Shown here piece after piece: positions 1-64,000 of a stretch of DNA of 64,000 nucleotides. The DNA comes from Hypericum androsaemum. Lineage: Eukaryota; Streptophyta; Magnoliopsida; Malpighiales; Hypericaceae. Each line of letters opens with the position of its first letter. Position 1 is the stretch's first letter. Both the position numbers and the translations under genes were made by a program. Under the pieces are notes generated by a model. It did no database searches and had not been told where the DNA came from. It saw only the letters and a list, made by a program, of their open reading frames with translations. The stretch lies in assembly GCA_963995505.1 (NCBI GenBank), contig OZ023196.1, positions 11,653,106 through 11,717,105 on the forward strand, written 5' to 3'.

Positions 1-2275
1 GTTGACTGCGAGATTGAAGAGAGCCATGGATCCAACTTCCTGGGCATTTTCATCACCGGCATGGATTGCCGACTCCAAAAACTTCAGTAAAGCTTCAACA
101 AAGCCATTAGCACCCAAAAAGATTCGAGCTTCCTCATCGTCCTTCAGTAGGGTTCTCGTATGCTCAACTATTTTGCACTTATTTTCCAAGTCTCCCTCCT
201 TGTTCAAGATGGTCAGATATTCTTCGTAACATTCAAGTGCACTAAAACCAGTCTCTTCGACTACGGAAGTATCTTCTTGTTCTTGTGGGGCCATTTTTGT
301 TTGAGTATCCTCCATTGCAACCTGTTCCTGCAGAGGGACCACTTTAATATCTTTCAATTTGACAGGATTGACGTTGTCCACTGATCTTGAATTCGATGAC
401 TCGAAGTGAGACATAGCCAATCTCCAATAATTAAGGTCCAGCGACTCTGGAGGACCGCAAGGGAGTGGAACTCCATTCTGTTCACACCAACTATTGATAA
501 GACCCTTGACACAGTAATTAGGCGTCAAAGACAAGTGAGGCAGTTTCTGTTGAGTCTTCGGACAGTTGTCGTGCCCATCACTGAACCATTTCTCTATGCA
601 GAGCCTTTCGTATGTTTGACCAGAGGCAATGATCACAGGGTCATACATTAGCTGCAATGATATCGGACACCTTAATTCTTCTGGTGGAGCGGGTATATTT
701 CCAGATCGCCTGTTGTTCAACCTGAAATTGAAAGAACCAAGCTTCGAGAACTGTTTGTCGAAGGTATGACCATCTATCCCTGATCCGCTGTCATCAAGAG
801 AACCAAGAACAGTGGGCGAAGATGGTGATGAACCCTGTGAATCGTTATCATCACCAAGATCGCTTCTAAACAATTTGGAATATTTCCTCATGAGATGTAA
901 GAGATATGCAACAATTGACTCTTTGCGCTTATCTTCCTCGGAACGAGCTTTATCTAAAAGCTTTTTTAGAGCCCTTCTCTCAGAGAGTGCTGCCCTGGAT
1001 GAGCTAATACCAAGTTTCGTAGCGGCCTGATGGAAAGACTCTAGCTCATTGGTCTCGCTACAATCATTAAACTTTCTCCCCTGCTGCAACAATGCTATAA
1101 TCTCATCACCCACTTGCTTCTCTAATGGATCAATTGAGAAGGCAGTATTCTCAAGTTCAGCTATTATCTCCAAGATCTGTGACAAATGGAAAATTCATCA
1201 ACACTGCTCTGACTTGAAGAAGGAAAATTAGCATTTTAATGAAGCAACAAAGGGGAATATCATACGAAGGAAAAAAACTACTGGTGATAATATCAGATGA
1301 ACACATAATAAAGGAAAACTGTCAACTTTCAGAATTTCCATGAATTCTAACAAAAGAATGAACAAAGCCCGTGCAATAACTGTATGGAACGAACACCAAG
1401 CTGCAAATCTATTCCTTTATCTCGACTACTTTGCATTTCAATATTTACGCATGATGGGCAAAGCAATAGTAACATAGAAAACAGCTAGATTGAGCAAGAA
1501 AAGAAGATACGGAAATTTTACCTGGCAGCCAATTGCCGGTGCTACAATGTCTTCAACACGCCGAAGACTATCAATAAGGGCAGATTTCACTTTCTCGAAT
1601 TTTAGGAGAACTGAATCTCCAGTTATGGCCTGTGTGTTAAATAAATGACCTTCAATGAAACATTTATACTATATCTAACAAAACATTTAAAACGAGATGA
1701 CAGGGGAAACTTGCTGCAAGAGAACGAACATACCAGATAAAGCTTGCTGCATTCTGAGCAGTGCTGAAGGAGATTCTTTGATTTTTCTAGTGTTATATGC
1801 AATGAGCACAAAGCTTGAATGCCAGATCTACTCCGAGGCCGTGATTCTTCCAAGGAGGGGAAAATGGACAAGATTTTGAAATAAATACCAGAGAGGGCCT
1901 TACACATATCTCCATGCAGCTGAGAAATAGCAATTACAAGTCAATCACTAGTGATGAAGCCCGAGAAGCTAAGTAAGCAGTCAAATAAGTAGAACCCAAG
2001 TGTACAAATAAAATAACCTCCATGTAAAATATGGTTTTAGAACAAGTATATTCACATAGCTAAGATATTTCAAAAGAAATTAACACCAGAACGGGAACAT
2101 TTAAAACTCCAAGGGCTTCAACCCTCGGTTTGAGTTCTCTCAAGATGCATAGTTGAGTTTCGCACATTCAGATTCTACAACGGAAACAACAACGAGAATA
2201 AGAATCACTAGAAAGCATCTAAACCTTGGCATCACTCGCTGCAAAAAGGCTCTCTTCAACCTCGGTAGCATCCAT
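1..2275 (-). CDS. PUB45: U-box and ARM-repeat E3 ubiquitin ligase, PUB45-like (5' part of the gene)
   Basis: Plant U-box proteins of the PUB45/PUB6/PUB7 group transfer ubiquitin to substrates held by C-terminal armadillo repeats. I read four exons on the minus strand: 2225-2275 (ATG at 2275, MDATEVEES...), 1734-1919, 1522-1629 and 1-1176, all in phase with GT-AG introns, giving 507 visible residues. An N-terminal helical domain (IFPSLEESRPRS, HCSECSKLYL) is followed by a U-box near residues 278-350 (PPEELRCPISLQLMYDPVI, YERLCIEKWF, LTPNYCVKGLI). The armadillo region then begins with LLKDDEEARIFLGANGFVEAL. The family is about 770 residues long, so roughly 260 C-terminal residues lie beyond the window. 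No frame break is visible. Assignment to PUB45 rather than PUB6 or PUB7 rests on remembered family sequences. Confidence 0.92.
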
Positions 2276-3338
2276 AGCTTGCAGTCAGTAGGGCAGGAGC
2301 AAGTAAAAATCTATCTCAACTGTAAAACAAAAACAAAGGAAAAGCTTATACACAAAATTTCCGACACCGAAAAGAAAAGCAACAACTATGCATAACCCAA
2401 AATGGGAAATTTCCGACACCGAAAAGAAAAGCAACAACTATGCATAACCCAAAATGGGAAACTGGAATTGCTAATACAACACATCTCCCAAGCGTCAAAC
2501 AATCATTCCGACCTAAAGGCATGAAATTTATAGTTTTCTGGGCATTTCCCTATCCGGCAACCTACCCGAAAGGGTAGAAACTTGAAGGATCTGCAGAAAT
2601 GGAAAACTTTCTAGCAAACCACACCCTCATCTGTCACAATGTAAAGGCCAAAATCCAAACCCACATAGAACAAAACACAAACCCCAAAAAAGGATTATCA
2701 GAACCCAAATCATACAACCTCGAAACCCTTCCAAAACAGGAAAAGGGTCACACAAATCTCCAGATTTTGGCATCAATTTCACCTCAAATCCGATGCTTCA
2801 AAAACAGGAAACACGTTCCAAAGCTGACCTTTCTAAGATCTTCAAAAACTTGACCTCTGGATAATAATCTCTAAGAGAAAGAACACAGCAATTAACAGCT
2901 CGTAGAATAGCTATTGAAGCAGGAAAATCGCAACAAATAATGGGCTAATAATAGGAGGAAAAAAGGGAAAATGGGTTCCAAAAACAACCAAGAAAAATCC
3001 AGAAATGGGGGTAATTAGGAGAAGAAAAAAAAACCCTTTTTAAGGAAGATTGAACCCAACAAAACGGACCAATAACGAACTTTCTGTTATGAGCCCAGAA
3101 ATCCTACCGGGGTGGCCGTACAACGGCGAGCTCATATAAGAGCATTTAATTCAACGAGCGAACAAAAGGGTGCAACGGAATTCGTTCCAATAAATTCGAA
3201 ATATGTACATATATTTGCTTTAGGGTTTGATATTTGCAAGGGATCTGAGAGAGAGGAGAGGAGAGGAGGGGCGAGGGAGGCGCATATGGGTTGAAGTCGG
3301 GCTAAAAAAGGAGGAGGGAGGTAGGGAGTACATCCCGA
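2276..3338 (-). promoter_or_regulatory. Probable 5' leader and proximal promoter of the PUB45-like gene
   Basis: No coding exon is visible between the start codon at 2275 and the CT-rich tract near 3245-3290 (read on the minus strand), which looks like a plant 5' leader. Leader introns are common in this family, but I could not place one with certainty. A TATTTATATA stretch on the minus strand (plus-strand 3339-3348) lies about 40-50 bases upstream of the CT-rich tract and could be the TATA box. It is a weak match and could equally serve the plus strand. Confidence 0.35.
2356..2459. repeat. 52-bp perfect tandem duplication in the PUB45 leader region
   Basis: The block starting near AAATTTCCGACACCG occurs twice in immediate succession with a period of 52 bases and no difference that I can see. 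It lies upstream of the start codon, in leader or leader-intron sequence, so it does not touch the protein. Confidence 0.85.
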
Positions 3339-3348
3339 TATATAAATA

Positions 3349-4819
3349 CGAAACTAAAGTAGTTACATTTTAAAATCTAAATAAGCATCGTACTCCCAAA
3401 GCTCAGCCTCCTAACCGAAAGTTTCTCTTGTTCGAGGTTGCGTCCTCCGACCTCAGTAAAATTCTCATGCGATAAAATTCGGTGGGAAAATCCGCAGGAG
3501 AAAAAGAGTACTTCGGCAAGGTAGGAACTCGTCTTGACGTAAATATCGTTGTACAAGATTTCGCTCCATCTGAATCATTAGTCCTACGAGTACACGCCAT
3601 ATTTTTTACACTATGATTATAATTGATAGGGTTTGAATACTCTACATATTTTGTGCTATAAGGCTAAATGATCTTTGACGTACTTGAACTTGAATTAGTC
3701 AATCAGTGGACCACATATTTATTTTGAACTTAAATTAGTAGATCGGTGGATCGATGGACCGGAATATAAGTGGTATAAAATAGAGGGAGGGAAGTGGTCA
3801 CTAATAACAAGGAACGTGTTGGTGTTTGATTGTAGATTTGGGAGCAAATTTTTTGAATGGTATTTTAGTGTTATACGACCGTCCCTGTTCTTGGGGTAAT
3901 AAAATAGTGTGAATGCATGTGAAATTTATAAATTGGTCTGGGTAGGTGTGTCCCATTCATATTATGGGAAACTGCAAAGGGGTTTTTTATTTAATTCTAT
4001 ATTCAACTCGAATAGGATATTTTTTAAAATTATCTGTATCAAAATTTCATATGTTATAATTTTGAACTGAATTTTGAATTGTTTTGATAAATTAAAAGAC
4101 CTGATATTCTTCATATCCAAATTTCAACATAGTGTCTTTAAAATAATAGAAAGTCCAAGGACCTACTAGTATATTTTGCAAGCTAGTGCCATATGTTTCT
4201 ACCCAAAACAAGCTAGTGCCATATGTCAAATTAGAGAGAGCTAAAAATATTCATTCAAAAATATAACAACTAAAAAATCAAAAAAATTTGTTGCGGTTTA
4301 AGAATATGACAACAAAACTTTTGAATGTAATGAGAATATCTAGAGAGTGAATTCAACTATATTTAAACTTCAAGGAAAAGGTAACACTAGATTTGTATCT
4401 TCCTAAATTATCCTAATTATGTCTGTAATATCAAAGAATTATCGATCTATGATAATGATAAGATTATAGATTTATACAAGGCTACTTCAAAAAGTTATTG
4501 TTTTGTTAATTTACCAAAATTATAGTATTTTCAACTAACCCAAATTGAGACCGCGAATTTTTTTTCAAAATATAGTGATGTTTCATTGTAGCTGTTCTTT
4601 CAAAATTCATATTCATAATGTTTGTTACAAATAAAGCAACGTTAATCATTTGGTGGTAACCTTTCAAAAAAAATCTCTTGGTGGTACAAAGAACAATCAT
4701 CCGTGTTTGATGTTTGCACAAATGTACAACTAATTTTGGGACGCAAACGGACTCCTTTAATTCGTAAAAATGAATTATTATAATTTTCATATCCCAAACT
4801 TTAACTTAATGGGTTGGTT
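3349..4819. other. Intergenic stretch with no recognised gene
   Basis: AT-rich spacer. The short open frames here (for example minus-strand 3403-3600 and 4506-4790) show no domain, no plausible splice partners and no codon character. The DNA around 4140-4220 holds a short direct repeat (AAGCTAGTGCCATATG, twice). I see nothing else. Confidence 0.6.
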
Positions 4820-5233
4820 GATTTTTAATTCTTATAAACTAGCATACCACCTTTGCACTTAGCAATGTGAGATTCTCAACACACCCCCTCAAACGAGACT
4901 CCAGCTTGAAGATCGCACGGACTTTGACTTCGTCAACATTCAATGAAATAGGGTCGTGCATGCACAACAATGAGCACAGAATCAATCCTCTCTGATTTTT
5001 AATTCTTATAAACTAGCATACCACCCTTGCAATTAGCAATGTGAGATTCTCAACACACCCCCTCAAACGAGACTCCAGCTCGAAGATCGCACGGACTTTG
5101 GCTTCGTCAACATTCAATGAAATAGGGTCGTGCATGCACAACAATGAGCACGGAATTAATCCTCTCTGATACCATGTTAGAATCTTCAGATCAACTTAAA
5201 ACCTTAAGACAATAAGTTGGTATTTTGAACACT
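4820..5233. repeat. Tandem copies of a dispersed repeat, 174-bp period
   Basis: A unit containing CTTATAAACTAGCATACC, TGTGAGATTCTCAACAC and CCCCTCAAACGAGACTCCAG occurs at 4820-4993 and again from 4994, almost unchanged. The start of a further diverged unit runs into the Mutator-like insertion at 5243. A third, more diverged copy lies near 22070-22290. The family also ends in ATACCATGTTAGAATC. It looks like a non-coding dispersed repeat, and its transposon class is unknown to me. Confidence 0.75.
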
Positions 5234-6036
5234 TATAAACTATGGAAAACTTCATTTTTAGTACCTGTAATTTTACAAATTTTGTGATATGATCCCGAGG
5301 TCTAGAAATGATATTTTTGGTACCTGTGATTTCTCATTTTTTTGCTTAAGAGAAAAATCATTCCGAACCTAGAAACTATGTCGTTTCTAGGCTTAGTTGG
5401 CACGCCACATCGAAAAATTTAGCCTGGTTGGTATGCTGAGTTGGCACGAAATAAAATATATGTTTCAATCATTTTTTTATATAGTTTTTCAAAATCCCTT
5501 CTTCAACCTAACCCAATCCAACCTAATCTAGCCCATCACATCTCCTTCAACTACGATTCAATCGAACCCATCTCCTTTAACCCACAACCCAAACCATCAC
5601 ATCTTCTTCAACCTTCAAATTCAGTAATAAAAAAATCCAAATCCCAATAGACATGTAAATTATCCAGAAAATAAAAAATGCGATTAGATTTGACAATCAT
5701 CAACCAAACCAGAAAGTGCCTAATTTGGGAGCCCACTGAGCTTCACTTCACATCAGCAGATCTGAGACCCACCTGATATTAGGGCCAGGAACTGCCCCTC
5801 CTCCACCTAAATCCGGGTCGGCCCGTTCCAACGGATTATCCTTGTTGAGCTTCTCAACATCCTCTTCCTAATATCCCTCCCAGATTCCACCCTCTCCATT
5901 ACCTCCTCGTCTCCCTCTTCCGCGAAGAGAATTATGTCCCAGTACCCAACATCCTGGGCTGGGACCTGGGTCAGAGTTGTGGAGAGGCTGAAGAATTTGG
6001 GATGGACCATAGACCTTCGAGGCAATCCAAACCCAC

Positions 6037-7530
6037 TGTTGAGTGTATAAATGCTCATATTTTATCATAAGTTTCGTACATGTTTAGTCATACTTTAAGT
6101 TATTTTTATCATGCCATGTCAAGTCTTATGATTGTTTTAGTCCATTTGTGTTCAGGAGTAGATTTCTACCCATTGTCACATTTTGTAGGAAAATGGAGCT
6201 CAATGAAGGTCGTTGGAGGGATAATTTTAAGAGACCATATTGCAAGAGCCATAACTTTCTGCTCAAGTGTCCGAATGCATCAAATAAAATATCGTTGGAT
6301 ATCTTGAAGAAAGATCTACATTTTGTCTTTTATAGTCGAAGCCAAATTCGAAGTGGAAGAGGGTCAAAAATACAAAATACGAAGATGCGACGAAGCTGAT
6401 CAGCGACCCGGCGAGCGCCAAGTCCGTTACAGAAAGTTCAGTTGGCGGGCACCAGGTCCTCAACGATAGATTTTTTGGACTTCCTTTTTAAGATAGAAAC
6501 TCGATTTGTTTCAGTTATATTCGACTTTTGGCCTCCTGTTTCGGCCTTAGGACTTAAGTTATATTATTTTATATTATTACTTGGCCAGCAAGACTTCCAA
6601 TTTAGCTTAACCTCCTCTAGGTTTTCCTAATTTCTAATTAGACTTTTGGCTATATATATGCCATAGTCTCTTAGGTTTAAGGGGACTTCTACTGCAACAT
6701 TGAGACAGCTTTTAGGGATCAATAAAGTCAGAATTTCTGTCAAGCTTCGTAGAGGAGATTGGCGAGGCTTGCTCAAACGACTAAGCCTCCTCTTTCCCTA
6801 TACTTATGCTTTTCTTTATGATGTATTCTATTAATTTCTCTTGCTTTGTTAACATGATTAGCGAGTAGATTTCTTTAGAGTGTGATGCCCTAATTATGTG
6901 ATTACTTATCTATGTTGGCTATGGTTTGACTATCTTTCGCAATAGTTATCAATTGATGATCTTAATGCTTAATCTAACTTGATCACTTAGATTATGATAT
7001 TTAGTTGATAATAATGGACCGGAAGGCATTAGAATCAACGGAAGAGTTAATTGACATATCTTAAGGTATTAATAAAGAATTTTGATACTAAGGGATAACT
7101 CGCTAGGAGTTAACTTCATAATTGAGTTTAGCTTAGTTCTTTGTCTAATTAATGAGTAGAAGCGTTGATTAGTAACAGTGAACTACTCTAGCTTACTTTT
7201 ATCCTCCTAATGAGCGGAAGCGTTAGGGAGATACACTAGAACACTCCGAGTACTAGTTAGAACTTCATAAAAATCATAGTCTCGACATAGATGGGTAGTC
7301 CATAAGGGTATCGTGCTCGTTTATCTCCATTGATTTACAACTCATCTTTTATTTGCGTTTTCGATCTCGTTTATTTACTTGCGATCTTTCACAACCTTAT
7401 AAAACTTTAATTTCCCCACTTCACATAATTACTTGCCTTGATTTAATGTTCAACCCTCAGTTCTAAGAACCTTACTTACCACTATACTATTTGCTTGTGC
7501 GTTTAATTGTTCACAATTTTACGTACATCA
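6037..7530 (+). repeat. 5' LTR of the gypsy-type element
   Basis: 1494 bases, TG...CA ends, near-identical to 11676-13188. A TATATATAT box at 6651-6659 is followed by a likely transcription start about 30 bases later, and both are conserved in the other LTR. Confidence 0.9.
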
Positions 7531-7644
7531 AATTGGCGGTGTCGACACGGAACTGAGATTTTAGGACATAAAATCAAAAGTAATTAGTTTTGTGTAGCAA
7601 CCTTGCTGATTTCGTGTGCTCTCTTTTTTAGGATTCTCTAGTGC

Positions 7645-9018
7645 ATGCCAAGAACCCGGAGTGAAGGACTAGACCTTGACATAAACACTGTGCTTGAGGT
7701 TGACATCGGAGTACTCGAAAGGATAATTAGGCGTGAGAAGAGAGGCCAAGCCAAAGCAATGGCACACAATCAGGAAGATGGAGCGCTCCAAGCTGTAGGA
7801 GATGTTCCGCAAAGAAAGACGCTGCTGCAATCATCTGTTCCTACATGGAATGGGAATCCTAATAGTTTACAACAACCACTTGAAGGTCCCACCTCTTTCC
7901 AGATTCCAGGATCCAACATCGAAATATTGCAAAACTCGATCCAATTTAGCGGATTGCCAAGCGAAGACCCTCGAGACCATCTTTCTCGCTTTGAAGATAT
8001 CTGCAACATCATGAAGTTCTAAAATGTTAATGATGATGTCTTGAAGATGCGTCTCTTCTACTTTTCTTTGAAAGATCGAGCTTGCATCAGGTACAACAAG
8101 TTGAAAGGAGAGACAATTCAGAGTTGAAATGATCTGGCCCATGCTTTCCTACGGAAGTTCTTTTCTATGGCCAAGTCAGCCAAACTCTTGCAAGAAATTA
8201 ACTTGTTTATCCAAGAAGATGGGGAGAGCATCTATGAAGCCTGGGAACGGTTCACGGATCTCCAAAGTGCCTTTCCTCAATAAGGTATAACTCAAGACAA
8301 CCTCATGAAAATCTTTTACAATGGGTTAGATGGCTCATCCCATGATCATATTGATGCCTCCTCTCAAGGGATGTTCTTGAGAAAGACTGATGATGAAGTT
8401 GCTCGCTTAATGGAGGAAATGGCTGAAGTCAATGGTATATGGCCAAAAGAATATGCTAGGCAACCACGTAAGGAAGCAGCACGAGGAGTACTTGAAGTAA
8501 ATGCCATCATGAAGCTCGAAGCTCAAATAGAAGTACTTACCAAAAGACTTGACAAGTTGACCAATGACAAGGAACAGGCTGCTGTGGTGCAAGATATTTT
8601 TCAGCTTTGCAAAGGGGCACATCCCACAACTGACTGTCCAATGTTGGAAGAGATCCAGACCATTGCTGATAGAACACCACCAGGAATGGGCTACTCAAAA
8701 CAAGCTAATGCTCAGCCAAATTTCTCTCGATTTGGTCAGCAAGCACACAACACTAGTGCCCAGCAAGACTCCATGAAGCCATATTTGGGTGAGCAAGTCA
8801 AAGAAATGGGTGACAAGATCGATAAATTAGTGGGGATAGTCCAGCAATCCATCCAACAACAAATCATCACTGTGCAGCGGATGGATCATTGCGAAGCACG
8901 TCAACAAGAGTTTGAGACATTACCTAAAGGGGCAAGCCACGCAACTCAAGAAGATGGAGATCGAACTTGGAAATTTGGCTACAGCAAACACTCAAAAGGA
9001 AATAGGTGCTCTACCTAG
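7645..9018 (+). pseudogene. Retrotransposon gag, broken by stops
   Basis: Reads as an Athila/gypsy-like gag polyprotein: an N-terminal MPRTRSEGLDLDINTVLEV, a capsid-like region with LSRFEDICNIM, LFYFSLKDRA, FIQEDGESIYEAWERF and FYNGLDGSSHDHIDA, then EMAEVNGIWPKEYARQP and a coiled-coil-like Lys/Leu stretch. A reduced cysteine motif (QLCKGAHPTTDCPM) stands where a zinc knuckle is expected. The frame is interrupted by stops at 8020 (TAA), near 8125 (TGA) and near 8281 (TAA). A frame change near 8910-8935 moves the reading into the protease frame. The order and spacing of the motifs otherwise match the family. Confidence 0.85.
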
Positions 9019-9886
9019 CAACACCGAGTCGAACCCACGAGGACAGGTGATGGCCATCACATTGAGGAGTATGGACAAGGATGATGAACCATATATTCCT
9101 CCACCACCTTATGTCCCTCCACCTCCATTCCTGCAAAGACTCCGGAGAAAGCCACCACTTGAGAACAAATCATCTTCAAAAGAATGTGCCGAACCGATCA
9201 AGCCAGCCATAGAGGAGGAGGTAGTTACTGAAAAGAAGGAGCCACCAGTCTATATTAGTGAACAAGAGAATTCTTATGTTTCTCCACCATCACCTCAAAA
9301 AGTCAAGAAGGAAGCAGCGATCGATGTGAAGGCCCTTGAATTCATAGAGACGATGGAAGACATTCAAAGCCATATCTCTTTCTTGGAGATGTTAGATAAA
9401 AGGCCACAATATGTGGAGTTTCTGATGGAAATCATCGCAAGGAAGAAGAGGCGGAATGATGGCAAGACGACCCCTTTGGTAAAAAATTACAAACTGCCAG
9501 AACTAAAAGATCCAGTGAGTTTTACGATTCCTTGCACTATTGACGGTATTCAGTTTTCACATTGTTTATGTGATTTGGGTGCCAATATTAATCTTATGCC
9601 TTTGGCTACTTTCAAGAAACTCAAATTAGGGGGTATCAAACCTACACCTTTCAGGCTTCAACTGGCTAATCAAACTATGAAGAAACCCCATGGAATTATG
9701 GAGGATGTGATAATCAAAGTCGATAAGTCTTCCATACCTGTAGATTTTGTGGTGCTGGACTATGCTACCAATGACAGTTACCCACTGATTCTAGGATGTC
9801 CATTCCTCAACACTTGTCATGCAATGGTAGATGTTCACAATGGCAAGCTACTTCTTCGTATAGGCCCAGATGAAATAGAGTTCTAA
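8912..9886 (+). pseudogene. Retrotransposon linker and retropepsin-like aspartic protease
   Basis: This open frame continues gag (ALPSNTESNPRG, then AITLRS) into a Pro/Glu-rich linker and a retropepsin fold: FSHCLCDLGANINLMPL carries the active-site position in the DLGA form used by many plant gypsy elements, and YPLILGCPFLNTCHAMVDV is the second conserved segment. The frame ends at a stop at 9884-9886, just where reverse transcriptase would follow, and no RT motif is found in any frame after it. The protease itself has no internal stop. Confidence 0.85.
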
Positions 9887-11675
9887 GTAACCGATAAGCG
9901 CCTTCGTCCACCATAGTGCCAAAGAGAGTAACACAGTCACGCTAACGACTCTAAATTAGCACGTTTAGTATTTAATTTTTCATTATATTTTATGTTTGTT
10001 TCAGTATTGTTATGTTCATTTAGTATTTTACTGGCATTTGCAGGAGGTTTCAAAAAGAGAAAAATTGAGCTGCAGCAGAATTCGCCAGTCCATACACAAA
10101 TATTGTTGCGCGTCAAAGGTAGTTAGAGTAAAATACCACCAACCTTCCCCACCGCCTCCCACTGACGATTGACAGGGCAGTATCAATCCCTTTCCTTTCT
10201 TATTGTCTGTTATCGTAGTGTCTGTTATATTCTTGTGGTCTTTGTTTCTATGCTGTGTTGTTTGCTTGTGTCCCCTACATTGAGGACAATGTCTTCACTG
10301 TGTGTGTGTGTGTGTGTGGCGGGGGGGGGGGGGGGGGGGGGGGGGGTCAACGTGCATTTTATGTCGGTTTGGCAAATGTGATTGAGTCTAGATCTGAATT
10401 TAGGATTATGTTTGTTTGTGTTTGTGAATGAAGTGTTGTCAAAAGCAGATGATGAATCTCTCCCCTCGAATTTTGAACTTTTATTAGAAGTTAAATCACA
10501 TACCTTATTAGGAATCAAGCCTGAGTACGATGAATGACCTTGTAAGATTTTAGAGCCAAAGGACGAGGCAACCGTCTCTGCATAGCATGAGATGCCTACA
10601 TTGTTCTGGTCATCGAGTTTTATGCCATTACTTGGTACCATTTTGGTGGGGTGGGTATAAATGAGAGGACGGGGGCCATCTTTGATTTTGAACCTAGAGC
10701 CTTAGAGCTGAAAATCCTGTATATCCCTTGTTTAAACACGTTGAGCTTAAGCCTTTTTCCTTGAAATATTATATGTAAGCCATATATCCACAATCTTACC
10801 CACCTTTGATCACTTTTGTCCGAGGCTACATTAGGTCTTAATCTTTGGGGTATTATTGTAAGGGTTCATTTGATATAATAGCTCGGGAATAAACAATGGG
10901 GGTAATGGGTAGAATTGAGGCCAACAAAGAAGCCGAGACCAGTTGCCTTTGATGTGTAATGTGATGAATGGATGTGATTGAGGAAGGTTGTGAAAAGTGA
11001 AAAGAAAAAAAGCGAGAAGTGAAGGAAAAGACGTGAAAAAAAAGTAAAAAAGTGATGAAAAGGGAATGGAAAAGTTAGAAATGGAACAAACGTTGAATGA
11101 TGGAAAGTAGAAAGTTTGGAAAGAGGTTGGAAAGTGAATAAATGGCACGGCTCGAGCTAAGTGGTCAATAGGATTTTGGTGTAATCTTGGGATGAGTGTA
11201 TATTAGATATAGTGTGAGATGTTTAGAATAAATGAGAGCTAGTACATTCTTGTGAGCTCCTCGGGCAGGTGGTTTAGCTACTTCCCACATATATTATTCT
11301 CACCTGGCCTTAACCCCATTACAACACAATGAGAAGTCCCCTTGATCATGAGCCCCACATTTATCGAGGCACCACTGAGTGAGACGTATGAAACTTTGAG
11401 ATCCCGAACGTGTACGTGAGTGATAAGTAGTTGACTACTCATATATGTGAGCTTTACTTTTCGAACCTCTGAGTGGTCAAACCTCTAGTGTAATCTACTT
11501 AGTGCAAAAATTGGGTTAAACCATCAAGGATGCGGTGTCCACACGTTCTTACTCCTTGTGCCCAAGTAAGCGAACTACTTGGTTTTGGGGTGGTATTTTA
11601 ATAAGAGTTTGAAAATTTGGGTGTGTGTCTGATGCACCTTACTTGAGGACAATCAAGAAAATAAGTGTGGGGGTG
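9887..11675. other. Non-coding 3' part of the gypsy-type element
   Basis: No pol domain is visible in either strand. It contains a purine-tract-like motif (TTGAGGACAATGT at 10280, followed by a TG repeat and a 26-base G run at 10321-10346). A second such motif (CTTGAGGACAATC...GTGTGGGGG, 11643-11673) sits directly before the 3' LTR. The minus-strand open frames here are chance readings. Confidence 0.75.
10321..10346. repeat. 26-base G run after a TG microsatellite
   Basis: Uninterrupted G at 10321-10346, preceded by (TG)n at about 10299-10317. It replaces the short GGGGG of the purine-tract motif normal in this element class. Confidence 0.95.
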
Positions 11676-13188
11676 TGATGAGTGTGTAAATGCTCATGTT
11701 TTATCATAAATTTTGTACGTGTTTAGTCATACTTTAAGTTATTTTCATCATGCCATGTCAAGTCTTATGATCGTTTTAGTCCATTTGTGTTCGGGAGTGG
11801 ATTTCTACCCATTGTCACATTTTGTAGGAAAATGGAGCTCAATGAAGGCCGTTGGAGGGGTAATTTTGAGAGACCATATTGCAAGAGCCATAACTTTCTG
11901 CTCAAGTATCTGAATGCATCAAATGAGATACCGTTGGATAGCTTGAAGAAAGATATACATTTTTTCTTTTATAGTCGAAGCCAAATTCGAAGTGAAAGAG
12001 GGTCAAAAATACAAAATAGGAAGATACGACAAAGCTGATCAGCGACCCGGCGAGCGCCAAGTCTATTATAGAAAGTTCAGTTGGCGAGCGCCAACTCCAT
12101 TGGCGGGCTCTAGGTCCTCAATGACAGATTTTTCAGACTTCCTTTTTAAGATGGGAACTCGATTTGTTTCAGTTATATTCAACTTTTGGTCTCATTTTTC
12201 GGCCGTAGAACTTAAGTTATATTATTTTATATTATTACTTGGCCAGCAAGACTTCCAATTTAGCTTAACCTCCTCTAGGTTTTCCTAATTTCTAGTTAGA
12301 CTTTTGGCTATATATATGCCATAGTCTCTTAGGTTTAAGGGGACTTCTACTGCAACATTGAGACAGCTTTTAGGGATCAATAAAGTCAGAATTTCTGTCA
12401 AGCTTTGTGGCGGAGATTGGCGAGGCTTGCTTGAACAACTAAGCCTCCTCTTTCCCTATACTTATGCTTTTCGTTATGATATTTTCTATTGATTTCTCTG
12501 ACTTTGTTAACATATTTAGCGAGTAGATTGCTTTAGAGTGAGATGCCCTAATTATGTGATTACTTATCTATGTTGGCTATGGTTTGACTATCTTTTGCAA
12601 TAGTTATCAATTGATGATCTTAATGCTTAATCTAACTTGATCACTTAGATTTTGATGTTTAGTTGATAATAATAGACCGGAAGGCATTAGAATCAACTGA
12701 AGAGTCAATTGACATGTCTTCAGGTATTAATGAAGAATCTTGATACTAAGGGGTAACCCGCTAGAAATTAACTTCATAATTAAGTTTATCTTAGTTCTTG
12801 ATCTAATTAATGAGCGAAAATATTGATTAGTAACCATGAACTACGCTAGCGTAGTTTTATCCTCCTAATGAGCAGAAGCATTAGAGAGATGCACTAAAAC
12901 ACTGCGGGTATTAGTTAGAACTTCATAAAAACCATAGTCTCGACATAGATGGGTAGTCCATAAGGGTATTGTGCTCGTCTATCTCCATTGATTTATAATT
13001 CATCTTTTATTTGCGTTTCTGATCTCGTTTATTTACTTGCGATTCTTCACAACCTTATAAAATTTTAATTTTCTCGCTTCACATAATTACTTGCCTTGAT
13101 TTAATGTTCAACCTTCAGTTTTAAGAACCTTATTTATCACTATACTATTTGCTTGTGAGTTTAATTGTTCACAATTTTGCGTACATCA
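11676..13188 (+). repeat. 3' LTR of the gypsy-type element
   Basis: 1513 bases. It pairs with 6037-7530 over the whole length, with scattered substitutions and one short extra segment near 12085-12110. The TATA box repeats at 12309-12317. Confidence 0.9.
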
Positions 13189-14088
13189 CCCACAACCACC
13201 ACCACACCAACATGGACATCCCAATAAGACAAGGACTTAACCTTACTCAGTTGCAGGTTCTAGAGCGAAGCCACCACCTCGTGGAAGGACCCCGAACCGA
13301 GAACGCGGCTCATCACGAGGTACATTGGCGGAGAGTCAGTCGCAGGTGGGGTGGCAGGAGGGGAGGCCGGGCTGAGGCTATGGTTCGGGGAGTGGAGAGA
13401 GACGACAACAGATGGGAAAAGATACCGAGGTTGGATCAGTGGTGAGAGAAAATCATAAGAAATAGAAACACATTTTTGTTAGCCAAGGGTTTATGAGCAA
13501 GTACATGGATAATTTTGTCAGAGATGTACAACAACTTGTCGATTAGACTCGAACTCTCCTGATTCTTACTTTAACCCAACCTTCATGGGCATACGATCTT
13601 TTAATATATTTTAAGCATTTTCATGTTTACTAGGATTTTGGTTTTTGATTACTAGATTGGAAGGTTGAAGAAGATGCAATGAGTTGGGTTGCAGGTTTAA
13701 GGAGATGGGTTTGGTTGAATTATGGGTTGAAGGAGATGGGTTGAGTTAGATTGAGCTGGATTGGGTTGGGTTGGATTGTGTTAGGTTTGAGTCAAAGGAG
13801 GAGCTTTTGAAAAACTATAAAGAAATAAGTGATTGGAATAGATATTTTATTTCGTGCCAACTCAACATACCAACCAGGATAAATTTTTCGACGTGGTATG
13901 CCAACGGAGCCTAGAAACGACGCAGTTTCTAGGTTCGGATTGATTTTTGGCTCGGCACGTCCCGAGCCTCTTAGGCAAAAAAAAAGAGAAACCAGGTACC
14001 AAAAATAATCGTTTCTAGACCTCAGGATCATATCGTAAAATCTGTGAAACTACATGTACTAAAAATGAAATTTTCCCTATAAACTAAC

Positions 14089-14539
14089 GGGAGTGGATTG
14101 AGTACGGAGTGAAAGAATTGATTCCGTACGGTTTGGAGTGAATGGGGACCGCAGCGGCAAGTGCATGTATGTGATAATGGCAAGCGCAGTTATGTGATAA
14201 TGGCAAGTGCAGTTATGTGATAATGGCAAGTGCAGTTATGTGATAATGGCATGTGTATTTGTGACAGCGGCAAGTCCCATTTATGATAATGGCGTGCGTG
14301 GCTTTTTTTATTTTGGTCCCCCGTATTTTAGTATTTTTGCAAAAAGGTCATACTGGCACGCACAGTTATGTGATGCTGGCATGCGCAGTTATGTGATAAT
14401 GGCATTTGTATCCGGCCTATGTTTGTGCGTGACTTTTTTCATTTTGGTCCCCGTATTTTAGCGCGTTTGTAAAAAAGTCCCCGCGTGTCTTCATTCCGAA
14501 CGGTTCGGAATCTGAACATTCCGTACCCAATCCATACCC
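14089..14539. mobile_element. 451-bp MITE with Mutator-like target duplication
   Basis: The ends GGGAGTGGATTGAGTACGG (left) and, reverse-complemented, GGGTATGGATTGGGTACGG (right) are inverted repeats. The element is flanked by ATAAACTAAC on both sides (14079-14088 and 14540-14549). The interior has tandem units of about 24 bases (TTATGTGATAATGGCAAGTG) at 14160-14250 and again near 14355-14405. There is no coding capacity. A 9-10-bp duplication suggests a Mutator-mobilised MITE. Confidence 0.75.
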
Positions 14540-14549
14540 ATAAACTAAC

Positions 14550-15257
14550 CCGTCATTTTTATGAAAATTGTGAACACAAAATAACGTGCCGTTAAAACAC
14601 TATTTTGTTTACAAAGTTTTATAATTTATTGAAAATGTTGATTTGCTCCAAACTTTTTAGACGAATAAAAGAAAATGAAAAGGCTAAACTCACCCCTATT
14701 CCTGTACTCATTAGAATGGTTAAGCCTTCACTACTCGCCTCGATCCTGCGCCCGTGGTCACGTTGGCGGCGATGAAATAAAGAGAAAGTAGTACATTAAT
14801 CAGTTTAAAAATGTTCGACCAATAGAAGTTTTTGGAGTTGAAATTTTACTATTTGAATAATCTGTTTGGATAAAAATATCACTATATATTATTATATTTT
14901 TTTTGGTTTTAAACTTTAAATCAGAAAACAAATCTGATTTTTTCATTTTTTTCTGATTTACATTTCAAATTTCAATTTAATAATACTTAAAAGTTTTTTA
15001 AAAATTGTTCAAGTAGTGAGGTGTTAACTAGAAAAATATTTGTTACTTAATCCATCATTTTTAAATCACGCGATATTGATGTGAAAGTTGAAAAAGCACA
15101 ATGTAGAATTTTGCCTATATGGAATATTGTACAACTTTAACCTTTAAGGTTTATTAATAATTAGTTTGGTTTTTTGAAAATTAGATGGATCGAGAATATT
15201 AAGCTAAGATCGATTTTCCATTTTGGTAAAATTCGATTCTCTGTATTTTATTCATAA
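14550..15257. other. AT-rich spacer, nothing recognised
   Basis: No open frame of substance, no repeat of clear structure and no RNA gene seen. Confidence 0.6.
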
Positions 15258-15441
15258 TGTTAGGATGTCCCAACTTCTAATGGCTTGGCTCTTGTAAATA
15301 TGAGGTAGGTATAAAAGTTGTTTGGTTTTTGGCTTAGCTCAATAATGATAGTATATGCACGAGAGAGTTAGGCTCGAGGCATAGCCTCGTCTTTCACTTT
15401 TGTACCATATATCTCCTACCATAATATAGTGATGACCATCT

Positions 15442-17809
15442 TATTAGGAATTTTGCCCACAAGAGAACAATAGCGTGCACAAAATACTGATATAAGAGAT
15501 AACATAATTCGACCTAATGCCTACGTCCACGAGGAGAAATGAGAACTTTGATTGATGAGTAGCCACAAAGCCTTACATAACCTAAAGTAACATGACTTTA
15601 TATAATAGACAAACCCTTGTACACCAAGAAACTTATATAGGTCGAATCAGGAGTTCAAAACAAGAGTCCGAGCAAAATAAGAAAAATGGTTAGCGCAGGA
15701 CCTGGCGGCCGCCAATGACTTGGAGTCCGCCAACCCACACTTACTGCTAACTAATTGGCAATGAGTTGGCATACTCCACCCAGCACTGAAAAATCTTCCT
15801 TCTTATTTTTTTAGACATATCCCAACAATCTCCACCTTAGCGAGAAACCATCCCGCGGAAGAACTATGAAGCTCTACCTGAACTTCAACAAACTCCACCT
15901 TAACGACACACCGCCCTTGGAGAACCATAAGATCTTTCAAAATCAAACCGACTCTGCTGACTCTACCGACTCCTTTCGAACTATAGATACACGCATTCAT
16001 CAATAAGACCATCTCCACTGTCTCACCACCTTTCCCGTTCAATCACTTGGAGACAGTTCCCAAACTCGAGCAACTGTCGAGCTTGCTTGACCTATACCCT
16101 CTAACCTCCATTGAACCCCAATCTGCAAGTTCACCTGCCGAAGTAACTTTGTGACCAATAGACGCCCCCTCTATGTTCTGGTGACCCTCATGCTCCGCAA
16201 CCTCGAACTGCATCTCTGTTGGATATTTTTGCCTTAAACCAATGCTATGTGCCATAGCATAAAAAGGACAACCTTTTGTACACCAAATAAAACCCTAGAC
16301 ATAATATGAAGTCTATCGTTCGGCCTTGAGAGAGATACATGATTCACTTGTGGTGTTACAAACAGCTTCGCATTCTCAATGCCAAATCTTTCCAACACCT
16401 TTGACGTCGATATTCTTTTATATAACTATAGCCGAGCGTTACTAATAATGCTTCTCCGAGATAACCATATCTTCTTGCCTACCATACCTCCACGAAAGAA
16501 CCATAGCTTGCAAACCATATTTCCGCAAATCCCAACTAAATCAACGAACTTGTAGGTGTTGAATCATCCTCTCTTAGGCATCATGTGAAAGAAATAAGCG
16601 CTATCCAAAATCTAGGAATCAGAGACAAAATAGTATGACAGTCACCATCCGACCCATCCAAATAAGAGGCCATATTAATATAACCCAATCTTTTTTTTCG
16701 TGGTCCCGAGTTCTTCTTGGACAATCCTTCTTCATATGCCCTTTTTATGTGCACTCGAAGCAATTTCTCTTGAACCTCCTTGACCTCAACCTGGATCATT
16801 TTCCATCTTTTTCTTCACTATGACCACCATGGCTACCCCTCACAACAACCCCTACTATTTATCCATCGCTAGTTTTCCTCCTTTGGTGAAACCTTAGCAG
16901 AGCACTTGTGATATCCTTCAACACCAAAGATTCCTTCCCCCCAAGTTAGAGTTGTAACTAAATTCTCATAGGAATTTGGTAAGAAATTCAAGAGTAACAA
17001 TACATTGTCTTCCTCCTCGAACTTCACATCGACCCTTCTTAAATCACTCAATAGTTGATTGAAAATATTGATGTGTTGGCTCAAAGTTGAGCCATCCATC
17101 ATCTTAAACTCATACAACTTTTGCTTAAGATAAAGCTTGTTTGATAAAGACTTAGACATATGCCTTGCCTCCAATTTCTTCTACACCCCAAGCACAAACG
17201 AATCATCGCTACCACCACCTTGGCCTCCATCTCTTTCCATTATTGATCCTCCATCTTCTCAGACTTCTTCTCCGAGAGCGCGCTAACCATCCCTTGTTAC
17301 ATCAGGAGATCCTTGATATGTCTTTGCTATAACCTGAAATTCAATGATTCATTAAACTTCACAAAAGAAAACTTTACGCCGCGACCCTCCATCTTTACAT
17401 CAAGCTCTGATACCAGTTGTTAGGAATTTTTTCCACAAGAGAACAATAGCGCTCAAAAACACGGACACAAGAGATAATGTGGTTTGGCCTAATGCCTACG
17501 TTCATGAGGAGAAAAGAGAAGTGTTATTGATGAGTAGCCATAAAGCCCTACATACCTAGGGTAACATGTCTTTACGTAATAGACAAACCCTTGTACATCA
17601 AAAAATCTATCTAGGTCGAATCAGGAGTTCAAAACAAGAGTTCGAACAAGATAGAAAAAATAGTTAGCGTAGGACCTGGCGGCCGCCAACGACCTGGAAT
17701 CCGATAACCCACACCTACTGCCAACCAATTGGCTGACTCCATTGAGTTGGCTTGCTCCAGCCAACACTGACAAATCTTCCTTCTTGATTTTTCTCGACAT
17801 ATTCCAACA
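15442..17809 (-). mobile_element. Copia-type non-autonomous element inserted in the LTR of another
   Basis: LTRs at 17418-17809 (5', minus strand) and 15442-15827 (3') are about 390 bases long and begin and end as TGTTGG...CCTAACA on the minus strand, except that the outermost base pair of the 3' copy has decayed. The primer site TGGTATCAGAGC reads on the minus strand at 17405-17416. The purine tract AAGGTGGAGAT lies next to 15827. CATCT (15437-15441) and CGTCT (17810-17814) are a target duplication with one change, and the outer LTR is continuous across it when compared with its partner. The interior is 1.59 kb and holds only gag remains. Confidence 0.85.
16690..17174 (-). pseudogene. Copia gag fragment (UBN2-like) with zinc knuckle
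   Basis: On the minus strand the frame from 17174 reads LSNKLYLKQKLYEFKMMDG, a run with LSDLRRV, and LLNFLPNSYENLVTTL, the standard copia gag core. Further on a knuckle reads CFEC-T-stop-KGHMKKDCP near 16720-16760, so the CX2CX4HX4C motif is hit by a nonsense codon. There is also a frame change between the core and the knuckle. Protease, integrase and reverse transcriptase are absent from the remaining 0.9 kb to the 3' LTR. Confidence 0.8.
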
Positions 17810-18599
17810 CGTCTCAGCCACGTTGATGTAGATCAATTGATTGAATCACGTATATCATGTGTCTGCATTATTCCTATCTTGACTACTATTTATTATGGAT
17901 GTTCTAAACATCCGTGTTTATGCTCTTGATGCTCTAACAAATTGGTATTAGAGTTGTTAAAACTTGAGAAGATGGTTGATTTTTGAATTTAGTTCAAGGT
18001 AGAGTTTGTTAGGATTTGTCCCAAATTCTAACTAGTTTAGAACTAAATTCCTATTGTATAGTATATTGGGCTTGACTCCTATAAATACGAGGGTAGATAT
18101 ATGAGTTCTTTGGCTTTTTGGCTTAGCCTTACAATGGTAATATAGGCACGAGAGAGTTAAGCTCAAGACATAGCCTTGCGTATGACTTACGTACCATGTA
18201 TCTCCCTACATATTATAGTGATGATCATCTGAGCTCCTTTGATGTAGATCAATAAATTGAATCGTGCATATCGTATGTCCTCGTTATTCTTATCTCTGCT
18301 ATTATGTGTTATAAGTGTTCTAAACATCTGTGTTTACCCTTCCGTTGCTCTAACATATATAAAAGTGCAAAAGTAATAAAAGGATATAATAAATATTTGA
18401 TAGTTATCGCATTCATATATTATTTTTCTTTTGTTAGTTTAGTTTCCATTCTAAAATTTATAAAAGCTCCCCTTTTAGTTCTTAGTTAATTTGTTACTTT
18501 AATCGAGTATCGTACTTTCTTAGATTTGATTCGATATCTTCCCTTAATTATTACAAATTTGCAAGCTATAAAATATTAATTTATTTTGAAGGGACTTCA

Positions 18600-18960
18600 C
18601 ACACCCATCAAAGTGTTGGAGGTGCACCTGGTCCTTTCAGGGCCGCTGGGATTTCCATAACTGTAGAGGATTTATGCATGGCTGCTTCGTGGTGAACATT
18701 GGAGTATACATCAGCTTTGATGGCGGCACTCATGACAGCGTTGATGGCGATTGAAATCGCACGTCATAGACTTTGGCTTGAGATCGACTCCTCTTATGTG
18801 TTATCTATTTTTCAGGATCAGAGTTTGATCACATATCTTTCGGAAGGACAATTTGATGGCAGATGCTCTTTCGAAAATTACTGTGGAAGGCTGGTGGCAG
18901 AGTGCTGCGACTTCTATCTTACGTCATGTGAGTCGATATTTAACATATTTATGTTTCCAA
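18600..18960 (+). pseudogene. RNase H-like relic of a LINE-type reverse transcriptase gene
   Basis: Reading through frame changes gives pieces of the plant retroelement RNase H domain (RVT_3 type): GGAPGPFRAAGIS, then ALMAIEIARHRLWLEIDSSYV (positions 18720-18810). Another frame gives a MADALSK motif near 18860 and WWQSAATSILRHV to 18930. The catalytic-type ESD/DSS segment and the ADALSK ending are diagnostic. Stops and shifts make this a dead fragment with no neighbouring RT. Confidence 0.7.
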
Positions 18961-19861
18961 TAATTTAAATCTGAGATCTATTGGTTAAATTAGAATACTA
19001 TTATCACTAGTTGATTAAGTAGTTATTGGTTGATTACCTATATTTGATTTAAGGAGTGTACACCATATTCTATTCCAACCGAAAAAATTATTAAGTAATC
19101 AATTTTAGTACTTTGTGGTATAATCAGCTTGTATATTATTACCATGTGGTTCAAAAATGTTCGAGCGAGTGACATAAATTTTTTTAGTTGATATTTTACT
19201 ATTTGAAAAAAATTCAAACAAAAATACCTCTAAGTATAGTCAGGGAAAAAATGTTTTAGATATTTTTAAGAAACAAATAAAAAAACTTCCCTCCCTCGTA
19301 TGCTTCACTCATATTTTTTCTAATTTTGATTTAATGATACTTAAGGATTTTTCCAAAAAAATAATCCGGTGTGTCAATTAGAGAAATATTTATACTCTAT
19401 CAGATATTTTTAACCAACATCGTAGTAACATGCAAGTCCGCAAAATTACAAAATACTTTTTTTGAAGGTCAAAATTACAAGATTTTAAAGTAAACATTTA
19501 CCAAATTTATTGTTACTAAATTTGCGAGGCTCTTTCAACAAAATTTGATATTTGAGTTTGAACCATTAGATTGTAATAATATTAAAATTTAGTAGAGAAA
19601 ATAACATATAAAATATTAGGGCATGGATTTGGAACGGAACGTTCCAATCGGGATAGGGGCAAATATGTAAAAGATATAAAACAAAAAAACCAAAAGGGGT
19701 GCACATGGTGGGGCCCGCGCCTAAGGATTACGGCTAAATCTAACGCGCGCGTGGCCACCCATTTAATCAATTTTATTATTATTTAATTAATTATATTATT
19801 TTTTATTATTGATATTATTTAACTAAATATTTTTTTAATTATAAGTATTATTAAATATTAT
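18961..19861. other. AT-rich spacer, nothing recognised
   Basis: No coding sequence, no clear element ends and no RNA gene seen. A short GC-rich patch at 19690-19760 (GGGGCCCGCGCC, CGCGCGCG-like) is unexplained. Confidence 0.55.
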
Positions 19862-20475
19862 TCGGACATGGCATTTTGCCATTACTAAGTATGTCATTTA
19901 TCGTAACCGGGCATGTCATTTTATCGTATGCTATTTTATTGTAACCACGTCTGCCATTTTGTCATAATCGAACATGCCATTTTTCATAACCGGCCATGTC
20001 ATTTCATCGTAACCGGGCATGCTAATTTTTATTATAAGTATTATTTAATATTAATTATTTAGGCATAACCAGGCATGCCATTGACATAGCCGGACATGTC
20101 ATTGGTTATAACTGAGCATGCCATTTTATCGTACCCGACATACTATTTTATTGTACCTAGCATGCCATTTGGTTATGATCGAGCATGTAATTTTATAATA
20201 ATCGTGCATGCCTTTTGGTCATAACCGGGTCTACCATTTCGATATAACCGGGCATGTCATTTTGACATAGCCAGACCTGCCTTTTAGTCATAACCAGGTC
20301 TGCCATTCAGACATAACCAGGCATACCATTTGACAAAACCAAGCATGCCATTTTGACATAGCTAGGAATATCATTTAGACATAGCTAGGAATGTCATTTA
20401 GACATAATTGGGTCTACCGTTTGACATAACAGGACATGCCATTAGACATAAGCGAGCATGCCATTTTAACATAAC
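19862..20475. repeat. Degenerate minisatellite with GGCATGCCATTT units
   Basis: About 27 units of 20-24 bases, each built on CATAACCGGGCATGYCATTTT with many substitutions. The GGCATGCC core is itself a palindrome. The phase is kept but the unit length drifts, so the array is old. No open frame follows it. Confidence 0.85.
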
Positions 20476-21010
20476 CTTTCAGCCGCTTGGGACTCAATCG
20501 ACTCTTGACTTCAAACAGAATTTTGACATTCTTACACTCTAAATTGGGAGAATTCATAAACTTCAAAGTGTAGATATATGTCTCAGTTGCACACATAATT
20601 TTGAATCACCTCAATCGGACTCCGGAGTAAGAAGTTGTGGCTCCCCAACCAAAATACGTCAACCGCAACTCAGTCAAATCTTGACTTCAAACGTATTTTT
20701 GACATCCTTTCACTCCAAATTTGGAGAAGTCATAAACTTCAAAGTTACATCTCAGATTCACAAAGCAACTTGAATCACCTCAATCAAACTTTAGAGTAAG
20801 AAGTTATGGCCCCACAACCAAAACCTATCGACCACAACTCGGTCGACTCTTGACTTCAAATGTATTTTCAACATCCTTACACTTCAAATTTGGAGAAGTC
20901 ATAGACTAGTAGATATGCATCTCAACTTTACACAACAAGTTGAATCACCTTAATCGGACTCCGGAGTAAGAAGTTGTGACTCTCCAACCAAAACTTATCG
21001 ACCGCTTCTC
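20476..21010. repeat. Three tandem units of about 170 bases
   Basis: CTTGACTTCAAA recurs at about 20504, 20680 and 20849 (spacings 176 and 169). Each unit continues with TTTGGAGAAGTCATA, then TTGAATCACCT, TCGGACTCCGGAGTAAGAAG and CCAACCAAAA. The units differ by substitutions and small indels. The length is nucleosome-like, but with only three units this is not a satellite array. Confidence 0.85.
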
Positions 21011-22030
21011 ACCATTGCTCCTTCTTCACAATCTGACTCCGGCCTGCTCCTCGTCAGCATTAGAGTGGTGGTCAACGTCGGGCTCGTGGCAACATCGTCG
21101 GCATCAGATCTGGAACTATTAATTTTTAATTAGGGTTGGGACTTGGGAGACAGAGAAATGAGGGAGTAAGAGAGAGAAGAGAAAGGCAGAAACGAAAACA
21201 TGGCAAGGAGGAGAGAGAAAGAAAAAAAAGGAGGAGGTTGAGTAAAAGACGAAAATACCTCTTTAAATTACAACCGTCAGATCTCTTACGCGCGCTTAGT
21301 TATCAAGATCAAAGGACCATAATACTTCTCGTACGAAACATGACTCCTCTCTCTGTCTCCGCACTCAATCCGTTCCCAAAATATTAGCCATCTCGAACTT
21401 TTTATTAATTGGTATGGGTAATTTCGAATTTAAAAATTATCAAAGTTTGTATCTTAATTTCCGCAACCAATCCTTTGGTCGGTATGGATAAAGTTCCCCT
21501 GGCCTAGGCGTAAAGCTAGACATTTCTTCAATAGTAGTCAAACCGTGTGAATGTCAGCTTCACTACTCCATCCACTTGTCTTCCCATTTTCCGCGCTTTA
21601 ATTCTTTTCTGGGTCAAACTTTGATCGTACTATATATATATGTATTTGTAGGGATGCGACATTCAATTGGTGCAACGAAGGAGAAAAAGCCAAACGTGAC
21701 ATCTGGCAACCCAGCAAGTCATAATCTGCATCATAATTAGAAATATACAGGGAAATTGTTTTTAAATAGAATTGTACAATAGTTGATTTTGATATAAGAA
21801 ATATTTAAAAAATATGCCCTATCCATCATGGCTTAGTTTTGACTTTTGAGTATGACTGCTTGCAAGTATGACTGCTTGCAATTAAATCATGTGGCCACCA
21901 ATTTGTATCTTTCAACTGTTTAAAGCCAAAAATTAGTAGTGTGTGTCAATCCTTTTTCCTTATTTTTAAATGTCGCTAGATTCTATTTAAACAATAATTT
22001 TTTCAGGAATTGAACTTTATCAATTAGACC
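21011..22030. other. Spacer with purine-rich tract, no supported gene
   Basis: A GA-rich stretch at 21165-21245 opens a frame of basic residues (RERRERQKRKHGKEER), but it has no domain, no partner exon and no codon character. A short direct repeat (GTATGACTGCTTGCAA) lies near 21865. Nothing else is recognised. Confidence 0.55.
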
Positions 22031-22300
22031 AATTTAGATTGTTAGAATATTCAAATTCAACTCAAAATCTGCTATAAGTCGGTGGATGTTTCACACTTAT
22101 AAATTTGTCCATCATTCTTGCACTAAGAGATGTGAGATTCTCAACATGTCCCCTCAAGCGAGACTCATCGGGTCGAAGATTGCATGAGTTTTAATTTCGC
22201 CAATGTATGCGAAATGGGAGTCGTGCGAACACAACAGTGGGTACGAAATCAACCCATACCATATTAGAATCTCCATATCTAATCAAAATCTTAAGGTTCT
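22031..22300. repeat. Diverged copy of the 4820-5233 repeat family
   Basis: Shares TGTGAGATTCTCAACA, CCCCTCAAGCGAGACTC, TCGAAGATTGCA and the ending ATACCATATTAGAATC in the same order as the copies near 4900 and 5080. A further partial copy of the TGCGAGATTCTCAACAC motif lies at 22355. Confidence 0.7.
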
Positions 22301-22817
22301 GGATAAATGAATTTTCTACAGTTATTAACTTGCTCCTTCTCTTATCCTAAGAGATGCGAGATTCTCAACACCGATTCATCTTTTCTCCTAACTTTAATTT
22401 TGTCTGTTCGTATTATAAACAAGCTGGAGAATAAATTCTTCCCTAAAAAAAGCTGGAGAATAAATTTGGAATTTCGTTATCCCGCATGAGCGCTTGGTAA
22501 TGGAAAAGTTAAATAATTTAACCAATACAACGAACAGCTATTGGGAAAAAGGTCAAACACGTGTCGGCGAAGACTGTTTCCGTTAAGTGGGCGACGTCGG
22601 CGAGTTCGGTTGATTGAACCTCGTCGATAAAAGCTTTTTTCCGACCTGTCAGAAAGCCCAACCCCGTCGGTAAAAAGGTCATCAATTATGTTCAATTATT
22701 TCGGACCCATTCCTTACGGCGGCTGTGGGGAATTTTTTAAAAGGGGGTTTATTTTTCCGACAATTTTTTGAATGAGATTGTCAGGGGATGTATTTCTTGT
22801 CTGGGGTTGAGCCAGAA

Positions 22818-23095
22818 ATCGCTCCCGACGGAGCATTTTTTTATACCCAAAACTGCTCCCGCTGGAGCGTTATTTTTTATACCAAAAACCGCTCCGGCAG
22901 GAGCGTTTTGTTTTATACCAAAAACCGCTCCCGCGGGAGCATTTTTTTATATACCAAAATCGCTCCCCTCGGAGCGTTTTGTTTTATACCAAAAAACCGA
23001 TCCCGCCGGACCGTTATTTTTATACCAAAAACCCACGGAGCATTTTTTTAATACCACAAACCGGTCCTGTGGGAGCAATTTTTTTAAACCAAAAA
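22818..23095. repeat. Palindrome array 1, left end
   Basis: About seven units of 35-50 bases, each an imperfect palindrome of the type CGCTCCCGCGGGAGCG or CGCTCCGGCAGGAGCG, joined by TTTTTTATACCAAAAACC spacers. Each unit can fold into a GC-rich hairpin. Translations of this region give repeated peptides (FIPKTAPAGA) that are artefacts of the array. Confidence 0.9.
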
Positions 23096-23429
23096 TCCTA
23101 CCAATTTAATTCCAATTGTCCCATTTAAACCAGACCCATGTCTTAACCATTATACACGTAAGCTTGCAATAAATCTCTTAAATTTTTGTCGTAATAAATC
23201 TCAGATTTCATTTTTTTAACTTTTACCTGTATAATATATATGGTAGTATAAGTTATTGGGCAATTAACATCTGTAATAACGAGTCCACCTTGGCAAAACA
23301 TCCACAATATATGATAGAAATTTTTAATTTATTTTGTTAATTAACTGAAAACTAGAAAATTAAAATTGAAGTGAACTGATGGCTAAAAAAATAATAAAGC
23401 AACAAAACGAAAACTTATTAAAAAAATGC

Positions 23430-23790
23430 TACCGCGTTTTGTTTTTAACCAAAAATCGCTCCCGGGAGAGCGTTTTCTTTTTAATAAAAAACCTCTCCCG
23501 GGGGGAGCATTTTCTTTTTAATCAAAAACCGCTCCGGGGGGGGGGGGGGGGCGTTTTTTTTTTAACCAAAAACCGGTCCCCCGGTAGCATTTTATTTTTA
23601 ACCAAAAAACAATCCCGAGAGCATTTTTTTACCACAAATCGCTCCCCCGATAGCATTTTTTTTAACCAAAAACCGCTTGGGAGCATTTTTTTTCCACAAA
23701 CCGCTCCCCCGGGAGCGTTTTGTTTTTAACCAAAAAACTTTTATACCAAAAATTCTATCAAACCGGCCAAAAACCGGTCCAGAGCGTTTT
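23430..23790. repeat. Palindrome array 2, left end, with a 16-base G run
   Basis: Eight or nine units of about 40 bases of the type CGCTCCCGGGAGAGCG with TTTTTAACCAAAAA spacers. One unit has its loop expanded to 16 G (23536-23551). The array pairs with 37055-37420. Confidence 0.9.
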
Positions 23791-23885
23791 GAAGCCGGAA
23801 AAAGCCAGCCAAAAAATTAGCAAGGTAAGCTTACAATTTTACCCTCAAAATTATATTTTTACCAGGGTTATTTATGTAATTGAAA

Positions 23886-25025
23886 AAAAAATCAATTAAA
23901 ACCCTACCTCCTATCTCCTCCTTCCTCTATGTTTGCCTCTCCTCTCTGCCTCCTTCACTAAAAAGAATTTTCTCTCCTCTAATTTCCTCTCTTTTTTAAT
24001 TCCTACCAACACAGACCCAAAGTAGGCCGACCCGGACCAGCGGAGACCCAAGGAAGCCTGCCCCGACCACTGGAGTCTCAAGGAATTTCCTTAATTTTCT
24101 CTTTTTCGATATTGCATGTTTCCGATTTCACATCCCAGCTTTTTTTTTGAACATTAGAAACGCTCCACCTTGAGCATTTTTGGTTATATTTTTTTTGAAC
24201 ATTAGAAACGCTCCACCTTAAGCGTTTTTGGTTATTTTTTTTAACATTAGAACCGCTCCACCTTAAGCGTTTTCTATTTTTTTTATACTTTCTATTTTTT
24301 AGATTAGCTCCCAATTTGACGGGACATCCCCAATTTGCATGTTTCCTATTCATGGTTTTTTTTCCTTATACATTCTTTGGGTAAAACAAAAACGCCCCAG
24401 CTTTCGATTTCGATTTCAACCTGTTATTTTTTTTGGCTTCCATTGATTTGATATTTTTCAGCTTGTTATCTCGATTGCATGTCGATTGATTTTTTTGTAG
24501 CTTTTTTGTAGCTTCGTTATTATTGTTTTGTAGCTTTTTTTGTAACTTATTATCGTTTTATTGTTTATTATTTTTCAGCTTGTTATGAAGGAACATCGCA
24601 ATCTAGAGAATTGTTAACATTATCTAATGTTCATCGTGCAAGGGCCGTATGAACTAATGAGGTTCGTATAGTATAAAATTATTTGTAAAATAGTTCAAAA
24701 CTTTTTTTTTATTCGTGATATGACAGTTATTGTTAAAAACTTGTATTCAATTATATGAACTACCTCATCACTGTTTTTAGTTATTTTATCTATTTTGAAA
24801 TTTAGATGAAGCAACGTAAAAATTTTGTTAGAAAAAATTCTATGTTTTAAAAATCACCCAAATTTATATTAGTTAACCTAGTTAATACTCGGGATGAAAA
24901 ACAATTTGATAAAAAAATGAAGCAGAGCAAAACGTAACACCTCACCACCGTGTTTTGTTGTTAAAAACTTGTATTCAATTATATATTTTATTAATTTGTG
25001 AAACTTCGTGTAGGTTAAAAAATAA
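23886..25025. other. Region between left inverted end and PMD gene
   Basis: Contains three further hairpin units at 24140-24290 (GAAACGCTCCACCTTGAGC type, about 50-base period, separated by TTTTTGGTTATTTTTT), a CT-rich tract at 23905-23995 that could be a leader, and AT-rich DNA. No exon of the PMD gene could be placed here, although its missing first exon may lie here. Confidence 0.6.
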
Positions 25026-27377
25026 CGTGGAGAGGCGTTCAACAACAAAATTGACGAACCAATAAGAGTTCATCGTCGAGAATTCAAACAGAGGCCAGTT
25101 AAGAACGCGAGATTTGCACGTTATTTGGCTGAATCGGGTTTTGGGCATGTGTGGTGCATTGGATTTATAAAGCACATCGATTGGTTTTTGATAACTGCAT
25201 TGGCGGAGAGATGGTGTCCTGAGACGCACGCCTTCCATATGCCTGATGGTGAAATGAACATCACTCTTCAAGATGTGTCAGTTTTGCTAGGGCTGCCAGT
25301 TGATGGAAAACCGCTCACAGGACTGTAGACTCCGAATGATTGGGGAGCGTTGTGCTTTAATCTTTTTGGTAAAGATCCTTCTGAATATGCAAATGGTAGC
25401 AGAGGTAACACAATAAGTTTTAATTGGTTGCTATCTGAATTCAATCCATCTGATCTAAGTGAAGATGCCCCGGAAGAGATGGTTCGGCAGTATGTTAGAG
25501 CAAACATATATTTTTTGATGGGAGCCTTACTCTTTTCCGAGAAGAGTGATGGCTATGTTCACACTTGTTGGTTGCCATTTCTCGAAGATCTGGAATCTCT
25601 TGATACATATAGCTGGGGTAGCGCATGTTTGGCCCATTTGTACAACCAATTGTGTATTGCTACCAATCCAAAAAGCAACGAAATTGCTGGAGCCACTTAT
25701 TTGATTTCTATGTGGGCTTGGGAGCGGATTCGTCCTTGTCGTCCCGTTTTAAAAAAGGAGCGAATACCACAACCTGGAGAAGCTATAGGCATCAGGTTAG
25801 AATTTATAATTAGTTAAATGTAAATAGGTCTTTGTTATATTATCCATTTTTTCTTGACAATTGTTTTTCTAATGCAGGTGGAGTTCGGTCATTAACCAGA
25901 AGAGGTCTTTTAAGACAAATATGTCTGATATAAGACGAGTGCTTGAAGATCTTTCCCCCTCAGATGTATGTCATCTTACATTTTCTATTACATATCATCT
26001 TTAAAGAAAATGCATGCTCATAGTTTTTTGTATCAAATTCATTAAGTTTGCTTTTTTATTGTAGATTGTTTGGCAACCTTATCAATCACTAATAGACGAG
26101 GAACCTAGCTTTGATGAAGAAATTGTACAGTGCTGGAAAGCCCGAGTATCATTAATTAGTTTTCATGCTGTAGAGTGGCACTATCCAGATCGAGTATTGA
26201 GACAATTTGGGATAGCACAACCCATCCTACAGCATCCTGAGCCCGACGACGGTATTCATGCGGGAGAGCGCAGAGGTAGAACTGATATAGACTGGGAAGT
26301 CCAATATAAATGTCATGTGAAAGTGTGGATAAATCGCCATAGGCATGTGGTAAGAGGTCCTCCTGCAAATAATATGGATATTCATTTCCACAGTAAATAC
26401 TTGGATTGGTATAGGCAAATAACGGTACGCTTTATAACACCGTGTGGTGCCGTACAACCTATATTGGTAAGTAAATTTATTATTTAAATTAAAATTAAGA
26501 TGTCTTAAACACTACATCATATACTAATGATTCACAATTTTGTATAATAGGCTGATGCAATTGAACGGATGAGGCAGATGTCTCAAAATGATGAGCTCCG
26601 TCGTATGGCAGAATCAGCACTTGGTGTAGCTGAAGAGCAACGCCGCTATCTTGGTATGCCCATTTCTGAGGAATCCTATAGTGTCGAATTCAATGCGAAT
26701 TATGGAATTCGAGAAGAAGAGAAGGTAGAATGTGTTACAAAGTTGACTCAATTTTTAATATTAAATATATTAAGTTAACTTACCTAATTTTATCTTATTA
26801 GAAACCGTGGGGTAGACGTAAAAAAGCCCTTGCAAGTGGCAGGAGACTAGTTCCGAGTGTGCAACCGATACCTTGTAATCCTGTTATGCCGCCCCTCAAA
26901 TGGAATGATTACATGCCACCTCATGATCCTGGTGTTCCAGGGTCAAGTTCCCATCAATTGTATGGGCATTCAGAGATGGGAGGACAATCGTCACAGCAAA
27001 ATCTATATAGACCGCAGATGTTTGGGACACAAGCACTTTCAACCTTTCAAAATTTTGCTGGTACATCGTCATACACGCCTTTTTCCCATATCTCGGGGTC
27101 TTTTGCAGATGTTGGTGACTTGATGAACATAATAAGTCCAGGAGTACAACATGATATTGGTGGACCGAATGTTGCACACCTAACAACGGTTGTGAGTGAA
27201 CCGATAAATAACAATGAAGACATGCAGGTTGATGGTGAAAGTGACAATGAAGAGGAAAGAGAATGTGACAATCAACCTGTGGAACTACGCCGAGGCAGTA
27301 GAGACCATCACGCTCCAGAGCCGTACACGACTAGTAGAAAAAATATGTTTTGGAAACGTAGAGGCAAACACAGCTGA
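25026..27377 (+). pseudogene. Plant mobile domain (PMD) protein gene, one nonsense codon
   Basis: PMD proteins (MAIN/MAIL group) occur both as plant nuclear silencing factors and as transposon cargo. Five exons read in phase: 25026-25795, 25878-25965, 26065-26466, 26551-26724 and 26802-27377, all with GT-AG borders. The domain shows ITALAERWCPETHAFHMPDG, then EMNITLQDVSVLLGLPVDGK, YVRANIYFLMGALLFSEKS and YSWGSACLAHLYNQLC. Later come SMWAWERIRPCRP, PYQSLIDEEP and an acidic, Ser-rich C-terminal tail ending near RRGSRDHHAPEPYTTS. An in-frame TAG at 25326-25328 follows LPVDGKPLTGL. Apart from that the frame is open over about 670 codons. The start is not found: a stop lies just upstream of 25026 and there is no in-frame ATG before the domain. 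Confidence 0.85.
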
Positions 27378-27842
27378 ATGGTGGGACACTGTTTTGGAAA
27401 AACTGTTAGTGATATATGTTTAATTTTAGTTTGGTTGAAAACTCTATTTTTAATAAATATTCGAAACTCTCGCTTGGTTATGGTATTATTTACAATTTGA
27501 TTGTTCATATTCTTATGGCTGATTTTCGTGAATTTAGAATGCTCTTATTTTTTGGTAGATTGTACCTTGCGTTGAGTTATTTTGCCCCGAAGATATACAT
27601 GTTGGTTCAATTTGATCCGAAAGTTATTTTTCACGGAGCAGCATTTTTTTGCCATTGACATAAAAATAATTTTATTACAATATTTTAGTACGACTGCACA
27701 CTCACGTCACAACAGTTGAGATTTTGGACACATATAATAATAGGTGTACTATTTTTTTCATAACTACAAATTCACGGATTGAAAAAAGTCACACGAATTT
27801 AAGTCTATAAATAAGAAGATTACGATGTTGGTATTTGCATAG
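27378..27842. other. Spacer between PMD gene and small gene A
   Basis: AT-rich 3' flank. A frame at 27416-27658 has no domain. A 14-base A run lies at 27844-27857, just inside the next open frame. Confidence 0.5.
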
Positions 27843-28169
27843 CAAAAAAAAAAAAAACTGAATCACCGAAACCGCCAGAGGTGGATACTTCCTCAATTTA
27901 ATGATGATTATATGCAAGAACATCATACAGATAGAAGAGAGTATTTTGCTGGGCTAAAAAGAGAGTGGGTGTTTCGAGTAGCTGAGACTGAAACACTTGT
28001 TGCAGGTCTGCGAATATTGAATGTGCCTGTTTTGAAGAGGAGGTCACTGGACGTGGAAAAAAGTAAGATAGATTCATATGAATTAGCTCTGATCATGATC
28101 CGTCACGAGAATAATCGCATGATGCTGCGACGAAATCGATATCATATGCTTGATTTGGCAAGACAGTAA
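27843..28169 (+). CDS. Small gene A, unrecognised, related to A' on the other strand
   Basis: The frame is open from 27843 to the stop ending at 28169. The first ATG is at 27912 (85 residues), but similarity to A' begins upstream (NRQRWILPQFNDDY against a matching RWW segment), so the true start is unclear or lost. Conserved positions shared with A' are: EW-x-FR[IV], a basic segment with NV-x-V, then AL-x2-IR-x2-NN-x4-R-x-NRY. I do not recognise the family. The protein is basic and predicted helical in its second half. It follows the PMD gene on the same strand and faces A' tail to tail with 24 bases between the stops. Confidence 0.6.
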   Translation, partial: QKKKKLNHRNRQRWILPQFNDDYMQEHHTDRREYFAGLKREWVFRVAETETLVAGLRILNVPVLKRRSLDVEKSKIDSYELALIMIRHENNRMMLRRNRYHMLDLARQ

Positions 28170-28193
28170 GTATCAACATTAGGTAAAGACTTA

Positions 28194-28769
28194 TCAGATA
28201 TGCATCGTGATAGTATTTTTAATAATGCAAAATATATGTCTAATGAGTACATGTCCGATGAGGACTAAATTATCAATATCCTTGCTATCTTCATCTGACA
28301 TTTCAATATCTGATGCAAATTCGTTGACTTCACTAGTAACGCACTCGCCATCTTCATCGCCCACTACTGGATTTGTGCCATTTTGTAGCATAAATATATA
28401 TTCTCGTGCTCTCTGAATATCACCATGTTCAATAAACTCTTTGATGCTCTGTTTCAACTCATATCGGTTCAGACGAATCTTAATACAATTATTTTTTTCC
28501 CTTATTCGAAAAAGAGCTCTCTGCATAAATTCGGCATTTAAGCGTGGCATGTTGATAGCTATAGGTCGAGGAACCTTAACATTTACTCTCCGTGCATCTG
28601 AACGTAGACAATGTGATTGGTTAATACGAAAAGACCATTCACTCACCATTGTGCGGGCTACAGCAGGTGAATTGATCAGCAACGGGTCGAATGGGTAATA
28701 AAATTCATCTTATAGGGCCCACCATCGACCCATATTGAAGAAAATATCGGCTGGAGTATAATGCGTCAT
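28194..28769 (-). pseudogene. Small gene A', unrecognised, paralogue of gene A with an acidic tail
   Basis: From ATG at 28769 the minus strand reads MTHYTPADIFFNMGRWWAL, then a TAA at 28710-28712, then DEFYYPFDPLLINSPAVARTM and EWSFRINQ. A core follows (RRVNVKVPRPIAI, FMQRALFRIREKNNCIKIRL, NRYELKQSIKEF) and an acidic C-terminal stretch (VGDEDGECVTSEVNEFASDI). The core matches gene A on the opposite strand. A' is longer by about 75 residues at the C-terminus. With the stop read through it would encode about 190 residues. No known domain is recognised. It stands between gene A and the transposase gene and shares the transposase's strand. Confidence 0.6.
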
Positions 28770-29050
28770 TGAGCCTGCTGAACAATATGAAATAATTATG
28801 TATCAAACACAACCTCCACACTTCCAAATTAAACACTAGATTTAACATTATATTACAAGCAAATATAACTGTCGATAAACAAGGTACAACAACAGAGAAA
28901 GTGACAAACAATGCTAGAAACTACGAAGAAATAAAATGAGCAACAACTCTGATAGCATGGGTCTGGGATTCGTTCAAACCACGTTGTTGCAAAACTCAGT
29001 AGGAGAAACCAACAGCAAGGAAAGAGTACCCCCAAAACAATTTGGTGAAT

Positions 29051-31687
29051 TCAACGCCCACGACGTGTTCTTCCACTCGTACTGGCAAGACTCTCAACAT
29101 TAGTACAATGTGCGACAGAATGGCCCTCATTCTTACACAATGAACACACAACTTGTCGAGGTGTCTGGTCCATCTCATTCTGTATTCTTTTCATTGGATG
29201 ACCTATTTGGCTCAATAATGTGTCATCTGGAAGAAGTATCACATCAGGAGAGTCAACCGGTGGCCAATAAGATTCATTTCCAAGTGGATGGAATAATTGC
29301 TCATAGCAATCTCTTATGTTTGCCATTTTGTAGCACTTATCAATGAAAAACCTGTGGTCGAGATTTAGCGCCACGCAACAAGTTATTGCATGTGAGCAAG
29401 GATAATGCAGTGCCTGAAATTTTCCACATTGGCACTTCCTGGCATTCAAGTTGACTTCGAAATCGTGTCCACCTTTGTCGAAGTGTGCATTTCTTCCTGT
29501 AGTAACTTGACATATGCCTTGCTGACGGTCAAATAATCTCATAGTATGACCCCGAGCCTTAGCCTTCCACCTTTCCAAACTTGTATTCACCTTTTCGGAA
29601 TACCTCACACCGGAGGCAACTTCTTGTGAGCATGCTATTCTTCTTTGTTGAAAATAGTCACGTAACTTTTCAAATATTCCAGTAACCAAAGCTGCGACCG
29701 GCAAATGATGGACTTTCTTAAACACATTGTTAACACACTCGACAATATTTGTTGTCATATGGCCGTACCTAGCATGAATGAAAGAACACATTCATAAATA
29801 ATTAACTACTAAATAACTGCGATATATGTTGTCATGTAGCCGTACCTATATCTGTGATCACATGCTAAACTCCACTTTTTCTTTCCCAACTTTTCAATCC
29901 ATTGGTATGACTCAAGATGGGCTTCCCTAATCCGATTCAAATCATTGTCCAACTTTTTCTTCTACGCTTTTGATCCTGTGAAAAAATTATAATCATCATT
30001 ACCGTATAAATGTGAACTGACTAATAGTCTGCGTACAATACTAGATTCAAAATGAGTTACCTGTCACCTTCATTAAATTTTTTATTCTCTCGCGCTTGAA
30101 GTGTTGGTTGTAGTTTCTCACAACATGGCGAAGACAATATCTATGGACTGCTCCTGATGACTCATCCCAGCTACAAACATCAGTAGTCATCGCCTTTTTA
30201 GTGCCAGGGTGACGATCCAAAATAATACATATTCTAGAAGGATATTCAACAAGTGCAAATGCTATCGGAATGATAGCATTGTTTCCATCTACTGCAGTTG
30301 CAATTAACAGAGTTTGCTTATATTTTCCGTATAGGAACGTCCCGTCAATTAGCAAAACAGGAATGCATTTCTTGAAGGCATCGATGCATGGCTTGACAGC
30401 CCAGAACACTCGCTTGAATATTCTAGTTCTTGGTGGCACAAGAATATCGGTACCAGTGTAGCAATACTGATATTCCCACTCCACTATTGTTCCTGGATTT
30501 GCCGCTTGACATGCAGCAAACCATTTAGGCAACATGTTGTATGATTCTTTCCAACCCCCCCCCCCCCCCCCCCCCCATATCATGGCAATTGCCTTCTGCT
30601 TCCCAGCCCATGCTTTTTTATAAGAGGGTTTAAACTTCAGATGGTCTTGAATCTCAGTAATAATAGAAATAATTGGAATAGTTGGTTGATGTTCTATCTG
30701 ACGTCGTATGCACCGAGCAATAAATTTGGAGTCTAGTTGTATATGATCTTCAGACGCCCTTTCCCCAGCACAAGTGTGAGGATATCGGTATTTGGAAACC
30801 CCCCAAAAACCCTTTTTAATTGATGCCCAAAAATACCAATTACAACCTCCTTCCGTATGAAGACACCTAACGACCCAACAATGCTTTTTTGACTCTTCGA
30901 CAAAATAGTCATAGCTAACTTTCATGGAGTATCTCTTCACTGTCCGTATCACATCTTTCTTATTTGCCCAAATCATATCCTCATTCAAATCAACATCTCT
31001 TTCTACTGATTGGTTGTTGACGACCCAACCTTCATCATAAGCGACCAATGCCTCACATACGTCATCCGCATCACCATCTAAATTTGGCTCATCTTCGTCA
31101 TCAGTTGAATCAAAATTTGGATACAGTGTTTCCACAGCATTTTCATTACGTTGTACTGGAATTTCTAATTCTGGGTCATGTACAACATTATAATGACGCT
31201 GAGGCTCATCCGCAGGAAAATAATTTATATCCAAATCATTCACTCTTGAAGTTCCAGGTCTAGTCAAATTATATTGCATAGTACTCGTGAACTCAAAAGC
31301 AAGAGTACTATTTACATTCAATTGACCATCCACAAAATGAATATTTTGTGGTATAGCAATTGCTCCTTTCTAAACATAAAGTTGTAGATATTTTAAACCA
31401 GGAAAATCATTCATACAATTAACCATGGTGTCCACATCAGCATCATCACAAACATCTATACAAGTAAACTAAATAGGTGGTCCTAATAATATCGGCAATC
31501 TAAACATAAGCCTACTTATATATTCATTTTTACCAAATCCAATCTTGCTTCTAATAGCTCCACAAAGACTGTTATATTTAACTGAATGTTCAAATCTGAT
31601 CACTTTGTTCCGTCCCCCGATATAATCCAGACCTTCGGGACCGTTATAGTAATTACCATCATATCTCAACAAGAATTCTGCTACCAT
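29051..31687 (-). pseudogene. Mutator-like (MULE) transposase, damaged
   Basis: MULE transposases cut and join the element ends in the nucleus. The N-terminal PB1-like part (31687 onward, LLRYDGNYYNGPEGLDYIGG) is followed by two stops (near 31467 and 31372). The main frame 31333-30047 contains the MuDR DNA-binding region, a catalytic core with PVLLIDGTFLYGKYK and IILDRHPGTKKAM, and HRYCLRHVV. A middle exon (about 29848-29981) has an in-frame TAG. The last exon (29791-29051) gives GHMTTNIVECVNNVF, the SWIM finger CQCGKFQALHYPCSH and a terminal knuckle CSLCKNEGHSVAHC. Between FALVEYPS and RICIILDRH about 20-25 residues usual for the family (the W-x-WFL segment) are missing. A 22-base C run (30555-30576) is read in frame as poly-Gly. 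Confidence 0.88.
30555..30576. repeat. 22-base C run inside the transposase gene
   Basis: Uninterrupted C on the plus strand. On the coding strand it gives WGGGGGGGW between AIAMIW and KESYNMLPKW, where the family normally has only about three residues. Confidence 0.95.
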
Positions 31688-31916
31688 ATTATGCTTCCAC
31701 TACAAAAAAAAAATCTTACATCAGTCTAATATAACCTATAGAAGTTATAACAAATTTAGTAACTTTTTACGAAATGTTAAAATTACCTGGTTCTCTCGTT
31801 GAAATTAGGAAATGTCCTCTTCTTTTTTTTGGTAGAAGAAAACTCGGTAAGTACTAATGAAATCGTAACTCAAAATTTATAACAATTAAACATGCAAGAA
31901 AATGCTGCGAACATGG

Positions 31917-32275
31917 CATTTTCAAGAAAATGCCATGGCCGGAGTAGTTTTAACACAATAAAAATTTAAGAGATTTATTGGAATTAAATAGAATATTGTG
32001 GGGGTTTTATAAATTAAACCGGCCAAAAACCGAACCAAAAACTGCTCCGGTTGTAGCATTTTTTTTAATACCAGAAATCGCTCTGGCTGGAGCAATTTTG
32101 GTATTAAAAAAAATGCTCCAGACGGAGCAGTTTTTGGTTTTTTATGCAATTTTTTGGTAGGCCAAAAATTGCTATGGCTGTAGCGGTTCCAACACAATAA
32201 AAATTTAAGAGGTTTGTTGTCCGGTTTGGAATTAAACCAGCCACAAACCGCTCCAGTGGGAGTGGCTTTTTTTCG
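31917..32275. repeat. Internal palindrome array of the giant MULE
   Basis: Hairpin units such as CGCTCTGGCTGGAGC and TGCTCCAGACGGAGCAG with TTTTTTAATACCA spacers lie here. The segment ACACAATAAAAATTTAAGAG occurs twice (31950 and 32190) and resembles the unique part of the inverted ends. This looks like a displaced or ancestral end lying in the middle of the element, just upstream of the transposase gene. Confidence 0.75.
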
Positions 32276-32293
32276 TAGGCCGACCCCCACCCT

Positions 32294-33537
32294 CATTGCA
32301 CTACACTTGTCGCAAGCTAAGATGGCCTACGTAGAACGAGTGATACAAATCAATACAGCTCATGCTATATAATATAGGTTTCAGTTGGCAGAATGACGAA
32401 CATCAATGTGCCTAGGGCACACTATTACTAAAATATGACAAAACTAGCCCTAAAGGCTGCCTGTGAGACCTAACAGGCCTGTGAATTGAATTGAAGTATA
32501 CTTTTTGTAAAGTAAAATTTTAGTTTTTGGAAACGAATCAATATGCTATATAATAGACGTTTCAGTTCACAGAATGACGAGACACATCAATGTGCTTAGG
32601 ACACACTATTACTAAAAAAAGACAAACCTAGCCCTAATGTGCCTCTGAATGGCCCTCGTATTTTTTGTAGAGTAGAATATTAGTTTTTGAATACGAATCA
32701 ATATAGCTGATGCTATTACTCTTTGGACAATAGGTGCAATATACTTTTTGGAAAGTGAAAGCTAAGACAACAATATTTTTTGTCGAATATTATTACATTT
32801 TTATTAAGATACCTCGTTCTCTTGTTAAAATTAAAAAATATCCTCTGAAATAGTTATATTTTTCTTTTTGGTAGAAAAACTTAGTAAATCAGTATGAAGT
32901 CGTAACTTGTTACTTATAAGAATAATGGAACATGAAGATATGGGTGTTTTTAGTACATTAAAATGTCACTTTCAGAGTATTTTTTGTTATTCACTGTAAT
33001 AGGTGTAGTATACTTTTTCGAAAGTGAAAGAAATTTTTTTTGGAAACAAATCAAAACAGCTCCTGTAGTAGTTTTTGGTCAGGTCAAAGTTTCAAGCCTG
33101 AATCGGCGACCGACCGACCTGATTGCACTACACTTTTGGCAAGCTAAAATGGCCTACGTAGAACGAGTGATACAAATCAATACAGCTCATGCTATATAAT
33201 AGAGGTTTCAGTTAGCATAATGACGAACATCAATGTGCCTAGGGCACACTATTACTAAAATATGACAAAACTAGCCCTAAAGGCTGCCTGTGAGACCTAA
33301 CAGGCCTGTGAATTGAAGTATACTTTTTGTAAAGTGAAATATTAGTTTTTGGAAACGAATCAATATGCTATATAATAGACGTTTCAGTTCACAGAATGAC
33401 AAGACACATCAATGTGCTTAGGCCACACTATTACTAAAAATGACAAACCTAGCCCTGGCCCTCATACTTTTTGTAGAGTGAATTATTAGTTTTTGGATAC
33501 GAATCAATATAGCTGATCCTATTACTCTTTGGATGTT
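32294..33537. repeat. Two direct copies of a 0.4-kb block, 828-bp period
   Basis: ATTGCACTACACTT followed by GGCCTACGTAGAACGAGTG, TGCCTAGGGCACACTATTAC and CTAACAGGCCTGTGAATTGA occurs at 32294-32735 and again at 33122-33537. Inside each copy a shorter sub-repeat (TATAATAGACGTTTCAGTTC) is itself a diverged duplicate. No coding frame is supported. Confidence 0.8.
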
Positions 33538-34006
33538 ATTAGTCACGACTGTACTATTCGGACAAGACTACTCTTGTCTAGTGATTTAAAGGTTGTTAAT
33601 AAAATGCTCTATTTTTCACATTTTTGGTTATTTAGCATATGGACTAATGCGTCTAATGTTACTCTAAATATAGGTATATTTTTAAACGAATAAAGATGCC
33701 TTCCTACGACAGATTTGAAGTCCTTAAAAAAAATCGATTAAGTCATCAGAAAATCATCTATTTATAGTATTATTTTGAGACTATTGTTTGGTTTTAGAGA
33801 TTGTTGTTATGTATTCTGTTGTGTTATTTGAGATGGATGCTAGTGTTTTTTATTTCAGGTTATATGGTTGTTACTTTCTTAAAGACAGCGTATAAAATTT
33901 CATAAAAATATATTTTAATAACAACACATTATTTCTATTACATAGTCAGGGAAACACAACATCGCAAAATGTAGACAAAAGTACATAAAATCACACTCTC
34001 ATATGG

Positions 34007-34971
34007 TTACATGGTTGAACCAGGTGCAAACACTGCCACCACATTATTGATGGTTATGTTACCGCAGAACACATTCCGCTGCAATAGAGCCCAAACGACA
34101 AACTGTTAAAAAATACAGCAATAAATATTTGTTACATAAATGCACTGATAATAATAATGTCATGTAATATTTCATCGCTAAATGGATATACTCACATTTG
34201 ATAATATTATTGCACATCCAGCACCAATCACAAAATTTCTCTCAGTGAAGACACGGTGATGTATGCTAGCAGGCAGAGTACCAGTTGGGTCCTTAAAAAA
34301 TTAAATTAATTAAAGTAGTCAAAAATATAGTAATTATGAGGATATTTAAAATTATTATCATTATACCTTCAAAACTACCATGGCATCACCTAAACCATTA
34401 GGAGTGAAAGTTTCGACCATCGCAACCATCTACAAAAATTATAAAATATGCATGTTATAAAATGTTACATATGAAAAATAATCGAATATATTAATATATA
34501 ACAATTTTGTTGTACCTGCATAATTTTATGCACATCTCTGGTGTGTTTAGCCTCATCAATAGTGGTCATAAAAATATCTCTATCTACCAAACCTATTAAA
34601 ATAACATAATATTTTTAATATCACATACAGACAGATAAAAAGAAATTATAGAAGATGTTGTGCATCATACCTTGAGCCATTATATAGGAAATTGCCGTTG
34701 TCCATGGATCTTTTTCAAAAATATCGTCAGAGATTGGGTTGGTAAATTCTCTATAAATGGCATGCTGAGTTGTCAGTTCAGGATGGGAGCTAATGCCATC
34801 ACGACGATTAGCTAACGCCCTTCGTGTAGCATTTTGGTAGTGGCCAGCAGGACCAGCGATCCTACTAGTTCGAGGTTGAGGAGGAAGAGATTGTGTTAGG
34901 GACAAAGAATAATACGATTCATCATCGCTATCCAATTGTAAATAATCTTCCCAATTGTTTAATGGATCCAT
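34007..34971 (-). CDS. Gene B: transposon-borne OB-fold protein resembling plant HROB
   Basis: HROB is an OB-fold recombination factor that loads the MCM8-MCM9 helicase. Gene B reads as five in-phase exons: 34671-34971, 34516-34592, 34367-34429, 34196-34291 and 34007-34102, giving 210 residues with no stop. The start ATG (MDPLNNWEDYLQLDSDDES) begins an acidic N-terminus. Then come DDIFEKDPWTTAISYIMAQG (the W-x-x-A segment placed before the OB fold in plant HROB) and an OB-like domain: MVETFTPNGLGDAMVVLKDP, TGTLPASIHHRVF, IGAGCAIIL, NITINNVVAVF. Plant HROB proteins are longer, so this is the C-terminal module with a short head. The family assignment is from memory of conserved spacing and needs a profile search. 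All five exons being intact suggests selection or recent origin. Confidence 0.75.
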
Positions 34972-35426
34972 TTTTTGGAGTAACAATTTTTTATAAAAGA
35001 TGAGTTGATTTGGAAAAGCTGCAAAAGGTGTGAAAGAAAATTGTTGTATACATGCATATATATAGAGTTGTTAGATTATTTAGATTTATCATAAAGATAT
35101 CCATATTTCCAGATTTTGGATAAGAACCCCAATTTTTGTAGGGTAAGACATGACATAGCAGAAATTAGACAAACAAATTGGTTACAGTAGAGAAGGCTTG
35201 AAAATGCTAAAATTTTAGCAGTTTTGGTACCACGCTCTAATAACAGCGTTTTATGTTAACACGCCGACTATATGACATTTTAAATAAATTTGCTTAGAAT
35301 TTTACATCTTTATAAGAAGCACTAAGTAGATTTGGATTTTACATACTAGGGATAAGGGCAATCCGATCTATATACGTGTGAACATCATCATTCTTTTGCA
35401 CCTTCAAAATCTCAAAACTTTAGAAA
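34972..35426. promoter_or_regulatory. Shared divergent promoter region of genes B and B'
   Basis: Only 455 bases separate the start codons of the two related genes, which point away from each other. TATA-like stretches lie near both ends: TATATATAGAG at 35059-35069 (towards B on the minus strand it reads CTCTATATATA) and GATCTATATACG near 35368 towards B'. This is inferred from layout only. Confidence 0.45.
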
Positions 35427-35775
35427 ATGAATCCATCACAAAATTGGGAAGAATATATAGACATAGAGAGCGAAGAAGAATCTTACTGTCCATTGTCACT
35501 ATCCCAGCTTTCTCCTCAATGTCAGGGTATAGATTATAAAAAACTTTATGGCTCACATTTTGATATGAAATAATGTATTAAAGATCGACGGCTAGAGCTT
35601 CAAGGCAAACCGAAGGACTACAAAAAAAAATCTCCCTAAACGTTGTCTACCTCTTGTCCCGAAGCGTAGCGACGAAATTTTCAAAAGAGATCCATGGACA
35701 TCAGCGGTTCACTTTGTTAAGGCTCAAGGTATCACATGTTATTAGCTAAATTGTCTTATTACATTTTTATTGTGG

Positions 35776-35826
<51 letters not shown>

Positions 35827-36305
35827 AGGTATGCTAATTGGAAATACCTTTATTGGGATACCTATTGAGGAGTTCAATAAGAAGCCCGGTGGTAGTATAA
35901 TTTCACAGGTAATATTTTACAGAAATTCAATTTGTCTATGAAATCTCAGAAAAAATAACCACATAAAGTATTATTCGTGTTTGTATTGTAGATGGTTTTG
36001 TATGTGAAAACATTCGTTCCTAAGGGCATTTTGATTTTAGTGGACCCTACCGGTAGTCTTTTTGGTATCATACGTGACTCCACAGGTAGTGTTGCTGCTG
36101 GATGTGTGTTGGTTCTAAAAAATGTAAGATATTTTATCACTGTCATATGATACCATAAAATGGTTTGAAAAAATATTGACTTACTAATGTGTTATTTTAT
36201 TAGGTCAAAGTGGATGATACTGGGGATGGCCAAAAATTACTTAAGGGTACTAATGACAACGTCATCAAAGTGTTCAAGAAACATGGCAAAACTTCATCAA
36301 CTTGA
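35427..36305 (+). CDS. Gene B': second OB-fold (HROB-like) gene, 5' part uncertain
   Basis: Starts MNPSQNWEEYIDIESEEES, matching the head of gene B (NWE-x-Y, acidic, ESY...LSL-x-Q). After an unclear stretch (about 35525-35640, where a 9-base A run may hide a frame change) it reads RSDEIFKRDPWTSAVHFVKA. Further exons are 35829-35908, 35992-36123 (YVKTFVPKGILILVDPTGS, then AAGCVLVLKN) and 36204-36305 (ending NDNVIKVFKKHGKTSST). Three intron positions match gene B exactly. The intron before DPTG is absent here and the domain is a few residues shorter. B' is therefore an old paralogue, not a retrocopy. From 35640 onward the frame is open. Whether the 5' exon joins cleanly is unresolved, so it may be a pseudogene. 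Confidence 0.6.
35779..35822. repeat. (TA)22 microsatellite in an intron of gene B'
   Basis: Forty-four bases of perfect TA repeat, ending six bases before the splice acceptor of the third visible exon. Confidence 0.95.
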
Positions 36306-36405
36306 GAATATAATCTCTATATGTATTGCTTTATTGTTCCTTGAATTCGGTAAAAATGTACTCATCTTAGAGATTGTTGTAATATATTGTGTTGCTTTAT
36401 TATTT

Positions 36406-36904
36406 TTTTAGCCATTGAGGCGGTTCACTTTAATTTAAATTTTCTAATTTTTAGATAATTAACAAAATAAATTTAAAGTTTCAAATGTATGTTGTCAATG
36501 TTTTGCCCAATAACATATAATACCATATATACTATAGATGTAAAAGTTAGAAAATTAATGAAATCTGAGATTTGTGACGACAAAAATTTAAGAGATTTTT
36601 TGCAAGCTTACATGTATAATGGTTAAGACCGTTTAAATGGAACAATTGGAATTGAGTTGTGGGGTAAAAAAATGCTCCGTGGGTTTTTGGTATAAAAATA
36701 ACGGTCCGGTGGGAGCGGTTTTTGGTTAAAAACAAAACTCCCCCGGTGAAGCGGTTTTTGGTTAAAAACAAAACGCTCCCGGGGGAGCGGTTTGTGGTAA
36801 AAAAAAAATACTCCCGGGGTTGTTTTTTGGTTAAAAAGAAAACGCTCCCCCGAGAGCGGTTTTTGGTTAAAAACAAAACGCTCCCGGGGGAGCAATTTTT
36901 GGGA
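36406..36904. repeat. Extra partial copy of the right inverted end
   Basis: TTTTTTTAGCCATTGAGGCGG, then TAATTAACAAAATAAATT, TTTTGCCCAATAAC, CAAAAATTTAAGAGATTT and a block of hairpin units (36668-36904) repeat, in direct orientation, the order found at 37445-38000. The right end of the element thus carries about 0.5 kb of duplicated end sequence that the left end lacks. Confidence 0.8.
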
Positions 36905-38112
36905 GCGATTACGTAAATAACTCTGGTAAAAATATAATTTTGAGGGTAAAATTGTAAGCTTACCTTGCTAATTTTTTGGCCGGCTTTTTCCGGCTTCAAA
37001 ATGCTCTGGACCGGTTTTTGGCCGGTTTGATGGAATTTTTGGTATAAAAGTTTTTTGGTTAAAAACAAAATGCTCCCGGGGGAGCAGTTTGTGGAAAAAA
37101 AAATGCTCTCGAGCAGTTTTTGGTTTAAAAAAATGCTCCCCCGGGAGCGGTTTTTGGTTTAAAAAAAATGCTCCCGGGGGAGCAGTTTTTGGTTTAAAAA
37201 AAATACTCCCCCGGGAGCAGTTTTTGGTTTAAAAAAAATGCTCCCGGGGGAGCGGTTTGTGGTAAAAAAATGCTCCTTTTGGTTAAAAAGAAAATGCCCC
37301 CTAGTGAGCGGTTTTTGATTAAAAAGAAAATGCTCCCCCGGGAGCGGTTTTTGATTAAAAAGAAAATGCTCTCCCGGGAGCAGTTTTTGGTTAAAAACAA
37401 AAAGCGGTAGCATTTTTTTAATAAGTTTTCGTTTTGTTGCTTTATTATTTTTTTAGCCATCGGTTCACTTCAATTTTAATTTTCTAGTTTTCTGATAATT
37501 AACAAAATAAATTAAAAGTTTCTATCGTACATTGTGGATGTTTTGCCAAGGTGGACTCGTTATGACAGATGTTAATTGCCCAATAACTTATACTACCATA
37601 TATATTATACATGTAAAAGTTAAAAAAATGGAATATGAGATTTATTACGACAAAAATTTAAGAGATTTATTGCAAGCTTACGTGTATAATGGTTAAGACA
37701 GAGGTCTGGTTTAAATGGGACAATTGGAACTAAATTGGTGGGATTTTTGGTATAAAAAAATTACTCCCGGAGGACCGGTTTGTGGTATTAAAAAATGTTC
37801 CGTGGGTTTTTGGTATAAAAATAACGGTCCGGCGGGATCGGTTTTTTGGTATAAAAGAAAACGCTCCCACGGGGGCGGTTTTGGTATAAAAAGAAAATGC
37901 TCCCACGGGAGCAGTTTTTGGTATAAAAAAACCACTCCCGCGGGAGCGATTTGTGGTATAAAATAAAATGCTCCAGGGGGAGTGGTTTTGGGTATAAAAA
38001 AAATGCTCCGGCTGGAGCGTTTTCCGGCTCAACCCCAGACAAGGAATACATCCCCTGACAACCCCATTCAGAGAATTGTCGGGGAAATAAACCCCCTTTT
38101 GGAAAATTTTCC
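36905..38112 (-). repeat. Right inverted end of the giant MULE
   Basis: Reverse complement of 22727-23885 in order: AAGCTTACCTTGC (36956), palindrome array 2' (37055-37420, about ten units of 39 bases, GCTCCCGGGGGAGC type), unique AT-rich segment (37420-37740), palindrome array 1' (37745-38030) and terminal DNA to 38112. The right array 2' is slightly longer than its left partner. Confidence 0.88.
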
Positions 38113-38121
38113 GGCGGCTGT

Positions 38122-38537
38122 AGGGTATTGATCGCTAAAGAGAGATCAATTGAAATTACAACATCCACTAACTCATTATTTTAAAATTAATTATCATTAG
38201 CTTATTATTTTAAAGTTTTAGATCAATATGAAGATTCTACCTTGTTATTAGAGCGGTTGATCTTGTTGACTATTATTTTTAGCATTACCTTATTTCATGA
38301 AATGTTGATGAAGTTAACGCCTGTGCAAATTTCAATTCAATGGACTTCAAAAAAGCGTATTCAGATTACCAAAATACTAATTTTTAACGAATTTAATATT
38401 TAGGTTGATAAAGAGATTCAAACTATAAAAAAACTACCTAAAAAGGCTACCGAGGTTGGGGTTCAATCGTAGTGGACCCTTTCCCTATTTGGTGCTTGTT
38501 TCTTGGTTTATTGTAAATCTAAAGTCGAAGATAAAAG
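38122..38537. other. Spacer, nothing recognised
   Basis: AT-rich DNA outside the giant element. No gene, repeat or RNA is seen. Confidence 0.55.
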
Positions 38538-39028
38538 TTTTGTGGATTTGGTGTTCACGTAGGACTACGACGGAAGAAGTCGTATGTTGACATCAAGATA
38601 TGATTTTTTTCGTCGCGGTGACTAAGATACGACTTTATAAGTCGTATTGGTCGATAAGGAAAGATATGATAAGGGGACGACCTAGGACTTGGACGAGCAG
38701 GGACTACATGGGGCGAGCAGCGGCCGAGGAGCGACGAGCGGTGACGACTGAGGAACGACGAGCGGCGGACAATCGGCGAGGAGAAGAAACAGGCGCAGCA
38801 GAGAGATCGTTTTTAGGTTGGAGGGATTTGGGGATTTTTGTGTGTACGACAATTAAGTCGTATCCTAGTCTTATAGAACCTTATCGACCAAGATACGACT
38901 GTTTTAGTGGTATCCTGAAAATGACTTAAAATGTCATATCTTGGTCACTACGATAGAAAAAGTCATATCATGATTGCAACGTACGACTTTTTCGGGCGTA
39001 GATTTACGTGGACACCAAATCCACAAAA
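38538..39028. mobile_element. 491-bp MITE with long inverted ends and GC-rich centre
   Basis: TTTTGTGGATTTGGTGT (38538) pairs with ACACCAAATCCACAAAA (39012-39028). The inverted match continues inward for about 140 bases through GTCGTA repeats (GACTAAGATACGACTT, TTGGTCGATAAGG). The centre (38670-38810) is GC-rich with GAGCGACGAGCGG repeats, unlike the ends, and could be captured DNA. No target duplication could be fixed, so the superfamily is open. Confidence 0.7.
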
Positions 39029-39341
39029 TATTGAAATAGAACACCACTTAAAAAAAATCCAATTGTAATACTTTACAGACAAAAAACCCGAAATGTACCC
39101 ATCTTCGACGGCGACCGTCGGGAATGTTCTTAGAAAGGCAGTAGCCTGTGTTCGATTTATCAGACCCTTTCTCGATAATACTTGAAAGCCTATGGATCAA
39201 CAAATGCGTTCCTTGGTGACGGTTGGCGGTAAAAGGTATCCCATCTCTAGCGACGGATTGAGATTTGATAAAATTTTGAAGCAAGCTTATGGAGTAGTTC
39301 TCAGAAAGAACTACAATTATTATAAAGTAGAGGGAGTTTCA
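39029..39341. other. Spacer with a possible gene remnant
   Basis: A minus-strand frame at 39284-39048 is open for 78 codons (SQSVARDGIPFTANRHQGTH) but I recognise no family and no partner exon. It is not called as a gene. Confidence 0.4.
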
Positions 39342-39936
39342 TGTTAAGTCAATGGACCCAACTCAATCACCAACAAGAGGAAGCAATCCACGAAATCACA
39401 AGAAGAACAAATGAAAGAACATACTAGAGAACAAGAATTTGTTCACCCAGTTCGACGAGAACGTCTACGTCCGGGGGCGTACCAAGCCAGGAAGATTTTC
39501 ACTAATCTCACTCAATGGAGCTCACTTGCTCTCTCTTTTCAATGAATGAGCCACCTACACTCTTGGAATGACAATAAATGAGATCTAGTTGGATATTTAT
39601 AGTGGCACCAACCCTAGGTGAGTAAATGTACAAGGAGGGGCAAACTTGTCCAAGAAAATTGACTTTTCCTGGCTGCCAGCTTGAGCCACGACCGTGGCCT
39701 GGGGGGGGGGGGGCATGACCGTGGCCCTCATCTTGATCTCGACTTCGACTCACAGAGATCCGCCACGACCGTGGCATTTATGGGCCACGACTGTGGCCCT
39801 CAGCGGAGCTGTCCTCTCGTTGCGCTTCGCCTCTTTCGTCTTCGCTTGACATTTATGTGCCATAACGAGTGCACTGGGGTTACGCCTCTCGCACCCAATC
39901 GAACACCACCACTCGACTCAAGCTCTATACCCAACA
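39342..39936. mobile_element. Probable solo LTR
   Basis: 595 bases that start TGTTAAGTC and end ACCCAACA. The flanks TTTCA and TTTTA are a possible 5-bp duplication with one change. The text resembles copia LTRs of this window in containing a CAGTTCGACGAGAACGTCTACG stretch. It also holds repeated GCCACGACCGTGGC palindromes, a 13-base G run (39701-39713) and no coding sequence. No partner LTR is in the window. Confidence 0.55.
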
Positions 39937-40712
39937 TTTTAAATTTCAATATTTAACTAAAAATTTTAAAATTAGTTGACAACATTTCAATATTTATAAA
40001 TAACATTACAATATTCACAATTAATAATGTGGTAATCTCGACAACAATTTCAAACAAAGTCTATCAATCCAAATTTTGTGCAAATTTTAACTACACTAAT
40101 ATGACATGGCAAGAGAGTCGTGTGAATGATAACAGATCACGATGTCAATCAACTCTTGTTGAAATGTTCATATCCAATTAAAAAATTGATCAATGAATTT
40201 TCAAAACTTAATAACAATGCAATGATCTCATCATATTCTGTCAAAACAAACACGAGATTAGCTCGCGATGAGTAGATAATTATGTACTTCAAACTTTTTT
40301 CTGGTATCCGACAATTTTAGGCGAATTTATGGCGAAACCAAACAATTTGGTATGTTGAGATTCTGAATAATCTGTCCTAAATTGAGAATTCGTTAAGTTT
40401 CATTGGCTATATTTTTTAGTGAATTTACGATATTCAATGTCGATTACAGTTGAACTCTATTTTAAAATAAATTACATAATTATGCCATATACAATTGTAA
40501 TAATTAAATTTAAAATCTATTGAATAAATTTAAATAGTTTATTATTTGAACCAACTCCTATCGATAATTTTAATAAATTTTCACCTGTATGATAAAGAAG
40601 TTACAAGAAGCATGTGATCTTGGAAAACTAAAGACAGGATGCCACGTTCTTTGCGTGAAAACTACACGAGAAATAATAATTTGATTTGATGCAAATGTTG
40701 TCTTCACATTTT
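39937..40712. other. AT-rich spacer, nothing recognised
   Basis: No gene, repeat with clear ends or RNA gene seen. Confidence 0.55.
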
Positions 40713-41065
40713 GGGTAAATTACCTCCTAGTCCCTGGTATTTGGTCATCCTCTCTCTCGAGTCCCTGTATTTTCAAAAATGATTTTACCGTCTCCCAACT
40801 TTGGTTTTAGAAACTCTCGGGTCCCTGGCTAACATTAGCACTCATTTTTTAATAGAAATGACCAAAATACCCTAAAAAAAAATTTATCATCTTCAAGAAT
40901 ATTTTGGTCATTTCCCTTGACAAAAACCCAAAAAAGGTGCTGACGTCAGGAAGGGACTCGAGAGTTTCTAAAACCAAAGTCGAGGAACGGTAAAATCATT
41001 TTTGAAAATGCAAGGACTCGAGAGAAAGGATGACCAAATACCTAGGACTAGGAGATAATTTACTT
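40713..41065. mobile_element. 353-bp MITE related to the MULE in the ZAR1 intron
   Basis: GGGTAAATTACCTCCTAGTC at the left pairs with the reverse complement of the right end, and about 140 bases on each side are inverted copies (ATTTTACCG, TTTTAGAAACTCTCGGGTCC). The terminal block is clearly related to that of 60528-61849. Flanking 9-mers do not match, so the target duplication is lost. Confidence 0.7.
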
Positions 41066-41783
41066 TTGTTTTTTGGCCTTTTGACTCACAAAGCTCGAAA
41101 ATGGCTTATACTTCCTAGTGAAGGGTGAGAAAGACGCGCATCCTACGTAATGAGAGGGATATCACCAGTAGACAAAGTAATATAAAATAAAATAAGTAAC
41201 ATTAACAGATAAATGGAGGACAATGTAAGATTAACGAGTTTCAAATTATTAATAAAACTTTAAAATTGGCGAGGAAATATAGGATTAAGTTTACGGTTGT
41301 TGCGGATTAAAGAAAAAAAATGGTTGGTACTAAATAGGTAATACAAAATTACAAGCACTTAAATTAACTAGTGAGTATATTGTTCTAGTTTAACTGAATT
41401 TTAAGTTTGATTCCTTAAAACAAAGTATAATTAGATTTGAGTGTCATTAATGGTCTAGGGTTCACAGAAATATATACCTCAATTTGTTTTTTATATATGT
41501 AGCTCTCAAGTTGTCCCAATCAGAATTTGATTATGAGTTGGAAACTCGTAGTATTTTTTTGTTTGCGAGTTAAATGAATTGTTTTGTTATATTTAAATTA
41601 TTTTTGTGAATTTTGGATTTTATTGACTTTGACATATTATTTAAATTGTTTTGTTTGTGAATTTTGGTGTTATTATAATATTGGAAAAAAATGCATATAA
41701 GTTTTGAACATTTGTCATAATTAGTCCCTAAGTTTTTAAAAATTAATTTTGTTAGTCTTCCGGATCAATTTGTATCTCAAATA
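41066..41783. other. AT-rich spacer, nothing recognised
   Basis: No supported feature. Confidence 0.5.
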
Positions 41784-42215
41784 ATGCACGAGATTACCAA
41801 CATACTCTCACTCATTTTAAAACTCTCAAATTACCCTAAAACTATTATTTTCGAGATGGCGGTCCGATTGGTGGTCTGATCGGTCAGACTACGAATCAGA
41901 ACCTTGGGTAGGTCAGAAAACCATGTACTTATGCTTACCTAATGAACCAGATGATTTCTGGTCAGAGCGAGCGGTTGGCTCAGATTTTTGACCCACAAAA
42001 TGCACGAGATTACCAACATACTCTCACTCATTTTAAAACTCTCAAATTACCCTAAAACTATTATTTTCGAGATGGCGGTCCGATTGGTGGTCTGATCGGT
42101 CAGACTACGAATCAGAACCTTGGGTAGGTCAGAAAACCATGTACTTATGCTTACCTAATGAACCAGATGATTTCTGGTCAGAGCGAGCGGTTGGCTCAGA
42201 TTTTTGACCCACAAA
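41784..42215. repeat. 216-bp identical tandem duplication
   Basis: The block from ATGCACGAGATTACCAAC to TTTTTGACCCACAAA occurs twice in succession with a 216-base period. I find no difference between the copies. It is non-coding. Confidence 0.9.
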
Positions 42216-44160
42216 ATTTCGGTTTTTTAGGTTGGGTTGGAATTCAGCTCGATTTTTGCCCAAAAAAAACCCTAAAATCAGTACCCGAGTCCTAAATCGC
42301 CAAACTTCACCTCCAGATGCTTAGACCCACCGACCCATCTTCTCGACCCTTGTTATTTTTAACCCTTTTATGAGCTCCATCCTCCCTCTTCTCATGTAAC
42401 CTTTTTCTTTTGGGCTCCATCCTCCCTCTTATTTTGATAACTAATAAATTAAGAAAAGATTAAGGAAGAGGGGAAGAGATGGAGGTAACTGAGAGGAATG
42501 AATGGAAAAGAAAAATAGAAGAGAAAAAAAAGAGGAAGAGAAGACTCACGCATGGGAAAAGAAAAAATTGGGAGAAGAAAGAGGAAGAAGAAAAGGCCGG
42601 AGAGAGTAAAAATTCAAAGATTGACACCATTATGGAGGAGTGAGAAAAGTAGGCTTAATAAAAGCCTAGAAACTTGGTGGACCCCTGAGAGTTTTTATGG
42701 GTAAGAGGGAAAATTAGACTCGCAGAAGCCTGGAAACTTCATACGGTATCCTATAACAAGTACAATAAAAAATTTGGTCCGACCGGTGGTTAGACCAATC
42801 AGACTGGTCGACTCATAAGACGGGAGAAATCTTGGGTCAATTTCCGGATTTTTTTGAAAGCTAAAACACAAAAATCTAATTCCAGATTTAAAAACCTCAC
42901 ACGTCACATTAAAATATTAAAAAAAAATTTAAGTTTACCCAATCTCACCGGATCTAACTCGATCGATTAATTCTAAACCCAAATGATAAACCTCCCTCTG
43001 AATTCCACTTGTTGGGTTTATTCTACATGTTCCATTTTCTTGTTAGTTCAATAAATTTACTATATTGATGCTCATTATGTTATTTTTTCGCATGAAAAAT
43101 CTCTTTTTATGGGTTCAGAAAGCTCTTCTTCCGTCCCTTCTCTATTGAGTAAGTGAAAATCTCTGTTTAAAAATTTACAAGGCTATTTTCCCGTCCTTTG
43201 CCTAATGAGTAAGTTAAAATCTCTTTTATTAATTGGTTTTTTTTGTCTTATCTTTGTTCCTAAACTCAAACGATTAGTTTTTTTAATGTGGTGGGTTGAT
43301 TTTTACCGCGGGGGTGTTTTTTTAAAGATAATTTTTTACAACTGCCAGGGTTCACTATTTCCATCAAGTCATGCTACGCTTGTGCAGTTAGGCCAAATGC
43401 CCATTTGCATTACCGTGAGGGTGTGATTAGTATGTTTTATCTTGATCTTAGAGTTATAAAGTGATGAAGGACTATTTTGGTAATCTCATGTGGCATTGTG
43501 AGATGAAACTTAATCTAATAGACTAATGAGTTCGATTTTTCAAAATTCAAGTACTATTTAACTATGGACTAGACATTTAGTACATTATGTCAAACCATAA
43601 GAACTTCTTTGTATTTTTCCATATAATATTTTATGGGTTAGTACTTAAAATTATTAGATATAATTCATTTGACTAGAAAAAATGACTCTTGTCCCAACAG
43701 AATAGTGCGTATAAATGAACTCACACATTTTTAGTGTAAAAATTTACTTCTTCGAAAAAATTCATTGGAACATGATTACCTAAAAAATAAGGTCAAGATC
43801 CAATCAACCTATACCTTATCCCGATCGTGCACGACATCCATATTGGCATTTATATGACTGGCTAACTTTGTGTAAACCTACGCAACCATACGCCATGTGG
43901 AGGGCGTGCCTATCACACCGACTAATTTTAATTTATTTTCTCTACCAAATTTTAATATTGTTAGAATACAATCCGATTAAACTAAAATAATATTTCATCG
44001 ATTGATGTGCACGCTCAAATAGTCAATGAATGCATCTCTTGTGCTTGTAATTTCTATCTTTTGAGAACAAATATACGAGATCGTCCCACCCGCGTCGTCT
44101 CAAAATAGGACCCGACAATGGTATCCCGAGAGCGGAGACAAATGAGCTTTGAGAGCTAAG
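42216..44160. other. Spacer upstream of the proteasome gene, no supported gene
   Basis: Purine-rich DNA at 42460-42620, two short direct repeats at 43085-43225 (AAATCTCT with TGAGTAAGT) and AT-rich DNA. Short open frames show no domain. Confidence 0.5.
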
Positions 44161-44259
44161 GGCCCACAACGCTTTCAAGACAGCCCAATTGAAAAAACTC
44201 GGCCCAAACCGCGGGTTTACTTGCCCGCAGCACAAGAAATCTGAATTTTACTTATAAAT
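44161..44259 (+). promoter_or_regulatory. Probable promoter of the proteasome beta-5 gene
   Basis: GGCCCA at 44161-44166 and 44201-44206 and AGCCCA at 44182-44187 resemble the site-II boxes common upstream of plant housekeeping genes, including proteasome and ribosomal genes. TATAAAT at 44253-44259 could be the TATA box, followed by a CT-rich leader (44271-44310). The start codon lies 206 bases further on, and no leader intron is certain. Confidence 0.5.
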
Positions 44260-44464
44260 CCAATTAATAGCTCCTCTTTCCATCAAATCTCTCTCTTCTC
44301 CAACTGCTCCTACTCTAGGGTTTTCGAGGTAATATGATCCTTCTTCTCCTTTCGATTCCCTTTCTTAATCCCCACGCAACCCAGGTCTCGAATTGTTTAA
44401 CTTGTTAGGGTTTTTTTCCTTACCCTAATTTAGGGTTTTTTTTGGTCGCTTGTTTTTTCAGAGA

Positions 44465-44595
44465 ATGAAGCTTGACACGAGCGGCCTCGAGAATACGTCG
44501 CAGCTGTTCCGGGCGGCCGGTGATCTGGGCGGGCTCGGGTTTTCCGATTCGCCGTCGTTTCAGCTCGCCGACGCCGCTGATGTGAGTGATTTTCT

Positions 44596-44629
<34 letters not shown>

Positions 44630-47376
44630 TTTTGTGGCTTCATCGATTTGTTGTTTCGATCGCGGTGGGTTTAATTCGTGTTCTAGAACTAGGGTTACCC
44701 TTTTGAGTTGGGTCTGTTTCCCTAGAGAAACTTGTAGAACAGGTTCCACTGTCTTCTCGTTTCGCGGGTTATGGTTTCGGGTAGTTTCTTTTGGGTTGCT
44801 CGTGTAAGCAATGCCGGGTCAGTTGAAGGTTAACCTTTGTTGTTGGACAAAGGGAACCCCCAGATGTCCCTTTTCCTGCGACGTGGTCCTATATGTAATA
44901 ATAGTGAACTTCTCTCGATTTGTTTGTCTTTCGGAGTTTGTCGATATTTGAATGGGCCTACTTCATTAGGCAGTGTTCACGGATTATGCTTTCTCTTTCA
45001 GTCGAGGAGAATTGTAATGTCCAGGAGCTGATTATGCGTGTGTTTTTGTTTGTTGTATCAGTTTGATGGGTTTGTGAAGGATGCTGTACAAATGGTCAAG
45101 CCTGCTAAGGGGACGACAACGCTAGCTTTCATCTTCAAGGAGGGTGTAATAGTGGCTGCTGATTCTCGAGCCAGCATGGGAGGCTATATTTGTATGTTTA
45201 TTGTTTTGCATATTGATGCTTTTTTTTGCATTCTAAGTAAATGTTGGTATTTTACAGCTTCCACCATTCCCATTACATTAATGAGTGTTATTATTGACAG
45301 CGTGTGGTGTTGATATATATTTTTTTCTTTTACAGCATCTCAGTCGGTGAAAAAGATCATTGAAATTAACCCTTACATGCTTGGTACCATGGCTGGAGGA
45401 GCTGCTGACTGTCAGTTCTGGCACAGAAATTTGGGTATTAAGGTAATTTGTTTGAATCATGTTTATACGGTTGGTCTATGCCTCTCGTTATTTTCCAGAA
45501 ATCATTTATAAATTGGAATTGATTGATGTTTGTGAGGATTTTCACAAGCTAAAAGTTGTTGCTGATGGCATGGGCTAATGCTGTGCCTTTTTTATGAGGC
45601 AAACTGTATAAGAAAAAATGTTTAGTGTTGCTACCATTAAAGAACTGTTGTTGATAGTGATAGTTTCAACTATGATGTTATTGTATTCCTGGATACTTGA
45701 TGAATTTTTGCAATTAGTAATCTCTTTGTGAATTTTAACGATTGGCTGTTTGAATTTTTGTTATTTGTATTGCTTATATGCAGATTCTTTCTGTTGAGAT
45801 ATTCTTTAATTGACTAAGTTGCACGTTTAGAAACAGAGCAATTAAATTGCCACTAGGAAAGCCTTGCTAGTTGCTTGATTAAAAATCTTGAAAAAAGATG
45901 TTTTATTATTATCATCTTAGCTTTAACAAAGACAAACTGGCGGACTTGACTGTTGCCTTTAAGTTGCATCCCTTTTTAGTGGGTATTGTATCCTGATGTT
46001 GTTGGTTATAGACTTATAGGTCGCAAGGCTGAGGGTTGTTTCTGTTCCCTTTTTTTGTGTAACTGTTTTTAAGTCTCGGAGACTAGACTTCGACAAGGAC
46101 TTTTGCATCTTGAAAGCTCAATAACTAGGAACCTAGACTCTGTTTTATAGACAATGATGCTGCATTCCGATAGGTGTAAATAGCTTGCTCATATTTTGTT
46201 TTATTTGATATTCAGTTACATCAGTTCATTCTACTCTGGCATGTGATATAATGATAAGCTCCATCTTCTGTAAGTACAGCATTGACCAACTGCTCAAAGT
46301 TGTCGAATGACAACTCGTAGTTCTAGCTTAAGGGAGTTGAGTTCTTCTATAAGTTAAATTGAAATTGAGGGTCTCATGCATTTTATTTGTTAGCCTAGTC
46401 CGCTCGTTATGTCTTGTCAGCTGTGAATTGAATATGCATTTTATTCCCTTTATCCTGATGATTATAAGTGTGACTAGCCTTCCAATGTCAAGCAGCAATA
46501 CATGGAGCTTCCGTAAAAGTCGGAAGGAGTATTGTAGTCCTGGAGTTCACATTGTTCTTCTGTTGTATTTTTGTCATATTCAATGGCTGATAAAAATCTT
46601 CTTTTGTTGCTAATTAGTGCCGGCTCCATGAACTGGCAAACAAGCGTAGAATTTCAGTTACCGGGGCATCAAAGCTTCTAGCAAACATATTGTACTCTTA
46701 CCGTGGAATGGGTCTGTCAGTTGGCACCATGATTGCTGGATGGGATGAAACGGTATTGAAACTTGACCCTTTTCTTCTGTTGTGTCTTTCTGAACGCCTC
46801 TGCCCTTAGCTTTTTTTCTCCTCTCTTTAATTCAGGGTCCAGGACTATATTATGTTGACAGTGAAGGTGGAAGGCTGAAAGGAAACAGATTCTCTGTAGG
46901 TTCTGGTTCTCCTTATGCTTATGGTGTTTTGGATAGTGGGTGAGTCCTCTTGTTTCTATAGTCTTCTTATGACGATTTCTGGATACCCTACTACATTGCT
47001 TCTTCATGTTTTCCATGCTGCGGTATAAGCTGAAACGTAAATGTTAATGTGATAAACTCTAGGTACCGCTATGATCTGTCGATTGAGGAGGCTGCAGAGC
47101 TGGCTAGAAGAGCGATATATCATGCAACATTCCGTGACGGAGCAAGTGGAGGTGTTGCTAGTGGTACGTTATTCTTCGCATCTTTGTGTAATCCGCGTTT
47201 CACGTACTTGACTGCAACAAATCTGATATCATTTGTTCTTGAAACCAGTTTACTATGTTGGTCCGACCGGTTGGAGGAAGATGTCGGGCGACGACGTTGG
47301 AGAACTCCACTACACATATAATCCGGTCACACCCAATACTGTAGAACACGAGATGGTCGAAGTGGCGGGCGCTTGA
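44465..47376 (+). CDS. PBE1: 20S proteasome catalytic subunit beta type-5
   Basis: This subunit carries the chymotrypsin-like activity of the 20S core particle. Seven exons join in phase to 822 bases (273 residues plus stop): 44465-44581, 45062-45191, 45336-45442, 46618-46752, 46836-46939, 47063-47163 and 47249-47376. The propeptide ([20 protein letters not shown]...) ends at MVKPAKG. Autocleavage before TTTLAF would expose the catalytic Thr1. Downstream are Asp17 and Lys33-type positions in [11 protein letters not shown] and the family signature [13 protein letters not shown], then [17 protein letters not shown] and SGGVASVYYVG. Length and exon order are typical of plant PBE genes, and no defect is seen in coding sequence. 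Intron 1 holds a 33-base C run. PBE1 against PBE2 cannot be told apart here. Confidence 0.97.
44597..44629. repeat. 33-base C run at the start of PBE intron 1
   Basis: Uninterrupted C begins 15 bases after the exon 1 end at 44581 and two bases after a TCTT pyrimidine stretch, so it is not part of the splice donor (GTGAGT, 44582-44587). Confidence 0.95.
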
Positions 47377-48517
47377 GCCGAGCCGTTCTTTGTTCAAGCT
47401 CCACGAGGTTGAAGGTTCTTCTACTTGGTGGTACCTGATGAGCACGGTGTGCATTAGATTTCTGAGTGGCTGAACTTTTCATTTGTGTTGCGGATGTACT
47501 TCCGGAAGCTAACTTGGGAAAGAAATGGCACGTACCATTTGTGGCCGCCATGTACAATCCTCCATGTTAATTGAATCAATTATGTCGTGGATTTTATTAT
47601 CTGGTCCTCTTTCTAGCCTGCTTAAATTTAATCTGTGGAATCCCGTGGTTGCTAATTATAAATTAGATTAAACATCAGAAAAGCTTCTATGAACCTCTAG
47701 TTTAATTGGAGGTATCGAGTTTGAGTTTTAGGAATATAGCAGTGTTAAAATAATTGGTCACTAATTGACCCAATGAATGTTTTCGAGTCGTGTGGATATT
47801 TGAGTCTTGTGAATGTAGCATTATTTAATAAATGTTTGAATATCATGTGATTTTTTCGATTGGGTAGAACAAGAAAACATCAGCAGTAGCTTTTTTTTTG
47901 AGGGACTAAAACATCAGTAGTAGCTGGGCGCTGAATATGCAACAACGGTCCAACGGCGTAGTTGGATTTGAATAGTAAATACAGATGGATACAAGATGCT
48001 AAATAATTAAATTAAAGCGAAGGATTATAATATTCCATTTTAGAATTGGTGTAGTTTTTCCTAATTATATCCTGTAATCTCATTCTTTTTTTTTTGTTAG
48101 GACAATCTCATTCTAGATCATGAGTCCAAATAAGAATATCAACTTCTTTCTCTCATTATACGTGACGAGGTATTAAAATGGTCTAAAATTGAAAAGCAGG
48201 TTTAAAACTTCCACCAAACGTATTTCGTCTCTCGAAGGTAGATAGAAAAAATTTCGAAACCTTTCATCTCAAGTCATTGCATGTGTAGCAATTATGTTTA
48301 ATGATGATAAAGAGTATAACGTAATTTTATGGTGATCATATAGACCAATAGATGTCTAATAAAAGCTTAAAAATTAAATAAGGTTTGTAGCATGATTAAT
48401 AAATCTTAATTATAAAGTATACAAAATCACATCTATGTTAATTATAGTAAATTTTGTTGAGGGTGGAAGTGGAACGTCCGTGTTTCATTTTGTTCCTGCT
48501 CAAGACCACACGGATGA
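47377..48517. other. 3' flank of the proteasome gene and spacer
   Basis: The gene's 3' UTR probably reaches about 47600, judging from the base composition. Beyond it the DNA is AT-rich with no recognised feature. Confidence 0.5.
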
Positions 48518-48526
48518 ATTAATTTT

Positions 48527-49576
48527 GGGAAAATTGTCCTTAGGTCTTTATCTTATGTCCTAATTAAAGTTAGGATCTCTGTTATTCAAAATATTATTTT
48601 ACATCTTTTTTTTGTAAAATGTTAGTCTCGGGTCCCTAATTGACATCAGCAGTCAATTTTTAATTTTTTGGTCATGTGAAATGACCTTTATACCCTTAAC
48701 TAAAAAATAACCATCTTCAACTTTTGGACATCCATCTTCAACTTCTCAAAATTCCAGAACTTGTCTTCAACCTTAACTAAAAAAAAGCATCTTCATTCCA
48801 GAAACCCTTGAACGAGCGAACACACAACTAATTTCATCCAGGAACATTTAAAAAAGCCACAAACCAACCCTTGCAATGGGGACCCGCATAGGCCTGGGTT
48901 TAGGGCGAATGCGGATCTGGGGAAACTTGAGAGGGAGGCGGGGATGGGTCCGGTGAGGTTGGAGAGGGAGGACGCCGGGAGTGGGCCCCATAGGAGGTTC
49001 TTTTTACGCTGAGGGTTCGGATGTGGGGGCCCAGCGGGGCTAGGAGGGACAACGAGGAGGCTGGGGCAAGGAGGGAGAGGGATTCGAGGACGAGGCGGGC
49101 GACACATGGCGTGGAGGAGCAGGAGACGCTGAGCCAGGTGCAGGGGCTGGTGGTGGGGGACTAGGAGCGGAGGCGGTTGAGTGGGTCAGTGCATGCAGAC
49201 TTGAAGTTGAGGAGCGGGGCTTGGTCCGAGTGGGTCACGGCGCTGGCAGCAGCAGCGTCGAGGAGGAGGAGGAGAGCATCGGAGATGAGGAAGCGGAGGC
49301 ATAGGGTTTGGGGTTTTGTTGTGGTCGCCATTTATGGGTGTTCAAAAGGTTGAGAGGTTGAAGATGGATGTTCAAAGGTTGAAGATGGCTGTTTTTTTAG
49401 CTAAGGGTATAAAAGTCATTTCACATGACAAAATAATAAAAATTGACTGCCGACTTCATATAGGGACCGGAAACTAACATTTTTACAAAACGTAAGGAAG
49501 GAAAAATAATATTTTAAATAACAGGGATCCTAGCCTTAATTATGACATAAGTCAGGGACCTGAAGGCAATTTCTTC
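48527..49576. mobile_element. Pack-type MULE carrying a receptor-kinase gene fragment
   Basis: Perfect 9-bp duplication ATTAATTTT (48518-48526 and 49577-49585). The ends GGGAAAATTGTCC and, reversed, GAAGAAATTGCC open inverted repeats of about 200 bases (TATGTCCTAATTAAAGTTAGG, TTTCACATG and AAATGACCTTTATACCC parts). The centre is GC-rich and derives from a host gene on the minus strand. No transposase is present, so this is a non-autonomous element that has picked up host DNA. Confidence 0.85.
48855..49331 (-). pseudogene. Captured fragment of a leucine-rich-repeat receptor kinase gene
   Basis: From ATG at 49331 the minus strand gives a signal-peptide-like start with a Leu run (DALLLLLDAAAASAV), then THSDQAPLLNFKSACTDP and NRLRS, a stop, SPTTSPCTWL-x-VSCSS (LRR N-terminal cap with the C-x-W motif) and VARLVLESLSL. 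After a frame change LSNLTGPIPASLSSFPRSAF and ALNPGLCGSPLQGLVC follow, the segment that closes the LRR domain in this kinase group. The middle LRRs, the membrane segment and the kinase are missing. It belongs to the short-LRR (LRR-III type) kinases, but the text differs from the ZAR1-like gene 7 kb away, so that gene is not the donor. Confidence 0.8.
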
Positions 49577-49585
49577 ATTAATTTT

Positions 49586-51576
49586 TTCTGATGACTGCCT
49601 ACAAAAGTTTACTAACAATCACTCGTATAAATTGGTACGAGTATTGTTCAAGATTATCTAAGAGACTTCGAATATTTAAAAATGTGTCAAATATTTGTTG
49701 GGAGATAATATAGTTCACGTTATTCGATCTGGTGCATATATTTTTTGGAAAAATCTTATGATAATGTTTACGCAAAACTTTCCAACTACTCTGGGAAGCG
49801 ACAGAATGGGAACATAATATACAAGATGGAATTTTTTGGATCCTTGTCTCTGGATGGGTTCATTTGTTAGCTTCTAAGCATGTTTTCATGATTAAAAGTG
49901 GGATACAATTATTTATAGTATTGTCTTCCCTTCCTAATAAAAGTAGCAAGGAATCATATGATTAAAGAACCCTCGGTACTTGCTAGGCTATAGGGGTATA
50001 AAAATTCAGGGATTTCTCCTTGTATGGGATGTGGTATTTTTTGGAAATTTTTTTTCAACTTAATAATTTTTTTTAGGTTTGTGTTAGACTTTTTCGGGTT
50101 CATATTGTTTTTGGTAAAAAAGCCATTCGTGGATCACTTAGATTAACTAGCGAGAGAATTGTTCTAATTTAATTAAGAGATCTTAAGTTCGAGTAATTAA
50201 AAACGTAGAATTATTAAATATTTATTATAAGAACTATACTATGTTCCAAATGTTCTACTCATCTCAAACATGTGTTAGTTGGTTAATAGTTATTCGAATA
50301 AGAAGTAGCATAAAAAAAACCCTTCGTTTCAAAAGGAAGAAAAGCTCCTATGTAGCAAATCGAGGATAGGTATAATGGGAAGAGAAGTCCCCAATAGTAG
50401 AGAATGTCGTGAAAATATCATTTGAAGTTGATCTGAGAAGCAATCTCTCAAAATCAAAATGGGAGGAAAATTTTAATGCATCGTCTGATGTTAGATCTCG
50501 CCTTTTTGGATAAATAGCAAAGTCTCAATGTGCTCCCTATGAAGGTCGTCAAAACGAATTATGCCTTTTTCAACTAAGTTTATCAAATAACAAATTGTAT
50601 AAATTTTACTACACTACGACAGGGGATCGTGCAAATAATAACATGTCATAACATTGACTAACTATGATATCATAACTAAAAAATCTATATTCATCGCAAA
50701 ACTTTAAAATAAATGACAAATTAAAATTTCATTCCAACTAGTAATGTGTTAATTTAATTTTAACGGTTGCTAATGCTGTATTCCGTTAGTGAACTTGTTT
50801 TGAACACAATTTTTCATATATTCTATAAAATTCATCTTATACCTGTCAATTTTTCACACTGAACCGTTGCATTAAAAAATCATCTTATACATGTCATGTA
50901 CTTCACCTCACCTCCACCAGAAGTAGCGGATGCCATTGCCACTAATAAGCTGGGAGCTGATGCAGTCGGTTGAGATTGTTAATGTTTTTGGTTATTAGAT
51001 AGTGTAGAATTATTTTTAGTAGTGCTACCGCTTGACACTCTTTCTATACCCGAGGTTTCACTAGATTTTTTGTTACAAGATTTAAATGAGGCCAACCACT
51101 GCAAACTCATATTATAAATATGGGAAATTCTACACCTAATTACTACTTCCGCAATAATCTTTGTAACTGGATGCTTCTGATGTTTCTTCTGATCAATGAA
51201 TAACTCAGTGATTTACCCTTAAAAAAATAATTATTAAATTAAATATTTTATTTAATGCAACACTAACATAATTTGCTGCATTGGCCAAAGCATAAAACTT
51301 GATTGGGTCAATGCAAATCCTATAGTACTTTAGCTGCCGGATTAGCTCAACTAACTGGAACAACGTAGGACGAAAACTCCAACCAAAAAGAATTTAGTTC
51401 AACTAGTAAAAAAATTGTTATACTTTTATCAGGTTTTGAGTTTGAATTCTTAGAAACGCAAATAGTTATTGGAACAAATTTGCCACCTTTCAAAAATTCT
51501 ACCGAACTCGAAACTACATTAGTCGACCTAGTGGACGAGATACCCTGTGGTATAAACCAACAAATTTCCATTGCAA
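49586..51576. other. AT-rich spacer, nothing firmly recognised
   Basis: Motifs such as ATTAGCTCAACTAACTGG near 51335 and TTAAGTTCGAGTAATT near 50180 recall tRNA-derived SINE relics. They are too decayed to call. Confidence 0.45.
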
Positions 51577-51590
51577 GCACAAAAAGTATG

Positions 51591-54170
51591 TGGTAATTAA
51601 TCTCTCGTTGATTTCCCGCTTCCCCGCCCTCCCGCTCCCTCCCCCCATCCCTCCCCCAACTCATGTGGCTGCCAGAGGGGTTGGTCTCTACGACCACCCC
51701 TCCGGTTTTGCTATGTCTTAATTAATGCTTCCCTCGGCTAGGGTTTCGAGTTCCACCACCGTCGCTGCTGTTCCGATGTCTCCAACGGCCTCGTTGAGAC
51801 CCTCAGATGGAGGTTTTCAGCCGCCGTCGCTTAATCCCTGCCCTTCGCTAGGGATGGATCCGAAAGTTCTCATGGCGCTTCAATCCAGCATCCTTCCTCT
51901 CCTTCACCAGTTCTACACCTCTCTTGCCCCATTAGTCGGTAACCCTTCACAGGCGCTGGCTCATGGGTTGACAGAGGGTGTGGGGCAGGCTGTGGAGGGT
52001 GTGAGGCCCACACCTTCAGGAGATATACAAGCGAGCAAAGATGGGGTTGCAGAGACTACTGTGACACCGACTCCTATGGCTCCAGCAGAGAACGCCATGA
52101 AGAAGATATCCTACGCGGCCGCGCTCCACCCGCGATCTGACCGGGTCCAAGAAGGTACGTATATTAAGCCAGTCTTCGATGGCGAGCATATGGTCGTTGA
52201 ATTGGATGCAGATAGATCATCAGTTTGTGCAAACTTTGGGAAGCGCGCTTTGATTGGAAGGTTAGTGATGCCGAGAGGCGCCAAACCTTGCTCGACATTT
52301 GACTTGAAAGCTGCTATCTCCAAAGTTTGGTCTGTGCAATCGTGGAAGTTGCTTCCTCTTGGCCTGGGGTACTTTGGTTTTCAGTTTGAGAATGAGCACG
52401 ATAAGGACATAGTTTGGAGCTCTTCAGAATGGAGACTTCCTCAGGGATGTCTCTACTTGTAGCTATGGGTACCCTATTTTAAGCCCACAAAGGTTTCCTC
52501 TTCTTTTACGAAGGTATGGATTATATTAGGGGGGTTGAGCATGGAGCATGTCGCTAATGATATCATACTTGGACTAGCTGCGGCCATCGGTAACCCCATT
52601 CGATCAGACTTGACTACATTAAATAGGTTTAATGGTACTTTGGTACGGGGTTTGGTGGAACTAGACATGTCCAAGCCTCGTCGGAAAGAAATTGTATTGA
52701 AGCTTGAGGAGGGCACGGTCTTAGTTGATGTGGTGTACGAGAATTTGCCTCTTTTCTGCGAGCATTGCAAAATCATTGGTCATGATTTAGACTCTTGCCG
52801 AAAACTGCACCCACGGGTTGAAGCTGAAATCAATAGACATGAAATTGCTAAGGAAAAGCAGGCGATGGAGGATCAGGGTCCCAAGAGGTCCGTGGGGAAG
52901 CAGGTGTGGCAACAAAAGAATGAGTGCTCCCCTAGTTCACCAACCAGCATTGAAGTTGAGGAGTGCTTATCTCTTGCCCTTATTACTGTATTGGAAAACT
53001 TTGTGCAACAGGTAGTACGCGAAGAGGAGGATCAAGAGGATGGTGATTCGGTGGTACTTCATGTCCCTGATGCGAGGGAAGAGGGTGAAATTCTACCTGG
53101 TGATAAATGTTCTTCATTAAGTACAGGTCAAATTATGGTTTCGAATGATTTGGTCCAGTTGATGGTGCTTGATGAAGTTCCTAAGCAGTCTCCAATGCCA
53201 AGTACAAATAACATAGAGGGGGATTGTGGTGTAATGATTGAGAAGGTTTCACCCTCCCAAGATACATGTCAGGTATTTTCAGGCCCGATTATAATAGAGC
53301 CGTTGACGCCAGCTTCACATGTGACTGACTCATCGGGTTCTAAGCCTAGGTCAGCATCGGGCAAGAAAAAGGGACACAAGAATGGCCCTTCCTCGGCTGA
53401 GTTATTGGCATCACTCTCTCCTAAGGATTTGGCAATGGCTGAGGCTAGGAGGGCATTACCTACTCGCTCATTCAGTTCAAAGGGCTCCAAGCATAAGGGT
53501 TTGGAGCCGGGTTTCCTTGGCAAGGGAACCCCAATAATACAGGGACCGTCCCCATCTATTTTGGGCAGCGCCTCTGCTTTACCTACTATAGATCCCATGC
53601 CTATCCCAGGTCAAGAGGGCAATGGGGTTGTTATTTTTTCTAACAACGATGATCTTTCAGACTCGTTGAAGTTCATGGGTTCGATTACGAAGAAGATGAA
53701 GAACAATTGGGCAGACGAGGCGGATTCACAGATGGACCTGGAGGACTCCCATCTACCACCTGTTAAGAACACTCGCTTTCAAGCGAGGAAGAAGACTGGG
53801 ACTACCTATGCCAGTAAGGATCTACGTTGGCTGGAGTATGAGGTGGACTTTTGATGCGCCGCGGCTGATTTATCATCCTGGACTACCCGTGTTGTGGGTA
53901 CCCCTACACATCTTCCTCCAACTTGTCCCCGCGGGCTAGGAAGAGGAACGCGAAGAAATAGAAGAAATGATCGCTTTAGATCATTGGTTCCTTCATCGGC
54001 CTCGCTATCCCTCAAGTTAGTAGGGTCGAGTTCTTCTTTATGGCGATAGGCTTGCTGTTTTGCGGTTTCCTATTCGGCCTGTGTGTTTGGCTTCTCTTCT
54101 GTTTCCTTTTCCCCTTCTTGTAACTTTTTCGTTTCTTTGAGTAATAAAGTTTCTTTTTGCCAAAAAAAAA
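51591..54170 (+). mobile_element. ORF1-only LINE insertion with intact target duplication
   Basis: GCACAAAAAGTATG occurs at 51577-51590 and again at 54171-54184. The DNA between ends in a poly(A) tail (54162-54170) preceded by AATAAA (54143). This is the signature of target-primed LINE insertion. The 2.58-kb body holds a 5' leader, ORF1 and a short 3' region. Endonuclease and reverse transcriptase (ORF2) are absent although both ends are present, so it is an internally shortened or inherently non-autonomous LINE. Confidence 0.85.
51725..53854 (+). pseudogene. LINE ORF1-like protein, DUF4283 and CCHC knuckle, one stop
   Basis: The DUF4283-type domain reads KPVFDGEHMVVELD, GRLVMPRGAKPCSTFDL, then VWSVQSWKLLPLGLGYFGFQ and CLYL. 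A TAG at 52460-52462 interrupts the family's LRLWVP-like segment, which continues in the same frame as WVPYFKP. ILGGLSMEHVANDIILGLAA and a knuckle CEHCKIIGHDLDSC follow. The rest, to 53854, is a long acidic and Ser-rich tail with Lys-rich patches, open over 430 codons. With the one stop read through, the whole ORF is about 709 residues. Such proteins bind RNA in plant LINEs. The openness after the stop suggests a recent insertion. Confidence 0.85.
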
Positions 54171-54184
54171 GCACAAAAAGTATG

Positions 54185-55950
54185 AATATTTTGATCTTTC
54201 CAACCAACCAGGGAGAGAATTGCCCGTCTTAGTCAAATCAAGCCACTAATGACAGTATATTGCTTAGAAAACATATCAAGCAAATTAACCAACGACGAAA
54301 AATAAATAACACTACCAAAAGTAAATTCTCAATCCTAAAAGCGAATGTCCTAAAAAAAACCTAAAAGAGAATGCAAAATGGTTGCGTTTCTTCTACTGCC
54401 TCCTTCCATTAGTACATCATTTCATTAGGGATATTGAGTAAAACCGCACAGGGAATCAACCTCTCACCACTGGATCAAAATTGATGATGATTCTAGACGA
54501 AATCGTACTATGACAATCGGCAGAGTGTACCGAAATAACGGAATCAACTCGATATGATACTGTCCTAAAATTTTTGCCAAAATTTTTTTGGATCACCTAT
54601 AAATAAATTCAACACACTTATAATTAATAATGCAGTAATCTCATTGGATTTTATCGTGGCGAAAGTTTACTAACGATGTGATGTAAACAATATTATAAAT
54701 AAAATTCACTTGTGGTAATCTGGATTTCCACTAATTTTTTTGTCTATTGTACAATTTACTCTGCATTGTCTATTATTCGCCTAATATTTTGATTACCTAC
54801 TTTTTTTTTTGTTATCAATTATGCTATCAATCATTATTTTAGGTTACCAAGTAAGCATTTTTGTGTCTACGTTATCTAATATCTATATATATATATATAT
54901 ATGGTATGCAATTATCTACCACTACAATATTTAAACTAAAAGAGATACATTTTTTCTCAAACAACAAAATTGAGTTCCTGTAATACTATGTTTGGACAAA
55001 GAAATACGGAGTAAAGTCTAATTTCATATGATAAAGTCAGGTAGAGCAAATTAAGATACAATAGATAGAATTTACTATAACATATTTGGATAAGTAAAGG
55101 TTATTCCATGCTGTTTGATATATATTTTTCGTCATAAGGATAATTGACTGCAATCTTACGATGTTTTAACACTAGGTTATTCTATTTTCTTCCAATTTCA
55201 GTTGGAATTAAAAAACCTTTTCTTTATATTTTTTGAAGGTTCTAATTACTCAATATGAGTCTCTATTATTACTTTATTAAAACTCTTTACTCTCTGAATG
55301 TTATCTGTATATATCACAATAAATTACTCTCTTGATTATCCTACACAAACATGTTTAACCTCTAATATCTAAACTGGTTAAAGTTTACATACTATCTATT
55401 ACTCCTACGCTTCAACACACTACTACTTAATGACAGATATTTTACGTGACATTACATTCGCTAACCTCAGTTATTTGAGCTACTCGTATGTAATGTCACA
55501 TCATTATTTTCATCTGCGTTTCACACATCAATAGTTTTATTTGTGACATATCAATACCATGGATTCTTATATGGACACCATTGAATTTGAATGATATCGA
55601 TTTTGTCCCATTTTAATTACTGAATTGGCAAGTCACTCAGATACAAGTAGTAATATTACATGACACGCTTATAAAATTAATCACATAATATGAACCACGA
55701 AGATTAGAAAGGTCACTTAAATCCCCACAATAGTAAAATGACTCTCCGGTGTGTTTCTCTGAGTTGGCGGGAAGGAGAGGAGTGGGACCAAAAAGCAATC
55801 AAAATCCCCTCTCTCACAAGTCTCTTTCTCTCATAAATCCTCCCACGCCGGACCACCCACTCTCCAACCTCCACTCGCCCCCTCCATCCTCCATTTCTAT
55901 CTCGAAAACTTGAACTCGATGCTCTAAACTCACAAAAAACACACACAACA
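54185..55950. other. Upstream region of the ZAR1-like gene
   Basis: AT-rich DNA with a TA microsatellite near 54885-54902 and no gene. The CT-rich DNA at 55830-55920 is probably the 5' leader. ACAACAATGACC is a good plant start context at 55951. Confidence 0.55.
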
Positions 55951-58900
55951 ATGACCCAAACCTTCCTTACCTTCTTCTTCCTCCTCCTCCTCCTCTTCCC
56001 CATGTTATCCCACTCCCTAACCCCCGACGGCCTCGCCCTCCTCTCCCTAAAATCGGCCGCCTCGCCACCCAATCCGTCCTCGTCCCCGTTCTCCGACTGG
56101 GACGAGGACGACCCCACCCCATGCCGATGGACCGGCATTTCCTGCATGAACATAACCGCCTCCTCCTCCAACCCCCGCGTCGTCGGCATTGCCCTCGCCG
56201 GGAAGTCCCTCAACGGATACATCCCTTCCGAGCTCGGATCACTCATATACCTCCGCCGCCTCAACCTCCACGGAAACAACCTCGCCGGCCCCATCCCCAC
56301 CGCCCTCTTCAACGCCACCTCCCTACATAGTATCTTCCTCTACGGGAACAATCTCTCCGGCGAGTTGCCGAGTTCCATTTGTACCCTCCCCCGCCTCCAG
56401 AACTTGGACCTCAGTAATAACTCCCTCTCCGGGGAGCTACCTAGCGATCTGAACGGATGTAAGCAGCTGCAGCGGTTGGTGCTCGCTCGGAACTTTTTCT
56501 CCGGCGAGATTCCAGCCGGGGTCTGGCCGGAGCTCGATAACCTCGTCCAGCTCGATCTGTCTTCGAACCGGTTCACCGGTTTGATCCCGAACGACATGGG
56601 GGAGCTCCGGTCTCTGTCAAGCACGCTTAACCTTTCATACAATTCGCTCACCGGAAGGATCCCGAGGTCGCTCGGGAACCTTCCGGTGACGGTCAGCTTC
56701 GACCTCCGGGGGAACAACCTGAGCGGGGAGATCCCACAGACCGGGTCGTTTGCGAACCAGGGCCCCACCGCCTTCCTCGGGAACCCGCTCCTCTGCGGGT
56801 TCCCCCTCGTCCAGCGCCCCTGCGGCGACAGCTCCGGTGACAACTCCTCCACGACGGAATCGCCGGCGGGAGGATCCCCGGCGCCGGAGCGGGGGCTGAG
56901 CCCAGGCCTGATCGTTTTAATCTCGGTGGCGGACGCGGCCGGGGTGGCGCTGGTCGGGCTGGTGGCGGTTTACTTCTACTGGAAGAAAAAGGACGACTCG
57001 AACGGTTGCAGCTGCACGGGGCGGACGAAGACTCTGGGCGACGACCGGTCGTCGAGGCTGAACCTGATCTGCTTCATCTGCTCCAAGGCGGACGACAGGG
57101 AGGCCGCGGAGGAGGGAAACGACAGGGGGGAGGCAGCAGGAGGGGAGCTGGTGGCGATCGACAAGGGGTTCAGCTTCGAGCTGGACGAGCTTCTAAGGGC
57201 GTCGGCGTACGTGCTGGGGAAGAGCGGGCTGGGGATCGTGTACAAGGTGGTGCTCGGGAACGGGGTCCCCGTGGCGGTGCGGCGGCTCGGGGAGGGCGGA
57301 GGCGGCAGTGGTGGGGACCACCAGCAGAGGTACAAGGAGTTCGTGGCGGAGGTGCAGGCCATCGGGAAGGTGAAGCACCCGAATGTGGTGAGGTTGAGGG
57401 CCTACTATTGGGCTTCCGACGAGAAGCTTCTCATTTCCGACTTTGTTTCCAACGGCAACCTGGCCACCGCTCTTCGAGGTTAGTTGGTATTTTAATTCCG
57501 TTGCTCCGTAAATATGATTCGATATACTAATGGTATGTCTTACATGTTTATTATTTTTACCAAATGTTAATGGATTTATATTTTTAATACGTGAATCGGT
57601 TTGTGTGTTAAAATACTTAATTTTAAATTTTTTTGGGTTTAAGAATAAAATTATTAATATTTTGGATATGGAAAAAAAATAATTTGCTCCCTCGCTAGCT
57701 CACGAACTTTATCAGCACAGCAGTTGGGATTTCCAGGTGTTTAGCTCTTGGTTGTAGTGTCAGAAATTTCAACTCATAGGAATCTATTCGCGTTGGCAAA
57801 TATTTTTTCCAATTTTCGTGAAATTTAAGTAATAAAGTCGTATATTATCAGATCTATTTAGTTGAGGATTGTCATGAAAAAGAAAAATTGCTATACAGAA
57901 AACAAGAAAATTTGTAACTGCATGGTTGGTGGATAGGCAGGGGATCCATGTGTGATGATTACCTGCTCTGAGCACCGTATGCTTTCTTTACACGATGTTT
58001 ACTAAAGCGGATATAATTTAATTACTGTAAGAAGTTTCAAATTTTGTCGGCATCTACATGTTCTTCACACCATATATGTACTTTGCTTCAGTTTTTTTTT
58101 TGGTTAAATACTTTGCTTCAGTTTGTTTTTACTTAAAGTTTAGTTAAAAAGTGACGAAAATTAATTAAATATAAATGGAGAAGATAAAGTTGTTAATTTT
58201 TTTTTATATATTTGACTCCCGACTATTAGTCTTGCTTTGCTGAGTCTATTTTTTTTTACTTAAATCAACTAATTTATATTTGAAATAGGTAAAAATTTTA
58301 AAATTGACGATTACGAAATCTAATTATACACAATGTATGTTCTGTTACTTAGAAATTGTCATATCATTATGTGAAAAACCATACTTATTAAGGACACGTA
58401 CTTACCTTAGAAAAAGGAAACAACGTCAAGTACAGAGAATAATTTTGGGTTTCAATTTCGGATAAGAACGGCTGCAGGTGGAGGCTCATTGTAGTTGATA
58501 CAAAAATTATTAGACACATTAGTTAACCAATTTCAAGTTTACATATAAAACTATGAAAAATTAAATAATCGGAATACAATTGTTAAATGTATAAGTATTT
58601 TAAAAAGGAAAAACCACAAATCAGGTATAATCTTTTTAATATTCTTATTTTTGGGTCACACATCTGAGTAAATTATTAACCTCTTAGTCTTTAAAGAGTA
58701 AATGCTGGGTAAAAATGTACACTTTTATGCGTCTATTGTAGTAGGATGAAATATACTGTTATGGACAATTAGTTACAATTTGGTACTCCAGTTAACAATA
58801 ACATACAATTAACTCCATTTTAATCTTGCAATTATCATATAAAATACTAAGACCAAATTACCTTATGCTATCAAATAATTAGAGAAGGGGGAGAGACTCG

Positions 58901-61900
58901 GTTGCAAGTTACTGCCAACCAAAAGATTTAGATGCAACTAATTGTTTTTGGCAATAGATTTTTATTTAGATCCAATTATATTTTGTGGTAGATCCATCAA
59001 GCAGGAATAATATATCGAATTAGGCATTGCTCACGAAATGAAAAAAAAACACCTTTCTGTGCTTCTTGGCATCATTGGACAAATATACATAGTATGATGC
59101 TGTTCCGAACGGTAGATCCCTCGTTGTTGACGAATGAGCCACATGCCGGTGGTACTAGCATGGGCTCGAGGAGCAGAGGGTCGTGCTCTGCTCTCCGGGT
59201 CTTAACTTGTTCGACGATAGGAGAAATTTTTTTGAAATAATTTTATTATTAAATATATTTTACATTAAAATTTTGATGATAATTTAATTATTTTTAATAT
59301 AATAAAGGTCTATAAATTTTTTGTAAAAAAATAGCGAGTTGAATTTAGTCCAGGTCTAACCATGTGAACCAATTGGTCCAATTTCATTGACCACCGAATC
59401 AACTACTTGCTTATTTTTTGGGTTAACATGATTCGTTAGGTGTCAAGTCGCATTCTGATTTATTGTATTATCTGGACCACATTTTTTAAAATATTGGTTT
59501 TGCACCTCATCATCCTTATTTATTACTAGCTTATACGGGCCAGGCTAATGACCCATGATTTATCAAATTAGGTGAGCATTTACTGAAATGAAATAATGCT
59601 ATAATACCCCACTTCATCATGGTGTCTCATTTCTACCCTTTATCCAAGGTTGGAGTGACATTGACTTCACTGAATAGCTCTGTAGTTTAACCTTACTACG
59701 TTGAGATCGCAAAATGACACCTAAAAAATATTCCTACAATAATTCGTACTAATTCTTACCCATTTGGCTTACTATTTAGTTAACCTATTTCGAAAATTTT
59801 CTTATTTTGGTACTATTTTGAGTATTTAGTTAATATCTTTACCCAAAAAGAAAATTTTAGCTGGAAGGATACTTAAGAAAAAAATCAGAGAAGAAATTAC
59901 TTTAGAGAACATATTCTCATTCTCTAAGGTTTTTGTTAGATATCATTGTAGTTTTTAACTTTTGCGAACAATTGGGTGAAACCAATTATTCTTGTCACCA
60001 AAAGAGAACTGGGTCTTTCTTTATGGTTTCTCTTTCAAGCGGAAAGATTCCCACCTTTGGTGGATGGAAAATGATTTGGTTTCAGGGTGAAACCATCAAA
60101 CTAATTGATGACTTTTTGCATATGTCACAAAAGTTTTTCCAAGCGTATATCATATGAATTCCAAAACTTAAAACCAATAAATTCTTGAATTTTTCACATT
60201 TACGAGACTTCATTCGACTAAATTTTGTTTAAATTTTAACGTAGTCTCTTGCAATATTAACTTGTTGAGATAAAATATTAAAGATAACTTTTGACTAGTA
60301 ACAATTTTTTCTATAAAATAGTTGCAAGAACATACGATTATTTAAGATATTTCCATGGTTAAACCACCATGCACTTTATAGTCAGGAGAAGATATCGAAT
60401 AGTAATAGATTATGGTAAAAATAGCTATATAAATTTGAAAAATCCCATGTTATTAAAGAATTGACTAACTGGTCAAATTACTCAGATTGTTTTACACTGG
60501 AAAGGGTCACATACTCGAAATTTATTAGGGCAAATTACTCTCACATCTCTGGACTTTGGTCACCCTCCTTCTAGGGTCCCTGACTTTTGGAAAAAGATTA
60601 TCCCGTCCCTAAGTTTTGATGATAATAGACTATCGGGTCCCTGGAGCCGGAATATTCTATATTCTCCGGCGATACCCCATCTGAAAAGACAAAAATACTC
60701 CTCCCACTTAAAAAATAAAAAAAAACCCTCCTTCTTCATCCCGATCATCTTCTTCCTCCCACCCATCAATCCCTGCAATAATATTCCACCCATCCAAAAA
60801 CTCCTTCACCGGGAAGGAAGAAGAGCTTACCACCCATCCAATTCCCAGAAAACTCCTCGAACCAAATAAAACCAAAATCAATAGAAACTTCTCACTCAAA
60901 TAAAATTAAAATCCACTTCTCCCCTAATCTCCTTCCTCAGTTCCCTCTTGAAACCCAAAACCCAAAAAAGAGTAGTAGCAATAAGAGGTCACCTATTGTT
61001 AGTAATTGGACCAGCGGTCGCACTTTCGTGCTTGCGACAGAAAATGGCTTCATCGTTTGGCAAACTGTTCGAGACTGTTTCACGGTCAGATCGAACAGGA
61101 CTTCTTCGGCTTCACCGCCAGGACCACAATGACGGCAAGGAGCATGATGGACCGCCTTGTCGACCTCCGCCTCGATCTGCTTGGCGAGGGACCTGGCGAC
61201 AGATTTGGAGGAAGAGAGGGAGGCATTCTTGGCCTTAGCGTAGAGCTGGGTCCCGCGGATGAAGTGGTGCTTGGATTTGGCTTTGACGGAGAAGCTCGCT
61301 TGAAGATGGAGATCGCTTGAACAACCTCGATTTTTGGCCCATCGGAATGACATCACCGTCTACAGTTTCCTCGGATTCGTACAGGAATGACGACACCATC
61401 GAACTCCGTCGTACGCGTTCGATCTCTTAGGCATGCATCACCATCTAGGGTTTCCTCGGAAACCCTCTAGAGACGAGCGGGATGGGGCGGGAGGGGTCAA
61501 AGCGATGGACGAGGGTGGAGGTGAGGGAGAGCTCTCGGAAACTCTCCCCTCGTCGTCGCCTTGATTTTAATTTTGAGTAATTAAAGAAATTTGATAAATC
61601 TTTTGTTTGGAGATTGAAGATGAATTGGGAAAGAAGATGAAAAGAGAAAGAGAGATTTTTTATTTTGTAAGTGGGAGGGGTATTTTTGTCTTTTCAGGTG
61701 GGGTATCGCCGGAGAATATGAAATATTTCGTTCCAGGGACCCGATAGTCTATTATCATCAAAACTTAGGGACGGGATAATCTTTTTCCAAAAGTTAGGGA
61801 CCCTAGAGGGAGGGTGACCAAAGTCTAGGGACGTGAGAGTAATTTGCCCAATTTATTACCCAAATAATATTTCAACATTTTCTAAATTTTTGAAGACTTC

Positions 61901-62638
61901 ATTTTCAATTTTCATCTCAACCAACAACGATCGCCATAAAATCATCCGTCATTAACTTCCGTTTTTGTGCAATGATCCACATCGTTATCTTTTGCAGGGA
62001 GAACTGGCCAGTCAACTCCAAGCCTTTCATGGTCAACGAGGCTGAGAATAGCCAAGGGAACAGCAAGAGGCTTGGCCTATCTCCATGAATGCAGCCCGAG
62101 AAAATTCGTCCATGGAGACATCAAACCGACCAACATCCTCGTCGACAACGAATACCAACCTTTCGTGTCAGATTTCGGCCTCAACCGGCTCATAACCATC
62201 ACCGGAAGCGACCCGGCCTCGTCGGGAGGGTTCATCGGAGGTGCATTGCCCTACCTGCAACCAACACAATCCGAGAAAACCAACAACTACCGCGCCCCGG
62301 AAGCTCGGGTTCCCGGCAGCAGGCCCACGCAGAAGTGGGACGTGTACTCGTTCGGGGTCGTACTGCTCGAGCTGCTCACCGGGAAGTCGCCCGAGCTGTC
62401 GCCAACCACTTCAACTAATTCAGTTGAAGTGCCTGATTTGGTGAGGTGGGTGAGGAAGGGATTCGAGGAAGAGAAACCGCTTTCGGACATGGTGGATCCG
62501 ATGTTGATCAGTGAAGTGCACGCCAAGAAAGAGGTTTTAGCTGCCTTCCATGTTGCCTTGGCTTGCACCGAAGGCGATCCCGAAGTTCGACCGAGGATGA
62601 AAAATTTGTCCGAGAATCTTGATAGGATCGGAACCTGA
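55951..62638 (+). CDS. ZAR1: LRR receptor-like kinase of the ZAR1 type
   Basis: Arabidopsis ZAR1 is a plasma-membrane LRR kinase that controls asymmetric zygote division; this role is inferred by family. Two exons, 55951-57478 and 61998-62638, give 2169 bases (722 residues), close to the usual length. In order: signal peptide (FFLLLLLFPMLSHS), LRR cap with CRWTGISC, five to six LRRs, SFDLRGNNLSGEIPQTGSFA and NQGPTAFLGNPLLCGFPL, a membrane segment (LIVLISVADAAGVALVGLVA), a Gly loop (LGKSGLGIVYK) and VAVRRL where most kinases have VAIK. In exon 2 VHGDIKPTNIL replaces the HRD motif, DFG is kept, and WDVYSFGVVLLELLTGKSPE follows. Exon 1 is strikingly GC-rich against its AT-rich surroundings. The frame is intact. 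Confidence 0.93.
57479..61997 (+). other. 4.5-kb intron of the ZAR1-like gene
   Basis: Starts GTTAGTTGG and ends TTTTGCAG, in phase (GAG|GT...AG|GGA). The first 3 kb are AT-rich with no recognised gene, apart from a GC patch at 59100-59215. The last 1.5 kb contains the MULE at 60528-61849. This single intron is much longer than is usual for the family. Confidence 0.85.
60528..61849. mobile_element. 1.3-kb MULE inside the ZAR1 intron
   Basis: Perfect 9-bp duplication AATTTATTA (60519-60527 and 61850-61858). The left end GGGCAAATTACTCTCAC and the reversed right end GGGCAAATTACTCTCACGTC match, and the inverted repeat continues for about 200 bases (CTTTGGTCACCCTCC, GATTATCCCGTCCC). The centre (60950-61560) is GC-rich and not transposase. 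The minus-strand frame 61356-60937 contains KHHFIRGTQLYAKAKNASL and SVARSLAKQIEAEVDKAV, possibly a captured host fragment that I do not recognise. Confidence 0.87.
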
Positions 62639-64000
62639 TCACATGATTAATTCTTTTTTCGAGGTACCGGGGCATTGTTGGAGCGCAAAATTTACATCAC
62701 GACGGGTCGGATTTCCGTCCGCCATGTTCTATTGGAAAAATATCTTCAGCATTGGTATATGCATATTTTGACAGGCAGAGTTTTGCAGGGTCGAGGTAGA
62801 TTGAAGGATTGGTATGCTTCAGGCAGCTGATTTGCAAGTTTCCTTCAAGGATATATGACCAAAGCTATAGGAAGCCAACGTTTACATAATTAATGTTTTG
62901 AATAGATTTAGATTCGTTAATTTTTCTGTTTGTTGTTGTGGAAGCGGATTCTGGTAATTTAAGATGTATTCTATTAGTGCTTCTCTCGGAATTGATTCAA
63001 TAAAATGTGACGTCATTTTTTTTTACTTTTCTTGTTGGATACAGAAAAATTTTCAACACTTAAATACAAACAAATCACACACAGTTGTAAGTAGTATATG
63101 ATAATCTCAATATACTGCTATATAAAATCCTTTGGTCTATGTATATAAAATCCTTTGGTCGAGAGTGAATTGAATGGAGACTACATAGGAATGTCCTGAT
63201 AGTGGAGACTTGTATGTGGGTCATTTAAAGAGCTTGCTCACATGAACAAATTCGATATTTTACACAATACCCAAAATCCTAAAAGTAAATCTCCCTCTCT
63301 TCTCTAGAGTGAGCAATAAACTGCATTAAATAGTGAAACCACAAAACTTTAAATCAAAAAATATCAAACTGTGATCGAAGTCAGTATGACGGTGCAGTGT
63401 GAAACCGACACTGCACCTCACGGTGTCGGAGTCAGTGTTGGGTTTCTACTGCACCGCCACATCGCGAAATCAAAGGTGTAACAAAATGTATTAATATGAT
63501 TAATATGTACGTAACGAAATGGATTAATTTTTACGAGCACTTGGTCTGTTAAAGGCAAGAGCTTGTCTGATTAAGGACAGGGTACCGACCGACGACTTTT
63601 TTTAATTAATTGGGATTATTGTATGTTAATGCCTTATCGCAGACAGTGGTTAATTGGGATTATCTGCGTATCAAACCGCAACCCGAATCAAGTCAAGCCG
63701 ACACAGCCAAACCGCAAAGCTGTAGTTTCCATTGACAGTGCTACACCAACAGTGTCCATTTTTATTAAACCAAAAGTGCGGTGTTGTGTCATTTTCTGCA
63801 TCGATACTGCACCGAACTCACCCCTTCTCTTCTCCTCAAAACCAGCACAACCAAAAATTGGCACAACTTCAAAACTTAGGACTTTTGCCCACAACAACCA
63901 CCACGAGGTAGCGACGGAATGTGGCAGGGAGCGGACCCCGACGTCGGCTAGGACGGTGGGAATGGTGGCAGCGACGAGCGACAATGCGGCTAGCGACAAT
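62639..64000. other. 3' UTR of the ZAR1-like gene and spacer
   Basis: A polyadenylation-type AATAAA lies at 62999-63004, consistent with a 3' UTR of about 370 bases. Beyond it there is an inverted repeat at 63391-63417 (GGTGCAGTGT, 7-base loop, ACACTGCACC) with partly related sequence to 63470. A minus-strand frame (63999-63688) has no recognised domain. Confidence 0.55.

Follow-up and report, generated by a model that had tools for sequence, protein, structure and literature searches.

Results

A Mutator-like element with a divergent gene pair

The window analysed here, a stretch of 64,000 nucleotides, contains a Mutator-like element (MULE) of ~15.4 kb (window 22727-38111), which bears a MURA-type transposase, a plant-mobile-domain (PMD) gene and, in the interval from the transposase to the right end, a pair of HROB-like genes that we refer to as B' and B (Table 1). 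The left and right ends of the element are 86.6% alike when aligned over ~1.2 kb, and these inverted ends, together with an exact 10-bp duplication (within the 9-11 bp norm, its border being uncertain by 1-2 nt), identify the element as Mutator-like. Within both ends (22797-23760 and 36679-38036), units of ~35-36 nt from the repeat families D1 and D2 share a near-palindromic GCTCCCGGGGGAGC-like core. The transposase matched the MULE transposase domain (PF10551, 38.0 bits vs a cut-off of 27.6) and the SWIM finger (PF04434, 25.0 bits vs 19.6), while the PMD gene matched PF10536 with an E-value of 3.2e-48 when its one stop was read through, and 6.5e-17 for the next exon. The PMD gene lies antisense to the transposase, an arrangement that most of the MUDR clade shares according to PMC6446971, and this part of the element is thus ordinary.

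In addition, the element contains a second pair of related frames in convergent orientation (27843-28169 on the plus strand and 28194-28709 on the minus strand), with 31% identity over 62 residues (E 4e-8) and no Pfam family above cut-off in either frame, which raises the possibility of a second duplicated pair of genes besides B' and B in this element. To its left, further inverted repeats at 5241-14079 (arms 5353-5483/13818-13948 and others, 84-87% alike) perhaps represent a second large element, and to its right three plus-strand frames were observed, with DUF4283 (52463-53854), with leucine-rich repeats and a partial kinase (55837-57483) and with a kinase domain (61976-62638).

Table 1. 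Features of the Mutator-like element and of the B'/B pair (positions in the window)
Feature	Position	Strand	Basis
Target-site duplication, left copy CGGCGGCTGT (10 bp)	22717..22726	.	Exact repeat, scan around both ends
Left inverted end, near-palindromic units of ~35-36 nt	22727..23880	+	Repeat families D1, D2
PMD gene, one stop at ~25327 in window copy	25026..27377	+	PF10536
MURA-like transposase, exon frames 30047-31369 and 29051-29791	29051..31369	-	PF10551, PF04434
B' exon 5 (OB fold ends)	34007..34078	-	Splice model
B' exon 4 (DPTG)	34196..34291	-	GT-AG
B' exon 3 (OB fold begins)	34367..34429	-	GT-AG
B' exon 2	34516..34592	-	GT-AG
B' exon 1 (NWEDY head, GPAG, DPWTTA)	34671..34971	-	Splice model
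Intergenic region upstream of both B' and B	34972..35426	.	TATA boxes at ~35057-35064 (B') and ~35369-35374 (B)
B exon 1	35427..35728	+	Splice model; TAA 35571-35573 and frameshift in A-run 35622-35630 in window copy
B exon 2	35829..35908	+	Splice model
B exon 3 (VDPTG; equals B' exons 3+4)	35992..36123	+	Splice model
B exon 4	36204..36305	+	Splice model
Right inverted end	36908..38111	-	Alignment to left end, repeat families
Target-site duplication, right copy (10 bp, exact)	38112..38121	.	Same scan of both ends

Structure of B' and B

The two genes are divergent (head to head) and stand 455 bp apart. B' (34971-34007, minus strand) is intact in the window, with five exons, GT-AG introns and a product of 202 aa; an alternative acceptor at 34103 would lengthen its last exon, which is open in that form as well. 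B (35427-36305, plus strand) has a similar head, DPWT-x-A segment and DPTG core. An earlier note, made from the letters alone, had placed the pair inside a transposon and had described a common head, a DPWT-x-A segment, three common intron positions and an OB-like core with DPTG. The inverted ends, the exact 10-bp repeat and the transposase domain bear out the first of these statements, and the motifs and splice sites were all recovered at 34007-36305: NWE-x-Y (NWEDY in B', NWEEY in B), DPWT-x-A (DPWTTA, DPWTSA), the DPTG OB core, and introns at AQ|G (phase 1), Q|M (phase 0) and N| (phase 0). Comparison of the B' and B profiles gave a probability of 99.2.

The note had also read B as open over five exons, which holds for the minus-strand gene B' and fails for the plus-strand gene, whose window copy contains a stop and a frameshift and which probably has four exons. 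Enumeration of splice pairs for a five-exon B gave no convincing open join in the window copy. The 57-nt 'first intron' that such a model needs can be read through in frame in 16 of the 25 aligned copies (the window and 24 of the 38 other loci described below), and neither B' nor the host HROB gene has an intron at this position in its first exon; for these reasons B is most likely a gene of four exons and 204 codons, as judged from the aligned sequences. The same 57-nt stretch keeps its length in 23/25 copies, starts with GT in 24/25 and ends with AG in 25/25, so optional splicing is conceivable and may occur. The window copy of B is broken under either gene model, its frameshift persisting even with the 57 nt spliced out.

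Relationship to HROB and origin of the pair

B' matched the Pfam family of HROB (C17orf53, MCM8IP; PF15072) with an E-value of 3.2e-17 and 62.7 bits (cut-off 30.8), over residues 123-198, and the family assignment of the earlier note is thereby supported for B'. For B the outcome varies between copies: those of the window type score 26.3-27.0 bits, under the cut-off, and copy L023 scores 35.0, over it. Among Pfam profiles neither protein matched any domain other than HROB, and a search of solved structures returned no HROB among its matches. The protein search with B' found one relative, P0001 (42% identity over 67% of the query), which looks plant-like and has little bearing on how widespread such proteins are; the search with B found none. 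At the profile level, P0001 was matched with a probability of 99.4 by B' and 96.0 by B, and hhalign placed B with the host HROB at a probability of 97.8. B lacks GPAG before its PW motif, having GKPKDY in its place, and shows VDD where HROB has VF, from which we suggest that B may not bind as HROB does.

The source assembly used for genome-wide searches comprises 385 Mb in 29 contigs, with the gene content of a plant. Its host HROB locus (L043, contig 15), the best match of the P0001 search in this genome, scores 96.5 bits against PF15072 and possesses a C-terminal tail. B' aligns to it with 41% identity over 224 columns (E 2e-41); the alignment begins at the WE head, includes GPAG and PW-x-x-A and extends to where the OB fold ends, which means that the head motif noticed earlier is the HROB N-terminus. 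The first exons of L043 measure 346/83/63/102/66 nt (intron phases 1,0,0,0) and those of B' 301/77/63/96/72 nt, with boundaries and phases equal to the first four introns of L043; B keeps introns 1, 2 and 4. Since the intron positions and phases of L043 are kept in B', the captured copy derives from the gene, without its tail, and not from a retro-copy, and this agreement in head, OB fold and four introns upholds the proposal that the transposon captured a recombination-factor module of its host. Indeed, B' resembles HROB in its WE/acidic head, GPAG, PW-x-x-A and DPTG OB fold; unlike L043, B' and B are multicopy within a transposon and lack the tail (B' stops after the OB fold, where L043 and P0001 run on), and B is also devoid of GPAG and of intron 3. 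Chance similarity of the pair to HROB is ruled out by the profile scores, the comparison with the host gene and the shifted-frame controls given below. The opposite direction, in which the host HROB would derive from the transposon, is unlikely because a tail is present in the host gene, and this gene is more similar to P0001 (61%) than to B' (47%).

Copies of the pair in the genome

At least 142 matches to the pair were found in the genome and merged by eye into ~39 loci, a lower bound as only the best candidates were scored. Of the 25 copies, five preserve both the reading frame and the splice sites of B' (the variable acceptor of its last exon being left aside) and four those of B; two copies (L010 and L023) have both genes intact and fall in different subgroups. 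The head-to-head order is kept in copies down to 68-78% identity, and TATATA precedes B' in 21/21 copies and B in 20/21. Of 20 copies extracted as ten-kilobase stretches, 17 show the right terminus beyond the 3' end of B. In the 12 sequences with transposase, MURA divergence correlated with that of B' (r 0.876) and of B (r 0.897; permutation p 0.0001). In three short elements (L014, L015 and L023), which span 5.2-6.1 kb and possess both termini, the pair is kept and most or all of the transposase is absent. Because all copies were found via the pair, these counts describe pair-bearing copies and are no measure of how often the pair is retained relative to the other element genes. No clear target duplication was found for L014 and L023; L015 has the 9-bp word GGCGAGGAC at both ends (read from the printed flanks), a weak case of duplication because the word recurs further upstream.

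Selection on the copies

Selection was estimated with a codon model having separate omega values for internal and terminal branches, written for this analysis (F3x4, topology from FastTree), in which stops and frameshifted codons were masked, a step that removes nonsense changes. Internal and terminal omega were 0.244 and 1.12 for B' (21 sequences; 2dL 30.9 vs internal = 1), 0.418 and 1.05 for B (21 sequences; 2dL 14.4), and 0.498 and 0.84 for MURA (2dL 16.1; 12 sequences, that is, the 12 copies with a match minus L021, which had short coverage, plus the window). With all 25 copies on a joint tree, the values were 0.253 and 0.89 for B' (2dL 34.5) and 0.451 and 0.86 for B (2dL 13.0). These runs of B used a five-piece model without the 57 nt, and their addition in a four-exon run gave 0.417 and 0.82 (2dL 16.1). 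Shifted-frame controls on the same exons yielded internal omega of 3.16, 3.24, 1.44 and 1.06, so that internal values of 0.24-0.45 in the true frames stand against 1.06-3.24 in the shifted ones, which is not the neutrality expected of Pack-MULE cargo.

A single omega for all branches was 0.770 for B' (2dL vs 1 = 4.5) and 0.820 for B (2dL 2.9), barely or not separable from 1. The earlier note had held that a dN/dS near 1 would speak against its proposal, and the all-branch average comes close to this value (0.71-0.82 across runs of both genes); the objection loses its force once internal branches are separated. Exon indels were multiples of three in 15 of 22 events for B', a count that includes two missing ends and several proline-codon gains that may be shared by descent, and in 2 of 16 for B, mostly single bases. 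The resulting picture is that of a pair constrained while the element moves and free once it is inserted, more strongly for B' than for B. Because internal omega is low and divergence tracks that of the transposase, we consider the captured and duplicated HROB module as a maintained part of the element: with high confidence, the pair has travelled and diverged with it as accessory genes under purifying selection.

Discussion

Gene capture by MULEs is well known. Our data show that a MULE ancestor captured a host HROB gene, introns included and C-terminal tail left out, and that the captured gene was duplicated inside the element into a divergent pair, in which B' has stayed HROB-like all the way from its head to its OB fold, B being the faster-changing paralogue. 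As the most likely role, we propose that the encoded proteins would act within the HROB-MCM8-MCM9 pathway of the host and promote the homologous filling of the gap that excision leaves at the donor site, and a cut-and-paste element would in this way gain copies; B may act as a partner or regulator of B'. Alternatively, the pair may help repair synthesis through the near-palindromic ends of the element. The earlier note had suggested that the module could serve copying of the element, repair after excision or stability of the palindromic ends. Taken as a whole, from capture and duplication to a selected pair with a gap-repair role via MCM8-MCM9, this explanation is put forward tentatively, as a reading that falls somewhat short of probable. 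The more specific view that the transposon's HROB-type activators draw MCM8-MCM9 to excision gaps, where repair would copy the element back and make transposition replicative, and that the near-palindromic ends would require such help in being copied, seems to us rather doubtful.

As regards the molecular side, the OB fold of human HROB contacts MCM9 and the segment before it contacts MCM8 (PMC11055865), and HROB drives unwinding by MCM8-MCM9 (PMC11055865, PMC7290032). Both contact regions are retained by B' in our alignment. From its position, GPAG is presumably the MCM8-binding motif, and the phenylalanine of VF presumably corresponds to human F553. On the side of the transposon, PMC10288884 traces MuDR deletions to interrupted gap repair and relates the proposal that homology-dependent repair makes cut-and-paste transposition replicative, a steered choice of break repair being the proposed source of copy-number gain, for which it calls the evidence far from conclusive. 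By bringing along an MCM8-MCM9 activator, an element could have a larger fraction of its donor sites repaired by homology.

The pair may instead be another kind of accessory factor without any link to MCM8-MCM9, acting in anti-silencing (VANC-like) or as an insertion aid (MURB-like), with the OB fold serving as a module for nucleic-acid or protein binding. Such factors have published precedents, namely VANC, a MULE accessory gene of VANDAL elements with sequence-directed anti-silencing (PMC5735166, PMC13317346), and MURB, which is required for new insertions (PMC9168764). Repeat arrays occur in the ends of the window element, as they do in VANC targets, and B has departed from HROB features. 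However, VANC domains as described there are different (DUF1985, DUF287), whereas B' and B match HROB alone, and B' retains the regions by which HROB meets its known partners, so that we regard this reading, OB-fold module included, as unlikely, although it is the most serious alternative.

A different possibility is that the pair, and B above all, acts as a competitor to the detriment of MCM8-MCM9 or the host HROB; this might, for instance, alter how excision sites are repaired or prevent the copies from recombining with one another. An OB-like core without GPAG and the VF phenylalanine, as aligned in B, is what a competitor might look like, and the host's C-terminal tail is missing from both proteins; yet B' retains those regions and is the more constrained of the two, which makes interference improbable. 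As for passive transduplication, in which functionless pieces would have been captured in the manner of Pack-MULEs, it agrees with captured fragments being mostly non-functional (PMC13317346), with most copies being broken and with an all-branch omega near 1, but internal omega well below 1 in true and not in shifted frames, the kept TATA boxes and the origin of the two doubly intact copies from different subgroups make it the least probable reading, and a very improbable one.

Returning to captured HROB genes working for the element, several known systems offer comparison. MULE-captured PMD genes (PMC5418596, PMC6446971) are likewise host-type genes beside MURA, one of them being present in the window element, and are tied to silencing, unlike HROB, which is tied to recombination. 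Kaonashi/KIU elements (Ulp1) and VANC-bearing VANDAL elements (PMC13317346, PMC5735166) also possess conserved cargo thought to serve the element, and differ by their domains (Ulp1; DUF1985, DUF287), by another role and by having no long inverted ends. MURB of maize MuDR (PMC9168764) is similarly a second MULE gene, needed for insertions, and is likened here by role, no relation being claimed. In the literature searched, from which subscription journals are mostly absent, no paper on HROB in a transposon was found, and the accessible parts of PMC11675949, PMC7290032 and PMC11377751 do not mention it. Within these sources, captured genes selected for the benefit of the element are few, and the published ones act on silencing or are uncharacterised. 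Our observations suggest that a transposon uses part of the host DNA-repair machinery for itself. A recombination factor kept as a divergent pair in copies down to 68% identity raises the question of whether DNA transposons steer break-repair choice, and the copies amount to a naturally occurring collection of HROB variants with which the activation of MCM8-MCM9 can be dissected.

HROB-like sequences were also observed outside the loci of the pair. Indeed, PF15072 had at least 44 matches in the genome (150 of 298 candidates scored), of which by position 22 fall in pair loci, one is the host gene and 21 lie elsewhere, seven of the latter (L035-L041) having been inspected. Four of them (L035, L036, L039 and L040) carry B'-like and B-like pieces in convergent order, unlike the head-to-head pair of the window, over ~1.5-1.7 kb between inverted repeats of 104-223 nt that are 86-94% alike; given this arrangement, HROB-like cargo does not seem to be confined to the element family of the window. 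Two more distant HROB-like copies were noted in addition: L041, with a head like SWDDIF, OB exons and no inverted repeat, and L038, with a weak inverted repeat.
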